From an uncultured Bacteroidales bacterium (GTDB lineage Bacteria > Bacteroidota > Bacteroidia > Bacteroidales > UBA3663), in assembly GCA_905235375.1 (NCBI GenBank), contig CAJOLH010000010.1:1-64000 (forward strand): DNA of 64,000 bases, written 5' to 3'. A model generated the notes under the pieces. It made no database searches and was not told where the DNA came from. It saw nothing but the letters and a program-made list of their open reading frames with translations. The first letter of the stretch is position 1. Each line of letters begins with the position of its first letter. A program made the translations under genes and the position numbers. Positions 1-64,000 of this stretch are shown here, piece by piece.

Positions 1-54
1 TGACTTTTTTTTAGTTTTATTGGTTATTACTGCCCTTATTTTGTTGATAATCAC

Positions 55-156
55 ATGAGTGACGTTGTTTATTTCAATTCCCGTCGAATCACTACTATTA
101 TCGCCGCCTCTAACAGGCATCTCGTTTCTCAAGGTTTGAAGGCAAACAGTAGATAA
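55..156 (+). other. Short 33-codon ORF of doubtful status
   Basis: An ATG-to-TAA ORF of 33 codons lies just before the terminator hairpin at 185-230. It could be a small protein, or a chance ORF in the 3' region of a gene that ends left of the window. I recognise no motif. The rest of 1-474 holds the hairpin, the promoter at 381-411 and no other convincing gene. Confidence 0.15.
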
Positions 157-184
157 ACAATATCTCAGGTTCCTCAACTCATTC

Positions 185-230
185 AGCCTACTTCACTTTA
201 TTAAATAAGGTGAATTAGGCTCATTTTTTT
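185..230 (+). terminator. Intrinsic terminator of an upstream gene
   Basis: The arms AGCCTACTTCACTTTA and TAAGGTGAATTAGGCT (185-221) form an almost perfect stem around a 5-nt AT loop. A run of seven T follows at 224-230. It probably ends transcription of a gene left of the window and insulates the CRISPR island. Confidence 0.75.
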
Positions 231-355
231 GTTTTTGCTTACTGAAGATGGCTTTCCCCCTTCATTTACAACTCAATAGTAACCCGTCAAGAGATATTTC
301 GACTCACGGGCACACAAGGTAAGATTGTCAGCGACAAAAGGTCGTGAAAAAAGTT

Positions 356-411
356 TCCGACAAAGAAATTGGATAAATATTTTGTAGTTTTTAATCTTTG
401 CCCTATATTTG
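356..411 (+). promoter_or_regulatory. Bacteroidota-type promoter with upstream TCCGAC box
   Basis: TTTG at 381-384 and TATATTTG at 404-411 are separated by 19 nt, which matches the Bacteroides primary sigma consensus. A TCCGAC box begins at 356, exactly 48 nt upstream of the -7 element, preceded by GTCGTG at 341. The same layout occurs before the genes at 10670, 15432 and 16346. It should drive the gene starting at 475. Confidence 0.7.
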
Positions 412-474
412 CAGCGAGCTTTTCAAAGTTGTTATGTTGAAGTGTGATTTTGAAATATTACTCATTTATTTACT

Positions 475-2016
475 ATGGCTGCCCAGAATATCAAGACATT
501 ACGTCAAGAAGGAAAGTTGGATGATGCACTCTGTTTGGCACTGGCAGAGAACGAAGCGCATCCCGATGACCCGCGCACTTGGAATGACATCGTTTGGTGC
601 TACGATGCCATCTGCAAGCGTGCAGCAGAGCAGGGAGACTTGGTGTCCTTCAATAAAGCGTTTGAGGAACTTGTCTTGATGAATGAGTTCGAGAAAAATA
701 AGATGCTGAGCGACTCGATGTGCTGGCGACTGCGTGCCCTATTAGCCAAAACGACTGCTAAAGTCCAGAGTGAAGAAATACCATCCATATCCGACAAGGT
801 GTTCGAGATGGCTCAGCATTTACATCCCACTATCCCATCGGCTCCCTATTCGGTGGTCTGCAAGGCCTTCTATAAGCTTCGTCAACACTGGAATGGTTTT
901 CCCGCATTTATGGAATGGTGGGGATGGGATAACTTTCGTTCGGAGGATTACGAGTGCGAAACGGGACCAGATGGACGGAAGAATCCTGTTTCACTCGTTG
1001 AAGGCTGCTATATCGGAACAGCCAAGATCTTTATCAAGCAGCGTGACATAGAGGCCATCAAAGCGTTTATTCCAAAGATGGAGCAACTCAATCGCATTAT
1101 GCCCCAGATGACATACTTGGGTTATTACATCGGCAAAATGATGTTTGCTACGGGACAAACAGGGCAAGAAGCGCTTGATGCCCTTTGCCCTTTCGTCCGA
1201 AAGAAAAAATCCGAGTTCTGGGCATGGCAGCTTTTGTCGGATGCCTTTCCCAATGACAAAGAGAAGCAATTGGCCTGCCTGTTGCGAGCCGCTGACTGCA
1301 AGACGAAAGAGGAGTTCCTGCTCAACGTACGACTCGAACTTACCTGCCAGTTTCTCCTGCAGCATGACTACGAAAATGCCAGCTATCAGCTGCACAAATA
1401 TGTGGCCGAGAGGACAAGACAGCAAAGACCTTTGTCACGCGACGTATGGCATCTGACCCAGGAACCCTGGTTCACACAACACAATCCGAAGCAGCGACCG
1501 ACTGTGAACCTTGATTATATGGACATCACAGACTTGATTATTTGTGGTGACCTTCCGCTACACGTGGGTGTGGTATCAAGTGTCAATTTCGGTAAGAAGA
1601 TGGCGACTGTAGTTTATGGGAAAGAAAAGAGCGGATTCTTCAAGTACGAACGATTCTTGAAGTCTATCCGTGTAGGCGACATCCTCGTGTTGAAGTGGGA
1701 AGACATCACTGACGATGGTTACATCAAGCCTCTGACCTGTTCGCAAACAACCGAACTGGAGGCGAATGCACTCCATCCTTTCGAAGATGCTTTGGGCATC
1801 TACTTCCGTAAGGTCAACGGAAAAGCCAGCTGTAACCGTGTTGGCACAGCATGGTTTGTGAAGTTCGACGATGGTTCAGCCTTTATCCCCCAGGATCTTT
1901 ACCGTCAGCATCCGCTCCGCGCAGGAGAGCCACTTTCTGCCCGTATCCTTTGGGACTACAACCGTTCGCGTGGAGAATGGGGCTGGAAGTGTGTGGAAAT
2001 AGTGACAAACGGTTGA
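475..2016 (+). CDS. TPR-like protein with C-terminal S1/cold-shock-like beta barrels
   Basis: This 513-residue protein has no signal peptide. Residues 1-130 read as helical TPR-like repeats, for example the stretch LRQEGKLDDALCLALAENE. More helical repeats continue to about residue 330. The C-terminal third (about 350-513) is beta-rich with two segments like S1 or cold-shock barrels, around HVGVVSSVNFGKKMATVVYG and RVGTAWFVKFDDGSAFIP. From memory this resembles the TPR and S1/CSD-like domains described for TOTE conflict systems, but I cannot confirm that. It has its own promoter (381-411) and ends 134 bp before cas6, on the same strand. A nucleic-acid-binding helper of the CRISPR island is an inference from context. 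Confidence 0.7.
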   Translation: MAAQNIKTLRQEGKLDDALCLALAENEAHPDDPRTWNDIVWCYDAICKRAAEQGDLVSFNKAFEELVLMNEFEKNKMLSDSMCWRLRALLAKTTAKVQSEEIPSISDKVFEMAQHLHPTIPSAPYSVVCKAFYKLRQHWNGFPAFMEWWGWDNFRSEDYECETGPDGRKNPVSLVEGCYIGTAKIFIKQRDIEAIKAFIPKMEQLNRIMPQMTYLGYYIGKMMFATGQTGQEALDALCPFVRKKKSEFWAWQLLSDAFPNDKEKQLACLLRAADCKTKEEFLLNVRLELTCQFLLQHDYENASYQLHKYVAERTRQQRPLSRDVWHLTQEPWFTQHNPKQRPTVNLDYMDITDLIICGDLPLHVGVVSSVNFGKKMATVVYGKEKSGFFKYERFLKSIRVGDILVLKWEDITDDGYIKPLTCSQTTELEANALHPFEDALGIYFRKVNGKASCNRVGTAWFVKFDDGSAFIPQDLYRQHPLRAGEPLSARILWDYNRSRGEWGWKCVEIVTNG

Positions 2017-2093
2017 AAAAACGGCCATCGAAGTTCATTTCAGCTACTGAAACAGCAAAAAAAAGCCGCCAGAAATGCAAATTTTCCCACCTT

Positions 2094-2127
2094 TTTGATT
2101 GTATCTAAAAATAAAATCTTATATTTG
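2094..2127 (+). promoter_or_regulatory. Promoter of cas6 and the effector operon
   Basis: TATATTTG lies at 2120-2127 and TTTG at 2094-2097, a gap of 22 nt, slightly longer than the usual 19-21. The -7 element is 23 nt before the cas6 ATG. It may drive the whole 2151-10468 operon, since no other promoter-length gap occurs until 10469. Confidence 0.55.
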
Positions 2128-2150
2128 CAGCAAAACATTGCAATCTAATC

Positions 2151-2825
2151 ATGATCATTAATACACTTACTATCACTTACTCTCCATTGCTTAGCCTCGA
2201 AGAGGTTCCATACTTTCGTGGCGCAGTTCTAAAGGCATTGTCTGATGATACAGACGTTCTCCTCCATAATCATATTGACAGCAACTTCCGATATGAATAC
2301 CCTCTCGTTCAATACAAAAGTGTCGGAGCTAAAGCAACTATAATGCTGATAGGCGAAGGTGTTGAGATGCTCAACAAGTTGATGCCTATTTGTAATACAT
2401 ACATAAACATCGGTTATCGTCATTCCATGATGAAGGTGGAGAAAGTTTCTCCCATGCAGATTGAAATAGAGCTGATCGAGCCGAAACGTTACCGCATTGA
2501 ACACTGGCTACCGCTGAATGAAGAGAATGACAATCGCTTCGTGAGAATGCAAAGCGATTCCGATCGAATCGAACTGTTGGAGCGCATACTTGTGGGCAAT
2601 CTTCTTTCTATGGCCAAAGGTCTGAATATTCATTTCGAAGAACAGGTGCAGTGCGAGATACAAAGTCTGGACCGTTATCATCTTGTGAAGGTCAAGGAAA
2701 CATTGATGAAGTCTTTTGATGTTGACTTTATCTGTAACATCAACCTCCCAGACCTGATTGGCATCGGTAAGCACGCGAGTTTCGGATATGGGACAATAAA
2801 GCAACATTCAGGACAGGAAATATGA
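2151..2825 (+). CDS. cas6: CRISPR-associated endoribonuclease Cas6
   Basis: Cas6 cuts pre-crRNA inside each repeat to release guide RNAs. The protein is 224 residues, the usual Cas6 size. It ends in the family's glycine-rich loop, seen here as GIGKHASFGYGTI (about residues 204-216). The N-terminal ferredoxin-like start (MIINTLTITYSPLLSLEEVP) also fits. The catalytic residue is not obvious by eye. It sits 49 bp upstream of cas10 on the same strand. The array repeat ends in ATTAAGAC, a plausible 8-nt 5' handle resembling the ATTGAAAC handle of many type III and I systems. Confidence 0.85.
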   Translation: MIINTLTITYSPLLSLEEVPYFRGAVLKALSDDTDVLLHNHIDSNFRYEYPLVQYKSVGAKATIMLIGEGVEMLNKLMPICNTYINIGYRHSMMKVEKVSPMQIEIELIEPKRYRIEHWLPLNEENDNRFVRMQSDSDRIELLERILVGNLLSMAKGLNIHFEEQVQCEIQSLDRYHLVKVKETLMKSFDVDFICNINLPDLIGIGKHASFGYGTIKQHSGQEI

Positions 2826-2874
2826 CAAGAATCAGTTAATACATTAAATAATTAAAATAACAAATCTAACGCTT

Positions 2875-4377
2875 ATGGAAAAATATCTCTATGGAGCGGC
2901 AGTGCAAGGCATTCAGCAGTTCATCTTCAGGACCAACGAACTGAAGGACATTGTTGGCGCAAGTGAGCTGGTGGAGCAGATATGCACAACTGCTTTCAAC
3001 GAATTTGCAGTCAACGGTGAATCCGTCGTTCGCGCTGCCGGTAACATCAAGTTTATCTTCAATAATAAATCCGATTGCGAAAAAGCTGTTCGAGAGTTTC
3101 CTAAAAAGGTAATGACGATGGCACCTGGTATAACAATTAGCCAAGCCGTTGTCCTTTTGGGAGAAGATTTTGGTAAGGCCATAGATAATGTCGAGGACTT
3201 ACTGAAAGAGCAGCGTAATAAGCCCGCTCGAAGTGTGACCTACGGACTAATGGGAGTGAAGCGTGCTAATAATACAGGTTTGCCTGTCACAAAAATAGCT
3301 ATAGAACCATACAAGGAGAATGGAGAGACCAAATCTAAAGAGGTTTTTCAAGATGAAGCTTCGGAACAAATAAGCCGTTTTGTACGAACCAAAAAGCTTT
3401 GTGAGAAGAGCTTCGGGGAAGAATGGCTTTCCCATAAGGAAGTGGCTTATGATATCTCTGATTTAACAGACAAGAACGATTGGATAGCCGTAATTCACGC
3501 TGATGGCAATGGGTTGGGCAAGGTAGTCCAAAAAGTAGGCAAAGACAAAGATGACTTCAGAGAATTTTCCGAAAAGCTGGACAAGGCAACAAAGGAAGCT
3601 GCGAACAAGGCATACGAAGCTGTTAAAGATAAGTTCAAACTAAAGGTAGTAATTCCAATTCGTCCGGTTGTCCTCAGCGGAGATGATATGACCGTCATTA
3701 TACGCGGCGATTTAGCATTGGATTATGCAACTGAATTTATCAGAGCATTTGAGATAAAGACCCAAGAAAAATTAAATCCTATTCTTAGGAAGTGGCATGT
3801 TTTTGCTGAAGATAAGGATTATCTTACAGCGTGTGCTGGAATTGCCTATATAAAGTCCTCTTATCCTTTCTATTATGGTTATCAGTTGGCAGAGGAATTG
3901 TGCGGAGAAGCCAAAAAGGATACCAAGGCTATTCATGGTAAGGAATCCGACTATCTGCCTCCTTCTTGCCTGATGTTCCATAAAGTTCAGGACAGCTTCA
4001 TTTTTGACTATGAAGATATTGTAGAGCGAGAGCTTAAGGCCACTGATGACCTATCTTTTAAGGCAGGCCCTTATTATATTCGTGAACAAGCTCAGAAGTA
4101 TGAAGTCTCACTTGCTCAACAATTGACCAAGCAACTTGACACAGAAAATGGAGAGGGCCTGAGGTCGGGCATCAGAGATTGGATTAGTCTCCGTCTTGAG
4201 AATAAGAACAAAGCTGAACAGCGTAAGACCAGGATGCTTCAGATTTTTACCGATGAAAAATTACAAAACACGGTTAAAAAACTTACCGCCGAATCGGACA
4301 ATCGTTGCTTAGCATACGACGTACTGGCTCTCTATACGATAATGAATCAAAAAACTAAAGACGACAATCTAGTATGA
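2875..4377 (+). CDS. cas10: Type III Cas10, short form without HD domain
   Basis: Cas10 is the large subunit of type III complexes. Its palm domains make cyclic oligoadenylate from ATP when target RNA is bound. At 500 residues this is short: it begins directly with the first palm-like domain (KYLYGAAVQGIQQFIF), with no N-terminal HD nuclease. A conserved segment HADGNGLG lies at residues 208-215. The cyclase motif reads S268-G269-D270-D271, a GGDD variant keeping both aspartates, so signalling is probably intact. Lack of HD implies no Cas10 ssDNase activity. The stop overlaps the next start by 4 bp (ATGA), so translation is likely coupled. The downstream CARF effectors support a signalling role. 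Confidence 0.9.
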   Translation: MEKYLYGAAVQGIQQFIFRTNELKDIVGASELVEQICTTAFNEFAVNGESVVRAAGNIKFIFNNKSDCEKAVREFPKKVMTMAPGITISQAVVLLGEDFGKAIDNVEDLLKEQRNKPARSVTYGLMGVKRANNTGLPVTKIAIEPYKENGETKSKEVFQDEASEQISRFVRTKKLCEKSFGEEWLSHKEVAYDISDLTDKNDWIAVIHADGNGLGKVVQKVGKDKDDFREFSEKLDKATKEAANKAYEAVKDKFKLKVVIPIRPVVLSGDDMTVIIRGDLALDYATEFIRAFEIKTQEKLNPILRKWHVFAEDKDYLTACAGIAYIKSSYPFYYGYQLAEELCGEAKKDTKAIHGKESDYLPPSCLMFHKVQDSFIFDYEDIVERELKATDDLSFKAGPYYIREQAQKYEVSLAQQLTKQLDTENGEGLRSGIRDWISLRLENKNKAEQRKTRMLQIFTDEKLQNTVKKLTAESDNRCLAYDVLALYTIMNQKTKDDNLV

Positions 4378-4940
4378 AGACAATCAAATATGAAATAGAG
4401 TTTTTTTCAAACTGGCACTGTGGCTCGGGCTTGGCCGCTGGTGCAGATGTCGATGCTTTAGTCATCAAAGACAAAAACGGAATGCCCTACATCCCAGGTC
4501 GCACGCTGAAGGGGCTACTTCGTGATGCCGCAACCATCCTTTTCGAGGATAAGGGTAAGGTTGTCGATGTCATCTTTGGAGTGTCTGGCGATATGGACGG
4601 CCATCGGACGGGCAGCGCATTCTTCAGCAATGCGACCCTGCAACCTGCCGAGTATCAGTATATCTTTGCAAATGAGTTGACCGAATACCTCTACCAGTCT
4701 TTCGCTTCTACAAGCATTGATGAGAATGGAATTGCAAAAGATGCTACACTTAGAAAGATTGAAACCGTAGTCCCTTGCAAGCTGGTGGGCGAGATAATCA
4801 ATGTTCCCGAAGACGATGACACAAAAAGGGTGTTGGAAGATGCCATGCATTACATCAAGCGCTTGGGAACAGGCAGAAATCGTGGCTACGGCCGTTGCAA
4901 TATAACTATAACCGAAGTTATTAACGAAATGGAAGCATGA
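4374..4940 (+). CDS. Type III RAMP protein, single Cas7 (Csm3-like)
   Basis: This 188-residue backbone subunit would bind crRNA and cut target RNA every 6 nt. The Csm3-type core is clear: CGSGLAAGADVDALVIKD, then GMPYIPGRTLKGLLRD, and the glycine-rich GTGRNRGYGRC near residues 170-180. D27 lines up with the catalytic aspartate of Csm3 (D33 in Csm3 numbering), and D25 is adjacent. It overlaps cas10 by 4 bp and is followed after one base by the csx10-like gene. The assignment to Cas7 is solid; the exact position in the filament is inferred. Confidence 0.85.
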   Translation: MKTIKYEIEFFSNWHCGSGLAAGADVDALVIKDKNGMPYIPGRTLKGLLRDAATILFEDKGKVVDVIFGVSGDMDGHRTGSAFFSNATLQPAEYQYIFANELTEYLYQSFASTSIDENGIAKDATLRKIETVVPCKLVGEIINVPEDDDTKRVLEDAMHYIKRLGTGRNRGYGRCNITITEVINEMEA

Positions 4941-4941
4941 T

Positions 4942-6411
4942 ATGACAAAGACACTGAAATTCAAATGCACGCTGCTGAGCGATGTGGTTCTAAGCCAGAC
5001 ATCAAGCAGTGAGGGCAATCAGAAAACTCTTGACTTCATCCCTGGGAACAACTTCCTCGGAATTGTGGCCAGTAAGATGTATAAGGATCGTTCCAAAGAA
5101 TCGTTAGAGATATTTCATTCGGGCAAAGTCCGTTTTGGCGATGCTCATCCGTCAACTGGTGGTGTCAGAGGTCTGAAAGTGCCTGCCTCCATGTATTATC
5201 CCAAGTTCGGTTCTGCAAGTGAGGAATGTTATATCCATCACTTGACCGATCTTGGCAAGCAAGAGATTAAGGATAAGCAGTTAAAACAGTGCCGTGAGGG
5301 TTTCTATTCATTTATAGATAAAACTGGCAAACCTGTTGAGATCGACAAAAACTATACCATCAAATCAGCATACGATAGCGAAAAACGTCGCAGCAAGGAT
5401 GGCAAGATGTTTGGCTACGAATCTCTTCCCAAGGATCTTGTGCTGTACTTTGAGGTGGAGTCAGACTTGTCTGATCAGCTCACCGAAGCTATAGCAAAAG
5501 TCCTTTGTGGTAAGAAACAAATTGGGCACTCCCGTTCTGCAGAATTTGGCTTGGTCAATATCGAATCGGAAGATTTCAAGGAGATAGAATCCTCTAAGGT
5601 CGAACCTAACACAAACTATATTACAGTATATGCCGATGGTCGCCTGGTTTTCTTCGACAAAAACTTTGAACCGACCTTACAGCCAGAGGCAGATGACTTG
5701 GGTGTAAAAGGTGGAGAGATTGATTGGTCGAAGAGTCAAATACGCACCTTCCAATATGCTCCTTGGAACGGCTGGCGTCACACCTATGATGCCGACCGTT
5801 GCGGCATAGAGAAGGGAAGTGTCTTTGTGGTTAAGCTGAACGACAGATCCTGCCCTGAGAAGAGCAATTATGTCGGTGCTTACAACAACGAAGGCTTTGG
5901 TAAGGTGATTTATAACCCTACATTCCTTGCTGGTAATCAGCAAGAGCTAGGCAAGGCGCTCTTTACATTGGAGGCGAAAGAGAACAAGAAAGCAAAGAAA
6001 ATGACCCAAGAACAAAAAGAGTCCAAGGCATCGAGCCTCCCTAAGCCCGATTCTTCGCTGATCGATCTTCTGATTCGTCGGCAAAGAGATGTCAAGAATG
6101 ACAAGTCTGTATTTGAGATTGTACAAGCTGAGGTAAAAGACCTTGAACCTATATTCCAAGGTGAACAATTTGCATCTCAGTGGGGATTCATTCGCAGTTT
6201 GGCTATGTCAATCGAAGACAATGAAAAACTTTATTCTGCTGTTGAGACATTTTTAAGTCATGGAGTCGCTGAACTCAAATGGAGTGAACAAAGTCGAAAG
6301 GCTCGTCTTATGGCAATCATGGCTAAATATAAGAATAAGGATTTACAAAGTATAATGATAAATCTGGCATCAGAGATGGCAAAGAAATGTAAATCAAAAG
6401 AGGATAACTGA
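4942..6411 (+). CDS. Csx10-like (Cas5-type) RAMP protein with helical C-terminal extension
   Basis: The N-terminal portion matches the Csx10 pattern of type III-D systems: LLSDVVLSQTSSSEGNQKTL, then DFIPGNNFLGIVASKMY, and a later glycine-rich KKQIGHSRSAEFGLV around residue 200. Csx10 is the Cas5-like subunit that caps the 5' end of the crRNA. At 489 residues it is longer than the RAMP core. Residues from about 350 form a charged linker and then a helical region of about 110 residues containing SQWGFIRSLAMS. This tail may be a fused Cas11 small subunit, since no separate cas11 gene is visible. The RAMP part is well supported; the Cas11 reading is inference. Confidence 0.8.
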   Translation: MTKTLKFKCTLLSDVVLSQTSSSEGNQKTLDFIPGNNFLGIVASKMYKDRSKESLEIFHSGKVRFGDAHPSTGGVRGLKVPASMYYPKFGSASEECYIHHLTDLGKQEIKDKQLKQCREGFYSFIDKTGKPVEIDKNYTIKSAYDSEKRRSKDGKMFGYESLPKDLVLYFEVESDLSDQLTEAIAKVLCGKKQIGHSRSAEFGLVNIESEDFKEIESSKVEPNTNYITVYADGRLVFFDKNFEPTLQPEADDLGVKGGEIDWSKSQIRTFQYAPWNGWRHTYDADRCGIEKGSVFVVKLNDRSCPEKSNYVGAYNNEGFGKVIYNPTFLAGNQQELGKALFTLEAKENKKAKKMTQEQKESKASSLPKPDSSLIDLLIRRQRDVKNDKSVFEIVQAEVKDLEPIFQGEQFASQWGFIRSLAMSIEDNEKLYSAVETFLSHGVAELKWSEQSRKARLMAIMAKYKNKDLQSIMINLASEMAKKCKSKEDN

Positions 6412-6412
6412 T

Positions 6413-7849
6413 ATGAGAAACCAATATAGATTTCTGGCCCGAATAGTCATAGAGGCCATATCGCCACTTAATATCGGCAGTGGCAAAAAAGGAATCAAGA
6501 CCGATTCCCTGGTCTTAAGAGATGCCAATGGCCTGCCTTTTATTCCTGGTACAACGATTGCTGGGCTTTTAAGGCATTCCTACACCGTGGAGAGAAAAGA
6601 AGGCGAGAACGAGAAGGAGTTTAAAAAGAAACTGGAGGATCTTAGGGAACCTTTGATGGGAAGCCAGAATTTAGGGTCTCCTCTTATCATCACAGAGGCC
6701 AAGATGCTTGACAGCGATGGAACCGTCCTTGATGGCATCGACATCCAAGAAAGACTGAATAATAACGCATTCTTAGATCACTTCAGGGAACTTCCTATTC
6801 GCCAACATGCCAAAATCAACCATCGAGGGACTACCGAAAAAGGTGACAAGTTCGATGAAGAGATAGTGCTGAAAGGTACTCGTTTTTGCTTTGAGATGGA
6901 GATGCTTTCGGACAACGATGATGAAAGCGAGTTCAAGCATTTTATCAAAGCACTGAATTCTGAGACTTTCCGCGTAGGTTCAGGAAGTCGTGCAGGTTTC
7001 GGTGAGATTAAGATAGTCCAAGAGCATTGCCAGTATAAGACGATTGACTTCGCTATTCCTAAGCAGAAAGACTGGTATCTCAAAAAATCTTCATCTTTGT
7101 GCCAGCCTTGGGATGATGCAGATGATGAGTTTCCGCTTGCCGAGGAAGCATCTTCTGTATGGACAAACTATGAGCTGGAATTGCAACCCATCGATTTCAT
7201 GCTGTTCGGTTCTGGACTAAGTAACGACAAAGCTGATATGACCTATGTCAGAGAGTCATTTGTCGATTGGAGCAATGGCACAGCAGAAATTAAAAAGAAA
7301 GAAAGTGTTGTGCTTATACCTGCTTCTTCAATCAAGGGAGCTCTTTCACATCGTCTGGCCTTCTATTATAATAAGCTGAGTAAAGTATATGCCGATAAAT
7401 TGCCTGATCGCAAGAAGTTAGACGATTTCGTCGGAAAGAACAATGAAGCAGTCAAATCTATATTCGGTTCAGAAGGTGAAAAAGATGCTGACGGCAAGAT
7501 GAAGAACAAACTTCGTGGTAATGTTCTAATTTCAGACATTATTCAGAAGGGAAATAACATCTCCTCCAAAGTCCTGAATCACGTTTCCATCGACCGCTTC
7601 ACGGGTGGTGCAATCGACGGAGCATTGTTTAATGAAGAAGTGCTTTATACCAAGGGCATGACGTTTAATCTGAAGCTTATGGCCAATAGTGCAGCTTTAA
7701 AGGCTAAATATTTTGAACAGGCATTTGAAGAGGCAATGAAAGACATTTGTAGAGGCATGCTTCCTTTGGGAGGTGGTGTAACCCGTGGCAACGGCTGTTT
7801 TGAAGGTAAACTTTACAAGAACGGAGAACTAATTTATGCAAACAATTAA
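6413..7849 (+). CDS. Tandem Cas7-Cas7 RAMP protein
   Basis: Two RAMP (Cas7) domains are fused in 478 residues. Domain 1 (about 1-215) has LNIGSGKKGIKTDSLVLRD, LPFIPGTTIAGLLRH and a glycine-rich GSGSRAGFGEI. D31 matches the Csm3 catalytic aspartate. Domain 2 (about 240-478) has MLFGSGLSNDKADMTYVRES, IPASSIKGALSHR, the Csm3-like loop SIDRFTGGAIDGALFNEEV and a final LGGGVTRGNGCFEGKL. Which aspartate of domain 2 is catalytic, if any, is unclear. The gene starts 1 bp after the Csx10-like gene and overlaps the next by 14 bp. A double Cas7 is known in the fused III-D variant. Confidence 0.85.
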   Translation: MRNQYRFLARIVIEAISPLNIGSGKKGIKTDSLVLRDANGLPFIPGTTIAGLLRHSYTVERKEGENEKEFKKKLEDLREPLMGSQNLGSPLIITEAKMLDSDGTVLDGIDIQERLNNNAFLDHFRELPIRQHAKINHRGTTEKGDKFDEEIVLKGTRFCFEMEMLSDNDDESEFKHFIKALNSETFRVGSGSRAGFGEIKIVQEHCQYKTIDFAIPKQKDWYLKKSSSLCQPWDDADDEFPLAEEASSVWTNYELELQPIDFMLFGSGLSNDKADMTYVRESFVDWSNGTAEIKKKESVVLIPASSIKGALSHRLAFYYNKLSKVYADKLPDRKKLDDFVGKNNEAVKSIFGSEGEKDADGKMKNKLRGNVLISDIIQKGNNISSKVLNHVSIDRFTGGAIDGALFNEEVLYTKGMTFNLKLMANSAALKAKYFEQAFEEAMKDICRGMLPLGGGVTRGNGCFEGKLYKNGELIYANN

Positions 7850-8231
7850 GATTAACAAGTGCGAAGGCTACCTTTGGTTGAGCGACCGACAGGAGCCCCG
7901 GGTCTATCAAGACGAACCGATAGACATCTGCGTTGACGAAACCGTGAATCCTTTTGTTGTAGAGGGCCAGCTCTATGACAGAGAGAACATGATATCATAC
8001 AGCATTAAATATGTCGATGGAAGGTATTTGATTCATCTGTATGATGTAAAACAAGAGGATTTCAGCAATCCGGATAATGAATTGAAGACCTATTATGCCA
8101 ATCGAATGGGGAATTTGCGTCTTGAGTTTCTGCGTTATTGGGAAGAAATTCCTGATAAGAAATGTTTGGGCATGACAGTGCTCACTTTTACTAAAAATGT
8201 ATTTGTTGGATTTAAAGATAAGGAGAATTAA
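7836..8231 (+). CDS. Small type III CRISPR-associated protein of unknown function
   Basis: This 131-residue acidic protein overlaps the double Cas7 gene by 14 bp and ends 2 bp before the large RAMP gene, so it is surely part of the operon. It has no glycine-rich RAMP loop, no catalytic motif I recognise and no signal peptide. The aromatic, charged sequence (YLWLSDRQEPRVYQDE; FLRYWEEIP) recalls the NCBI family of type III accessory proteins named TIGR04423, but that is from memory. By position and size it occupies the slot of Csx19 in the III-D variant, which is an inference. Confidence 0.7.
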   Translation: MQTIKINKCEGYLWLSDRQEPRVYQDEPIDICVDETVNPFVVEGQLYDRENMISYSIKYVDGRYLIHLYDVKQEDFSNPDNELKTYYANRMGNLRLEFLRYWEEIPDKKCLGMTVLTFTKNVFVGFKDKEN

Positions 8232-8233
8232 TT

Positions 8234-10468
8234 ATGATACATGCACCTTATAATTTTGTGCCTTTGTCTGAGAATGTTTATTTCCCTAATTGGGCAGATA
8301 TCATTTCTCAAGATATTCCGTTCACAGATGGAGAGGATGGGGAGATAGAAATATCAATCGAGAATCTTTCACCTTTGTTTGTTAGAGATGGACATGTGAA
8401 AGAAGAATCTACAGAGTGGTCTTGTCATATCGTAGAGGGCACAGAGAAGAAGTATTTTATACCTGCGTCTACACTCAAAGGATGCTTTAGAAGTGTCCTT
8501 GAGATACTTTCTTTTTCAAAGATGTGTAGATACAATGATGACTTTTTTGGATATCGTTCATTCACGACTCAAGTTTCTAGTACGTATGCGAGCAAAATGA
8601 AGAATGTTAAGAATTGTGGTTGGCTATATCTAGAAAATGGTAAATACTATATTATGGAATGCTCTAAAGGTATAGTTAAGATTCCACATTTCATATTAGA
8701 AAAAATTTTTCCTGATTTTGTTAAAGGGGAAGACCATAAGACAGCAAAGGTTAAACAAACAAGTATTGGAACATTGGATAGCCCGTTTCCTGAAATAGAA
8801 GTTGAATCATCTAAAGTCAAAGGATCAATCCATATTATGTGTGCAATTGTTCATAGCGGAAAAAAAATTGAGTACTCGGTGTCGGAGGAAAAGCTTTCTT
8901 CTTTGAAAGAACAATCAAAGGAAATGGCATCTTTAATAAAAAAAATTGAATCATTATTAAGTGGGAAATACAAAGTTGTATGCACTGGTTATATGAATGG
9001 TAAAAAAGTCGAGTATTTGTTTTCTGATGAAACCCGATCGGCTAAAGAAGTTAATGATGAAGTAATCAAAAAGTTCAACATTCACAAATATACTCCATAT
9101 TTCGCTGGTGAAAGAGGCAACAAAGGCTATTTGCAGGAAATGCTCTCTAAGGGGGAAAAAATACCTGTGTTTATAGAGAAAACCAATGGGATAATTACCA
9201 ATATAGGAATAACTCGAATGTTCCGATATCCATATAACTACTCTGTAAAAGACCAAGTGAAAAAAGTTCAAGAGTGGAGCGAAGATAGTAGGTTAGATTT
9301 ATCTGAGGCTATTTTCGGATATGCCAAATCTGATGATCAGCTGAGAGGAAGGGTGCATTTTGGACATGCATTTTGTACTACAATTATTAAAGACGGAGAG
9401 TGCTCTCCTATGACTGGTGTTTTTGGCCAGCCTCGAGCTTCTTATTTCCCATTGTATCTAAAGCAGGAAAACAATAGAGTTTTGACTTATGACTCAAATA
9501 TCCCTATTGCAGGCAGGAAACGATACAGAATTGTGAAGGGATTCCATACGGTTAAATTGAGTGAAGGGAACGGTAATGAAAAGACAAAGACATCATTTCG
9601 GCCATTGCCAGCTAGAAAAGTGTTTGTCGGCAAAATTAGAGTGCATAACCTTCGCAAAGTTGAAATTGGTGCCTTGTTATCGGCAATAACGTTTCATGGT
9701 AATTCGGTACAAGGCGTTTACCACAATTTGGGGTTGGCAAAGGCATATGGATATGGTATCGTTAAGTGTACTATATCAAGACTGAAAGGTCTTAACTACT
9801 CTGAAGAAGAGTATTTAAGAGCTTTTGAAGATGAGATTGTGTCTTACATCAGAGAATCTTATAAGGATGATTCCTTTACTATTCAAGAAGATTCATCTAT
9901 TCAGATGCTTGTCAAGATAGCAGAATCTACTCATTTAAAAAATGATATGGAGCACATGAAGCTTGGAGATTTTGAACAATACAAAGAAAGTAGAAACTTT
10001 TCAAAATTGAAAGAGCCGAGTGAGATTAAACTTAAAAGTATGGATGAAGTGAAATCTGACTACGTTAAGCAAAGAGCATATTCTTTATTGGAAGAGTTAC
10101 GAGGCGTTCCTTCACCTAGAAACATAGATAATCCCGATGTCATCAAAGAACAAATAACAAAATGGGAATCTGTAAAAGAAGTCCTCGAAAAGAACAACCT
10201 ATCGACAACAGAAGTTGAGCTTATGCTGACTCAACTTAAAGAGCGTCTCTTTATCCTTGAGAATCCTACAACTTTTAGTGTCGGTGATATAGTTAAAGCG
10301 AAATGTTTTGCTCCAAAGAAAGTTCGAGTAGATGGATACGATTACGATATTCAGCTTGTAATCCCTAAATGGGAAGCCGACCGAATAGTCGGACAAGAAA
10401 TTAGTACTAAGATCAAGCAAATATCCAAAGCTGGTAAAATAGTACAATTGGAATATGTAGTTGATTAA
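8234..10468 (+). CDS. Large TIGR03986-like CRISPR RAMP protein
   Basis: At 744 residues this is the largest RAMP protein here. The N-terminus (APYNFVPLSENVYFPNW, then DIPFTDGEDGEIEISIENLSP) matches the TIGR03986 family of type III-associated RAMPs as I remember it. IPASTLKGCFRSVLE near residue 80 is the RAMP core motif, and a Cas7-type segment SAITFHGNSVQGVYHNLGLAKAYGYGI lies near residue 500. Between them is a long insertion (about 120-330). Residues 520-744 are helical then beta-rich. It closes the operon and is likely an extended Cas7 subunit with an inserted domain. The coding DNA is more AT-rich than upstream genes. Confidence 0.8.
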   Translation: MIHAPYNFVPLSENVYFPNWADIISQDIPFTDGEDGEIEISIENLSPLFVRDGHVKEESTEWSCHIVEGTEKKYFIPASTLKGCFRSVLEILSFSKMCRYNDDFFGYRSFTTQVSSTYASKMKNVKNCGWLYLENGKYYIMECSKGIVKIPHFILEKIFPDFVKGEDHKTAKVKQTSIGTLDSPFPEIEVESSKVKGSIHIMCAIVHSGKKIEYSVSEEKLSSLKEQSKEMASLIKKIESLLSGKYKVVCTGYMNGKKVEYLFSDETRSAKEVNDEVIKKFNIHKYTPYFAGERGNKGYLQEMLSKGEKIPVFIEKTNGIITNIGITRMFRYPYNYSVKDQVKKVQEWSEDSRLDLSEAIFGYAKSDDQLRGRVHFGHAFCTTIIKDGECSPMTGVFGQPRASYFPLYLKQENNRVLTYDSNIPIAGRKRYRIVKGFHTVKLSEGNGNEKTKTSFRPLPARKVFVGKIRVHNLRKVEIGALLSAITFHGNSVQGVYHNLGLAKAYGYGIVKCTISRLKGLNYSEEEYLRAFEDEIVSYIRESYKDDSFTIQEDSSIQMLVKIAESTHLKNDMEHMKLGDFEQYKESRNFSKLKEPSEIKLKSMDEVKSDYVKQRAYSLLEELRGVPSPRNIDNPDVIKEQITKWESVKEVLEKNNLSTTEVELMLTQLKERLFILENPTTFSVGDIVKAKCFAPKKVRVDGYDYDIQLVIPKWEADRIVGQEISTKIKQISKAGKIVQLEYVVD

Positions 10469-10483
10469 GTTGCACAAAATCTT

Positions 10484-10575
10484 TCCGACCTCAAAGCGAT
10501 AGGGAAGTCATTGCCCATTGAAAAAGAATGTCTATCTTTGTGCCGGCAAAAGTGAGGGATGAAATACTCCCTCAC
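10484..10575 (+). promoter_or_regulatory. Repeated promoter module, copy A, with leader hairpin
   Basis: TCCGACCTC starts at 10484 and TATCTTTG at 10533, 49 nt apart. The start of the transcript would read GCCGGCAAAAGTGAGG. A perfect hairpin follows at 10552-10575 (GTGAGGGA, 8-nt loop, TCCCTCAC). Copy C at 16108-16180 shares both the box and the CCGGCAAAAGYGAGG leader. No good TTTG is seen 19-21 nt before the -7 element here. Confidence 0.5.
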
Positions 10576-10669
10576 GACAAGCTGGGTCTGAAAGTCTCGC
10601 AGGACCTTGAATAGAACGGGTGGGACATTACCTTTTAATGTATCGACAAAGACCAATGCATTCAAGAAG

Positions 10670-10846
10670 ATGTTCTCCCATTTCGACAAGGTCGGGATGG
10701 CGAAGAAGGGTGGCGCTATGTTCATGGGCGAGGAGATTGGCGGAGCCTTGGGCGAGGCTGTGGGTCTCAAGTTCGGGTTCTCTGGCATCGGCAAGACGGT
10801 CGGCGAGTTTGTCGGGGCAGAGATTGCACGTCGCTTGTTGCGGTAG
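10670..10846 (+). CDS. Small glycine-rich hypothetical protein
   Basis: From ATG 10670 the product is 58 residues (MFSHFDKVGMAKKGG and onward). An in-frame TTG at 10607 would give 79. The middle is glycine-zipper-like: GGALGEAVGLKFGFSGIGK, then VGEFVGAEIARR. Such a pattern suits a membrane-inserting or self-associating helix. It lies downstream of a repeated promoter module and after the effector operon. I do not recognise a family. It could be a small toxin-like or phage-derived peptide, or a remnant. Confidence 0.4.
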   Translation: MFSHFDKVGMAKKGGAMFMGEEIGGALGEAVGLKFGFSGIGKTVGEFVGAEIARRLLR

Positions 10847-11036
10847 TGCAAAAATCTCTGCCCCTTTACGTTTTATAAAGGATATAACGACACAATTTAA
10901 GGGTAAAGCGACACAAAATGTGTATTTTCTTGAGGCTATCCTTGCTTTGTTCATCATTTTTTCTTATTTTTGCAGCGAACTTTTCGAGAAATCGAAAAAA
11001 GATGGGATTCAAAGGAATAAATTCTAACAATTAAAT
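10847..11036 (+). other. Intergenic region with a -7-like element before the antitoxin-like gene
   Basis: This stretch has no gene. TATTTTTG at 10965-10972 followed by GCAGCGAACTTTTC resembles the start region of the promoter at 404 (GCAGCGAGCTTTTC). The nearest TTTG (10946-10949) is only 15 nt upstream, so the -33 element is uncertain. Confidence 0.4.
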
Positions 11037-11240
11037 ATGAATATGGTAGGAACAGAAAACGTAACACTAACGATTCCGAACGGCGACATGAGCTTGTTGC
11101 GCAACTTATCCAAGAAGATGGGTTGGACGATACATCGTCATCGCAAAAGTGGCATTGAAAAAGGATTGGAGGACATCCGTAATGGCAAAGTTTATCACGC
11201 CAAGAACTCCGAAGATCTGATCAAGCTAACTTTAAATTGA
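11037..11240 (+). CDS. Orphan antitoxin-like protein
   Basis: A 67-residue protein of the size and style of type II antitoxins for RelE/ParE-like toxins. It has an N-terminal strand-like stretch (VTLTIPNGDMSLLRNLSKKMGW) and a C-terminal tail with GIEKGLEDIRNGKVYHAKNS, a typical antitoxin linker and toxin-wrapping tail. No toxin gene is next to it: the neighbours are the glycine-rich ORF and the Card1-like nuclease 44 bp downstream. It may be a lone regulator of the effector cassette or a remnant. The family call is by resemblance only. Confidence 0.55.
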   Translation: MNMVGTENVTLTIPNGDMSLLRNLSKKMGWTIHRHRKSGIEKGLEDIRNGKVYHAKNSEDLIKLTLN

Positions 11241-11284
11241 ATCATGTGGGCTGATTGGTCGCATTCTAACATTTCTTTATTCTT

Positions 11285-12406
11285 ATGCCAAAGATTCACA
11301 TCGCTTTAGTAGGGAAACAAACAACGCCTGTTTGCCAGGTGATTGAGCACGTCAAGCCCAATCAGCTGATCTTGCTGCCTTCACAAGATTCTCATCAATA
11401 TGCCGAGGCTGTCAGGACTCAGTTCGATGCACAGATCGATTGCGACATCTATGACCTTTCTGTCGATGATATATCTGCAATCCGTACTGTGGCGGTAACT
11501 ATAGCAGAAGCTATTCCTCAAAATTATGAAGTCAGCCTCGACTTGACCAGCGGTGTCAAGCCATGGGCTTTGATATTCGTTGAGGTCTTCAAAGAAAAGC
11601 TGCCTCAGTCAGATATCTATTATGTGTCTCTCCAGACCAGCAAGCTGATCAACATGTCGAAGTCTGAAGTTGTTGGAGAAGTGGATTTCGACTACAACAT
11701 GCAGTTTAGATTGCTTGGGCACAATTTCTCGGACTATACACTGTTCACCGAATATACTCCGAAAGACGATGTTGCTCTTGGAGCTTTAAAAGGTTTGTAT
11801 AAGAAGAATAGCAAGCGATTCACGGAGCTTATGATGAAATTTGTAGATTATGTGAAGCTTGGCAATCTTTCTAACGCAGATGACATCAATTTTGAGGATA
11901 AAAAAGGGAAAGTCAGTTGGAATGCAAGGACTCAATCGATGATGATTGGTCTCATGGACAACCAAAACGTGAGGTTTTCATCTCCACACGCATGGCATCT
12001 TGCCACTAACACCGGGTGGTTTGAGTATTACGTTGCAAAGATATTGGCACAAATCTTTCCGCCCGACCAGATATTCATGAACTGTCATTTTAAAGGTTCG
12101 GACAATAAAGACTTGAATGAGGTGGACATCATCGTCAACACTGGAAAGAAACTGCTTTTTGTCGAATGCAAGACCCAAATAAAGGACTCTAACGATGTAG
12201 ATAAGTTTGCGTCGGTGGTGCGTAACTATGGGGCATTGAGCAGCAAGGCACTTTTCGTAACTTATTGGGAAATGTATCCCAATGGTCGTGAGAAATGCAA
12301 GAACTCTGGAATTACAACCTACTTTATGTCCTCAAATAAGGACATTGAGCATGTTGAAAAGCTTAGCAATCTGCTGAATCAGATTATCAATAAGTCGAAC
12401 CTATAA
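11285..12406 (+). CDS. CARF-PD-(D/E)XK nuclease, Card1/Can2-like
   Basis: This is a cyclic-oligoadenylate-activated nuclease. At 373 residues it matches Card1 (about 370). The N-terminal Rossmann-like CARF domain (1-150) starts MPKIHIALVGKQTTPVCQVI and contains the ligand-site motif LDLTSGVKPWALIF. The C-terminal restriction-like domain (about 240-360) has W-F-E-Y-Y-V-A-K-I-L, then D281 in NEVDIIV and E294-C-K296 in FVECKT, the D-ExK catalytic set. Card1 and Can2 cut or nick DNA, and some also cut RNA, when bound to cA4. It lies 13 bp upstream of the CARF-HEPN gene, so the two effectors are co-transcribed. Activator size is unknown. Confidence 0.88.
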   Translation: MPKIHIALVGKQTTPVCQVIEHVKPNQLILLPSQDSHQYAEAVRTQFDAQIDCDIYDLSVDDISAIRTVAVTIAEAIPQNYEVSLDLTSGVKPWALIFVEVFKEKLPQSDIYYVSLQTSKLINMSKSEVVGEVDFDYNMQFRLLGHNFSDYTLFTEYTPKDDVALGALKGLYKKNSKRFTELMMKFVDYVKLGNLSNADDINFEDKKGKVSWNARTQSMMIGLMDNQNVRFSSPHAWHLATNTGWFEYYVAKILAQIFPPDQIFMNCHFKGSDNKDLNEVDIIVNTGKKLLFVECKTQIKDSNDVDKFASVVRNYGALSSKALFVTYWEMYPNGREKCKNSGITTYFMSSNKDIEHVEKLSNLLNQIINKSNL

Positions 12407-12419
12407 TTACAATTCAACT

Positions 12420-14171
12420 ATGGCACGCAAAGTTTTCATTTCGTTTTTGGGATATGGAGATTGTCACTATGTAAAGCCTGGTAGTGATTATGAGATTTCC
12501 AACCCATACATTCAGATAGCAACGCTTGACTATTTGGATAAACATGTCGCTAAATGGGAGAAAGGAGATATAGCCCTTATTCTTTTGACAGACGAGGCTG
12601 AGAAAAAGAATTGGCTCCCTCATGACTTGACTAACCCCAAAACAAAGGAGATAACAGCCCATGAACGGGGGCTTGAGTTAAGAATGAAGGAAATGAATCT
12701 TCCATTTTCAATCGTGCCTATAAAAAATCTTCCAGAAGGTGATAATGATCAAGAAACCATGACCATCTTTATGAATACATTTGATGTTCTTCAAGATGGT
12801 GACGAATTGTATTTTGATATCACGCATGGTTTCCGATTCTTGCCAATGTTAGTAATGGTATTGACCAATTATTCCAAGTTTACTAAAACATGCAAGGTTA
12901 AGTGGATTAGTTACGGCAAGACCTTACCTCCTTTCAAAGACGGCTCTATCATTGATCTTCGCACTTTATCTGTGCTTCAAGATTGGACCACTGGCGCTGC
13001 AGATTTTGTCGACAATGGGAATGTAGATAAACTTACAGGACTATCTAAGGAAGAAATGTCCCCCATTCTCAGTGAAGCCAATGGAACAAATGCTAACGCC
13101 AACAACATTAGTAATTTTACTAAAAAGTTAGAATTGGTCATTAACGATATTAAAATGTGTCGTTGTTATAACATCATTGAAGCTACGGGCATTAAAAATT
13201 TAAGAGAATATGCCGATCGTATCGATATGTCCTCTGTAGTTCAGCCATTCCATCCCATTGTAATAAAAATAATGGATTCGCTTAAAGGCTTTTCGTCTGA
13301 GAGAAGAGTTTATAATGGAATAGAAGCTGCCAAATGGTGTCTTTGTCATTCATTATATCAGCAAGCTATTACATTCCTTGAAGAAACAATAGTTTCATTT
13401 GTCTGTGAGAAGAATGATATAGAATTATTGAATATGGACAAGAGAACTATTGTAACGAATAGTTTTGACATTCTAAGAGATAATAAATCTGAAAACAGTT
13501 GGAATTTAGGCAAAGATGAATCAAAATTTGAAGAATATAAAAATCTATATAGACAAATACTGCAGGATTCATTTGTAAGAAAATATTATGCTTTAGTTTG
13601 TTCGATCAAGGATTTACGCAATGACATGAATCATGCAGGAATGAGGAATGACACATCAAAAGACTCTGGTGGCAAAAACAAAAAGAAAAAGCCTAAACCT
13701 AATGCAATGTCTGCTGACAGATTAAAAGAAAAAATAAAAGAATATATAGATTTATTTTCTGATTTATTAAGTCAAGATAATATTACTAAGAGCGTTAGCC
13801 TGAAAAGAGCAAATATCTTCCTCAACCTCTCCAACCACCCCTCTACCAACTGGAATGAGGAGCAACTGAAAGCGGCCCTTGACTTTGGCGAAATCAAAGA
13901 TCTGCCTTTCCCCAATATCGATGAGAGCCTGGATGAAGCGGGCATCGAAGCACTGAGCGACGATTATCTTGAGAAGATCAAGGAACTGTCGGGCGGAGAA
14001 CCTTGCACAGTGCATATCATGGGCGAGATGACGTTCACTTACGCCTTGGTAAACAAACTAAAGGCCGAAGGCTATACTTGTGTAGCATCCACATCTTGGC
14101 GTGATGTGGAAATCATGCCCGATGGGAGCAAGCAAGTGAAGTTCCATTTCTGTAGGTTCCGTAAATACTGA
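12420..14171 (+). CDS. CARF-HEPN ribonuclease (TIGR02221/Csx1-like) with fused C-terminal domain
   Basis: The N-terminal CARF domain (1-190) opens with KVFISFLGYGDCHYVKPG and carries D133-I-T-H-G-F-R in the ligand-site loop, typical of the TIGR02221 Csx1-like group. A helical HEPN domain (about 270-450) contains R400-N-D-M-N-H405, the R-x4-H RNase motif. After a lysine-rich linker (KNKKKKPKP), residues 460-583 form a separate small domain: IFLNLSNHPSTNWNEEQL, IKDLPFPNID, TVHIMGEMTFTYALV and CVASTSWRDVE. This resembles small CRISPR proteins of the Csx15/16/20 type proposed as ring nucleases. The HEPN coding part is AT-rich and the C-terminal part is not, which suggests a recent fusion. RNase assignment is firm; ring nuclease is inference. 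Confidence 0.85.
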   Translation: MARKVFISFLGYGDCHYVKPGSDYEISNPYIQIATLDYLDKHVAKWEKGDIALILLTDEAEKKNWLPHDLTNPKTKEITAHERGLELRMKEMNLPFSIVPIKNLPEGDNDQETMTIFMNTFDVLQDGDELYFDITHGFRFLPMLVMVLTNYSKFTKTCKVKWISYGKTLPPFKDGSIIDLRTLSVLQDWTTGAADFVDNGNVDKLTGLSKEEMSPILSEANGTNANANNISNFTKKLELVINDIKMCRCYNIIEATGIKNLREYADRIDMSSVVQPFHPIVIKIMDSLKGFSSERRVYNGIEAAKWCLCHSLYQQAITFLEETIVSFVCEKNDIELLNMDKRTIVTNSFDILRDNKSENSWNLGKDESKFEEYKNLYRQILQDSFVRKYYALVCSIKDLRNDMNHAGMRNDTSKDSGGKNKKKKPKPNAMSADRLKEKIKEYIDLFSDLLSQDNITKSVSLKRANIFLNLSNHPSTNWNEEQLKAALDFGEIKDLPFPNIDESLDEAGIEALSDDYLEKIKELSGGEPCTVHIMGEMTFTYALVNKLKAEGYTCVASTSWRDVEIMPDGSKQVKFHFCRFRKY

Positions 14172-14176
14172 ATGCC

Positions 14177-15220
14177 ATGAGACGATTTGATTTCCTGGAT
14201 CTGGACCAGATTTTACTGAAGACCCCTGAGAAATACTGGACTTACGAGGACATACTGGCCGAGATACCCAGTGCAAATTTCAAGAGAGGTGATAAGATCA
14301 AATACAACGAGTATTTCAATAGTGTAGAACAGGCCAAGCGCAAGATTGCCAACATTCTTCAGAAAAATGGTCTTCAGCTTGACTACAAGAACGGCAAGGA
14401 TGCGAAGTTGGGGTTCAGGTATCCACAAGGCATTGATGACCCTATTCATTTCGAGAAAGAGGAATTCCATAAGTTACGCACCAAGCAGTTGCTTCGCTTT
14501 GTTGGCTCCTCCATAGGGCTTTTTCCCCCGACATGGCTGGCCGATATCGTAGAAGGTGCAAATCGCAGGGGCAAGATTATCGGCTTTGACCAGAATTTGC
14601 TTGCCGAGCACATTCTGCTGGTACCTGAGATTTATGATGCCATCGAAAAGAAACGTGTTATCACCTTCCGTTATCAGCCACGATATGACCATGAAAAAGA
14701 GAGGGATGTCACCCTTCACCCCTATTTCTTGAAGGAATATAACGGACGATGGTTCCTTTTCGGCAATGAGCCGGAACAAGGAGCCAAGATAAAGTCTTTC
14801 GGACTGGATCGTATCGTTGGCCACGTCGCCGTTCGTGACGACATTGAATATATAGCCTCCAAAGAGAAATCCTTTGCACCATCCTACTTCAAGGATATCG
14901 TCGGTGTCACCATCCAAGAAAAGAAGAATAAGCCCAAGCTTATCCAGATTGAGACACTGGACGGTTACACTCACGGCCGCATCCGAACCAAGCCCTTGCA
15001 TAGTTCACAGCAAGAATTGAGACCATATATCGACGGTCAGGCAGGCCTCTTCTCCATCAAAGTCATCCCCAACAATGAGCTCGACACATTGTTGCTAAGT
15101 TTCGGTGCACGTATTAGGATTTTGGGGCCTCAATCCTACGTCGATTCTTTCCGTGAGAAGGTGCGAAATCTCGGCAACCTCTATTTCAACAACAAGAACT
15201 CTGCCGAGAAGAACGACTAG
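14177..15220 (+). CDS. WYL-domain transcriptional regulator
   Basis: The 347-residue protein has an N-terminal winged-helix-like region (1-110) and a WYL domain (about 150-245) with AIEKKRVITFRYQPRYD, LHPYFLKEYNGRWFLFG and FGLDRIVGH. The C-terminal WCX-like part ends near FREKVRNLGNL. WYL proteins sense nucleic acids or nucleotides and often control CRISPR and other defence loci. It starts 5 bp after the CARF-HEPN gene, so it is produced with the effectors and may autoregulate this operon. Its DNA targets are unknown. Confidence 0.85.
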   Translation: MRRFDFLDLDQILLKTPEKYWTYEDILAEIPSANFKRGDKIKYNEYFNSVEQAKRKIANILQKNGLQLDYKNGKDAKLGFRYPQGIDDPIHFEKEEFHKLRTKQLLRFVGSSIGLFPPTWLADIVEGANRRGKIIGFDQNLLAEHILLVPEIYDAIEKKRVITFRYQPRYDHEKERDVTLHPYFLKEYNGRWFLFGNEPEQGAKIKSFGLDRIVGHVAVRDDIEYIASKEKSFAPSYFKDIVGVTIQEKKNKPKLIQIETLDGYTHGRIRTKPLHSSQQELRPYIDGQAGLFSIKVIPNNELDTLLLSFGARIRILGPQSYVDSFREKVRNLGNLYFNNKNSAEKND

Positions 15221-15431
15221 AAGTCGTAAAAAAAATCTCCGACCTCAAACCCCTAAAATAATTTTTCAGATAGAAAAAATCGTCCTATCTTTGCGGCGTC
15301 AAAATCGAGAAGGCATCAGCCCATCGGTTTGACGCTGCTCTTTTTGTTTGCCTTGCAGGGGAGCGGCCATCTCGAATTAAGGCAAATGTCGAACCCTCAA
15401 AACCATCACTGCATTCAATGCTAACAAGACG
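15221..15431 (+). promoter_or_regulatory. Repeated promoter module, copy B
   Basis: TAGAAGTCGT begins at 15219, TCCGACCTC at 15238 and TATCTTTG at 15286-15293. Box to -7 spacing is 48 nt. The leader reads CGGCGTCAAAATCGAGAAGG, related to copies A and C. The untranslated stretch to the ATG at 15432 is about 135 nt and shows no other feature. Confidence 0.5.
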
Positions 15432-16061
15432 ATGATGCAGATCGGCCACAAGGTGACCACTGCAGCGAAGAGATCCCGTAATGGCCGCCACAAGGCTGCC
15501 AAGTATGATAACCCTGTAGCCAACAGCAAGGTATGCCCCAAGGCTGGCAAGTCGAAGCTGTGTTTCGATAGCGCAAAGGCGGCTTGGCGCTACATTCGCT
15601 TCAATAGCGATGCAATCCGTCGCCAGCATGGCTACGCGCCTGTCCGAGCCTACTACTGCCCAGCTTGTAGCTGTTGGCACGTCACCAGTAAGCCACTCGT
15701 TGAGACGGTCAGTAAGGGCACGAAGCACGGCAAGAAGGCTCCCGATGCCAAGCCGATGTCGCCTGAGCTCCGACGCGATGTTCAGCGCCAGCTCCATCGG
15801 ATGGAGCACTGTGTTGAGGCTGCCTTCAAGGCGCTTGCGTTGTGCGATATGTCGCGCGTGAAGGCGCTCTGTGACGAGGCTCGCCATTACTATCAGACAT
15901 CGCTGATGGCCCCTGGCTTTGAGGCTCGCAAGCAGAAGCTCAAGGCGCGTATGACCTACTGCTTCAAGACGCTGGCCAAGACCCGTCGTGAGTGGATGCG
16001 TCGTCTCTGCCATGTGGAGTACCACCCCCTGACAGTGCGATACCATCAGTGGTATATGTAA
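15432..16061 (+). CDS. Zinc-ribbon-like hypothetical protein
   Basis: This 209-residue, very basic protein contains a likely zinc ribbon: C34 in KVCPKAGKSKLCF, then YYCPACSCWHVTS around residue 77. The rest is arginine- and lysine-rich helix. Such proteins are common in phage and mobile regions and probably bind nucleic acid. It has its own promoter module (copy B) and is followed at once by the hairpin at 16061-16080. Function unknown. Confidence 0.6.
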   Translation: MMQIGHKVTTAAKRSRNGRHKAAKYDNPVANSKVCPKAGKSKLCFDSAKAAWRYIRFNSDAIRRQHGYAPVRAYYCPACSCWHVTSKPLVETVSKGTKHGKKAPDAKPMSPELRRDVQRQLHRMEHCVEAAFKALALCDMSRVKALCDEARHYYQTSLMAPGFEARKQKLKARMTYCFKTLAKTRREWMRRLCHVEYHPLTVRYHQWYM

Positions 16062-16080
16062 GAGCCCGCAAACGGGCTCT
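16061..16080 (+). terminator. Perfect hairpin after the zinc-ribbon gene
   Basis: AGAGCCCG (16061-16068), loop CAAA and CGGGCTCT (16073-16080) form a perfect 8-bp stem that begins on the last base of the stop codon. No T-run follows, so it may be a weak terminator or an mRNA-protecting stem. Confidence 0.6.
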
Positions 16081-16107
16081 TGCTAATAGAAGTCGTGTGA
16101 AAAACTC

Positions 16108-16180
16108 TCCGACCTCGAAGTGACAAAAAGATTTGTGATGGCGGAAAAAACACACTATCTTTGCACCGGCAAAAGCGAGG
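16108..16180 (+). promoter_or_regulatory. Repeated promoter module, copy C
   Basis: TCCGACCTC starts at 16108, TTTG is at 16132-16135 and TATCTTTG at 16156-16163, a 20-nt gap that fits the consensus. Box to -7 distance is 48 nt. The leader ACCGGCAAAAGCGAGG matches copy A almost exactly. It should drive the paralogous pair and perhaps the helicase. Confidence 0.65.
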
Positions 16181-16345
16181 AATCCTAAGGGATCAAGCTC
16201 ATTTGCCAAGACCAGAACCCTCACCAGGTCTTCAAAAAGAATCGTGAGGTACAAACATTAAAGTATAGGAGGTATAATCAAGACACCAACGGTTACAACT
16301 CAGAACAAGGCACTCAGTGCAGTCATCAATCGAGCACTTCCTGCA

Positions 16346-16744
16346 ATGTCAGGCAGCAATGTCACTTATAACAAGCAGCACAACATCTTCCTTTCGGACG
16401 GTTACACCAGTGCAGCTGGGAACACCTATTTCCAGGGCATTCGCCTGAATGACCGTCTGCTGGTGAAGTATGACTTCGGACAGGGCTATGCCTACCTCTT
16501 CCTCAATGGCATCCGACTCTATTGTCATGATGGATATGGCTGGAAGGAGTTTTCGTCCCGCAGTTACTACTGCTGCTGTTGGAACGAGACATACGCTCGT
16601 CAGGAGTGCATCGGCATGCTCAGGGACTTCCTGCTATCGCAGTCGAAGATGCTCGGGCAGCCCATCGATCAGAATCTGGCTGAGGACTTTGCCACGGCGA
16701 TGATTCGAACGGTAGTGGACAACAAGCCTCCCCTGCTTCGATAA
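16346..16744 (+). CDS. Hypothetical protein, paralogue of the next gene
   Basis: The 132-residue product has the segment FLSDGYTSAAGNTYFQGIRL, then NDRLLVKYDFGQGYAYLFLNGIRLY and DGYGWKEF. These line up over about 60 residues with the protein at 16834-17340. I recognise no family. An AGGAGGT at 16267-16273 lies 70 nt before this ATG and in a frame without ATG, GTG or TTG next to it. The reading frame is open from there, so a longer protein with an unusual start is conceivable but unlikely. Cysteines cluster at SYYCCCW. Confidence 0.55.
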   Translation: MSGSNVTYNKQHNIFLSDGYTSAAGNTYFQGIRLNDRLLVKYDFGQGYAYLFLNGIRLYCHDGYGWKEFSSRSYYCCCWNETYARQECIGMLRDFLLSQSKMLGQPIDQNLAEDFATAMIRTVVDNKPPLLR

Positions 16745-16833
16745 GGGGCTGGGAGAGACACCTCCGTATTGTGATAGAATAAATAGAGTAACTAACCATT
16801 AAAACCTATAAAGCCGCAACTACTACAACAACA

Positions 16834-17340
16834 ATGCAGGGGAATGTACTGGACATGATCCTGCCCAAGAGAGGAGAGCGCCGACCTGCAGGTCTGCCCA
16901 TTTGGGATGAGAGCCGACACATGTTCATCGTCGATGAGCATGAGAGCCAGGCTGGACACCGCAGCTACAAGGGCGTAAGAGTGACTGATCGTTTCGCCAT
17001 CGTCGAGTACATTGGCAACTACCACAACTGGTGCTACATCAATGCCATCGAGCTATATGCCAACGATGGCTACAAGTACAAGTTGGTAGGCAAGTGCCAG
17101 CTCGGCAAGGAGTTCTATGATGCAGAGCTCATTCGCCAGAAGACCGAGGAGATGATGTTCGCCTTTACGAAGTCGCAGTATCGCATGCTCAATCGAACGG
17201 TTGATGAGGACACCCTCAGGAAGCAGTCGGCGGCACTGATTGACAGCAGTTATCGCAGCATGATCAACGAGGACACAGCAGAGCTCATGGAGCAGCTTAC
17301 TCCTCTATTACCCAAGGAGACTACATATATTAACCTTTAA
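16834..17340 (+). CDS. Hypothetical protein, paralogue of the preceding gene
   Basis: This 168-residue protein shares with its neighbour the pattern MFIVDEHESQAGHRSYKGVR, then TDRFAIVEYIGNYHNWCYINAIELY and NDGYKYKL. It adds a longer helical C-terminus. The pair must come from a tandem duplication followed by strong divergence. No catalytic motif or signal peptide is visible. It lies 39 bp upstream of the Pif1-like helicase on the same strand. Confidence 0.6.
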   Translation: MQGNVLDMILPKRGERRPAGLPIWDESRHMFIVDEHESQAGHRSYKGVRVTDRFAIVEYIGNYHNWCYINAIELYANDGYKYKLVGKCQLGKEFYDAELIRQKTEEMMFAFTKSQYRMLNRTVDEDTLRKQSAALIDSSYRSMINEDTAELMEQLTPLLPKETTYINL

Positions 17341-17379
17341 CGAAAAGGAGATACTACTTTCGCAAACACACCTAACAAC

Positions 17380-19434
17380 ATGCCTATGGAGGGCGGTGCC
17401 CTCCATACGGCGACCATCGAGATCGACAACGAGCAGCTGGCACAGGCCTACGCTCTGGTACTTAACACCAATAGCAGCTTCTTCCTCACTGGCAAGGCAG
17501 GGACGGGTAAGACGACATTCCTTCGTCGTATCCAGCAGGAGATCGACAAGAATTTCATCGTCCTTGCTCCCACGGGGGCAGCTGCTATCCTCGTCGGAGG
17601 CGAGACAATCCACTCCTTCCTGGGATTGCCACCAGAGGTGATTACTCCGCGCACTCCGATGCACGTCAATGAGCGCAAGCGCGACCTGATTCGTGCCGCT
17701 GACACGGTCATCGTCGATGAGGTGTCGATGGTGCGCTGCGACGTTGTTGACGCCATCGACCGTGCCTTCCGTGCCATCATGCACAACGGGTTGCCCTTCG
17801 GCGGAAAGCAGATGATCTTCGCGGGCGATATGTTCCAGCTGGAGCCAATCGCTGAGCGAGGAGCTGTATCGGAGTTGCTGCACGACCTGTATGGAGGCGA
17901 TCGCTTCTACTTCTACAAGGCGCATGTGTTCAAGCGCTTCAACCTGCCCTCGATTGAGCTGAAGGAGGTCTATCGTCAGGATGATCCTATCTTCCTCCGT
18001 GTGCTCAACGATGTGCGCAACTACAAGGTTACCGCCGATGACCTCGGTGTCCTTAACAGCCGCGTCTGCTCACCTGAGTCGGACGACATGTCCATAGTGC
18101 TCTCGCCCTACCATCGTACGGTGGATGAGATCAACAATCGTCGCCTGGAGTCACTGCCGGGTGAGGCGATGACCTATGAGGCAGAGATGTCCGGCAATTT
18201 CAAGGCCGGCAGTGCCCCCGTCGATCCGCAGCTCAAGCTGAAGGTGGGAGCTCAGGTGATGTTCGCCCGCAATGACATGGAGCATCGTTGGGTGAACGGA
18301 ACCTTGGCCGAGGTAGTCTCTCTCTCTGACGATGAGGTGCGAGTGCGTCTGTCCGATGGCACTGAGCACGTGGTTGACAAGGTGCAGTGGGAGTCGTACG
18401 AGCAGAAGTACGACCGCAAGACCAAGACCATCGAGAAGGAGCTGACCGGCACCTTCACGCAGTATCCGCTGCGTCTGGCTTGGGCCATCACCATCCACAA
18501 GAGCCAGGGCATGACCTTCAACAAGATGGTACTTGACCTGAGTCGCGGTGTCTTCACCAGCGGCCAGCTCTATGTGGCCCTGAGTCGAGTGCGTTCGCTC
18601 GACGGGCTCTATCTGTCGGATCCTGTGCGATTTGGCCACGTGCGTGAGAACGCCGAGATTATGGCTTTCGCCAACACCTTCAACGACAATGCGCTGATAC
18701 AGGATGAGCTTGCTGATGGAGCAGCCATCTACCCGCATCTGCGCAATCGTAACTACGACGAGGCAGCACGCGTCTGCCTTCGACTGGCGATGAAGAAGGT
18801 GCATGATGGCAAGCTGCGTGATGCTTCGCTGATGCTCAAGAAGATGTTCGACATCATCATTTGCGACGATTGCCTGATTGGCATGATCAAGGGACTGGAG
18901 CCTCTCAAGGCTGAGGGCATGATTGCCAACTTCATCAATGCAGTTTTTTGTCTGTATGGTGGAGCGCCTGAGTTGGGTATTGCCTACGCTGATCGCGTAC
19001 TGGAGCGTCGTGACGACTGCAAGGAGGCCCATTACGTCAAGGCACGCTGTTTGACGCTTCTGGAGCGCTGGAAGGAGGCTGATGCCGAGAATGTCCGTAT
19101 CTCAGAGCTTCTTGACGATGACCTTGACAAGGATCCAAAGGCAGTTTTCCTGATCTCTATAGTCAATAGGCACGTGGGCGACCCCAGCCTGCAATTTGTC
19201 CAGCTGGTGGCAATCACCCACGGCAGCTATATGCCCGCCATGCTCGAGCTGCGTCATCAATTGAAGGATGCCGACCGCAAGCTGAATGCAGACAAGCCTA
19301 CTGCGCTTACCGAGGCTCTCACATCGGACATGAGCGATGCGGACTTCGTCAAGCTTTGCCGCGAGACGCTTGCCAACCGCCAGGACGACTACTTTGCCTT
19401 CCTGCATACCATCAGCAGGCAGAAGTTCGCATAG
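17380..19434 (+). CDS. Pif1/RecD2-like superfamily 1B helicase with TPR-like tail
   Basis: An ATP-driven DNA helicase of 684 residues. Walker A is G38-K-A-G-T-G-K-T-T. Walker B is D113-E in VIVDEVSMV. The Pif1 signature VLAPTGAAAILVGGETIHSFL lies near residue 68, and C-terminal motifs ITIHKSQGMTF and GQLYVALSRVRSLDGLYL near 370-410. Residues about 450-684 are helical and TPR-like (RNYDEAARVCLRLAMKKV; YVKARCLTLLERWKEADAE). Placed between the effector and adaptation modules, it could process DNA during spacer capture. It may equally be a mobile-element or housekeeping helicase. Confidence 0.85.
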   Translation: MPMEGGALHTATIEIDNEQLAQAYALVLNTNSSFFLTGKAGTGKTTFLRRIQQEIDKNFIVLAPTGAAAILVGGETIHSFLGLPPEVITPRTPMHVNERKRDLIRAADTVIVDEVSMVRCDVVDAIDRAFRAIMHNGLPFGGKQMIFAGDMFQLEPIAERGAVSELLHDLYGGDRFYFYKAHVFKRFNLPSIELKEVYRQDDPIFLRVLNDVRNYKVTADDLGVLNSRVCSPESDDMSIVLSPYHRTVDEINNRRLESLPGEAMTYEAEMSGNFKAGSAPVDPQLKLKVGAQVMFARNDMEHRWVNGTLAEVVSLSDDEVRVRLSDGTEHVVDKVQWESYEQKYDRKTKTIEKELTGTFTQYPLRLAWAITIHKSQGMTFNKMVLDLSRGVFTSGQLYVALSRVRSLDGLYLSDPVRFGHVRENAEIMAFANTFNDNALIQDELADGAAIYPHLRNRNYDEAARVCLRLAMKKVHDGKLRDASLMLKKMFDIIICDDCLIGMIKGLEPLKAEGMIANFINAVFCLYGGAPELGIAYADRVLERRDDCKEAHYVKARCLTLLERWKEADAENVRISELLDDDLDKDPKAVFLISIVNRHVGDPSLQFVQLVAITHGSYMPAMLELRHQLKDADRKLNADKPTALTEALTSDMSDADFVKLCRETLANRQDDYFAFLHTISRQKFA

Positions 19435-19449
19435 TTGTCTGCTGTCAGT

Positions 19450-19519
19450 AGCCATTCTGTTCCATTTCGACGACAATGTTGTCTGCATTTGGAGAAAAAA
19501 CAGAATGGCTCTATCTTTG
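19450..19519 (+). promoter_or_regulatory. cas1 operon promoter inside a perfect 12-bp inverted repeat
   Basis: TTTG at 19488-19491 and TATCTTTG at 19512-19519 are 20 nt apart, a consensus promoter. AGCCATTCTGTT (19450-19461) and AACAGAATGGCT (19499-19510) are perfect inverted copies. The right arm fills the spacer between the -33 and -7 elements, so a protein bound there would block RNA polymerase. It is also possible that the repeat acts as a terminator for the helicase gene, which ends at 19434. Confidence 0.65.
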
Positions 19520-19573
19520 CAACGTCAAATAAGGAATATGGAGTTCAAATGAACACTAAATCTTCGACATACT

Positions 19574-20560
19574 ATGGATATCGTACTCAACACATTCGGC
19601 ACGAGCCTCAACCGCGACAGCGAAGGGTTTGTCATCACCAATCAGGACGGACGGCAGCGCATCCCCATGCAGGGCATACGCTCCATCCAGGTAGGCAAGG
19701 GCGCACAGATCACGAGTGATGCCATTATGCTTGCTATCGACAACGAGATTGAAGTGCTTTTTACCGACCGTGCTGGGCAGCCGAAAGGACGGGTCTGGAG
19801 CCACAAGTACGGGTCTGTATCGACCATTCGAAAGGGGCAGCTGGCCTTTACGAAGAGTGTCGATGCCGTAATCTGGATCAAGGAAATTCTGTCTCAGAAG
19901 CTTTCCAATCAGCAGGCCCTGTTGCTCATGCTGCCCGAAAGCGGTGACGAGATATTGGAAACTCGCCGTCAGAAAGCCATAGATGCCATGGAGGACTATA
20001 GGCAGAAGCTGATGAAATTGCCCACCAATGTCGTGGTCGGTGATATAGCCCCCCAGCTCAGAGGATATGAAGGAGCTGCATCAAATGCCTATTTCGAAGT
20101 GATGAGTGCATTTATCCCCAGCCAATACTGGTTTCCTACGCGAAGCCAGCACCCTGCAATGGATGTCTTCAATGCCATGCTCAATTATGGCTACGGCATA
20201 CTCTACAGCCGCATCGAAGGCGAGCTGATCAAGGCAGGTATTGACCCGTATATCGGTGTTATGCACCGCGACGAATATAATCGTCCCGTGCTGGTCTATG
20301 ACATCATCGAACTTTATCGCATCTGGGTCGATTATGTGGTTTGCAATCTGGCCTGTCAGGAGGTCATCACCGACGATTTCTATTCGGTCAGCGACGACGG
20401 CTCCTGCTGGTTAGAGACCTTGGGACGCAAAGTGCTCATCCAGTCGCTCAACGACTATCTGGAGGAGCACATACAGATGCGCGACTTGACGCGTTCCCGT
20501 GGCACGCAGATACAGCTTCATGCACAAAACCTCGCACAAAAGTTCAAGAATTATAACTAA
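19574..20560 (+). CDS. cas1: CRISPR integrase Cas1
   Basis: Cas1 inserts new spacers at the leader end of the array together with Cas2. At 328 residues it is full length. The metal-binding set is present: E166 in RGYEGAASNAYF, H231 in GVMHRDEYNRPVL and D243/E246 in VYDIIELYR. The N-terminal beta domain begins MDIVLNTFGTSLNRD. There is no fused reverse transcriptase or Cas6 domain. It has its own promoter and is followed after 14 bp by the primase-polymerase gene. Confidence 0.95.
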   Translation: MDIVLNTFGTSLNRDSEGFVITNQDGRQRIPMQGIRSIQVGKGAQITSDAIMLAIDNEIEVLFTDRAGQPKGRVWSHKYGSVSTIRKGQLAFTKSVDAVIWIKEILSQKLSNQQALLLMLPESGDEILETRRQKAIDAMEDYRQKLMKLPTNVVVGDIAPQLRGYEGAASNAYFEVMSAFIPSQYWFPTRSQHPAMDVFNAMLNYGYGILYSRIEGELIKAGIDPYIGVMHRDEYNRPVLVYDIIELYRIWVDYVVCNLACQEVITDDFYSVSDDGSCWLETLGRKVLIQSLNDYLEEHIQMRDLTRSRGTQIQLHAQNLAQKFKNYN

Positions 20561-20574
20561 ATCCAATCAACGCC

Positions 20575-21606
20575 ATGTTATTAGTAGGAAAAAACATTCA
20601 AGCCTCAGCCGAACCGCTGCAGAAGATCGAAGTGGAGTACCTGTTCCAGAGTCTTCAACACCCTCATCCGGTGGTCGAATCCCGGATGCGTCAATTGAGG
20701 ATTGTTCGCCAGACGGACGCCAAGATGTACTCGCGGCTCAAGAAGACACTGCCCTATTTTGTGTGTGGCAACTTCAATCCCCCCATTAGAAAAACGGAGA
20801 ATTTTGCCTACATCGAATATTTTGTGGTCGATATTGACAATCTCTCCGAGAAGCAAATCGATCTGGCATCTGCCCGTAACTGGATAGAGACAGACCCTCG
20901 TGTCGTTATGTCGTTCGTTTCGCCCAGCGAAGACGGACTGAAGGTGATGTTCCGTCTGAAGGAGCGCTGCTATGATGCAGGCATCTACAAGTTGTTCTAC
21001 AAGGAGTTCGTGCATCGTTTCTCGCAGCAGTATAATCTCGAGCAGGTAATCGACTCATCCACATGCGATGTGAGTCGAGCCTGTTTCATCAGCATCGATC
21101 CTAATGCATTCTATAATCCAACCGCCGAAACCATTGACTTGAAGGAGTTTCTTCCCATCGAGGATCCGAGTTCGCTGTTCGCAATGAAGCGGACCTTCGA
21201 CCAGGAGGAGAAAGAACAGGAGAAGGCTGCCGCAGCTGATGCTCAACTTGTGAAGTCTGAACCAGCCGATGACGCATTGGACAGCATCAAGCAAACGTTG
21301 CAGATGCAACGCGAGCATCGCGCCAAGGTTCCCAGCTTACCCATCTATGTACCCGAACGACTTGAACAAATCATCGACAAGCTGACGAACTTCATCGAGC
21401 ATCATGGCATCAACGTCTATGATATTGTCAGCATCCAGTATGGCAAGAAACTTCGTTGCAAGTTGGGGGCAAGACTTGCTGAAATCAATCTTTTCTACGG
21501 CAAGCGAGGATTCTCGGTGGTTCAGACACCCAAGGCCTGTGTGTCGGCAGAACTGAATTCAGCCGTGGCTGAACTGGTGCAATACTACATCGACGATAAC
21601 ACATAG
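20575..21606 (+). CDS. CRISPR-associated primase-polymerase (CAPP), BT4734-like
   Basis: The 343-residue protein resembles the BT4734/VirE N-terminal type of archaeo-eukaryotic primase. Motif I is D86-I-D88 in FVVDIDNLSEK. A SPSEDGLKVMFRL segment (116-128) fits motif II, and D165 in CDVSRACFISIDPNAF fits motif III. A charged helical linker (about 215-250) joins a C-terminal domain of about 90 residues. CAPPs have been shown to work with Cas1 and Cas2, probably making or repairing prespacer DNA. Its place between cas1 (14 bp) and cas2 (5 bp) is strong support. The zinc-binding motif seen in some primases is not obvious. Confidence 0.85.
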   Translation: MLLVGKNIQASAEPLQKIEVEYLFQSLQHPHPVVESRMRQLRIVRQTDAKMYSRLKKTLPYFVCGNFNPPIRKTENFAYIEYFVVDIDNLSEKQIDLASARNWIETDPRVVMSFVSPSEDGLKVMFRLKERCYDAGIYKLFYKEFVHRFSQQYNLEQVIDSSTCDVSRACFISIDPNAFYNPTAETIDLKEFLPIEDPSSLFAMKRTFDQEEKEQEKAAAADAQLVKSEPADDALDSIKQTLQMQREHRAKVPSLPIYVPERLEQIIDKLTNFIEHHGINVYDIVSIQYGKKLRCKLGARLAEINLFYGKRGFSVVQTPKACVSAELNSAVAELVQYYIDDNT

Positions 21607-21611
21607 CCGCC

Positions 21612-22094
21612 ATGTCGAAGAAGAAAAACCCCATGACAGTCGAAGAGATTTTAGCCAAACTCCATGAGGCAGGACTTTCCTCGACCAATGTCATCAAGAC
21701 ATCCAATCAGGATGAAATGTCGGAATTAGATACGCTTGACAATCGAGTCAAGCGTATCCTTAGCCTAACATCCAACCATTATTCAAAACCAAAGAATATG
21801 CTGTTTTTTGTAATGTACGACATCGAAAGCAACAAAGTGCGTCGTCTGGTAGCCAAGTATCTGATTCGGCAAGGATGTTTCCGCATCCAGCGTTCCATCT
21901 ATCTTGCCGATATGCCCTTCGAGAAATATGAACAGATCAAGTCAGACCTCGCCGAGGTTCAGGCAGCATACGAAAATAAGGACAGCATTTTTGTCGTGCC
22001 GATATCGACCGACTATCTGAAGGCAATGAAAGTGATTGGGAAAGCCCTTGATGTCAACATCATCATGCATTCACAGAACACGCTGTTTTTCTGA
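21612..22094 (+). CDS. cas2: Cas2 with N-terminal extension
   Basis: The Cas2 core starts near residue 61: MLFFVMYDIESNKVRRLVAKYL, then FRIQRSIYLADM. D70 is at the position of the conserved metal-site aspartate. Cas2 bridges two Cas1 dimers and holds the prespacer. Usual Cas2 proteins are 85-100 residues; this one is 160 because of about 60 extra N-terminal residues (TVEEILAKLHEAGLSSTNV and onward). The next in-frame methionines are M8, M36 and M63; M63 would give a near-standard Cas2 but without room for the first strand. The gene ends 238 bp before the array. Confidence 0.9.
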   Translation: MSKKKNPMTVEEILAKLHEAGLSSTNVIKTSNQDEMSELDTLDNRVKRILSLTSNHYSKPKNMLFFVMYDIESNKVRRLVAKYLIRQGCFRIQRSIYLADMPFEKYEQIKSDLAEVQAAYENKDSIFVVPISTDYLKAMKVIGKALDVNIIMHSQNTLFF

Positions 22095-22332
22095 TTCTAC
22101 AACTATATTTAACCAAATACCATGAAAAATAATGCGATTTGTTAACAAACTTAAACCAGACTCTGTTAATTATCGTTAAGAAATCATCTGTTTTCAACAA
22201 TATATTTGGAAAATTGTAGCATTTTGCTCATATTTGCAGCATCTTAAGGTCAAAATTTGGGTTAAAAATTGCCCGTTTTGGTCTCGAATCATCAGCCATA
22301 AGGCTGAACAACAAATATTTATGGTTTAGGCT
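22095..22332 (+). promoter_or_regulatory. CRISPR leader with promoter
   Basis: This AT-rich stretch precedes the first repeat. TTTG at 22205-22208 and CATATTTG at 22229-22236 are 20 nt apart and would start the pre-crRNA about 90 nt before repeat 1. TGGTCTCGAA at 22279-22288 is the exact reverse complement of TTCGAGACCA near the 5' end of each repeat. A small hairpin CAGCC-ATAA-GGCTG lies at 22293-22306. The leader side fits the degenerate repeat at the other end of the array. Confidence 0.65.
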
Positions 22333-24283
22333 CTTCGAGACCATCATCCATTACAACAAGGATTAAGACGAAGGATGGCAGCGATAAGATTCATGATAAC
22401 TGCAAATCTTCGAGACCATCATCCATTACAACAAGGATTAAGACTTCACAATCCACCCTATGATTCTTCACATATTTGCAATATACTTCGAGACCATCAT
22501 CCATTACAACAAGGATTAAGACCTTGCGATCTGCTGCATAACTTGCATTTGTTGCAAGCTTCGAGACCATCATCCATTACAACAAGGATTAAGACATTCA
22601 CTATGCGCTTGCGATTCTCTGGAGTGTCATCACTTCGAGACCATCATCCATTACAACAAGGATTAAGACGTTCATTGATGATGTCTTCTCTTGTTGTCAC
22701 TTCGAGACCATCATCCATTACAACAAGGATTAAGACCATAATTGAGACTCTTGCAAGTCTCGGTTTTAACTGTTCTTCGAGACCATCATCCATTACAACA
22801 AGGATTAAGACCGGTCTGACCCTCGAATGTCGGTGACTGCGGACGGTCCTTCGAGACCATCATCCATTACAACAAGGATTAAGACATATTGTGGTTCTTC
22901 AGAACCTCTTCAATCTCCTTCGAGACCATCATCCATTACAACAAGGATTAAGACTTCATCAGCCTCGGTTCTTGGAATCAGCTTGCCATTTCTTCGAGAC
23001 CATCATCCATTACAACAAGGATTAAGACAAATCCAGACGAATTTCGTCACCCACTTGAAGTGATGACTTCGAGACCATCATCCATTACAACAAGGATTAA
23101 GACTCGTTCTTGCGCCATGCTTCCACATTGATGAAAGCCGACTTCGAGACCATCATCCATTACAACAAGGATTAAGACTTGATCGAGAGTAAAATGTGAG
23201 AATCTGGCTATACTCTTCGAGACCATCATCCATTACAACAAGGATTAAGACTACCTGGCACCACGTTAGACTCCGCGAGACGATTGTCTTCGAGACCATC
23301 ATCCATTACAACAAGGATTAAGACAAGAGCGGAAATTTCTTCTTCATCCCTAAGCCCCGCCTTCGAGACCATCATCCATTACAACAAGGATTAAGACTCG
23401 GGTATTTGCTCGAGGTTGGCGAACGGCATGAGCACCCTTCGAGACCATCATCCATTACAACAAGGATTAAGACCTCCAAGAATGAAAGCGAACACTACGG
23501 GGATCATGCTCTTCGAGACCATCATCCATTACAACAAGGATTAAGACTTGGAGAAGCCCATCTCATAGAACTCCTTGCGATGCTTCGAGACCATCATCCA
23601 TTACAACAAGGATTAAGACGCCCGTCTTTTAAGAACAAGACTTGCCCCTCAGGGGCTTCGAGACCATCATCCATTACAACAAGGATTAAGACCACTATCA
23701 GTGCAAACACACTTAGCGTATTCGGGGTTTCTTCGAGACCATCATCCATTACAACAAGGATTAAGACATCCTCCATTGTGGGAATCAGTCTGAAATACTG
23801 AAGACTTCGAGACCATCATCCATTACAACAAGGATTAAGACGCAGTTTCAAAAGGTGCTTTGAAACACCTGCTTCATCACTTCGAGACCATCATCCATTA
23901 CAACAAGGATTAAGACACTTAACTGCTGCAATTTCTGCATCATTGAAATTACGGCCTTCGAGACCATCATCCATTACAACAAGGATTAAGACCTATTGTT
24001 GAATGCCAAGAATAGAATACTTTTGTTAGACTTCGAGACCATCATCCATTACAACAAGGATTAAGACATATATTCCAGCATGAGTTTTACTTTAGTTCCT
24101 GCACTTCGAGACCATCATCCATTACAACAAGGATTAAGACTTTTGGTGAAATTTATGTTTGCGATGTACTTGGTTTCTTCGAGACCATCATCCATTACAA
24201 CAAGGATTAAGACAGCCTTACGAGGGCGCTTGCCCTCAAAGGTTGAGCGGGTTTCGAGACCATCATCCATTACAACAAGGATT
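22333..24283 (+). CRISPR. CRISPR array: 27 repeats of 37 bp, 26 spacers
   Basis: Repeats begin CTTCGAGACCATC and end CAAGGATTAAGAC. I located 26 copies that look identical, starting at 22333, 22408, 22486, 22559, 22633, 22700 and so on to 24177. Copy 27 (24252-24283) has T for C at the first base and lacks the last five bases. Spacers are 30-41 bp, mostly 35-39. The 3' end ATTAAGAC fits a Cas6-made 5' handle, so transcription is rightward from the leader after cas2. Near-zero repeat decay implies an active array. No spacer matched anything I noticed in the window. Confidence 0.97.
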
Positions 24284-24328
24284 GTAGGAGAGGAATCAAA
24301 AGGGTTCCTCTCCTACACGTTTTTGTGA
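24284..24328 (+). terminator. Hairpin terminator of the CRISPR array
   Basis: GTAGGAGAGGAA and TTCCTCTCCTAC (24284-24316) form a perfect 12-bp stem with a 9-nt loop, followed by TTTTT at 24320-24324. It begins exactly where the last, truncated repeat stops. Confidence 0.75.
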
Positions 24329-24378
24329 CCGGAAATTCCACTCTTGTGAAACTGAGTTCCTAATTTAAAATGAAGGAA

Positions 24379-24826
24379 GCACTCTGACGGGCGACAGGGT
24401 GCTTGCTGCTGCGGGATAGAGCACTCTGGCGGGCGAGAGAGTACTTGCTGCTGCGGAATAGTGCATTCTGATGCGCGACAGAGTACTTGCTGCTGTGGAA
24501 TAGAGCACTCTGGCGGGCGAGAGAGTACTTGCTGCTGCGGGATAGCGCATTCTGACGGGCGAGAGAGTACTTGCTGCTGCGGAATAGAGCATTCTGACGG
24601 GCGAGAGAGTACTTGCTGCTGCGGGATAGAGCACTCTGATGCGCGACAGAGTACTTGCTGCTGCGGGATAGAGCATTCTGATGGGCGACAGGATGCTGGA
24701 TGATGCGGAATAGAGCACTCTGACGGGCGACAGGATGCTTGCTGTTGCGGAATAGAGCATTTTGACGCGCGAGAGAGTACTTGCTGCTGCGGAATAGAGC
24801 ACTCTGATGCGCGAGAGAGTACTTGC
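24379..24826. repeat. 42-bp tandem repeat, 10 full units and one partial
   Basis: Units start GCACTCTG or GCATTCTG and run to GCGGAATAGA, each exactly 42 bp. They differ by point changes only. Each unit holds an imperfect palindrome, such as GCACTCTGACGGGCGACAGGGTGC. A period of 14 codons leaves long ORFs open on both strands, but none has coding features. The flanks 24329-24378 and 24827-24993 hold nothing I recognise. The second array at 54581-55045 has related units. Confidence 0.9.
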
Positions 24827-24993
24827 GACGAAAAATATTGAAGATTCTTGGAATTGAGGGAACCTTGTTAATTCGATAATTCGCGATAAGAAAAGACGAA
24901 AACCAATTTCCAATCGTGGAATGTCCCCCAACGTACGGTGGAGGATATGCCACGATTTTTTCATGTCCGCTAACGTTCGTTGGGGGATATGGC

Positions 24994-26313
24994 TCAATCT
25001 GAATATACAATCATCAGTTCGCGGATGACTTCATCGGCGAGGGAGAGGCCGGAGGGGGTGAGGGAGAGACGGTTGTGGTCGAGGTGGAGAAGATCGCGGT
25101 GGATGAGGGAGTGGATAGTGGCGTGAATGGAGTCGAGGGATGGGGTGTTGTAGAGGGTTTCGGAAGATGGGGAGGAGGGCAGGGCATTTTCGAGGTCGTG
25201 GAGGTCGATGCCGTGGGCGGTGCGGAGGCCGAGCATGACGCGCTCGTTGTAGAGGTCGAGGTCGGTGAGGGTTTCGGATTCTTCGTTGCGGATGCCTTTC
25301 AGGTAGGAGGCTACGTCGGGAGCGTTCCAGCTGCGTCGGCGATGGCCATCGTAGCTGTGGGCGCCTGGGCCTAAGCCGAGGTAAGGAGTGGGTACCCAAT
25401 AGGAGGAGTTGTGACGAGAATGAAAACCAGGGAGGGCGTAGTTGGAGATCTCGTATTGTTCGTAGCCTGCTGCCTGGAGTTTGGTGCGGAGGAGTGCTGC
25501 CATCTGGAGGCAGGTCTCGTCATCGCAAGGGGTGAGCTCGCCTTTCTGGACGAGGGCATGGAGGGGTGTGCCGAGTTCGACGCTGAGGTTGTAGGCGGAG
25601 ATGTGCTGGGGGTGGAGTTTCAGGACTTCGTCGATACTGTATTCCCACGATGCGAGGGTTTGGGTGGGCAGTCCGTACATCAAGTCGAGGCTGAGGTTGG
25701 TGATGCCGGCGTTGCGGAGGAGGTGGACGGCTTCACGGACGTGGGCAGCGTTGTGGCGACGGCGAAGGAGGCGGAGCTCGGGGTCATACATGGACTGGAC
25801 GCCGAGGGAGAGGCGGGTGATGGAGGGGGCGGGGCTGTCGGCGATGGGGACGGCGGGGTTGCGATGACATCGCAACAAACTGGACAGGAGGGGCTGGGCG
25901 GAGGTTGGCGCTGTGAGGGGCCAGGTGCCGTCGAGGAAGTCTTCGGGGTTGGCTTCGAGGGTGATTTCTTCGCAATTGGAGAGGTCGAAACGGGTGGAGA
26001 GGGCGCGGAGGAGGGTGGCGATGTGGTCGGGGCCTAATTGGGAGGGGGTGCCGCCGCCGAAGTAGATGGTGCGGACGGGGTCATGCAGGAAGGACTTCCG
26101 CTCGTCCATCTCGCGGATGAGGGCCTCGACGTACTGGGGGGCCTTGTTACGGAGGGTGGTGGAGTAGAAGTCGCAATAGATGCAGCGGGTGGCGCAGAAG
26201 GGGATGTGGAGGTAGATGCCGGACACGTGGACAAAGGGGCGGCAATGATGGCCGCGACGGGGATCACGGAGAGGCGCGATGGCATCGCGCCATACGGGAC
26301 GGGGGGAGGACAA
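24994..26313 (-). CDS. hemW: HemW-like radical SAM protein
   Basis: HemW proteins are heme chaperones of the radical SAM family, once annotated as oxygen-independent coproporphyrinogen oxidases. The cluster motif C-x3-C-x2-C is seen in HIPFCATRCIYCDFYS. TIYFGGGTPSQL and LSLGVQSMYDPELRLLRRRH are typical, as is the C-terminal winged-helix region. From ATG 26313 it is 439 residues, but the first 29 have no family character. A GTG at 26226 (V-S-G-I-Y-L-H-I-P-F) gives about 410 residues and may be the real start. It lies 26 bp after the C10 protease gene on the same strand. Confidence 0.85.
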   Translation of the reverse strand: MSSPRPVWRDAIAPLRDPRRGHHCRPFVHVSGIYLHIPFCATRCIYCDFYSTTLRNKAPQYVEALIREMDERKSFLHDPVRTIYFGGGTPSQLGPDHIATLLRALSTRFDLSNCEEITLEANPEDFLDGTWPLTAPTSAQPLLSSLLRCHRNPAVPIADSPAPSITRLSLGVQSMYDPELRLLRRRHNAAHVREAVHLLRNAGITNLSLDLMYGLPTQTLASWEYSIDEVLKLHPQHISAYNLSVELGTPLHALVQKGELTPCDDETCLQMAALLRTKLQAAGYEQYEISNYALPGFHSRHNSSYWVPTPYLGLGPGAHSYDGHRRRSWNAPDVASYLKGIRNEESETLTDLDLYNERVMLGLRTAHGIDLHDLENALPSSPSSETLYNTPSLDSIHATIHSLIHRDLLHLDHNRLSLTPSGLSLADEVIRELMIVYSD

Positions 26314-26339
26314 GGGACGGGGAAGGGGCAGAATTGGGG

Positions 26340-28817
26340 TTATTTGATTACCATCTTGCGGCCGTTGACGATGTAGATGCCCTTGGGGAGGATGCCGGAG
26401 GCGGGGAGGTGGAAGGGCTTGCCGAGGACGTTGAAGATCTGGGCGTTGCGGAGATCGAAGGTGGGATTGTCGATGGTGACGGCTTCGATGCCTGCAGCGG
26501 GATCATCCTGCCCGTAGATGTTCACCTTGGTGTAGATGTTGGGGTCGAGAATCTGCCAGTCGTCACCGTTGAAGTAATAGGGGCGGGCATAGTAGGAGAC
26601 GTTCTTGGTGAGCGTGCTGAGGTCGAGCACAAAGTCGAGGGTGAGGGTGTGCTGGGTGCCGTCGGCTGCCACTGCTGCGGGTACTTCGTATTTGGCGACG
26701 GGGGTCAACGAAGTGGGGTTGGTGTTCTTGGTGTAGAACCAGATGGCAAAGGTGCCGTCGTAGTCGATGCCGGTGTTGGAAACCTTGAGGGTGGCAGTGA
26801 CGGGGCTGTTTCGATAGACCTTGCCGTCGTCGCTGCGTGAGGTGATGTAGAGTGCGTCGTGAACGATGAACTGTGCGCCCGCCTGCGTGTCGGGTTGGAC
26901 ATTGAAGGTGTGCTTTTCGCCCACGGCCTGCGAGGATGTTGCACCGAGGTTCCATGACCTGAAATAGAGGGTGGAAGCCCACTGACCTGCCTCAGTGAAG
27001 CGATAGGAGAAGGAGAGGTCAGCCGATTCGCCTGGGGCTAGGGTGATGCAGTCGTTGCGGTCATAGACCCTTTCGCCAGTGTTGGTGGGCGAAGTGAGCT
27101 GCAGAGAGAACTCGCCGTTGATGGTCTCGCTGCTGCGGTTGGTGACACGGGCGGTAATCAGTTCGGGGCGTGTGCCGAGGGTTTTGCTGTCGAAGTTCCA
27201 GTCGGAGGTTTCGAACTCGCGAACGACCTTGGGATGCGAGATGGAAACGTTGTTGCCCGAGACATCGAACTGGAGGTAGTTCTCGTAGGTGAGGCGCGTC
27301 ATGCGGACGATGTCCCAGTCGTCGGACCCATTCGGCTGGTAGTAGATATATGCCTGGTAGGAGCCGTCGGCGAGGTTGGAGGGGATGGTGTAGTTGGCAC
27401 TGAAGCTGGTGCCGTAGAAGGTGCCGTCCTCTTTGACAGGCTGGATGTTGATTGACCGGAGGCTCTTCTGGTCGATGACGTTGCCCTGCTGCATGAGGAC
27501 GATGCCGCAACTACCGTTGGCCCTCATGCCTGATGGGTTGAAGATGGATCGCACGGTGATGGTCACTGCACTTCCCTTGGTGGCAGAAGACTTGTTGGCC
27601 GAGAATGTGTTGTCGCCGGTGATGTAGAGTGATGTGCGATAGGTGCCAGCACCTTCGGTAGGGCTGATGTTGACGAGGGCGGCCTGGTCCTCGCAGAAGC
27701 CGTCGTCCATCCTCATGGCTCCCACGCCGACTCCATCGGGGTTGAGCACGGCGATGTCGTAGTAGGCATTGAAGTAGCCGTTCCAGCCCCAGTTGATGTA
27801 GTAGCGACCGTCGTTGTCGAAGCCTTCGAGGACGAAGGCGTGGCCGGAGTCTTCCTGGATGTAGGAACGGCCGGTGTAGAGTACGGGACGGCCTTCGCGC
27901 AGCTCACTCTGGAGGATGGTGACCCATTCGTCGTAGGAGTAACCCTCGCGATTGATGCAGGTGATGCGGCTGTTGAAACCGAAGTTCTCGATGAAGGCAC
28001 GGTCGAAGAAGGGGCTGGTGGTGCCGCTGCCGGCGGTATGATAAGCCATGTTGACGGCAACGCCGCAGTGGTAGAGGAGTTTTGACACCTCGAGCTGCTC
28101 GGCGTCGGTGCCCGGGTTGTTGCGGTCGAAGGTGAGGGGCATGAGCGAGTAGTCGTAGTTCTGCTCGGCGTAGTTGACCGAAAGGGTCTCATTATAGTTT
28201 GAGCCGTTGTACTGGTATCGCCAGGTGTAGCTATGTGAGCCGCTTCCTGTGGTGGGCTGGCGGTAGTAGCGGAAGATCTGTCCCATGGCGGTGGCTACAC
28301 AGCCTGTGGGGCAATGAGCGCTGCCGATGGTGGGGGTAAGGCGGGCGTAGGCGTCGGTCTGATTCCAGGCTATTCCGCCGAGGAGGGGAGCGACGGCCTG
28401 AGTAGTGGCCTTGACTTGCGCCTCTGATTCGGCAGCCTCGGGATGCTGCTCGAGATAGGCGGTGCGACGGCTGACGGCCTGGAGCCACCAACGGAGTCCG
28501 TCGGGCAGGGACTCGTCGATGTCGGTGGGCAGCTGGCCTGCACCATAGGCGAGCACGGGACGGGTTAGTGTGGAGCCGGAGATGACGACGAAGGCATCGT
28601 TGGCAACGTCGTTGAAGGCATAGTAGGGCTGCAGGGCAGCATCGGCCTGTGCGCCGTTGCGGGCGGCTCGGCGCATGGTCTGGAACTCGACAGGCTGGCC
28701 TGCCCTCTGGCCGAGGAACTCACGGGCGATGGACTGCGCTTCGTCGAACGAGCGGTTTTCGGCATGGAGCAATCCTGCTGAGAGTGCCATGATGCCGAGT
28801 ATGGTTTTTCTGATCAT
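26340..28817 (-). CDS. Secreted C10-family cysteine protease with type IX-like sorting tail
   Basis: C10 proteases (streptopain, interpain, prtT type) are secreted cysteine peptidases made as zymogens. From ATG 28817 the product is 825 residues with signal peptide MIRKTILGIMALSAGLLHA. The inhibitory propeptide runs to about residue 145. The catalytic cysteine is C173 in CPTGCVATAMGQIF and the histidine is H326 in SGHAFVLEGFD; NWGWNGYFN follows. Several beta-sandwich repeats come after. The end, ILPKGIYIVNGRKMVIK, looks like a Por/type IX secretion signal. An ATG at 28922 would add 35 residues before the signal peptide and is unlikely. Confidence 0.87.
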   Translation of the reverse strand: MIRKTILGIMALSAGLLHAENRSFDEAQSIAREFLGQRAGQPVEFQTMRRAARNGAQADAALQPYYAFNDVANDAFVVISGSTLTRPVLAYGAGQLPTDIDESLPDGLRWWLQAVSRRTAYLEQHPEAAESEAQVKATTQAVAPLLGGIAWNQTDAYARLTPTIGSAHCPTGCVATAMGQIFRYYRQPTTGSGSHSYTWRYQYNGSNYNETLSVNYAEQNYDYSLMPLTFDRNNPGTDAEQLEVSKLLYHCGVAVNMAYHTAGSGTTSPFFDRAFIENFGFNSRITCINREGYSYDEWVTILQSELREGRPVLYTGRSYIQEDSGHAFVLEGFDNDGRYYINWGWNGYFNAYYDIAVLNPDGVGVGAMRMDDGFCEDQAALVNISPTEGAGTYRTSLYITGDNTFSANKSSATKGSAVTITVRSIFNPSGMRANGSCGIVLMQQGNVIDQKSLRSINIQPVKEDGTFYGTSFSANYTIPSNLADGSYQAYIYYQPNGSDDWDIVRMTRLTYENYLQFDVSGNNVSISHPKVVREFETSDWNFDSKTLGTRPELITARVTNRSSETINGEFSLQLTSPTNTGERVYDRNDCITLAPGESADLSFSYRFTEAGQWASTLYFRSWNLGATSSQAVGEKHTFNVQPDTQAGAQFIVHDALYITSRSDDGKVYRNSPVTATLKVSNTGIDYDGTFAIWFYTKNTNPTSLTPVAKYEVPAAVAADGTQHTLTLDFVLDLSTLTKNVSYYARPYYFNGDDWQILDPNIYTKVNIYGQDDPAAGIEAVTIDNPTFDLRNAQIFNVLGKPFHLPASGILPKGIYIVNGRKMVIK

Positions 28818-28977
28818 TGCAAAGGAATTTTTTGTTTTAGTGGGGACAAATTTAATGTTTTTATTTGACAAATGCGCGCATTGGCAACGAAAAAGTGCAT
28901 TTCCGAGCCAATTTTCGTCCACTTTTCTTGAAATTGTCAGGGAAAATGTCTAATTTTGCGCCTATAGTTTGTAAAAA

Positions 28978-30840
<1,863 letters not shown>

Positions 30841-30854
30841 CGGATTTTCGGGGT

Positions 30855-30996
30855 GGTCGCTGCGCTCAAAATTATAGGAAAATTATTCTGAAAATTATCA
30901 AAAGGAATTGTCGAAATTGGCAAAGACAAAATAACGACACGTTTTTTTCTTATAATTTTATGATTCAATTTTTTGAGAATTTTGAGCGAAGCGACC
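30855..30996. repeat. MITE-like element with 19-bp terminal inverted repeats
   Basis: GGTCGCTGCGCTCAAAATT (30855-30873) is matched 18 of 19 by AATTTTGAGCGAAGCGACC (30978-30996) in inverse orientation, bounding 142 bp of AT-rich DNA. No ORF is inside. GAGCGAAGCGACCCTAAAAC at the right edge recurs at 53355-53373. The remaining bases to 31204 hold no recognisable feature. Confidence 0.55.
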
Positions 30997-31204
30997 CTAA
31001 AACAAAACTCGAAAAGATATGGGGGTATTCCGAAAAAAGTCCGAAAAAACGAAAATGTCCGAAAATCGGATCACGGAACATGTGGATTTAAGGGCACACA
31101 GATTCACACAGATTTTTCTTGTGCACGTCAATGATAGTCCGTTAAGTCCTATAGGTCCATAGAGAAAAAAGAAAAGGTACGTATATAATTTTTTTGTTAA
31201 ATAT

Positions 31205-32806
31205 ATGAAAAAGATTTTCTTAGTCCTATCGGTACTGGCACTGCTGGTGTCGGCAACATCGTGCAAGACTTCGTCGAAGGTGGCGAACAAGGCTGTGGAG
31301 CAGCGTGATGCGAAGCATGAGTTTCGCGGAGCGTGGATCCAGACGGCCTGGCAGGATCGTTATCAGAACAAGACGCCCGAGGCTTGCCGCAAGTACCTGT
31401 CGGAACTCGTCGAGACCCTTTATCAGACGGGGTTCAATGCCGTCATCTTCCAGGTGCGACCTGAGGGTGATGCGTTCTACCGCAGCAGTTACGAGCCCTG
31501 GAGCCGCTTCCTGACTGGACGGCAGGGCAAGGCACCCGTGCCGGAGTGGGACCCGATGGAGTACCTGATCGGCCTTTGCCATGAGCGCGGCATGGAGTTC
31601 CACGCCTGGATCAATCCGTACCGTATGTATATGTCGAAGAACTTCAACCTGGCGAATAATCACCTCTATCGGCAGCATCCCGAGTACTTCGTCGTCTATG
31701 ATGAGCGACTTTACCTCAATCCGGGACTGCCTGAGAGCCGTTCCTGGATCCGTTCGGTGGTAATCGACATTGTGAAGCGCTACGATGTGGATGCCATCCA
31801 CATGGATGACTATTTCTATCCCTATCCGGTGGCAGGCAAGGAGTTCAACGACATCGCCACCTTCCAGGCGTATGCCCCGCAGATGAACTACAATCCGAAC
31901 AGCCGTGCCGACCTGGGCAACTTCCGCCGCCGCAGCGTGAACATCCTCATCAAGTCGGTGCACGACGACATCCGTGCCATCAAGCCGTGGGTGCGCTTCG
32001 GTATCAGTCCCTTCGGCATCTACCGCAACGAGAAGAGCTGGAAGGACGGTTCGAAGACCAACGGTACGCAGTGCTACGACGACCTCTTTGCCGACGTGCT
32101 GCTGTGGGCGCAGTCGGGATGGATCGACTACGTGGTTCCCCAGCTCTATTGGGAAATCGGACACAAGGCAGCCGACTACACAACGCTTTGCGACTGGTGG
32201 GCGAAGAACATCCCCGAGCCCTGTCAGCTCTACATCGGCCAGAGCATCGAGCGTAGCCTTGACGGTGCTGCCAACAGCGCTTCGACGCCCAGGCTCACCG
32301 CCAGCAGCAAGAACTTCCTGGCGAAAGTCAATCAGGCACGAGGCGAGAAGAACATCAAGGGCAACTGCTTCTGGTACGCCTACCAGGTGGAGGACAACCA
32401 GTTCGGCGTGCGCGACTTCCTGAAGCAGTCGGTATTCCCCACGCATACCATGCCTCCCACATTCCCCAACCTTGACGATGATGCCCCCGGCAAGGTGAGG
32501 AACCTGGACGGCTCGCTGGTGCGCAAGGGCGAGCAGGTAGGCCTGCACCTCAAGTGGGCTGAACCGACTGCCGACAAGAAGGAAGCGAACGACCCTATAT
32601 TATATTATAATGTCTATCGTTTCGCCAAAGGTGAGCGTGTGAACACGCATGATATGGATCACCTCTACACGCAGGTGTCAAAGCCCGAACTGATCGACTA
32701 CGACATCCGCAACTCGTCGAAATATACCTACGTGGTGACTGCCGTCGATCACTGCAACAATGAGGGCAAGGCAGTGAAGAAGGGGTTTAAGATTAGATTA
32801 AAATAA
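31205..32806 (+). CDS. GHL10 (glycosyl-hydrolase-like 10) family lipoprotein
   Basis: The lipobox VSATSC with Cys20 follows a short signal peptide, so this is a membrane-anchored lipoprotein. The family core is clear: HEFRGAWIQTAWQD, TGFNAVIFQVRPEGDAFYRS, GMEFHAWINPYRMY, VDAIHMDDYFYPYPV and VPQLYWEIGHKAADY. GHL10/DUF187 proteins are thought to act on envelope or dietary glycans; the exact substrate is unknown. A C-terminal fibronectin-III-like domain begins near residue 440. It lies 15 bp upstream of the BadF-like kinase. Confidence 0.85.
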   Translation: MKKIFLVLSVLALLVSATSCKTSSKVANKAVEQRDAKHEFRGAWIQTAWQDRYQNKTPEACRKYLSELVETLYQTGFNAVIFQVRPEGDAFYRSSYEPWSRFLTGRQGKAPVPEWDPMEYLIGLCHERGMEFHAWINPYRMYMSKNFNLANNHLYRQHPEYFVVYDERLYLNPGLPESRSWIRSVVIDIVKRYDVDAIHMDDYFYPYPVAGKEFNDIATFQAYAPQMNYNPNSRADLGNFRRRSVNILIKSVHDDIRAIKPWVRFGISPFGIYRNEKSWKDGSKTNGTQCYDDLFADVLLWAQSGWIDYVVPQLYWEIGHKAADYTTLCDWWAKNIPEPCQLYIGQSIERSLDGAANSASTPRLTASSKNFLAKVNQARGEKNIKGNCFWYAYQVEDNQFGVRDFLKQSVFPTHTMPPTFPNLDDDAPGKVRNLDGSLVRKGEQVGLHLKWAEPTADKKEANDPILYYNVYRFAKGERVNTHDMDHLYTQVSKPELIDYDIRNSSKYTYVVTAVDHCNNEGKAVKKGFKIRLK

Positions 32807-32821
32807 GGGATTGATCATCTC

Positions 32822-33700
32822 ATGAGAATATTGCTTGCTGATAGCGGGAGCACGAAGACCCATTGGGCACTCGTCGAGGAATTGCGCGGTGAGCCGAAGC
32901 TGATACGCACGACAGAGACGCAGGGACTCAATCCGCTGTACGTCTCGCCTGAACAGATTGCCTCGACGTGCCGGCAGGTGCTTGCCGATTCGGGTGTGGG
33001 GCCGACGGGCATTGATGAGCTTCGCTTCTACGGGTCGGGATGCAGCGGCGAGCGGCTTGGCGTGGTGGAGCGCGCCTTGCGCATGGTGCTGACGCCCATG
33101 ACGCGAGTGACTGTCGATTCGGACCTGATGGGCGCTGCGCTTGCGCTTGAGACCAAGGGTGTGGCGACAGCTGGCGAGCCGTTCATCGCGTGCATCGTGG
33201 GTACGGGTTCGATAGCCGCCCTGTTCGATCCTGCCACACGCACGTTGCAGCCTATGCCAGCGCTCGGCTATGTGCTTGGGGATGAGGGCAGCGGTGCCTG
33301 GTTCGGACGACAGCTGCTGGGCGATTACCTCAAGCGGCAGATGCCCGAGAAGGTGCAGGCGGCTTTCGAGGACGATTTCGGCACGATTACCGCCGAGAGC
33401 GCCATTCGCCACGTCTATCAGCAGCCGCGTCCCAACCGCTATCTGGCGACGTTCGCTGCTTTCGTGGGGCGGCATCTGGCCTTGCCGTATGTGGAGCGGC
33501 TGGCATATCGCGGCATTGACGAGTTCTGGCGACGCAATGTGCTGCCCATCGACGGGCTGGACGACGGCATGGAGGTGCGCGATGTTCGCATGGTGGGAGG
33601 CCTTGTCTGGAGCCTTCGCCCCGTAGTCGAAAAGGTGGCGGAAGCGCACGGTTATGTTGTAAGTCAAGTGATTAAGGAGCCGATATTCGGCCTTATATAG
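32822..33700 (+). CDS. BadF/BcrA-type ASKHA kinase, GlcNAc kinase-like
   Basis: The 292-residue protein has the ASKHA phosphate-1 motif LLADSGSTKTHWALV at the start and IVGTGSIAALF (phosphate-2 region) near residue 123, then GYVLGDEGSGAWFGRQLL. This pattern is typical of BadF-like N-acetylglucosamine kinases in Bacteroidota. It is probably co-transcribed with the GHL10 lipoprotein, so a role in salvaging a sugar released from peptidoglycan or glycans is reasonable but unproven. Confidence 0.8.
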   Translation: MRILLADSGSTKTHWALVEELRGEPKLIRTTETQGLNPLYVSPEQIASTCRQVLADSGVGPTGIDELRFYGSGCSGERLGVVERALRMVLTPMTRVTVDSDLMGAALALETKGVATAGEPFIACIVGTGSIAALFDPATRTLQPMPALGYVLGDEGSGAWFGRQLLGDYLKRQMPEKVQAAFEDDFGTITAESAIRHVYQQPRPNRYLATFAAFVGRHLALPYVERLAYRGIDEFWRRNVLPIDGLDDGMEVRDVRMVGGLVWSLRPVVEKVAEAHGYVVSQVIKEPIFGLI

Positions 33701-33915
33701 TGCGGTAATTGCATCGTATAGGTAGCAAAAGGACTTCATATTTATCATTTTTTAGCAAAAACAAGGTTGAAATGTTTTTTATTTAAAAAATAATTCATAC
33801 CTTTGCAGCCGATTTTCGGGATTCCACTTTATGATTTTGCGAAAATAAAGGGCTATACGAAAAGGTTATCAATCATCAAACAACTCAAACAAATTATTAA
33901 CTATCCATTTAGTTA

Positions 33916-34677
33916 ATGGCATTTACACCTCACAGCGGCGGTCCTAACAGACCCAAACCAAGCGGCGCTCGCCCCAAGGGTCCGCGCCCCACCATGCAGA
34001 ACAACAACAACAAGGACGAGCATCGCATCAACGAGCGTATTCGTGGCGTGAAGGAAGTTCGTCTGGTAGGAGACAACGTGACGATGGGCATCTATCCCAT
34101 AGAGGAGGCCATGCGTATCGCCGAAGGACTGGAACTTGATCTGGTGGAGATCAGTGCCACAGCCACACCACCTGTATGCAAGGTGATGGACTATCAGAAG
34201 TTCTGCTATCAGCAGAAGAAGAAGGCCAAGGAGGCCAAAGCGAATGCAGCCAAGGTTGTCGTGAAGGAAATCCGTTTCGGTCCGCAGACCGACGATCATG
34301 ACTACGAGTTCAAGCTGCGTCATGCGAAGGAGTTCCTTCAGGAGGGTTCGAAGGTGAAGGCATATGTCTTCTTCAAGGGCCGCTCGATATTGTTCAAGGA
34401 GCAAGGCGAGGTGCTTCTCGCCCGCTTCACGCAGGATCTGCAGGACTACGGCAAGCCTGACAATTATCCGCCGACGCTGGAGGGCAAGCGCATGATCCTC
34501 ATCTTCTCGCCCAAGAGCGGTAGCCAGAAGAAGAAGGACCAGGCACCGAAAGCCGAGAAGAAGCAGCCGACCGTGGAGGTCAAGGGCGGCAAGCCCGAGG
34601 CTCCACGCGACATCACCGAAACCAATCCACTGGCAGCTGCCTTGAAGGAGGCTGGACTTAAGGGTGGTGAGGAGTAA
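33916..34677 (+). CDS. infC: Translation initiation factor IF-3
   Basis: IF-3 binds the 30S subunit and proofreads start-codon choice. The core is unmistakable: [36 protein letters not shown] and [19 protein letters not shown]. The 253-residue protein carries an N-terminal proline- and asparagine-rich extension and a C-terminal lysine-rich tail, both usual in Bacteroidota. The start here is ATG rather than the rare ATT known from E. coli. It leads the infC-rpmI-rplT operon; thrS, often upstream, is absent. TACCTTTG at 33798-33805 is a probable -7 element. Confidence 0.95.
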
Positions 34678-34741
34678 CACAACGAAAGACCGTCCGACAG
34701 GACACGTCAATATATTCAATTTTATTTAACAATCAAACAAA

Positions 34742-34939
34742 ATGCCAAAAGTTAAGACTAACTCCGGTGCTAAGAAGCGTTTCCCGCTCACCGGATCAGG
34801 AAAGATCAAGAGAAAGCATGCCTACAAGAGCCACATCTTGACCAAGAAGACCAAGAAGCAGAAGCGTAATCTTACTGGATTCTCCATCCTGGACAATGCC
34901 AACAAGACCAACGTACGCGAGCTCCTTTGCCTCAGGTAA
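34742..34939 (+). CDS. rpmI: 50S ribosomal protein bL35
   Basis: The 65-residue, very basic protein shows the bL35 pattern: [20 protein letters not shown], then [22 protein letters not shown]. It sits between infC and rplT in the conserved order, 64 bp after infC. Confidence 0.95.
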
Positions 34940-35034
34940 TCAAGGGTTCTTCGAGTCTTTTCTCAGATCTATTAACAAAACAGCTGTATTAAGCGGGCGA
35001 CATCGCCCCACGGCGTTTAAAAAACTTTTACACT

Positions 35035-35379
35035 ATGCCACGTTCGGTAAATCACGTAGCGTCACGTGAAAGACGCAAGAAGATTCTCCACCTCACCAGA
35101 GGTTACATTGGTGCCCGCAAGAATGTGTGGACCGTTGCTAAGAATACCTGGGAGAAAGGTTTGACTTATGCATTCCGCGATCGTCGCGCCAAGAAGCGCA
35201 ACTTCCGCGCCCTTTGGATTCAGCGTATCAATGCTGCTGCCCGTCTTGAGGGTCTCAGCTACTCGAAGCTCATGGGTCTGCTCCATGCCAATGGCATCGA
35301 CATCAACCGCAAGGTCCTCGCTGACCTCGGCATGAATCACCCGGAGGCTTTCAAGGCCATCGTTGACAAGGTCAAGTGA
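35035..35379 (+). CDS. rplT: 50S ribosomal protein bL20
   Basis: This 114-residue protein is standard bL20: [38 protein letters not shown] and [19 protein letters not shown]. It is needed for early 50S assembly. It closes the infC operon, before the hairpin at 35438-35467. Confidence 0.95.
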
Positions 35380-35437
35380 GCGCTTGAAGGCAATCACAGA
35401 ATTGCTTTGCTGATAGCTTGAAGGCAATCGCCAAACT

Positions 35438-35467
35438 ACCGCCTGTTCTCGTTGGAGAATGGGCGGT
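35438..35467 (+). terminator. Terminator of the infC-rpmI-rplT operon
   Basis: ACCGCC, TTCTC, loop GTTG, GAGAA and GGCGGT form a stem with one internal TG/TG bulge. Just before it, GCTTGAAGGCAATC occurs twice as a direct repeat (near 35383 and 35416). The following T-run is short. Confidence 0.6.
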
Positions 35468-35602
35468 TCTTATATATAATAAGGTGAATCCTTGCCCAAC
35501 TGCAGGGCAATGGAAATCCTTAAAATTAACATTTCCTTTAACAAAAGTGTTAAAATTTTGCATACGTTAGGAGAAAGCTATAGGAATGTCGCGGAAATTA
35601 CT

Positions 35603-35610
35603 TATCTTTG
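35603..35610 (+). promoter_or_regulatory. -7 element of the TonB-receptor promoter
   Basis: TATCTTTG followed by GCACCG fits a Bacteroidota start region, about 135 nt before the ATG. No TTTG is seen at the right distance, so the -33 element is poor. The remaining bases in 35468-35744 hold no other feature. Confidence 0.5.
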
Positions 35611-35744
35611 CACCGATAATATAATAAATAGCAGCGAGAGGGACTTGTCTTCATTCGCCCTCCGACGTTGAGTTAATTAAGGTAGAGAGATCGTTATTGC
35701 TTATAATAACTATTTTTAATACAAACAACTTAAACAACAACAAA

Positions 35745-38700
35745 ATGAAGAAATCATTACTGACTTTAGTAATGGCGCTCTTTACGAGCGTGATGCTCAT
35801 GGCACAGGTTACCACTTCGGCCCTGTCGGGTATCATTACCGACGACCTTGGCCCCGTGGTTGGTGTGACTGTGCAGGCTATCCATGTTCCTTCAGGTACC
35901 CGTTATGGTACGATTACCAACGACAAGGGTGCATACGCCATCCGTGGTATGCGTGTAGGCGGCCCTTATCAGGTGATCATCTCCTATGTGGGTGCGAAGA
36001 CGCAGAAGTTCGAGGACATTCAGCTCGAACTTGGTGAGACCTTCAACCTTAACACCAAGCTTTCGGAGGATACCGACCTCTTGGATGAAGTTGTCGTAGT
36101 TGGCACTGGTTCGAAGTTCTCCTCCGAAAAGACAGGTGCTTCAACGAACATCAAGGCTTCGCAGATGACGTCAATGCCTACGGTGAGCCGCAGCATTACA
36201 GAGTTTACCCGTTTGTCTCCTTATGGCGGCGATGGTATGACCTTTGGCGGTTCGGATAGCCGTACGGCTAACTTCACCATCGACGGTGCCAACTTCAACA
36301 ACAATTTCGGTCTGTCGGGCAACCTTCCTGGTGGTGGCAACCCCGTGTCGATTGATGCTATTGAAGAGATGCAGGTTGTGATTTCGCCTTACGACCTTTC
36401 TCAGACCGGATTTGTAGGTGGTGGCGTCAACGCTGTAACCAAATCGGGTACCAATACCTTCAAGGGTACAGCCTACGTATATCATCGTAATGAGAACATG
36501 CGAGGCGATGCTGTAGAGCGCGAGCAGATCAACTCGGCACGCGAGAAGGACCAGCAGACTACCTACGGTTTTACGCTCGGTGGCCCTATCCTCAAGGATA
36601 AGCTGTTCTTCTTCACTAACTTTGAAATGGTCAACACCCCAACCATCGCCAACCGTTGGCGTGCTTCGCGTGTCAATCCCAGCCAAGCTGTACCTGGTCA
36701 GATGAATCTTGGTGAGCCAGAGGCCGACAACTACATCTCCCGCACTTCCGATTTCGACCTCCAGCAGGTTGCAAGTTACGTGTCGAAGCGATATGGTTAT
36801 GACACCGGTTCTTTCTCGAGCTTCCCCGCTGATGAGTCGAACAAAAAGTTCCTGATTCGCTTGGACTGGAACATCAACAGCAATCATCATCTGGCTGTTC
36901 GCTATAACTATACCAAGAACCGTATCTGGAATGCACCGAATGCCTCTTCGATGGATGGCGGCACACGTGCTTCCGGTGCTCGTACCTCGCAGTATGCCAT
37001 GTCGTACGCCAACTCGATGTATGCTATGGACAACATCGTGCATACTGGCTCACTCGAGTTGAACAGCCGTTTCACAGACAACCTTTCCAACCGCTTCATT
37101 GCCACCTTCTCGAAATTGGATGACGTGCGCGACAGCAATTCGAGTCAGTTCCCATTTATCGACATCCTGGACGGTGAAGGACAGAACTATATCGCACTTG
37201 GCTATGAACTGTTCACATGGAACAATGCTGTACATAACACCATTGCCAACATCAAGGACGATGTGACCTTCTACTTTGGCAAGCATAAGTTTACGGCAGG
37301 TCTATTCTATGAATATCAGATGGCCGACAACATGTATATGCGCAATGGTACAGGCTACTATCGTTATTCGTCGCTGAAAGACTTCCTTTCGGAGGCTGCT
37401 CCTGAGATCGTCTGCCTCACCTACGGCTACGATGGTGAGCAAGAGCCTGCTGCACGTGTCACGTTCAACAAGGCTGGTGTCTATTTGCAGGATGAGTGGA
37501 GCATTAATCCCAATTTCAAGCTCAACTACGGACTTCGTGTCGATGGTCTTTTCTTCGATAATGGAGACCTCATGCGTAACCAGGCACTCTATGATGTAGA
37601 TTATAATGGTACGCACGTAGATACAGGCAAGTGGCCCGACGCCAGCGTCACTGTATGTCCTCGTGTAGGCTTCTCGTGGGATGTCTTTGGTGACAAGTCG
37701 CTCAAGCTTCGTGGCGGTTCCGGTTTCTTCCAGGGTCGTTTGCCACTCGTATTCTTCACCAATATGCCCACCAACTCGGGTATGGTGCAGTACAATGCCC
37801 AGCTGAATGCAAGGTCGGCTGATATGTCACAGTTCGCCGGTGGTCTGGTAACCGATGGTGAAGGCAATGCTACCATCGCTGCTCTCTACAACAAGATCAC
37901 TGGCATGGGCTATCCTACCACTATCTCGCCATCAGACGGCACCCTCTCGTCGGGCATGTGCGCAGTTGATCCTGACTTCAAGCTGCCACTCGTCTGGAAG
38001 ACTTCTCTTGCAGTTGATTATGCTTTCCCGACTTCCTTCCCACTCTCTATTAGCGCAGAAGGCATCTTCACCAAGAATCTTTATGAGACCACACTCTCCG
38101 ACTGGAGCGTACCTTCGGTCAACGGCTTTGCCCGCTTCAATGGTGCTGATGCTCGACCAATCTTCCCCGAGGGCTTCCAGCAGGGCAAGTCGCTCTATAT
38201 GCTTGAGAACACCAGCAAGGGTTATGGCTTCACCGGCAGCTTCACCATCAATGCTGATCCTACCAAGAACATCTCGTTGATGGCTGCCTACACCTACACC
38301 ATCAAGAAGGAGATTACCAGCCTCCCTGGCTCAAATGCATCTTCGGTACTCAACTACGTATCTACCGTACAGGGTCCGAACGCTATGCTTCTCCACAATG
38401 GCGCCAACGTACGTCCTCATCGCTTCATTGCCAATGCAACGATTCATGATGGACATGGCAACCACTATAGCTTCATCTATGAGACCATCAAGGGCACAGC
38501 TGCCTATTCTTACGAGATGGTGAACGACATGAATGGCGATGGCTTCAACTATGATGCCCTCTACATTCCTACCGACGAGGAGGTTGCCAGCGGCCAGTTC
38601 CGTTTCGTCAGTGATTACGACCGTGACAGCTTCATGGCGTTCGTTCACAACAATGACTATCTGAAGAAGCATCAGGGAGAGTATGCCGAACCTTACAGCG

Positions 38701-39038
38701 TTTACAATCCCTGGCGTCACACCATTGACTTCAGCTACAAGCATGACTTCAATTTCAAGGTAGCCAAGACAAAGCATTGCATCCAGCTGAGTGCAGATAT
38801 CAAGAACCTGATGAACCTCTTCAGCAGCTCCTGGGGTCTGACCAAGTATGGCAATCCTGAAATCACTGGTAGCAGCAACGATCTCCGTGTCCTGAAGTAT
38901 GAGGGTGTTGATGCCGAGGGCTATCCCACCTTCTCGACTCCTATTCTCATCGATGGCGATACAAAAATCTTCCAGCCGAACAAGACCCTTGGACAGTGCT
39001 GGTACATGTCTGTCGGTGTTAAGTACATTTTCAACTAA
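35745..39038 (+). CDS. Oar-like TonB-dependent outer membrane receptor
   Basis: This 1097-residue outer membrane protein starts at ATG 35745 with signal peptide MKKSLLTLVMALFTSVMLMA; an upstream ATG at 35697 would add 16 residues before it. A carboxypeptidase-regulatory-like domain follows (about 25-110, SGIITDDLGPVVGVTVQA). The plug contains DEVVVVGTGSKFSSEKTGAS. The barrel ends in an aromatic strand (MSVGVKYIFN). The sequence GGDGMTFGGSDSRTANFTIDG is typical of Oar-type receptors, which differ from SusC. The substrate is unknown. A BACON lipoprotein follows after 25 bp, a likely surface partner. Confidence 0.87.
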   Translation: MKKSLLTLVMALFTSVMLMAQVTTSALSGIITDDLGPVVGVTVQAIHVPSGTRYGTITNDKGAYAIRGMRVGGPYQVIISYVGAKTQKFEDIQLELGETFNLNTKLSEDTDLLDEVVVVGTGSKFSSEKTGASTNIKASQMTSMPTVSRSITEFTRLSPYGGDGMTFGGSDSRTANFTIDGANFNNNFGLSGNLPGGGNPVSIDAIEEMQVVISPYDLSQTGFVGGGVNAVTKSGTNTFKGTAYVYHRNENMRGDAVEREQINSAREKDQQTTYGFTLGGPILKDKLFFFTNFEMVNTPTIANRWRASRVNPSQAVPGQMNLGEPEADNYISRTSDFDLQQVASYVSKRYGYDTGSFSSFPADESNKKFLIRLDWNINSNHHLAVRYNYTKNRIWNAPNASSMDGGTRASGARTSQYAMSYANSMYAMDNIVHTGSLELNSRFTDNLSNRFIATFSKLDDVRDSNSSQFPFIDILDGEGQNYIALGYELFTWNNAVHNTIANIKDDVTFYFGKHKFTAGLFYEYQMADNMYMRNGTGYYRYSSLKDFLSEAAPEIVCLTYGYDGEQEPAARVTFNKAGVYLQDEWSINPNFKLNYGLRVDGLFFDNGDLMRNQALYDVDYNGTHVDTGKWPDASVTVCPRVGFSWDVFGDKSLKLRGGSGFFQGRLPLVFFTNMPTNSGMVQYNAQLNARSADMSQFAGGLVTDGEGNATIAALYNKITGMGYPTTISPSDGTLSSGMCAVDPDFKLPLVWKTSLAVDYAFPTSFPLSISAEGIFTKNLYETTLSDWSVPSVNGFARFNGADARPIFPEGFQQGKSLYMLENTSKGYGFTGSFTINADPTKNISLMAAYTYTIKKEITSLPGSNASSVLNYVSTVQGPNAMLLHNGANVRPHRFIANATIHDGHGNHYSFIYETIKGTAAYSYEMVNDMNGDGFNYDALYIPTDEEVASGQFRFVSDYDRDSFMAFVHNNDYLKKHQGEYAEPYSVYNPWRHTIDFSYKHDFNFKVAKTKHCIQLSADIKNLMNLFSSSWGLTKYGNPEITGSSNDLRVLKYEGVDAEGYPTFSTPILIDGDTKIFQPNKTLGQCWYMSVGVKYIFN

Positions 39039-39063
39039 TTACGGCTAAAAGACAATAATTATT

Positions 39064-40575
39064 ATGAAGAAGTATTTCATGATGGCCCTTGCCGCCATCT
39101 CTGCAATGACTATTACCGTTAGCTGTGATAGTGATTATGAGCCTTCTGGCTTCTATTCTGAAGTTAACGTTTCGAACTCCTATGTGTCGCTGAGCACATC
39201 GGGTGGAACAGCTTCCACCGAGGTCTTTGCCGAAAATGCCTGGGAGATCCAGGGCGTTCCTTCTTGGCTCACCGTATCCCCTGTTTCAGGCAACGCCGGA
39301 CAGACTACTGTGAACTTCTCGGCTGAATCGACTATTGATGGCCGTAGTGCTACCCTCAAGCTCGTCAGCGGCGACAAGACCCAGTACATCAACGTGATCC
39401 AGGGCCTCTCCACGATCTCTGACGCCACTTGTGCCGAGATTATTGCCGGTCCCGACAGCAAGACCTATCGTGCGAAGGGTGTCTGCACCGCTATTGCCAA
39501 TACTGATTATGGTAATTGGTATCTCAGAGACGATACGGGAGAAATTTATATCTATGGCACACTCGATTCGAGCGGTAAGGAGAGGAACTTCCTCAGCCTT
39601 GACATCGAAGTCGGTGACGAGGTTACAGTTGAAGGACCCAAGACCACTTATAATGGCACTGTCGAACTGGTCAATGTAACTGTTGTCAAGATCAGCAAGT
39701 CGCTCATCAAGGTTGATTCGCTCTCTACATCAGTCTTCCCCATTGAGGGTGGCGAAATTGTCGCTTACCTGACTAACAAGGGTAACAACGTGAGCGTGAA
39801 CATTCCCGAGAATGCCAAGTCTTGGCTTTCGATCAGCAATATCCAGACTCAGTATGGTTGTGAGATCACTTTCTTGGCTCAGCCTAACCCAGGTGGTGAC
39901 CGTTCGACCACTGTTGTTTTCGAAACTCAGGACAATAGTGCCAGGATCTATTCGAGCGAGGTTACCTTCACCCAGAAGGGCGCTATCCTTGAGGTGTCGG
40001 TGGCTGACTTCAATGCAGCTCCCTTGGGTGACACCCAGTATCGCATCACTGGTGTCATTTCGAGCATCAATAATGCTTCGCGTGGTCGATTCTATGTGAA
40101 GGACTGGTCGGGTGAGACCTACATCTACAACCTTGCCGACTTTGAGGCTACGGGTGCCAAGGTGGGCGACATTGTCACCCTCGTGGGCAAGCGTGACCAG
40201 TACGGCGAGACCATCGAGATGACGTCTGCTACCCTTGAGAAGGTGGTTCCTGTTACCCCAGTGACTATCGAAGAGTTCCTCGCCAAGGAGGACAATGCAG
40301 AGGTCTATTACATGGTAACGGGCACCCTCACAGAGATTGCCAATCCAACCTACGGCAACGTATATATCAGCGATGGCACCAACAGCCTTTACGTCTATGG
40401 ATGCTATCCCGGATATGGAGCTACGGGCGACGATCGAAAGAACTGCCTTGAGAACTTGGGTATTGAAGTGGGCGATGAGCTGACCGTCATCGGCGTGAAG
40501 AGCACCTACAAGGATGTTCCTCAGGTACAGAATGGCATCTACTTCTCGCACACCAAGGCTGGTGCAGGCGAATAA
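39064..40575 (+). CDS. BACON-domain surface lipoprotein with OB-like repeats
   Basis: The lipobox TITVSC with Cys21 marks a lipoprotein. Residues 35-115 are a BACON domain (WEIQGVPSWLTVSPVSGNAG, then VIQG). Then come three similar OB-fold-like segments: YRAKGVCTAIANTDYGNWYL, YRITGVISSINNASRGRFYV and YMVTGTLTEIANPTYGNVYI, each followed by a GDEVTV- or GDIVTL-type strand. A second BACON-like region lies between the first two. It probably works at the cell surface with the receptor upstream. Ligand unknown. Confidence 0.8.
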   Translation: MKKYFMMALAAISAMTITVSCDSDYEPSGFYSEVNVSNSYVSLSTSGGTASTEVFAENAWEIQGVPSWLTVSPVSGNAGQTTVNFSAESTIDGRSATLKLVSGDKTQYINVIQGLSTISDATCAEIIAGPDSKTYRAKGVCTAIANTDYGNWYLRDDTGEIYIYGTLDSSGKERNFLSLDIEVGDEVTVEGPKTTYNGTVELVNVTVVKISKSLIKVDSLSTSVFPIEGGEIVAYLTNKGNNVSVNIPENAKSWLSISNIQTQYGCEITFLAQPNPGGDRSTTVVFETQDNSARIYSSEVTFTQKGAILEVSVADFNAAPLGDTQYRITGVISSINNASRGRFYVKDWSGETYIYNLADFEATGAKVGDIVTLVGKRDQYGETIEMTSATLEKVVPVTPVTIEEFLAKEDNAEVYYMVTGTLTEIANPTYGNVYISDGTNSLYVYGCYPGYGATGDDRKNCLENLGIEVGDELTVIGVKSTYKDVPQVQNGIYFSHTKAGAGE

Positions 40576-40598
40576 AGGAAACTGATACAAATATTCGG

Positions 40599-40634
40599 GC
40601 CATCCGGGAATTTTCTCGGGTGGCTTTCTTTTTT
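40599..40634 (+). terminator. Terminator after the BACON lipoprotein gene
   Basis: GCCATCCGGG and CTCGGGTGGC (40599-40624) pair with a G-U wobble, followed by a T-rich run to 40634. Confidence 0.65.
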
Positions 40635-40644
40635 GGCCTAATAA

Positions 40645-40676
40645 TTTGGTAATGTCGGTAAAATGCCGTATCTTTG
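40645..40676 (+). promoter_or_regulatory. Promoter of the NPP phosphodiesterase
   Basis: TTTG (40645-40648) and TATCTTTG (40669-40676) are 20 nt apart. The -7 element is 29 nt before the ATG at 40706. Confidence 0.75.
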
Positions 40677-40705
40677 CACCTGAAAAAACACTTATAAATG
40701 CTCCT

Positions 40706-41944
40706 ATGAAAAAGACAATCTTCCTCGTTGTTATGTTTTTGTTGTTGGCTTATGCATCCGTCTGCGGACAAGGCAAGACACAACTGCCCAAGGGCGACCG
40801 CTACTTGGTGGTGGTCAGCATGGACGGATTCCGATGGGATTACAACCTGATGTACGAGACTCCGTTCCTCGACAGTCTGGCTCAGGCTGGAGTGGATGCA
40901 CGTATGCGTCCGTCGTATCCGAGCAAGACTTTCCCCAATCATTATACCATTGCCACAGGCCTCGTTCCCGATCATCATGGCATCATTGCCAACAAGTTCA
41001 CCCAACGCAAGAGCGGAAGACGTTTCAGCCTGAGCAATCCTGAGACGAAGTTCGACGGAAGTTTTTATGGAGGCGAGCCAATCTGGGTTACGGTGCAGAA
41101 GAACGGTCTCAATGCCGGCATCGTCTATTGGCCGGGGTCGGAAGTCGAGATACAGGGCATTCGCCCCTACGTCTATCACAAATATGACGAAAACCTTCTG
41201 CCTTTCGACCAGCGCATCGTCGAAGTAAAGCGTCTGCTTACGTTGCCCGAGGCAGTGCGCCCGCACCTCGTGATGGTTTATTTCAGCGAACCCGATGCCA
41301 CTGGACATGACAAGGGGCCATACGCGCCTCAGACGCGCAAGGCTGTGAAGACGATGGACAAGATGATGCGTGAGCTATACGGTGTGCTTCAGGCATTGCC
41401 CATCTTCGAAAAGATTGACTTGATTGTCACCAGTGACCACGGCATGACACGCACATCGCCCGAGCGACTGATTCGCTTGTCGGACTATGTGAAGCCCGAA
41501 TGGATTCATCATGTAGATTATTCGGTTCCCAGTTGGCTTGATGCCAATAAGATTGAAGCCAATGGTGTCGTGCTGGATTATACCGACAGCATCATTGATG
41601 CGCTGAAGGACGTGCCTCACTTGCATGCCTGGCGTCGTTCGGACGTGCCCAGCTACCTGCAATTTGGCAGCAACGAGAACATCGGCGATGTCGTGCTCAA
41701 CACTGATTTGGGATGGGTGGTCGGCGAGAAATACGAGGAGACAACGGGTACGCATGGTTACGACCCGTTCTTCCCCGATATGCACGTCAATTTCCGTGCC
41801 ATCGGACCCGATTTCAAGACAGGATATGTGAAGGAGGACATCTTCCAGAACATCAATGTCTATTCCTTGATGTGCCATCTGCTTGGGCTTACGCCTGCAC
41901 CTAACGATGGCTGTCTGGAGGCGGTCAGCGATATGCTGAAATAA
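40706..41944 (+). CDS. Secreted nucleotide pyrophosphatase/phosphodiesterase (NPP, alkaline phosphatase superfamily)
   Basis: From ATG 40706 the protein is 412 residues with signal peptide MKKTIFLVVMFLLLAYASVC. NPP enzymes split phosphodiester or pyrophosphate bonds using two zinc ions. The first metal aspartate is in VVSMDGFRWDY, the nucleophile is T75 in SKTFPNHYTIATG, and further ligands are in EPDATGHDKGP, TSDHGM and TGTHGYDP. The upstream ATG at 40646 lies before the promoter's -7 element and cannot be the start. Substrate is uncertain. Confidence 0.87.
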   Translation: MKKTIFLVVMFLLLAYASVCGQGKTQLPKGDRYLVVVSMDGFRWDYNLMYETPFLDSLAQAGVDARMRPSYPSKTFPNHYTIATGLVPDHHGIIANKFTQRKSGRRFSLSNPETKFDGSFYGGEPIWVTVQKNGLNAGIVYWPGSEVEIQGIRPYVYHKYDENLLPFDQRIVEVKRLLTLPEAVRPHLVMVYFSEPDATGHDKGPYAPQTRKAVKTMDKMMRELYGVLQALPIFEKIDLIVTSDHGMTRTSPERLIRLSDYVKPEWIHHVDYSVPSWLDANKIEANGVVLDYTDSIIDALKDVPHLHAWRRSDVPSYLQFGSNENIGDVVLNTDLGWVVGEKYEETTGTHGYDPFFPDMHVNFRAIGPDFKTGYVKEDIFQNINVYSLMCHLLGLTPAPNDGCLEAVSDMLK

Positions 41945-41995
41945 TCTTTCGACCCGTTCGAACCTTTCAATCTCCTCCTGACCTTTCGAACCATT

Positions 41996-42673
41996 TCAGT
42001 TTGCCCACAGCCCCGTCTCCCATGGCCAGACCATAACGAAGACGGCAGCCCAATGGCAAAGGGTGCCCAGGATGACGAAGATGTGCCAGATGCCGTGATA
42101 ATAGCGGTGGGTCTGATCGTTGACAAAAAAGTAGATGCCGAAGGTGTAGATTATGCCTTCGGTTATTATTAATAATAAGGTGAGAGTTGTGAGCGAACGA
42201 CGTACGGGTTCGATAAAGAAGAGGATCGACCAACCGAGAATGAGATAGAGGATGATGGAGAGGCGGGGAAATTGCATCCACCAGAAGATCTTGTAGAATA
42301 TGCCGAGGATGGCCAGGAACCAGATGATGCCGAAGCTGACCCAACCTTCGACCAGCATATTGTCCTCGACGAGCTGCATACAGATGGGCGTGTAGCTCGA
42401 TGCGATAAGAATATAGATGGAGATGTGGTCGAGTTTGCGCAGGATGAGTTTGCCTTTGGTCCCCGGCTTCCAGAAATGATAGGTGACCGAGGCGAGGTAC
42501 ATCAACAGCATACCTACGGTGAAAAAGGTTACGCCAAGGGCATTCTGCCAGTTCTTGGAATAACCAAACCATAGCAACACCCACGAAATGGCGAGCATCA
42601 TGAGAAGACCCACCAAATGCGTGACAGCGCTGAACCGTTCGGCAGACGCAAAGGTTTTCCGGGCACCGTCCAT
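41996..42673 (-). CDS. Hemolysin III/PAQR family membrane protein
   Basis: A 225-residue integral membrane protein with about seven hydrophobic helices. Family signatures are SVTYHFW near residue 62, LDHISIYILIASSYTP near residue 82 and GIWHIFVILGTLCHW near the C-terminus, giving the conserved histidines of a metal site. Some homologues are hemolytic when overexpressed; the natural role is unclear. It overlaps the threonine synthase stop by one base (TAATG), so it is probably translated with the threonine operon. Confidence 0.85.
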   Translation of the reverse strand: MDGARKTFASAERFSAVTHLVGLLMMLAISWVLLWFGYSKNWQNALGVTFFTVGMLLMYLASVTYHFWKPGTKGKLILRKLDHISIYILIASSYTPICMQLVEDNMLVEGWVSFGIIWFLAILGIFYKIFWWMQFPRLSIILYLILGWSILFFIEPVRRSLTTLTLLLIITEGIIYTFGIYFFVNDQTHRYYHGIWHIFVILGTLCHWAAVFVMVWPWETGLWAN

Positions 42674-44025
42674 TATAGGTTTTTCAGAAGGAAGTCTTTG
42701 AAGTCGATGAATTTGTCAGTCATCGGCAGGGATTTCTTCGTGCCGGACATGAACTTCTGGAGAGTGGCAGGAATCTGCACTTCCTGGCCGATGATTGCCT
42801 CGACGGAGTCCTTGAACTTGGCGGGATGGGCAGTCTCAAGGAAGATGCCCACCTCACCGGGCATGAGGCCGTCGGTCAATGCCTGATATCCGCATGCTCC
42901 ATGCGGGTCGCAGACGTAACCGTCTTCGTGGAGCGCCTTGAGCATGGCTGCACGGATCTGTTCGTCGGTGTAGGTAGCTCCACTGATTTCGCGGGTGATG
43001 GCATGAAAAGCCTCTTCGGGAGAGACCTTGGTCGTCTTCCGCTGCCCTTCGCCATAGAGGTTGATGATACGGGCGAAGTTCGAAGGATCGCCCACATCCA
43101 TTGCATTGGCGAGTGTGGCTTGTGTGGCGTGCGGATTGTAGTGCCCAGTCTGAAGATATTGGAAGAAGATGTCGTTGGCGTTGTTCGAAGCGATGAAGCG
43201 CTTGACGGGCAGTCCCATCTTTGCACCGAAGATGCCGGCACAGATGTTGCCGAAGTTGCCCGAAGGGACGCAAATGACCATATTCCTCGCAGCTTCGGGA
43301 TTGGTCTTCTTGAGCTGGGCGTAGGCGTGGAAGTAATAGAATGCCTGTGGCAGGAAACGAGCCACGTTGATTGAGTTGGCTGAGGTCAGGAAGAACTTGT
43401 CGTTGAGTTCCTGATCCATGAACGCCTCTTTGACGAGTCGCTGGCAGTCGTCGAACACTCCCTCCACCTCCAGTGCCGTGATGTTCTGACCGAGTGTGGT
43501 GAACTGTTTCTCTTGGATGAGACTCACCTTATCCTTTGGATAGAGAACGATGACATCGATGCCAGGCACCCTCAGGAACCCGTTGGCTACAGCCGAACCC
43601 GTATCGCCTGAGGTGGCCACGAGCACGTGGACGTTGCCCTTGTTCGAAGGGTGGCGCTTGACGAAATAGGAGAGGAGGCGCGCCATGAAACGTGCGCCTA
43701 CGTCCTTGAAGGCACACGTCGGGCCATGATAAAGTTCCAGACTGTAGATGCGGTCGTTCACCTTGACAAGCGGAATCTCAAACTGCAACGTATCGTAAAC
43801 AATGGCCTTGAGGTCATCGGCAGGGATGTCTTCGCCAAAGAAGGCCTGTGCCACTTCGGTAGCTATCTCCTGCAACGAGAGGCATTCGATATGGTCGAAG
43901 AACGATGGGGGAAGCGGGTTGATGCGCTCGGGCATATAGAGGCCCTTGTCGGGAGCCAGACCTTTGATGACGGCCTCGCTGAGGGTTGCTTCGGGGGCTT
44001 GTCGGTTGGTGCTGTAGTATTTCAT
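42673..44025 (-). CDS. thrC: Threonine synthase
   Basis: This PLP enzyme turns O-phosphohomoserine into threonine. The 450-residue protein begins MKYYSTNRQAPEATLSEAV and shows the PLP-lysine region GPTCAFKDVGARFMARLL and ATSGDTGSAVANGFL. CVPSGNFGNICAG is the phosphate-loop segment. It follows the phosphoglycerate-mutase-like gene by 30 bp and precedes the hemolysin III gene on the same strand. Confidence 0.93.
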   Translation of the reverse strand: MKYYSTNRQAPEATLSEAVIKGLAPDKGLYMPERINPLPPSFFDHIECLSLQEIATEVAQAFFGEDIPADDLKAIVYDTLQFEIPLVKVNDRIYSLELYHGPTCAFKDVGARFMARLLSYFVKRHPSNKGNVHVLVATSGDTGSAVANGFLRVPGIDVIVLYPKDKVSLIQEKQFTTLGQNITALEVEGVFDDCQRLVKEAFMDQELNDKFFLTSANSINVARFLPQAFYYFHAYAQLKKTNPEAARNMVICVPSGNFGNICAGIFGAKMGLPVKRFIASNNANDIFFQYLQTGHYNPHATQATLANAMDVGDPSNFARIINLYGEGQRKTTKVSPEEAFHAITREISGATYTDEQIRAAMLKALHEDGYVCDPHGACGYQALTDGLMPGEVGIFLETAHPAKFKDSVEAIIGQEVQIPATLQKFMSGTKKSLPMTDKFIDFKDFLLKNL

Positions 44026-44055
44026 TTTTGGGGGATGGGGCTAATGGAGAGGGGA

Positions 44056-45399
44056 TTATTTGACTATGCGCTTTGAGGAAGGGGCGAGAAGTGTTTCGCC
44101 CAGGAAGAGGCGGATGAAATCGTCATTCTTCAGCAGACCAAGGGCACCTTTGGTGGCAGCGTCCTCGTCGTAGGTCATTACATCGTCGGCAAAGATACCC
44201 ACGGGGTCGCCGGGTAAGCTTGGCTTCGATTGCCAGATGACGAATGGCACGGGCGACATCGTGTGGGTGCGGTATCTGATGGGCGTGGGATGGTCGGGGA
44301 GGAAGGCGATGCGAACGGGCTCGTCCCACTTTTCAACTTCCTTCAGGATGCGGCTGACGATGCGACTGTCGATATCTTCCACGCAGGATTTCTTGAGCTC
44401 TGCGTCACCATCATGACCGGCTTCGTCGGTGGCTTCGATGTGTAGGAAGACGAAATCCTTCCGTTTGAGCTGCTCGATGGCAGCATCGGCCTTGCCTTCG
44501 TAGTTGGTGTCCCACAATCCGGTGGCGCCAGGCACTACCACCTTGTCGAGGCCGCAATAGACACCGATGCCGAAGATAAGGTCCACGGCAGAGATGACGG
44601 CTCCCGTATGCACACGTGTGGGGAAAAGGCTTGTGAGAGTCTGCATCTGCGGACGATAGCCGAGGCTCCAGGGCCAGATGCTGTTGGCAGGATCCTTGCC
44701 TTCGGCCATACGCTTGAGGTTAATGGGGTGGTTGGCGAGAATATCCTGGCTCCATAGGATGAGCTGGCGCAGCAGGTCGGCTGTCTCTTTGGGCGAAAGA
44801 TTGGTGATGGGTTCTGAGATGCGGAAGGTGTCATATTCGTTTTTCGGCAGCTCAGGTTTCCAAGGTTTGCCGAGACGGTCGTGTGGGGGTGTGCAGTTGA
44901 CGTGCTTGTTGCCACCCTTGATCTTCAGAAGATGACGGTAGGAAACGCCAGTGAAGAACCTGATGCAGCTGGAATCCACTACACGTCCGCTGTCGAGTGT
45001 GAACGATGGAAGTTGCTGGTTGAGCGATTTGATCAGTTGGTCTGCTTCTTGGGTAGAGATGTTGCCTGCCGAGTGATTCTTGATGATGTCGCCATCGAGA
45101 CAGATGACGTTGACACGCATCGCTACCTCGTCATTCTCAATAGGAACCTGCATAGAGGCCGCTTCAAGCGAACCACGGCCTTCGAAAACCTTCGAGATGT
45201 CGTAACCTAACAGTCCTAAGTGAGCAATTTCCGAACCGGGAGGAAACCCTTCGGGGACGGTGACGAGCCGGCCATTGACACCCTCGCGAGCCAAGCGGTC
45301 GATGCTGGGCTTGCGGGCAGCCTGCAGTGGCGTCTTGCCGCCAAGCAGTTCGACGGGCTCGTCAGCAGCTCCGTCTGCCAAAATAATGAGATACTTCAT
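44056..45399 (-). CDS. ApgM-like phosphoglycerate mutase family protein, probable homoserine kinase
   Basis: By sequence this belongs to the cofactor-independent phosphoglycerate mutase (ApgM) branch of the alkaline phosphatase superfamily: ILADGAADEPVELLGGKTPL, PPGSEIAHLGLLGYD with the serine nucleophile, and HIEATDEAGHDGD. It lies between thrA and thrC, where a homoserine kinase is needed and no GHMP-type thrB is seen. I recall that such genes were proposed, and in Bacteroides supported by fitness data, to be homoserine kinases. A glycolytic role is less likely in this setting. Spacing is 38 bp after thrA and 30 bp before thrC. Confidence 0.8.
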   Translation of the reverse strand: MKYLIILADGAADEPVELLGGKTPLQAARKPSIDRLAREGVNGRLVTVPEGFPPGSEIAHLGLLGYDISKVFEGRGSLEAASMQVPIENDEVAMRVNVICLDGDIIKNHSAGNISTQEADQLIKSLNQQLPSFTLDSGRVVDSSCIRFFTGVSYRHLLKIKGGNKHVNCTPPHDRLGKPWKPELPKNEYDTFRISEPITNLSPKETADLLRQLILWSQDILANHPINLKRMAEGKDPANSIWPWSLGYRPQMQTLTSLFPTRVHTGAVISAVDLIFGIGVYCGLDKVVVPGATGLWDTNYEGKADAAIEQLKRKDFVFLHIEATDEAGHDGDAELKKSCVEDIDSRIVSRILKEVEKWDEPVRIAFLPDHPTPIRYRTHTMSPVPFVIWQSKPSLPGDPVGIFADDVMTYDEDAATKGALGLLKNDDFIRLFLGETLLAPSSKRIVK

Positions 45400-45437
45400 A
45401 ACAATATACCTTAAATAATAAATTCCCCGGGCACGGA

Positions 45438-47873
45438 TTACCGTATGTTGGCAATGCTGATGATGTCGGCAAAGACACCTGCGGCAGTGACAGCTGCACC
45501 TGCTCCATATCCCTTGATCTCCATTGGCTGCTCATGATAGCGTGCCGTGGTGATGAGAATGACATTGTTGGAGCCTTCGAGGCGATAGAAGGGGCTGTTG
45601 GTGCCCACTTTGCGGAGAGCCACCGTACACTTGCCATGGTCGAGGGTAGCCACGAAACGGAAGGCCTGGCCATGACTGGCAGCTTCCTTGCGCATCTCTT
45701 CAAAGTAGCTGTCTAACTCGGGAATGCGCTGCCAGAACTCCTCAAGCGTTCCCTTGAAATAGTCGTCAGGAATGAAGAGATGCTTCTCGACATCTTCCTG
45801 CGACACGCGGTAGCCCGACTCGCGGGCAAGGATGGTGATCTTGCGGATGACGTCGCTCGCATTGAGATCCTGACGTGGATCGGGTTCGGCATAACCAGCC
45901 TCACGCGCCATCCTGATGGCCTGCGACATGGGCACTTCTTCGCTCTGCACGTTGAAGATATAGTTGAGCGTGCCGCTCACCACGGCTTCGATCTTGAGCA
46001 CCTCGTCGCCAGAGTTGATCAGGTTGTTGATGGTGTTGATGATAGGCAGGCCAGCTCCTACGTTGGTCTCGAAGAGGTATTTGACGCCGCGCACACGGGC
46101 GGTACGCTTGAGCTGTGCATAGTTGTTAAAATCGCCCGATGCAGCCACCTTGTTGGCACAAACGACACTGACGTTGTGGGCAAGCAGGTCCTGGTAGAGA
46201 CCCGAAATGTCAGGCGAAGCCGTGCAATCGACAAAGACGGCGTTGAAGATGTTCATGCCCAAGATGGCTTCGCGCAGGATGGCAGGAGAGCTCTTGTTGG
46301 TCGAAGCCTTGAGCTCGGCTTCCCAGTTGTCGAGGTCGATGCCTTCGCGATTGAAGATGCACTGACGCGAGTTGGCAAGACCCACGATGCGAAGCTGCAG
46401 ATTCTTATGCTGCTGCAGATAGGCCTGCTGGTTGCGAATCTGGTAGATGAGATTGCGACCCACGACACCTACACCCGTGAGGAAGATATTGAGGATGGAA
46501 ACCTCAGAGAGGAAGAATGAGTCGTGGATGACATTGAGCGCCTTACGCAGCGAGCTCTTCTTGATGACAAACGAGATGTTGGTCTCCGAAGCACCTTGGG
46601 CACAGGCGATGATATTGATGCCATTGAGACCCATGATGCGGAAGAGCTTGCCTGCTATGCCGGTGGTGGATTTCATCTTCTCGCCCACAACGGCTACCGT
46701 AGCAAGATCGTGTTCGGCAGTAATGTCGCTGATTTCACCAGCCTGAATCTCGTATTTGAATTCCTCCTTGAGCACAGTAATCGTCTTGTCAGCCTCGTCG
46801 TTCTTCACACCAATGGTGGTGGTGCTCTCTGACGAAGCCTGCGAAACGATGAAGACCGAGATGCCGTGGTCGGCCAAAGCTGAGAAGATGCGCTTGTTCA
46901 CACCAATCACACCTACCATTCCGAGACCGGAGATTGTAACCAGACAAGTGTCGTTGATTGATGATATACCTTTGATAATCTTCAGGTCGTCGTGGCTTGG
47001 GTTCTTGTGGATCAGCGTTCCCTTGGCAGTAGGGTTGAAGGTATTTTTGATGACAATAGGGATGTTCTTGTGGAACACCGGGAAGATTGTCGGGGGATAG
47101 ATGACCTTCGCACCAAAGTTGCAAAGTTCCATAGCCTCGATGAACGAGAGTTCGTTGATGACGTAGGCGGAATTGATGACGCGAGGGTCGGCGGTCATGA
47201 AACCATCGACATCGGTCCAGATCTCAAGCATATCGGCATCCAGTGCAGCAGCGATGATGGCTGCAGTGTAGTCTGAACCGCCACGTCCCAGATTGGTCAC
47301 TTCTCCAGTTTCGGCATCGCGACTGATGAAACCGCCCAGTACAATGACAGGGTTGGGACGCGAGAGACGCTCACGAACGAGCGGATTGGTGAGGTTGAAG
47401 TCGCAGACGTTTTTGGCGAAGACCTTCTTCGTCTTGATGATTTCGCGACTATCCACATGCTCGGCATCCTTGATGACGGTGGCGATGATACGGCTTGAGA
47501 TACGTTCGCCGTAGCTGACTACCGTGCAAAGCGTGCGGGGCGACAGTTCGCGAATGAGGAAGACACCTTCGTAGATGTCTTTCAATTCGCTGAGCGTCTT
47601 ATTGAGAAAATACTTGATGCTTTCGAGTTGCTTGCCTTCGAGCAGGCCTGTTACAACATCAAAATGACGTTCGAGTATGAACTGGAATTCGTCGCGGAAG
47701 GTCTCGTCACCAACCGACGCTTTCTGAGCTGTAGAGATGAGGCGGTCGGTAATTCCACCGAGGGCACTGACCACGACGATGACGGGTTCGGTGCGACTCT
47801 CGACGATTTGTTTTACATTCTTGATGCTTGCAATGGAGCCCACGGAGGTGCCGCCAAACTTGAGTACGTGCAT
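45438..47873 (-). CDS. thrA: Bifunctional aspartate kinase/homoserine dehydrogenase I
   Basis: The 811-residue fusion does the first and third steps of threonine synthesis. The kinase half begins MHVLKFGGTSVGSIASIKNV and has LGRGGSDYTAAIIAAAL. Two ACT domains (about 310-460; LVTISGLGMVGVIGV and VAVVGEKMKSTTGIAGKLF) should bind threonine. The dehydrogenase half starts with an NAD-binding motif FLTGVGVVGRNLIYQI and includes VVSGTLNYIF and GYAEPDPRQDLNASDV. It leads the thrA-apgM-like-thrC operon. CGAAGATA at 47930-47937 reads TATCTTCG on the minus strand and may be its -7 element. Confidence 0.95.
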   Translation of the reverse strand: MHVLKFGGTSVGSIASIKNVKQIVESRTEPVIVVVSALGGITDRLISTAQKASVGDETFRDEFQFILERHFDVVTGLLEGKQLESIKYFLNKTLSELKDIYEGVFLIRELSPRTLCTVVSYGERISSRIIATVIKDAEHVDSREIIKTKKVFAKNVCDFNLTNPLVRERLSRPNPVIVLGGFISRDAETGEVTNLGRGGSDYTAAIIAAALDADMLEIWTDVDGFMTADPRVINSAYVINELSFIEAMELCNFGAKVIYPPTIFPVFHKNIPIVIKNTFNPTAKGTLIHKNPSHDDLKIIKGISSINDTCLVTISGLGMVGVIGVNKRIFSALADHGISVFIVSQASSESTTTIGVKNDEADKTITVLKEEFKYEIQAGEISDITAEHDLATVAVVGEKMKSTTGIAGKLFRIMGLNGINIIACAQGASETNISFVIKKSSLRKALNVIHDSFFLSEVSILNIFLTGVGVVGRNLIYQIRNQQAYLQQHKNLQLRIVGLANSRQCIFNREGIDLDNWEAELKASTNKSSPAILREAILGMNIFNAVFVDCTASPDISGLYQDLLAHNVSVVCANKVAASGDFNNYAQLKRTARVRGVKYLFETNVGAGLPIINTINNLINSGDEVLKIEAVVSGTLNYIFNVQSEEVPMSQAIRMAREAGYAEPDPRQDLNASDVIRKITILARESGYRVSQEDVEKHLFIPDDYFKGTLEEFWQRIPELDSYFEEMRKEAASHGQAFRFVATLDHGKCTVALRKVGTNSPFYRLEGSNNVILITTARYHEQPMEIKGYGAGAAVTAAGVFADIISIANIR

Positions 47874-48035
47874 ATTTAGGAACTTTTACGAATATACGAT
47901 GGAACAAATACTTACCTTAATGACGGGTGCGAAGATACACAATTTTTATGAATAATGAAACATTTTCTTCGAAAATCGTGTTTTTCTTCTCTAAATTCAC
48001 GTTTTCCGAAGGAAAATGCTATATTCGCGTAATAA

Positions 48036-49136
48036 CTAAAGACCCTCAATCAGATTGACTTCAGGCTCGATGCGTATTCCGAACTTCTTCTCCACATCGT
48101 CGATAATGGTCTGGCAGAGACGGACGATCTCTTCCGGCATGGCTCCACCGCGATTGACGAGAACGAGGCTCTGCTTTTCGTAAACACCGGCCCTGCCCAG
48201 ATTCCGACCCTTCCAGCCGCACTGTTCTATCATCCATCCTGCGGGAATCTTGGTAAGGTTGTGGTCAACAACATAATGGGGCATGTCGGGATATTGTGCC
48301 AAGAGGGGGAGGAAGACCGAATTGTCAACCACGGGATTCTTGAAGAATGAGCCGGCGTTGCCGATAACTTTTGGATCGGGCAGTTTGCCCTCACGGATGC
48401 GTATTACGGCTTCGCGCACCTCCTGCAGTGTTGGACTTTCGGATGAAGCAAGCTCGGCTTCGCTGACATTGTCGATGCCCAAAGCACGCTTGATGCCCGC
48501 ATATTCAAGATGCAGCTTGCGGGCACGCTGCACCCTCAGAATTACGCTGGTGACGATGAATCGGGCCTTGTCGGTAGGATGCTTTAGTCGGGATTCGCGA
48601 TAGCCATATCCCATCTCCCCGCTGCTGAACCGATGCTCTTGAGCGGACTCCACATCCCAACAGATGACCTCCTCAATCAAATCGCTGATTTCTACGCCGT
48701 ATGCTCCAATATTCTGCACGGCAGCAGCACCCATTTCGCCCGGTATCAGCGAGAGGTTTTCAGGACCATATAATCCATGGCAGGCACAGTAGGCACAGAC
48801 ATCGTCCCACAACGTTCCTGCTTCAACTTTGAGCAGGCAGACACCATCGCTGTCGTTCGAAGGAATGTTTGTGATCGTGTCGATGCCTTTTGCCGAGCAA
48901 TGGAGCACTACTCCGGGATAATCGCCTGTGAACAGCAGATTCGAACCGCTGCCGATGTGCCAGAAAGGGAGATGCCCCTTCCCCTTTTCGACCTGCATCA
49001 GGCTGGCGACCGTGGGGTCGGTTAGTATCTCTTGGAGGTCGTTCACCGTGTCGTATTCTGCAAGGACTGCCGCCTTGACATCCATGCCAAAGGTATTGTG
49101 CGGCAAAAGCGGCGCGTCAATGGTAATTTTTTTCAT
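48036..49136 (-). CDS. murB: UDP-N-acetylenolpyruvoylglucosamine reductase
   Basis: MurB is the FAD enzyme that reduces enolpyruvyl-UDP-GlcNAc to UDP-MurNAc for peptidoglycan. The 366-residue protein begins with NTFGMDVKAAVLAEY and has HIGSGSNLLFTGDYPGVVLHC, SLIPGEMGAAAVQNIGAYG, GYGYRESRLK, and GSFFKNPVV with the catalytic serine. It belongs to the E. coli-like type I group. It is divergent from tamL, with overlapping promoters between them. Confidence 0.93.
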   Translation of the reverse strand: MKKITIDAPLLPHNTFGMDVKAAVLAEYDTVNDLQEILTDPTVASLMQVEKGKGHLPFWHIGSGSNLLFTGDYPGVVLHCSAKGIDTITNIPSNDSDGVCLLKVEAGTLWDDVCAYCACHGLYGPENLSLIPGEMGAAAVQNIGAYGVEISDLIEEVICWDVESAQEHRFSSGEMGYGYRESRLKHPTDKARFIVTSVILRVQRARKLHLEYAGIKRALGIDNVSEAELASSESPTLQEVREAVIRIREGKLPDPKVIGNAGSFFKNPVVDNSVFLPLLAQYPDMPHYVVDHNLTKIPAGWMIEQCGWKGRNLGRAGVYEKQSLVLVNRGGAMPEEIVRLCQTIIDDVEKKFGIRIEPEVNLIEGL

Positions 49137-49159
49137 TCTTCAGGGGCTTATTTTGGCTG

Positions 49160-49191
49160 CAAAGGTACCTAAACTTTCCGACAAATGCAAA
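49160..49191 (-). promoter_or_regulatory. murB promoter
   Basis: On the minus strand TTTG (49191-49188) and TACCTTTG (49167-49160) are 20 nt apart, and the -7 element is 23 nt before the murB ATG. Confidence 0.7.
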
Positions 49192-49205
49192 TTTCTCCGC
49201 CTTTT

Positions 49206-49237
49206 TTTGCATTTTATTCCAAAAAGCAGTATATTTG
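49206..49237 (+). promoter_or_regulatory. tamL promoter
   Basis: TTTG (49206-49209) and TATATTTG (49230-49237) are 20 nt apart, 43 nt before the ATG at 49281. It lies back to back with the murB promoter. Confidence 0.7.
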
Positions 49238-49280
49238 CACCCTCTTTCGAGTGAGAACTCGATATTAAGATACTTCCTGC

Positions 49281-51560
49281 ATGCAGCGCCACTATATTTT
49301 CTTCCTTCTTCTATTCATGAGCATGATGGTTACGAGCTGTCGTGTAGCCAAGCATATAGCTGATGGAGAAGCGGTGGTCAGTCGTGTCGAGATACGTGTC
49401 GATGGAACGCCGTCGCAGGACAATCAGTTGCGAATGGCCATCTTGCAGCGACCCTACCGCCGCACTTTTGGCTTCCTTCCCATTTCCACATGGGTCTGGC
49501 ATCCCGATACACTCACCTCCTGGCATCGTATGCGCCAGCGGTTGGGTACGGCACCTGCCATCCTTGACGAAGACAAGACCGACCGAACAGATCGAGCCTT
49601 GCAGCGTGTCATGCAGCAACAGGGTTATCTTGATGCCGTAGCAAGCCATCGTGTCAGGATTCGCAATGGCAAGGCACGGGTGATGTATGACATCCGGTCG
49701 GGACGGCCTCGCCGCCTTGCTTCGCTCGCCTATGTGTCGGCCGATACGACGCTCCTGCGCCTTATTGACCAGCCGACCTCGGCGCGTCTGCTTCAGACAG
49801 GTCAGCTGCTTGACCGTTCGCGTCTTGAGAGTGAACGCGAACGCATTACAGCCTTGCTGCGCGAACGTGGATACTGGGACTTCAACAAGGAGGATGTCTC
49901 TTTCTTGGCCGATACCCTTGCGGGAAGCGAGGATGTCGATCTGACCTGTGTGCTACAGGATGGACACAAGCCGTGGCGAATCCGTCAGGTACATTTTGAT
50001 GCCAATTACAACTTGTTCTCGACGTTGGCTGATAGCACCGCAGAGTTGTCGCACACACGTCCCCTGGAACAACCTGGCTACGATGTGAGATGGACGGGAA
50101 AGAATTGTTATCTGCGTGACCGCGTGTTGATACGCAATAGCCATGTCCTTCCCGGTATGCTTTATTCCGAACGAGCAATCCGAAATACCTACGCCTCACT
50201 GAGCCGTCTGCATATCCTGCGATATGTCAATGTCCGTGTGGAACCTGTGGCTGGCGAGGATCATGAACTCGACTGCTTTATCCAACTGTCACCTTTGTCG
50301 AACCATGCTGTCCAGTTTGAAATTGATGGTACGAATACGGCGGGCGATTTGGGTTTTGCCCTGGGTGCAACCTATCAGCATCGCAATATCTTCCATGGGT
50401 CGGAAGCATTCACGACACATCTGAAAGGCAGTTATGAGGCATTGAGTGGAAATGTTGAGAAACTCGTCAACGACAATTACCAGGAGTATTCTGCCGAGTT
50501 CAGTATCGACTTCCCCCAGTTCCTCTTCCCTTTCATCAAAGACGAAACGCGCCGCAAGAGTCTGGCCACAACGCTTGTCAAAGCCAGTCTTTCGCGACAG
50601 AGCCGTCCTGAATACAATCGCAATGTGGCATCGGCCGTGATCGGCTACAAGTGGAGCACGCCCAACTCCTCAGTGCGCCATGTATGGGATGTGCTCAACA
50701 TCAGCTATGTGTATCTGCCCGAACAGAGCGAGACGTTCAAGGCGCTGGTGCAGAACCTTGGCCCAATCATCTACAGTTCCTATACCGACCACTTCATCTT
50801 CGGTATGGACTACACGGTGTATATGGGCAATAATATCCTGACCACGGGTCGCACACAGGAGACCACGCGTGACCTATGGTATCTTCGACTCAATCCCGAA
50901 ATGTCGGGCAACCTGCTTTCAGCCGTCTGCAATTCGGTTCGGGCAGGCCAGACATCCGAAGGCAGGTATGAGATTTTCGGCCAGCCTTTCGAGCAATATG
51001 CACGTTTCGATGTCGATTGGAGCTACAGCCACTACATGACCGACCGTTCACGTCTGGCTCTTCACCTGGCGGGAGGAGTAGCAGTCCCTTACGGCAACAG
51101 CGACGTGATGCCGTTCGAGAAACGCTATTATTCGGGTGGCGCCAACTCGGTGCGCGGCTGGTCGGTGCGCGAACTGGGTCCGGGCAAGTATGCCTCGGCG
51201 GGGTCGGCATTCAACTATTTCAATCAGTGTGGTGATGTGCGCATGGATGCATCGGTCGAATTGCGTACCCGTCTGTTCTGGAAATTCGAATCGGCTTTCT
51301 TCGTCGATGCAGGCAACGTATGGACCATCAAGGAGTACGAGAACCAGTCGGGTGGACTTTTCACTTCGAACTTCTATAGGGAGATTGCCTCATCGTGGGG
51401 GCTTGGTCTGCGTGTCATCACCGATTTCGTGATTCTGCGCCTTGACTGGGGTTTCAAGGCGTTCGACCCATCGTCGGATGCCGACGAGTCGTGGGCGCTG
51501 CCCCATCCGTTTCGCAGCAGCCACAACACGCTACATTTTGCCGTCGGTTATCCATTCTAA
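49281..51560 (+). CDS. tamL: TamL-like outer membrane assembly lipoprotein (BamA/TamA superfamily)
   Basis: A 759-residue Omp85 protein. The lipobox VTSC with Cys20 marks a lipoprotein, a feature of the Bacteroidota TamA homologue TamL. POTRA-like domains fill about 25-330 (SRVEIRVDGTPSQDNQLRM; RIRQVHFDANYNLF). The barrel carries YYSGGANSVRGWSVRELGPG, the conserved Omp85 loop with VRGW, and ends HNTLHFAVGYPF. It should help insert outer membrane proteins. A tamB gene is not in the window. Confidence 0.87.
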   Translation: MQRHYIFFLLLFMSMMVTSCRVAKHIADGEAVVSRVEIRVDGTPSQDNQLRMAILQRPYRRTFGFLPISTWVWHPDTLTSWHRMRQRLGTAPAILDEDKTDRTDRALQRVMQQQGYLDAVASHRVRIRNGKARVMYDIRSGRPRRLASLAYVSADTTLLRLIDQPTSARLLQTGQLLDRSRLESERERITALLRERGYWDFNKEDVSFLADTLAGSEDVDLTCVLQDGHKPWRIRQVHFDANYNLFSTLADSTAELSHTRPLEQPGYDVRWTGKNCYLRDRVLIRNSHVLPGMLYSERAIRNTYASLSRLHILRYVNVRVEPVAGEDHELDCFIQLSPLSNHAVQFEIDGTNTAGDLGFALGATYQHRNIFHGSEAFTTHLKGSYEALSGNVEKLVNDNYQEYSAEFSIDFPQFLFPFIKDETRRKSLATTLVKASLSRQSRPEYNRNVASAVIGYKWSTPNSSVRHVWDVLNISYVYLPEQSETFKALVQNLGPIIYSSYTDHFIFGMDYTVYMGNNILTTGRTQETTRDLWYLRLNPEMSGNLLSAVCNSVRAGQTSEGRYEIFGQPFEQYARFDVDWSYSHYMTDRSRLALHLAGGVAVPYGNSDVMPFEKRYYSGGANSVRGWSVRELGPGKYASAGSAFNYFNQCGDVRMDASVELRTRLFWKFESAFFVDAGNVWTIKEYENQSGGLFTSNFYREIASSWGLGLRVITDFVILRLDWGFKAFDPSSDADESWALPHPFRSSHNTLHFAVGYPF

Positions 51561-51583
51561 GTATTATATATATTTCCAAAGAT

Positions 51584-53200
51584 ATGAAAAAAACACTTAA
51601 CGAAGTCCTGCAGGACGCCATTACAAATCATTGGGATCTCTTGTCGCTCTCCAATTATGAGGGCGAAAAATACTATTACCATGACATTGCCGACCGCATA
51701 GCACGTTATCATTTGGCATGGCAATCGGCAGGCCTTAAGCCTGGTTTCCGCATTGCTCTTTGTGGCCGTAATTGTGCAGAATGGTGCATCGGTCTGCTTG
51801 CAGCCTTCACTTATGGCGCGGTGGCAGTTCCTTTGCTCAACGAATTCACACCCGAGATGGTGGTGCGGCTCATTGAGCATAGTGATGCCCAAGTGCTCCT
51901 CGTAGGCCCACAGGTGGCCAAGAACCTTGAGCCCTTGCACATCGAAGAGAAACTTCCCGGTGTCAAGATTTGCCTGCTTGACAATCAGGACATGGTGGAT
52001 GACCTTTACAAATCTGCCTATCCCGATGGACTGAAGCCCTCCAACCTCCGTTTTCATCGCCAGACTGCTGACGAACTGCTAATGATTAACTATACGTCGG
52101 GAACTACCAGCGAACCCAAGGGTGTGATGATTCCACAACGTGCCATGTGGAGCAATATGGCATTCGCCGAAGAGGTGCTTCCCAATCTGCGACCCAAGCA
52201 GGAGGTGCTCTCCCTGCTTCCCACTGCTCACCTCTATGGCATGGCATTCGAGCTGATGTATGAGTTCATCGTAGGCATCCATGTCACTCTCATCAATCGG
52301 GCACTCAGTCCTGCAATTATCCTCAAGGCATTCCAGGATATTCGCCCACATCTTGTTATTGTAGTTCCTATGCTTATCGAGAAGATTGTTCGCAAGGGCA
52401 TCATGCCCGAGTACAATTCGACAAAGATTCGCGCCGTGCGTCGCCTTCCTGGAATGCGCAAGGCCGTCAATGCCAAGTTCCGCGATGGACTGATAAAGGC
52501 ACTCGGCGGACGGCTTTATGAGGTCATCGTTGGTGGGGCAGGTCTCAATAGTGAGGTCGAGCAGTTGCTTAAAGAGATCGATTTCCCGTTCACGGTGGGT
52601 TATGGCATGACGGAGTGTTCTCCCATCATCGGTTATTCCGACTGGAAGGAGTTTATACCCAACTCATGCGGCAAAGCGGCTCCTCGTATGGAGGTGCGCA
52701 TCGACAGCAGTCATCCTAAGGTGCCCGGTGAGATTCTTACGCGTGGCATGAATGTGATGTTGGGCTATTACAAGAACGAGGAGGCTACTCGCAAGGCCAT
52801 TGATGCCGATGGTTGGCTCCATACGGGCGATATGGGAATTATGGATTCGGTAGGCAACATCTTCATACGAGGACGCATCAAGAACATGCTGCTCTCGCCA
52901 TCAGGCCAGAACGTCTATCCTGAGGAAATAGAGGCGGTGGTCAACTCGATGCCTTATGTGGCAGAGTGCGTAGTTGTGCAGCGCGAACATCGCTTGGTGG
53001 CACTTGTCTATCCCGATCGGCAGGTGGCCGATTCTGCTGGTCTGCACAACGACGCGGACATTCTCAAGTTCTTTAACTCGCGTCGTAACCAGGTCAATGC
53101 CGTCTTTCCACCCTACGCCCAGGTCAATGCCTTCGAGCTTGTCGAGCACGAATTCGAGAAGACGCCTAAGAAGAGCATCAAGCGTTTCCTTTATACATGA
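51584..53200 (+). CDS. AMP-binding acyl-CoA ligase (long-chain fatty acid type)
   Basis: The enzyme activates a carboxylic acid with ATP to an acyl-adenylate and then the CoA thioester. From ATG 51584 it is 538 residues; an in-frame ATG at 51491 lies inside tamL and adds nothing family-like. The core motif is YTSGTTSEPKGVMIPQRA, then VGYGMTECSPIIGYSDW and GWLHTGDMGIMDSVGNIFIRGR. The catalytic lysine is likely in the terminal KTPKKSIKRFLYT. It starts 23 bp after tamL. Fatty acid substrate is inferred from resemblance. Confidence 0.87.
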   Translation: MKKTLNEVLQDAITNHWDLLSLSNYEGEKYYYHDIADRIARYHLAWQSAGLKPGFRIALCGRNCAEWCIGLLAAFTYGAVAVPLLNEFTPEMVVRLIEHSDAQVLLVGPQVAKNLEPLHIEEKLPGVKICLLDNQDMVDDLYKSAYPDGLKPSNLRFHRQTADELLMINYTSGTTSEPKGVMIPQRAMWSNMAFAEEVLPNLRPKQEVLSLLPTAHLYGMAFELMYEFIVGIHVTLINRALSPAIILKAFQDIRPHLVIVVPMLIEKIVRKGIMPEYNSTKIRAVRRLPGMRKAVNAKFRDGLIKALGGRLYEVIVGGAGLNSEVEQLLKEIDFPFTVGYGMTECSPIIGYSDWKEFIPNSCGKAAPRMEVRIDSSHPKVPGEILTRGMNVMLGYYKNEEATRKAIDADGWLHTGDMGIMDSVGNIFIRGRIKNMLLSPSGQNVYPEEIEAVVNSMPYVAECVVVQREHRLVALVYPDRQVADSAGLHNDADILKFFNSRRNQVNAVFPPYAQVNAFELVEHEFEKTPKKSIKRFLYT

Positions 53201-53231
53201 CTTTCGCAGATACGAAAGTCATGTGGGGGAT

Positions 53232-53352
53232 TTTAAGGGATATTAAAGGACTCTAAGGGATTTTTAGGGACAAATGTTCTTGGGATCCCGTTTTCGTTTT
53301 GATTTAGGTGACGTCCCTAAGTATCCCTTAACATCCCTAAATATCCCTTAAA
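53232..53352. repeat. Long imperfect inverted repeat built of TAAGGGAT-like units
   Basis: Arms 53232-53271 and 53313-53352 match at 33 of 40 positions in inverse orientation, with a 41-nt loop. Each arm is itself a chain of AAGGGAT/TAGGGA units. It could terminate the ligase transcript. The adjoining 53355-53373 shares GAGCRAAGCGACCCTAAA with the element at 30978-31003. Confidence 0.7.
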
Positions 53353-53402
53353 TTGAGCAAAGCGACCCTAAACAATGTATAGTTATTTCTGAATAGTTAC
53401 TT

Positions 53403-54437
53403 ATGCTTTATTTCACCTCCGACTATACCACAGGTGCGCATCCCGAAGTGATGGCGCGACTTAATGAGACTAATCTCGAGCACACCGTAGGCTATGGCGC
53501 CGATCCCTATTGCACCGAAGCGCGACAGCTCATCCGTGAGGTTTGCCAGGCACCCGATGCCTTGGTGCAGTTCCTTGTGGGCGGAACGCAGACCAATGCC
53601 ACGGTCATCGATGCTCTGTTGCAGCGACATGAAGGTGTGATGGCGGCTCAGACCGCTCACATCAACGTACACGAAAGCGGAGCCATCGAGCATAGCGGCC
53701 ACAAGGTGCTCGTTCTTCCCAGTCATGACGGCAAGGTCTGGGCGGACGAAGTGGAGCAGTATGTCAGCGACTTCTATCGCGATGAAACCTACGAGCACAT
53801 GGTGGCTCCAGGTTTGCTCTATATTACACAGGCTACCGAATACGGTACCATCTACTCGCTTGCCGAATTGGAGGAACTTAGTGCCGTCTGTCATCGTCAT
53901 CAGATTCCGCTCTTTCTCGATGGCGCACGTTTGGGCTATGCCTTGGCTTCCGATGCTGCCGACTTCACGTTGGCCGACATAGCGCGACTATGCGATGTCT
54001 TCTACATTGGCGGCACCAAACAGGGGTTGCTCTTTGGCGAAGCGGTAGTGGCTGCCGATCCTGCACGTCTGCCGCATTTCCTTCCATTGGTCAAGCAACA
54101 TGGCGCCTTGATGGCCAAGGGACGTCTGTTGGGCGTCCAGTTCGGTGCATTGTTCAAAGATGACCTTTACGGACGTATCGGAGCTCATGCCGATGCTATG
54201 GCTATGCGCATTCGACAGACTTTCGAACAAGCGGGCTACAAGGCGGCTATTGACTCGCCCACCAACCAGCAGTTTTTCGTCCTTCCCAACGACGTGTTAG
54301 ACCGGTTGTCGGCACATGTCTCGTTCGAGTTGTGGGGGCCTCGTGGCGAGAGTGAGACCACAGTCCGTTTCGTCACCAGTTGGGCAACCTCACAAGCCGA
54401 TGTGGATGCCCTTGGCGAACTTCTTCGAGGTTTTTAA
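53403..54437 (+). CDS. ltaE: Low-specificity L-threonine aldolase
   Basis: This PLP enzyme cleaves threonine or allo-threonine to glycine and acetaldehyde. The 344-residue protein starts MLYFTSDYTTGAHPEVMARL and has VGYGADPYCTEARQLI, QFLVGGTQTNATVI and LFLDGARLGYAL. The PLP lysine is in YIGGTKQGLLFGEA. All are typical of the beta-eliminating lyase family. Confidence 0.9.
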   Translation: MLYFTSDYTTGAHPEVMARLNETNLEHTVGYGADPYCTEARQLIREVCQAPDALVQFLVGGTQTNATVIDALLQRHEGVMAAQTAHINVHESGAIEHSGHKVLVLPSHDGKVWADEVEQYVSDFYRDETYEHMVAPGLLYITQATEYGTIYSLAELEELSAVCHRHQIPLFLDGARLGYALASDAADFTLADIARLCDVFYIGGTKQGLLFGEAVVAADPARLPHFLPLVKQHGALMAKGRLLGVQFGALFKDDLYGRIGAHADAMAMRIRQTFEQAGYKAAIDSPTNQQFFVLPNDVLDRLSAHVSFELWGPRGESETTVRFVTSWATSQADVDALGELLRGF

Positions 54438-54580
54438 CCCCTTGTTTTCTGAATCTATTATCTACACCGACGAGATTCGATCCACTCCTGTCAACGAGGT
54501 CTATAAGCGAATGATGCTCTACAAGAAGCGCGCCAAGATGGTTCGAGGCAGTGTGCTCCTGAATGATTTCAAATAGACCC

Positions 54581-55045
54581 ATAACCTTTTTTGGCCAAGA
54601 TTGGTTATTCTTCGGCAGGAGTATGACCTTTCTTGGCCAAAAATGGTTATGCCGCTGTTGGAGCATAACCAAGGTTAGCCAAGAAAGGGTATGCGGTGAC
54701 GGGAGCATAACAAATTCCGGCCAAGAAAGGGTATGCCCCGACAGGAAATAACACTCTGTCGGCCGTCAGAGTGCTCGCTCCATTCGAAGAATGACCTTTT
54801 TCGGACAAGATTGGGTATGCCGCAATCGAATAAAGCACTCTGTCGGCCGTAAGAGTGCTAGCTCCGTTCGGAGAATAACCTTTTTTAGCTAAGAAATTGT
54901 ATGCCTCGGCAGGAGTATGACCTTTCTTGGCCAAAAATGGTTATGCAGCTGTTGGAGCATGACCAAAGTTGGCCAAGAAAGGGTATGCCGCAATCGAAGA
55001 ATAACCAATCTTGGCTGAAAAAGGGTATGCTTCGGTTGGAGAAGG
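54581..55045. repeat. Second tandem repeat, about 11 diverged 41-43-bp hairpin units
   Basis: Most units carry an imperfect palindrome around TTGGCCAA, for example ACCTTTCTTGGCCAAAAATGGT, with a spacer of about 18 bp. Two units (near 54751 and 54835) instead read CACTCTGTCGGCCGTMAGAGTGCT, close to the units at 24379-24826. Start and end are approximate. ORFs across it on both strands are artefacts of the period. The flanks 54438-54580 and 55046-55377 hold no gene I can support. Confidence 0.8.
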
Positions 55046-55377
55046 GTCATTCCCTTTTCGGGGCAGGTTTTCGCGGCATCACCAGTAAAAGAGATGCTTC
55101 CGAGCTTGGGCTGCCCACCCCGAAGGGTGTATCCGTGGCTAAGGTCAGTACAAAGATAGGGAATAAATCTGAATGTGTCAAGATGTGAAGAAGGGTTCAT
55201 CAAAATCGTATGATACTATTGATGAACACGACATGTTAATCCGTACGCTATGATTTGAGGAAGAATCAATAGCTTGATTTTGCAAGATAATTGCAGGTGT
55301 GGGGAAAGTTTATAAATAAGAGAATCGCTAAAAAACTAATTGATAGTTGCCTAGCGATTCTTGCTTTAATAATAAGG

Positions 55378-55462
55378 TACCCCAAGCGGGGGTCGAACCC
55401 GCACGGCCTTTTGGGCCAAGGGATTTTAAGTCCCTCGTGTCTACCGATTCCACCATCAGGGC
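55378..55462 (-). tRNA. tRNA-Leu (anticodon UAA)
   Basis: Read on the minus strand the gene begins GCCCTGATGG, has the D-arm segment GGAATCGGTAGACAC, and an anticodon arm AGGGACTTAAAATCCCT with anticodon TAA. A long variable arm (GGGCCAAAAGGCC) marks it as class II. The T-arm is GCGGGTTCGACCCCCGC. The acceptor stem uses several G-U pairs. CCA is not fully encoded (ACC then T). Confidence 0.95.
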
Positions 55463-55651
55463 AGAGGTCTTTGTCGAGTTACATCACTGTTTTTCGTTTT
55501 CGACGGGCGCAAAGGTACGTCATTTTTACGAAATATCCAATTATTTTGACCGAAAAATGAAATTTCTGTGTTCAAAAAATAGCAAAATGCCCCTTTTTGA
55601 TGGCTCGAAATTGGTTTTTCGCGGTTTTTGTGAAAAGTTACAAGCCAAATA

Positions 55652-55682
55652 TTTGTTTTTTCAAATATATTCATTATCTTTG
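55652..55682 (+). promoter_or_regulatory. Promoter of the GH13 gene
   Basis: TTTG (55652-55655) and TATCTTTG (55675-55682) are 19 nt apart, 30 nt before the ATG at 55713. Otherwise the stretch 55463-55712 holds nothing recognisable. Confidence 0.72.
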
Positions 55683-55712
55683 CACCCATTAAAAAAAAGA
55701 TAACCCAAACCG

Positions 55713-57413
55713 ATGAAGGAAAAGATTATCATCTATCAGGCATTGGTGCGACTGTTCGGCAATGGCAATACGACCCGTAAGCATAGTGGCACGATAGAAC
55801 AGAACGGCTGTGGTAAGATGAGTGATTTTTCAGAGGTGGCACTGCGTTCCATTCGTGAACTTGGCTGCAACTACATCTGGTACACTGGATTGCTTCAGCA
55901 GGCTTCTGCCACCGATTATTCAAGCTATGGTATTCCCCTTCAGAACCCTCAGGTCCTGAAGGGTATTGCTGGTTCGCCCTATGCCATCTCCGATTATTAT
56001 AGTGTGTCGTGTGACTTGGCCGACGATCCAAGTCGGCGTATGGAAGAGTTCGACTCCCTTGTAGAACGTACTCATAAGGTGGGTCTCAAGATGATTATCG
56101 ATTTTGTGCCAAATCATGTTGCCCGCCATTACAAGAGTGTAACCAAGCCTAAGAATGTCAGCGACCTTGGTGAGTTCGACATCGTTGAGCATCAATTCAA
56201 TCCCCAGAATAACTTCTACTACTGCAACGAACCTCTGCATCTCGACAGGGTAGGAGTGGAACCTTGCAAGGAGATGGGGCCTTATGTCGAAAATCCAGCC
56301 CGCGCCACGGGTAATGATGTTTTCAACGCATGGCCCGACAAATATGACTGGTATGAGACCGTGAAGCTGAATTTTGGCATTGACTACATGGGAGGTGGAC
56401 ATTACTATTTTGATTCTTTGCCCAGCACATGGCTCAAGTTGCGTGATATTCTCGTTTATTGGACCCATAAGGGTGTCGATGGGTTCCGCTGTGATATGGC
56501 GTTCATGGTTCCCGTTGATTTTTGGCATTGGATTATTCCCCAGATCAAGGAAATAAACCCCGACGTCATCTTTATTGCAGAAATCTATGAGCCTGCCCTC
56601 TATTCAAGCTTCATCAACTACGGCGGCTTTGACTATCTTTACGACAAGGTTGGGCTTTATGACACACTGCGTGGCATCGTGGAGTGCCGTGAGTCTGCCA
56701 GTGCCATAACTCAGGTTTGGCAGAGGCTCAATGGCGTTCAGGAGCACATGCTTAACTTCCTTGAGAATCACGATGAGCAACGTCTGGCTTCTGACTTTTT
56801 TGCAGGTGATCCCATCAAAGGACGTCCAGCACTTATCGTCAGTGCGCTTATGAATACTTGCCCCTTTCTCAACTACTTCGGACAGGAACTTGGTGAGCGC
56901 GGCATGGATGAGGAAGGCTACTCCGGCCTCGATGGGCGAACCTCCATTTTCGATTACTGGAATGTTGACACCATTAATCAATGGCGTGGAAAGGATGGTA
57001 TTTGGAGTTGTCGCTTGTTGCCGAAGGATATGCGCGATCTGCGCGAATATTATAATAAGGTGTTCGACATCGCTAATTCCTGCGATGCACTGCGTGAAGG
57101 CGGTTTTTACGACCTTACCTATTGCAATTACAATAATCCTGAATACAATATCCATCGTACGTTCAGCTTCATCCGCCATTCGCATCAAGACATCGTGCTT
57201 GTGGTAGTTAATTTCCAGGGCGAAGACCAACTGATTGCTGTCAATGTGCCTCAGGAGGCTTGGAATTTTGTTGGAATATCATCTGGACGATGTTGTCATG
57301 TGGAAAATCTCCTTACTGATGAGAGTGACTTCGGCACGTTTTCAACAACCGACCCCGTGCGTGTCAAAGTGCCCGCTTACGATGCTGTAGTATTGCGCAT
57401 AAAAGGCAAGTAG
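55713..57413 (+). CDS. GH13 alpha-amylase family protein
   Basis: A 566-residue intracellular glycoside hydrolase, with no signal peptide. GH13 regions are present: MIIDFVPNHVARHY (region I), DGFRCDMAF with nucleophile D261, VIFIAEIYEP with acid/base E290, and FLENHDEQR with D354. A C-terminal beta domain covers about 480-566. The early part (QNGCGKMSDFSEVALRSIRELGCNYIWYTGLLQ) is usual in Bacteroidota homologues. It likely acts on glycogen- or starch-derived glucans; the bond specificity cannot be read from sequence. Confidence 0.88.
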   Translation: MKEKIIIYQALVRLFGNGNTTRKHSGTIEQNGCGKMSDFSEVALRSIRELGCNYIWYTGLLQQASATDYSSYGIPLQNPQVLKGIAGSPYAISDYYSVSCDLADDPSRRMEEFDSLVERTHKVGLKMIIDFVPNHVARHYKSVTKPKNVSDLGEFDIVEHQFNPQNNFYYCNEPLHLDRVGVEPCKEMGPYVENPARATGNDVFNAWPDKYDWYETVKLNFGIDYMGGGHYYFDSLPSTWLKLRDILVYWTHKGVDGFRCDMAFMVPVDFWHWIIPQIKEINPDVIFIAEIYEPALYSSFINYGGFDYLYDKVGLYDTLRGIVECRESASAITQVWQRLNGVQEHMLNFLENHDEQRLASDFFAGDPIKGRPALIVSALMNTCPFLNYFGQELGERGMDEEGYSGLDGRTSIFDYWNVDTINQWRGKDGIWSCRLLPKDMRDLREYYNKVFDIANSCDALREGGFYDLTYCNYNNPEYNIHRTFSFIRHSHQDIVLVVVNFQGEDQLIAVNVPQEAWNFVGISSGRCCHVENLLTDESDFGTFSTTDPVRVKVPAYDAVVLRIKGK

Positions 57414-57436
57414 CTTTGTCTATTATGCGCAATTTT

Positions 57437-57478
57437 GGGCAGAAACCGTAATTTATTTGTTTTTTCTGCCCTTTTTTT
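57437..57478 (+). terminator. Terminator of the GH13 gene
   Basis: GGGCAGAAA (57437-57445) and TTTCTGCCC (57463-57471) form a perfect 9-bp stem, followed by seven T. Confidence 0.8.
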
Positions 57479-57538
57479 ACCAACCTATTGTTTTAATGGT
57501 TATTTTTGCACCGTGTTATGCATATATAATATTTAATT

Positions 57539-58474
57539 ATGAATAATAACTTTCTTGTTTTCTCGGGACGTGCTTCACGTTACCTCGCCGAAAAGATTTG
57601 TGCTAACTTGGGATGTCCCCTTGGTAATCTGTTGATCCAAACTTTTGCCGATGGCGAGTTTGGAGTGTCGTTCGAAGAGTCCATTCGAGGTAAATATGTA
57701 TTCCTTGTTCAGAGCACCTTCCCAAGTTCTGACAATCTGATGGAGTTGCTCCTCATGATTGATGCTGCCAAGCGCGCTTCTGCTGCACAGATTGCTGCTG
57801 TTATCCCATATTTCGGATGGGCGCGTCAGGACAGGAAGGACAAGCCGCGTGTTGCCATTGGTGCCAAACTTGTTGCCGATTTGTTGTCCACAGCCGGAAT
57901 CAATCGACTTATCACCATGGACCTTCATGCCGATCAGATCCAAGGCTTCTTCGATTGTCCCGTTGATCATCTCTATGCATCGAGCGTCCTTATGCCCTAC
58001 ATTGCCAATGAAGTCGGTCTTGACAATCTGGTCATAGCTTCTCCTGATGCCGGTGGTTCCAAGCGAGCATTCGCATACTCGAAATATTTCAACGTCCCCA
58101 TGGTGATGTGCGACAAGCATCGCGACAAACCCAATTCCATCGGAGAGATGTTCCTTATAGGTGACGTCGCTGGCAAGGATGTTGTCCTTGTTGACGATAT
58201 GGTTGATACTGCTGGCACCATTACCAAGGCAGCTGATCTCATCATGCACATGGGAGCACGCAGCGTCCGTGCATGTGCCAGCCACTGCGTCATGTCTGGC
58301 CCAGCCAGTGAACGTGTCGATAACAGTATGCTCAAGGAGATTGTCTTTACCGACTCTATCCCATATCGTGGCTCGAGTCCTAAAGTCAAGACCATCACCA
58401 TCTCAAACCTTTTTGCCGAGACCATTCGTCGCGTCATGAACAATGAACCCATCTCCAGCCAGTTCCTGATCTGA
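57539..58474 (+). CDS. prs: Ribose-phosphate pyrophosphokinase
   Basis: Prs makes PRPP from ribose-5-phosphate and ATP for nucleotide, histidine and tryptophan synthesis. The 311-residue protein has SGRASRYLAEKICANLG, the FADGEFGVSFEESIRG segment, DRKDKPRVAIGAKLVADLL, the MDLHADQIQGFFDCPVDHLY loop and the PRPP-binding VLVDDMVDTAGTITKAADLI. It is class I and full length. TATTTTTG at 57501-57508 is a possible -7 element. Confidence 0.95.
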   Translation: MNNNFLVFSGRASRYLAEKICANLGCPLGNLLIQTFADGEFGVSFEESIRGKYVFLVQSTFPSSDNLMELLLMIDAAKRASAAQIAAVIPYFGWARQDRKDKPRVAIGAKLVADLLSTAGINRLITMDLHADQIQGFFDCPVDHLYASSVLMPYIANEVGLDNLVIASPDAGGSKRAFAYSKYFNVPMVMCDKHRDKPNSIGEMFLIGDVAGKDVVLVDDMVDTAGTITKAADLIMHMGARSVRACASHCVMSGPASERVDNSMLKEIVFTDSIPYRGSSPKVKTITISNLFAETIRRVMNNEPISSQFLI

Positions 58475-58503
58475 TTTTATTTTCATCTCTATCTTTGTTC
58501 AAA

Positions 58504-61338
58504 ATGAAGCATTTCTTTTCACTGTTTGTTATGACATTGGCTCTATGCGGCAGTGCTCTTGTGGCCCAGCAGATGCCTCAGATGCCACCTTTGCCAATGG
58601 ATCCGCAGGTGCGCTATGGACAGTTGCCCAACGGTCTTACCTACTACATTCGTCATAACGATTTGCCCGAACATCACGCCGAGTTCTTCATTGCGCAGAA
58701 GGTCGGCTCTGTCCTTGAAGAGGAAAGCCAGCGTGGTCTTGCTCACTTTCTTGAGCACATGGCTTTCAACGGCACCAAGAACTACCCCGACAAGGGTTTG
58801 CTCGAATATTTGCAGCGTCATGGTGTCAAGTTTGGCACCAATGTCAATGCATACACCTCCATCGATGAGACCGTCTATAACATTTCTGATGTGCCCATCG
58901 ATGAAACACTCCATCCTGGTATCGTCGATAGCTGTCTGCTTATTCTTCATGATTGGAGCGGATTCCTCACCCTCGATGGTGACGAGATAGACAAGGAGCG
59001 TGGTGTGATTCACGAGGAGTGGAGAACACGCACAAGTGCCACACTCCGTATGTACGATACCATATTGCCGAAGCTTATCCCAGGCAATCGCTATGCTGAA
59101 CGTATGCCTATCGGCCTCATGTCAGTAGTTGATAACTTTGCATACGACGAACTGCGCAACTATTATCGCAAGTGGTATCGTCCCGACTTGCAGGGTATTT
59201 TCGTCGTCGGTGATGTTGATGTCGATGCAGTTGAACAGAAGATTCAGGCCTTATGGTCAGATATCCACAATCCCGAGAACGAAGCAGAACGTGTGTATTT
59301 CCCTGTTGAGGATAATCAGGAGCCTCTGGTTGCTGTTGCCAGCGACCCCGAGCAGAACTTCAATGTTCTTGCTGTCATGTACAAGAGTGACCCACTGCCT
59401 GATGCCGTCAAGCTGACGCAGATTGGCTATATGACCAGCCTTCTCGAGAACATCATCACCATGGCTCTTAATCAGCGGTTGTCTGAGCTCACACAGAAAG
59501 CCGATGCTCCTTTCATGCAGGCAAGTGCCGAATTCGGTAGATATCTTGTCTGCAAGACCAAGGAGTGCTTTGAGCTCGATGTTGTTTTCCGTGAGAACGA
59601 GTGGCAGAATGGCCTAAATGCAGCCTTGGGTGTGGTGCTCTCGGCTGTCAAGTACGGTTTCACTGAAAGCGAGATTGAGCGCGTGAAGGCTGACATCCTC
59701 AGCGGTATGGAGAATGCCTACAACGAGCGCGACAAGCAGAAGAACCGCCCCATCGTGCGCGAGATACAGCGTCACTTCCTTAACGCCGAGCCCATGCCTG
59801 GCATCGAGATGGAGTGGCAGATGGTGCAGCAGATATTCCCCATGATTAACGCTGCAATGATCAATCAGGTGGCCCAGCAGATTGTCTCCCCCACCAATGT
59901 GGCTTTGCTCGTCATGGGTCAGCAGAAAGAGGGTAACGTGCTTCCTACCGAAGAGGAACTGCTTGCTGCCTATAATGCTGCCCTCCAACAGGAGGTTACC
60001 GCCTACGAGGAGGTTCTTAGCGGCATCGAACTTCTTCCCAATGCACCTGCTCGCACGGGCAAGGTTGTCAGCGAAGAGGCTGGCGATTGGGGTTCTACCG
60101 TCTGGACGCTTTCCAATGGCGTAACTGTGGTCTATAAGCCCACCGATTTCAAGAAGGATCAGGTGCTCATGAGTGCTTACTCGAAGGGCGGTACGCGTCT
60201 CGACATGAGTCAGCCGAACATCGTCCGTCAGACTATTGAGGACCTGGCTACTGTTGGCGGTCTCGGACAATTCAGTGCCACCGATCTACCCAAGGTCCTT
60301 GCCGGCAAGAATGCCTCAGTCAACATGAGTATCGATGCCCGCAGTGAAAGTCTCAGCGGCTCGGCAGCACCTAAGGATTTGCGCACCCTCTTCGAACTCG
60401 TCTATCTTAACATGACCGACTTGCGTTACGACGAGGAGGCCTATCAGGCATGGTTCAAGCGTCAGCAGACACAGCTCCAGATGATTCAGGACAATCCGCA
60501 GAAAATTATGAGCGATTCGCTGCAATACACCCTTTATCCTGGAATGCCTGATATGGCGCCCACTCAGCTCGCTGACCTCGACCTCATCGATTACCGCAAA
60601 GGTTATGAATTGGGCAAGAAACGTTTCGCCAATGCTGCCGATTTCACTTTCTATTTCGTCGGAAACATTGATGTTGATAGTCTTCGCGAAATGTCTGAGC
60701 AGTACCTTGCCAACCTTCCTGCAAATGCCGGTCGCGAGGAGCGTCCAGCTGCAGTTCTTCCCGTTGCCGGCAGCCGCGAGAACCGCTTCGATCTGCCCAT
60801 GCAGCAGGCAAAGACTTCAGTTTATGACCTCTTCTATGTCTATGATACGCCCTACACACTGAAAGATGGTCTTACAGCCAATATGCTTGGCCAGAGTGTC
60901 AGCATCATTTTCACCGAGACCATCCGCGAGGAAGAAGGAGCAGTCTATTCCCCCCATGCGCAGGCGTCAATGGATTCCAACACGGGTCTGCTGACATTGC
61001 TTTATCTCTTCGATACCGGTGCCGAGAAACTCGAGAACGCTGAGACTGTAGCTTATCGCGAGATCCAGAAGATTGCTGACGAGGGTGTGCGTGACGATGT
61101 TTTCCAGAAGGTGCATGACTATATGGTCAAGAACCATCAGGAGCAGGTCAAGGAGAATCGCTATTGGCTCAGCAACTTGCAGCAGAAACGTGAGTTTGGC
61201 ATCAATAGTGTTGATGGATGGGAAGAGGTCTTCGATAGCATCACTGCCGACGATGTGAAGGCTATGCTTCGCCGCTTCCTTTCTGCAGAAGCTACCCGCA
61301 TCCAGTTTGTTGCCAACGGTGTAGAGGTAGAGAAATAG
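58504..61338 (+). CDS. Secreted M16 family zinc metalloprotease (pitrilysin-like)
   Basis: From ATG 58504 the protein is 944 residues; TTG at 58495 is also in frame but lies on a TATCTTTG element. A signal peptide (MKHFFSLFVMTLALCGSALVA) directs it to the periplasm. The inverted zinc motif is H81-F-L-E-H85 in GLAHFLEHMAFNGTKNY, with the downstream glutamate expected in the ETVYNIS region. Two M16 halves are present; the second (about 500-940) lacks the zinc motif, as usual. It follows prs by 29 bp. Confidence 0.9.
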   Translation: MKHFFSLFVMTLALCGSALVAQQMPQMPPLPMDPQVRYGQLPNGLTYYIRHNDLPEHHAEFFIAQKVGSVLEEESQRGLAHFLEHMAFNGTKNYPDKGLLEYLQRHGVKFGTNVNAYTSIDETVYNISDVPIDETLHPGIVDSCLLILHDWSGFLTLDGDEIDKERGVIHEEWRTRTSATLRMYDTILPKLIPGNRYAERMPIGLMSVVDNFAYDELRNYYRKWYRPDLQGIFVVGDVDVDAVEQKIQALWSDIHNPENEAERVYFPVEDNQEPLVAVASDPEQNFNVLAVMYKSDPLPDAVKLTQIGYMTSLLENIITMALNQRLSELTQKADAPFMQASAEFGRYLVCKTKECFELDVVFRENEWQNGLNAALGVVLSAVKYGFTESEIERVKADILSGMENAYNERDKQKNRPIVREIQRHFLNAEPMPGIEMEWQMVQQIFPMINAAMINQVAQQIVSPTNVALLVMGQQKEGNVLPTEEELLAAYNAALQQEVTAYEEVLSGIELLPNAPARTGKVVSEEAGDWGSTVWTLSNGVTVVYKPTDFKKDQVLMSAYSKGGTRLDMSQPNIVRQTIEDLATVGGLGQFSATDLPKVLAGKNASVNMSIDARSESLSGSAAPKDLRTLFELVYLNMTDLRYDEEAYQAWFKRQQTQLQMIQDNPQKIMSDSLQYTLYPGMPDMAPTQLADLDLIDYRKGYELGKKRFANAADFTFYFVGNIDVDSLREMSEQYLANLPANAGREERPAAVLPVAGSRENRFDLPMQQAKTSVYDLFYVYDTPYTLKDGLTANMLGQSVSIIFTETIREEEGAVYSPHAQASMDSNTGLLTLLYLFDTGAEKLENAETVAYREIQKIADEGVRDDVFQKVHDYMVKNHQEQVKENRYWLSNLQQKREFGINSVDGWEEVFDSITADDVKAMLRRFLSAEATRIQFVANGVEVEK

Positions 61339-61340
61339 AA

Positions 61341-61379
61341 ATAATGTTTTTCTTTCAATTCCTGAAAGAAAAACATTAT
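61341..61379. terminator. Bidirectional terminator with perfect 17-bp stem
   Basis: ATAATGTTTTTCTTTCA and TGAAAGAAAAACATTAT pair perfectly around loop ATTCC. It lies between the convergent M16 and MetH-activation-like genes. The T and A tracts sit inside the stem, so it can end transcripts from both sides. Confidence 0.8.
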
Positions 61380-61402
61380 CATTCAATTGCGCCAACGGGC
61401 TA

Positions 61403-62074
61403 TCATAGTCTTCGTCCACGTTTGCAGGAAGCGTTGAGTCCGCAATGATTGCAGGTATAGTCTTGCCGCCTGACGTTGTGTCCGATGCCTATTACGCCGC
61501 TTACCGACTTGATGGGAACCATTAGGCAGGAGTCGGTGAGATGTATGCCGCAAGGTGTGGGAGAGGACTTGTTATTATATGTTGGGACTTTAGGTCTGAA
61601 TAATTCAAAAAGGATGGGTTGTTCACTGACATGCCATCCGCAATAACCTGGGCTGTATCTGTTTGTTCGATACAGCCCTTTTGGTGTAAGTTGCTGCTGT
61701 AAGAGTTCTTCCATCTGATCGGCAGTCTTTTCTGCGATGATGGAGCCGATTTCGTTGGCAAGATAGATGCGTACCATGTCACCCTCTTGTGTCAAACGAT
61801 GTTGGAATGCTTCGAATTCCTGCCCGGCAGTTACTACAAACCAGCAAAGGGCTTCGCTTCCCTTCAACTGATTGATGATGATTGGACCAGGATGGAACTG
61901 TTGGAGCGGTTGAATATCTGTAGTGACGAAGGCAAACCTTGCTTGGAGGAATCGCTGTATTTCGTCTATCAACGACAAAACCTCCTGACGCGTGACAGCA
62001 TCAGAAGGTATCGACGAGAGGATATCTTCGGCCCCAAGACCCAGTTCACCGTATGACAGCGTTCTTTCGATCAT
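61403..62074 (-). CDS. MetH activation-domain-like protein
   Basis: The protein resembles the C-terminal S-adenosylmethionine-binding activation domain of B12-dependent methionine synthase: TNRYSPGYCGWHVSEQ near the middle, and SCLMVPIKSVSGVIGIG near the end. It finishes with a cysteine-rich tail CNHCGLNASC that could hold a metal or cluster. From ATG 62074 it is 223 residues (MIERTLSYGELGLGAEDIL); the longer ORF to 62203 has no family-like sequence. It overlaps the URO-D gene by 29 bp. It probably reactivates a corrinoid protein, which is not in the window. Confidence 0.75.
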   Translation of the reverse strand: MIERTLSYGELGLGAEDILSSIPSDAVTRQEVLSLIDEIQRFLQARFAFVTTDIQPLQQFHPGPIIINQLKGSEALCWFVVTAGQEFEAFQHRLTQEGDMVRIYLANEIGSIIAEKTADQMEELLQQQLTPKGLYRTNRYSPGYCGWHVSEQPILFELFRPKVPTYNNKSSPTPCGIHLTDSCLMVPIKSVSGVIGIGHNVRRQDYTCNHCGLNASCKRGRRL

Positions 62075-63071
62075 TGAATTCGGAAAGCGCCTCAAAGAAG
62101 GCATCGATGTTGGCCAGTGGCGTGTTAGGAGGTGTGTCGCATCCGCTCGACAAGACAAAGTTCGGGTAACCTGCACAACGTTCCAGCAATTCTGTGACAG
62201 CACTCTTCATCCCTTCTGTAGTTCCCTGCTTGAAGACTGTGACAGGATCGAGGTTTCCCATGGCAAGTTTGTCAGCAGGAATATCGCGAAGGACTTCGGC
62301 CATGTCGCATTTGTTGCCGAAATGATAGGCATCGGCTCCGGTGGCTACCATCGCGCGAGTGCAGTGACCTGTATTTCCGCAATTGTGGAGCACAACCATG
62401 AACTTTTCGTCCTGAACAGCTTCTACAATCTGTTTGACATATTTCGAACTAAACTCCATGCAGCCATCGTTCGACAGTAAACCTGCAGCGGGTTCTGCCA
62501 TCAGAACTCCATTGACACCTGTCGCTTTCAATGCCCGACAATATCGGAGGATAAAATCTGTGCATTTCTGTAGTAGTTCATGAGCCAATGTTGGTTCGCT
62601 GTAGGAAAGAACCATGATCTCCGACATGTCATATAGTCTTCCTGCCAATGAGAATGGGCCGATGCAACCTGCAAAAATGGGTCGATCAGTAACTTCACGC
62701 GAGGCAATGATATTGGCTTTCAGATATTCGCGTATTCTTCCACTTTCGAGCGACGGAACTTTCAGGCGGTGGATGTCGTCAGCGTTCTTGAGCAACCGAC
62801 CGCTAACAGTGGCAATCTCGTTTTCAGGGAATCTGATAGGCGCACCAAAGGAGTCGGCTTCGACGGTGAGATCCATAGCGGTGCAGCTCGCTCCTGTGGG
62901 ATAATGATTGGCGAGATAGCAGATCGCCTTGGCATGGATGGTGCCTTTGGTGATGGCCTCACGTACGGAATGCCCTGTGGCGTCTATGCCTGGGTGTGTC
63001 ATTACGGGTATTGCAATGACTTTGGGATTGGCGATTACATCATGTCGCCATTGGTACATGTTCATTGTCAT
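62046..63071 (-). CDS. Uroporphyrinogen decarboxylase family (MtaA/CmuA-like) methyltransferase
   Basis: The 341-residue protein has the URO-D fold pattern: HPGIDATGHSVREA, FAGCIGPFSLAGRL, and VVLHNCGNTGHCTRAMVATGADAYHFGNK, whose His and Cys match the zinc site of methylcobamide methyltransferases. LSSGCDTPPNTPLANIDAF closes it. It is not a heme-pathway HemE, because the N-terminal HemE signature is missing. Pairing with the MetH-activation-like gene suggests corrinoid-dependent methyl transfer; the methyl donor is unknown. Confidence 0.78.
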   Translation of the reverse strand: MTMNMYQWRHDVIANPKVIAIPVMTHPGIDATGHSVREAITKGTIHAKAICYLANHYPTGASCTAMDLTVEADSFGAPIRFPENEIATVSGRLLKNADDIHRLKVPSLESGRIREYLKANIIASREVTDRPIFAGCIGPFSLAGRLYDMSEIMVLSYSEPTLAHELLQKCTDFILRYCRALKATGVNGVLMAEPAAGLLSNDGCMEFSSKYVKQIVEAVQDEKFMVVLHNCGNTGHCTRAMVATGADAYHFGNKCDMAEVLRDIPADKLAMGNLDPVTVFKQGTTEGMKSAVTELLERCAGYPNFVLSSGCDTPPNTPLANIDAFFEALSEFNDRKNAVIR

Positions 63072-64000
63072 TTAGCTCTTACTGATTTCGAGGCCTTTCT
63101 GCGAGAGTGTCATTTCGACAAATCGAGCCTTGTTGTTGGGAGGAGAAGCCAGGAGTGTCTTGCGGATACGAGCGGCTGCCTCGTTATCCTTGGCAATCAT
63201 ATAGAGGTATCCGCCACCACCTGCACCTGGCAGTTTGTAACCGAGGCATAGGTCGTCGATCAGACGAGTGATGGCTTGGACGGCAGGCGGATTGGTGCCG
63301 CTGTCGATGCGTTGGTTCTGATTCCAAGTCTTGAGAATCAGTCTTCCCATGGATTCGAAGTCACCACGCTGGATGACATCGTAGAGGTCGAGGGCATGCT
63401 GCTTCATTTCGGCAAGGATGTCGAGGCGTTCGGTTTCGTTGAGGAACATGCCCCGGACGATTTCGGCAAGGATGCCTTTGGCAGTGCGGGTGATGCCGGT
63501 GTAGTAGAGTAGATGACACTTCGAATAATCCGGTGCCGTGAAGAGCGTGTCAGGTAGCCAACGAACCAGGGGCTGCTGTTGCCATCCGGGTTGTGTCTGC
63601 AGGAGTTTGACACCATGCAGTACGCCGCCGTACTGATCCTGCCAGCCTCCACCAGTGGTGAGTAGTTGCTCAAGGACAAGCGTTCGATTGGAAATCTCAT
63701 ACTTGTCCCATCCTAAACCACAAAAGTCGTTCACAGCGCCGAGCACGGTGGCAGCAAGCATTGAACTCGTGCCCAATCCTGAGCCCGCAGGAATGGCTGA
63801 GAGGGTCGTCATTTCGATTCCGCTGCCGAAAGCGTCCAGTTGCTCCTTCAACGAATTGAACTGTTGGGCGCTGAATCTGGGAGAGAAGCCCGCCAGAACC
63901 AGTGCTGCCTTTGGAATGGAGAAGGGCGAACCCACTTTGTTGAACTGCTGCAGGTCATCGTAGGTCACAACCACTTCACTGGCACCGAGGTCGATGCTTC
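63072..64000 (-). CDS. fkp: Fkp-type fucokinase, C-terminal part (cut by the window edge)
   Basis: The frame is open through the right edge, so only the last 309 or so residues are seen. The GHMP kinase motif AIPAGSGLGTSSMLAATVLG and the segment LLTTGGGWQDQYGGVLHGVK fit the kinase half of bifunctional L-fucokinase/GDP-fucose pyrophosphorylase, as does SIDLGASEVVVTYDDL at the edge. KLPGAGGGGYLYMIA is the third GHMP motif. In Bacteroides Fkp salvages fucose for glycan coating. A lone heptose or fucose kinase cannot be excluded without the upstream half. It stops one base before the URO-D start. Confidence 0.8.
   Translation of the reverse strand, partial: SIDLGASEVVVTYDDLQQFNKVGSPFSIPKAALVLAGFSPRFSAQQFNSLKEQLDAFGSGIEMTTLSAIPAGSGLGTSSMLAATVLGAVNDFCGLGWDKYEISNRTLVLEQLLTTGGGWQDQYGGVLHGVKLLQTQPGWQQQPLVRWLPDTLFTAPDYSKCHLLYYTGITRTAKGILAEIVRGMFLNETERLDILAEMKQHALDLYDVIQRGDFESMGRLILKTWNQNQRIDSGTNPPAVQAITRLIDDLCLGYKLPGAGGGGYLYMIAKDNEAAARIRKTLLASPPNNKARFVEMTLSQKGLEISKS

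Follow-up and report, generated by a model that had tools for sequence, protein, structure and literature searches.

Does an RNase that answers the cyclic nucleotide signal of a type III CRISPR system carry, in the same polypeptide, the means of ending that signal? This question is raised by one gene in a 64,000-nucleotide stretch from an uncultured Bacteroidales bacterium (contig CAJOLH010000010.1; the whole stretch is hereafter the window). The gene belongs to a type III-D-like locus with the following features:

2151-10468, + strand: type III effector-complex operon encoding Cas6, Cas10, RAMP proteins and Csx19 (TIGR04423), by profile matches
2875-4377, + strand: Cas10 (type III-D-like) with an SGDD palm motif (PDLC02058 Cas10d, E 1e-157; PF22335 palm2)
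11285-12406, + strand: Can2/Card1-like CARF-PD-(D/E)xK nuclease, the second effector (PF23400 and PF09002 above cut-off; PDLC01889, E 5e-83)
12420-14171, + strand: csx1-csx20 fusion gene, 583 aa (PDLC01843 CARF_HEPN_CSX20, E 8.4e-120, residues 3-583)
12420-13019, + strand: CARF sensor domain with a DITHG motif at residues 133-137 (TIGR02549, TIGR02221)
13200-13680, + strand: HEPN RNase domain with RNDMNH (R400-H405) intact (conservation; PDLC01032 Csx1/Csm6 CARF+HEPN)
13779-13805, + strand: disordered linker, residues 454-462 (pLDDT below 50)
13812-14168, + strand: Csx20 domain (a ring nuclease family), residues 465-583 (PDLC01397; pLDDT 97.2; CARF/SAVED-like fold)
14177-15220, + strand: WYL-domain regulator, directly downstream of the fusion gene (PF13280, E 4e-12)
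19574-22094, + strand: Cas1, CAPP-B-like primase-polymerase and Cas2 (PF01867, PF08800, PF09827)
22333-24290, + strand: CRISPR array of 27 repeats, ends approximate

A Pif1-type helicase lies between the WYL regulator and Cas1. The SGDD motif is among the palm variants of Cas10 proteins in effector-bearing loci (PMC11229360), and no HD domain was recognized in the window's Cas10 in profile searches. Several neighbors are unusual in their own right. The protein encoded between Cas1 and Cas2 (20575-21606) has a BT4734-like N-terminal domain, a weak match to the TBP-TOTE domain, and 32% identity to a Runella RefSeq protein named "CRISPR-associated primase-polymerase type B." At the edge of the locus, a protein encoded at 475-2016 combines DUF7017 with a pair of S1/CSD-like domains from TOTE conflict systems, and similar proteins occur near Csx20 in two other loci (L032 and L046). 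The interval between the WYL and Pif1 genes holds two small paralogues (16346-16744 and 16834-17340; 26% identity, E 1e-15) for which no Pfam family was found, and a 42-base unit is repeated in tandem in 10.7 copies just 3' of the array (24378-24826).

The frame of the fusion gene has no internal stop, and its product aligns end to end with the PADLOC CARF_HEPN_CSX20 model (399 bits; model positions 2-498 of 498), which places the three domains in one chain in the order of that model. In the CARF domain, the DxTHG profile TIGR02549 scores 38.6 bits against a cut-off of 21, and D133, T135, and H136 are invariant in the alignment of relatives; TIGR02221 (TM1812 family; residues 6-206, E 1.7e-20) narrowly misses its cut-off (73.9 versus 76.25 bits), which is an NCBI naming threshold and corresponds to no functional feature. 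The R-x4-6-H active site of HEPN RNases is present as R400-NDMN-H405, with R400 and N401 invariant and H405 nearly so across 30 aligned sequences. By these sequence features, the protein is a CARF-HEPN enzyme of the Csx1 type, predicted from its family to be an RNase, with a C-terminal Csx20 domain. An earlier note on this DNA had likewise proposed a CARF-HEPN RNase with a distinct C-terminal domain, and this division is borne out by the profile matches and by AlphaFold2, which models the domain alone with a mean pLDDT of 97.2 and the whole chain with a pLDDT of 88.0, with a low-confidence, flexible linker at residues 454-462. The top PDB match of the whole-chain model is a Csx1-Crn2 fusion (8y6z, E 8.6e-15). 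CARF/SAVED proteins make up much of the match list of the domain model (Z 5-8), and the ring nuclease Crn1 Sso2081 is found at Z 5.4-5.8; all these values are below 8 and by themselves are no proof of kinship. Sequence searches of the PDB with the whole protein and with the domain alone gave no match.

The family of the C-terminal domain can be narrowed further. It had been likened to the Csx15/16/20 group, and within that group it is specifically the PADLOC Csx20 profile that it matches over its full length (PDLC01397; E 1.8e-34, positions 2-114 of 114). A Csx15 or Csx16 identity was rejected, as the Csx20 profile matches instead; for the CARF_HEPN_CSX16 class, PDLC01842 aligns with residues 6-412 only, and the domain alone matches no Csx16 model. 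Crn2/DUF1874 gave no Pfam match in the domain at E values up to 1. The sequence patterns quoted in support of the original assignment lie at about residues 469-561, in conserved columns: N469, N472, H473, W478, P498, H532, G535, E536, S557, and R561 show no or almost no variation among 61-65 relatives, and all ten positions that are invariant across 61 relatives are present in the window's domain. The NCBIfam Csx20 equivalog, NF040559, is matched below its cut-off (31.7 versus 70 bits, E 1.6e-7). The same profile matches 59 of 61 relatives of the domain (best E 6.2e-12), those scored individually all falling below the cut-off, and 1 of its 25 matches in 395 Bacteroidota genomes exceeds it. The RefSeq-named Csx20 of Persicobacter, in contrast, scores 139.6 bits and shares about 22% identity with the window's domain over 116 columns. 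Since the 70-bit cut-off is a naming threshold of NCBI, the domain is filed under the PADLOC Csx20 subfamily rather than the NCBI equivalog; on sequence grounds it is a member of a Bacteroidota Csx20 subfamily lying below the NF040559 cut-off. The reading of the domain as a ring nuclease is well supported by homology.

What would such a protein do? We consider it probable, at roughly 0.8, that the fusion is a self-limiting, cA4-responsive RNase of the type III system, its ligand, RNase activity, and ring nuclease activity all being those predicted from its families. On sensing foreign RNA, Cas10 would make cyclic oligoadenylate; cA4 would bind the CARF domain and turn on the HEPN RNase, leading to unspecific RNA cutting, while the Csx20 domain would offer a second site for the same cA4 and cleave it to linear products. 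Each RNase molecule would in this way have its own timer, and the Csx20 domain may also remove the signal for the adjoining Can2-like nuclease. The dual activity is expected from homology to Csx20 and from analogy with Csx1-Crn2, for which both activities have been demonstrated and in which two sites compete for cA4, with the CARF domain activating the RNase and the C-terminal ring nuclease removing the signal (PMC7293037). A free-standing Csx20 fully degraded cA4 in one hour at a 100-fold substrate excess in vitro, and the family co-occurs strongly with Csx1 (PMC12409355). Also in favor of this reading are the intact HEPN motif, the retained Csx20 columns, the whole-chain structural match to Csx1-Crn2, the SGDD Cas10 and the second effector of the locus, and the recurrence of fused and neighboring forms elsewhere. 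Against it stand the NF040559 score far below its cut-off, the low identity to the Persicobacter Csx20, the lack of cA4 cleavage by the related Csx15, and the moderate Z-scores to ring nucleases. The domain might instead bind cyclic oligoadenylate uncut, in the manner of a sponge or buffer, or serve as an additional allosteric sensor setting the RNase threshold. This would parallel Csx15, a related family that showed no cA4 cleavage in vitro and for which a sponge role has been suggested (PMC12409355), and would accord with the divergence of the window's subfamily from the NCBI Csx20 model. We nevertheless regard it as unlikely: catalysis is known for a Csx20 (PMC12409355), and the near invariance of N469, N472, H473, Q482, H532, G535-E536, S557, and R561 among the 61-65 relatives would exceed the expectation for binding alone. 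Degradation of a messenger other than cA4 (cA3, cA5, cA6, or SAM-AMP) draws on the observation that a Csx20 also degraded cA3 at high enzyme concentration, but it is very unlikely in a locus whose two effectors, Csx1 and Can2/Card1, are of classes treated as cA4 effectors, given that a census found ring nucleases of effector-bearing loci with cA4 effectors only (PMC12409355). Beyond the self-limiting RNase favored here, we offer as a rather doubtful extension that the Bacteroidota Csx20 may have a chemistry or ligand preference of its own, that fusion may allow this domain to gate the HEPN RNase in cis, for example by passing on or withholding cA4 within the dimer, and that the repeated switching between fused and overlapping genes may then stem from selection for response timing.

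The wider distribution of the domain bears on whether the pairing is real and recurrent. The earlier note had held that its proposal would fall if the domain lacked ring nuclease activity and its homologues were never linked to CARF genes; the homologues are in fact often fused to or adjoining CARF-HEPN genes. Across genome contigs and sampled genomes, there are 13 loci in which Csx1 and Csx20 share one frame, a further locus with a frameshifted fusion, and 23 in which they stand as separate nearby genes, often overlapping, the contig scan having used the fused protein as its query and hence being biased toward linked forms. In another 31 loci, no CARF-HEPN gene was detected within the retrieved stretch, which was frequently short. 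Among 393 genomes sampled from the order, a set with less bias, 29 had a Csx20 match, with fusion in only two, the window's genome and one other (G202). The Csx1 stop and the Csx20 start of many unfused pairs are close together, the latter being within about -10 to +16 bases of the former. That the window's fusion should be an assembly artefact or a non-functional read-through is hardly credible. Its source is a draft assembly in 125 contigs, and the gene is absent from all 14 congeneric genomes; yet its frame is uninterrupted, a PADLOC model of identical domain order exists, and the same fusion recurs in assemblies from named isolates and strains, namely Prevotella multiformis DSM 16608, Hallella multisaccharivorax DSM 17128, Porphyromonas uenonis DSM 23387, and Porphyromonas sp. 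HMSC065F10.

Individual loci show further variations. In L049 (4968-6336) and L058 (4962-6654), CARF-HEPN genes are broken by apparent frameshifts beside an intact Csx20 frame, reflecting either sequencing error or real inactivation. L058 was rejected as an unfused pair because its Csx20 frame begins with HEPN sequence (NHGGYRDD), marking it as the frameshifted fusion counted above. Three loci (L031, L035, and L036) have a tandem pair of CARF-HEPN genes with the Csx20 domain on the second. In L097, a stand-alone Csx20 (1486-1875) is flanked by a DprA-like gene and one for a coiled-coil membrane protein, and no CARF gene was recognized within the short retrieved stretch; a fusion of this Csx20 to another protein was ruled out, the frame being merely a long open one. 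No relative of the window's domain was found in viral contigs and phage records at the sensitivity used; Csx20 has been reported from four phage genomes (PMC12409355).

Neither the Csx20 tree (p-AU 0.0042) nor the CARF-HEPN tree (p-AU 3e-52, two long branches included) unites the fused forms in one clade, which indicates that the fusion state has changed several times. Most branches are weak in both trees, and those that are well supported require at least three to four state changes. The fused or unfused state appears, from these sequence trees, to have changed repeatedly in Bacteroidota. One pair is formed by L039, which is fused, and L052, which is not: their CARF-HEPN rows are sisters with full support, and they have a common gene order of RAMP, Csx19, RAMP, Can2-like, Csx1, and Csx20. 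The discordance of these two loci may or may not reflect a swap of Csx20 domains across lineages (p-AU 0.15).

Base composition had been taken to indicate that the window's fusion is recent. The change at the domain border is there: GC3 is 0.26 for the HEPN part and 0.61 for the C-terminal domain, and, measured between flanking 115-codon stretches in eleven genes of the locus, the largest jump in the fusion gene is 0.40, at codon 465, compared with at most 0.27 in the ten other genes. The inference of recency was not accepted, since it is the HEPN part that is odd and unfused pairs show a similar step. The C-terminal domain (GC 0.49) is close in composition to the genome, to its neighbors, and to the whole window (GC 0.49), and the AT-rich part is the HEPN. 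Across 30 loci, the Csx20-minus-HEPN difference in GC3 averages +0.08 (s.d. 0.09), the window's value of +0.32 being the highest, with the unfused pairs L003 at +0.27 and L017 and L067 at about +0.20. The step fits a chimaeric origin and gives no date.

The pairing had also been said to look different from the known Csx1-Crn2 fusion, but it is not new: the Csx1-Csx20 architecture is already known from the PADLOC-DB 2.0.0 (2023) model CARF2--CARF_HEPN_CSX20 (PDLC01843), whose three domains and their order are those of the window's protein, the priority resting on the name of the model. No study of a Csx1-Csx20 fusion was found in the literature searched, a body outside which the 2020 CARF classification fell. 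The window's protein is about 85 residues longer than the 498-position model and has a lysine-rich insert 3' of the HEPN motif (about residues 412-428; 13653-13703, TSKDSGGKNKKKKPKPN) that is absent from all 29 other aligned relatives. The Csx1-Crn2 protein of Marinitoga piezophila (PMC7293037; 8y6z, 8y7g) likewise joins a CARF-HEPN RNase to a C-terminal ring nuclease; there, however, the latter is Crn2 (DUF1874), whereas here it is Csx20, from which we infer that the two fusions arose separately. Csm6-2-Crn4 and TIR-SAVED-Crn4 (PMC12830947) are also effectors with a C-terminal ring nuclease, but differ from the window's fusion in both the ring nuclease family and the effectors. Stand-alone Csx20 (PDLC01397; NF040559) has a homologous domain with the same motif columns in a type III setting and differs in being unfused, the window's domain being both fused and of the Bacteroidota subfamily below the NF040559 cut-off. 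The new part appears to be the repeated change of fusion state in Bacteroidota.

These observations bear on how ring nucleases are counted. The published census left out proteins longer than 250 aa (PMC12409355), a limit at which the Csx1-Csx20 fusion class would be missed; hence, some loci counted as having no ring nuclease may carry one in fused form. More generally, the fusion would represent a second route to a self-limiting CRISPR RNase besides Csx1-Crn2, and the loci of the same gene order in which Csx1 and Csx20 are joined (L039) or separate (L052 and L032) provide a natural experiment.
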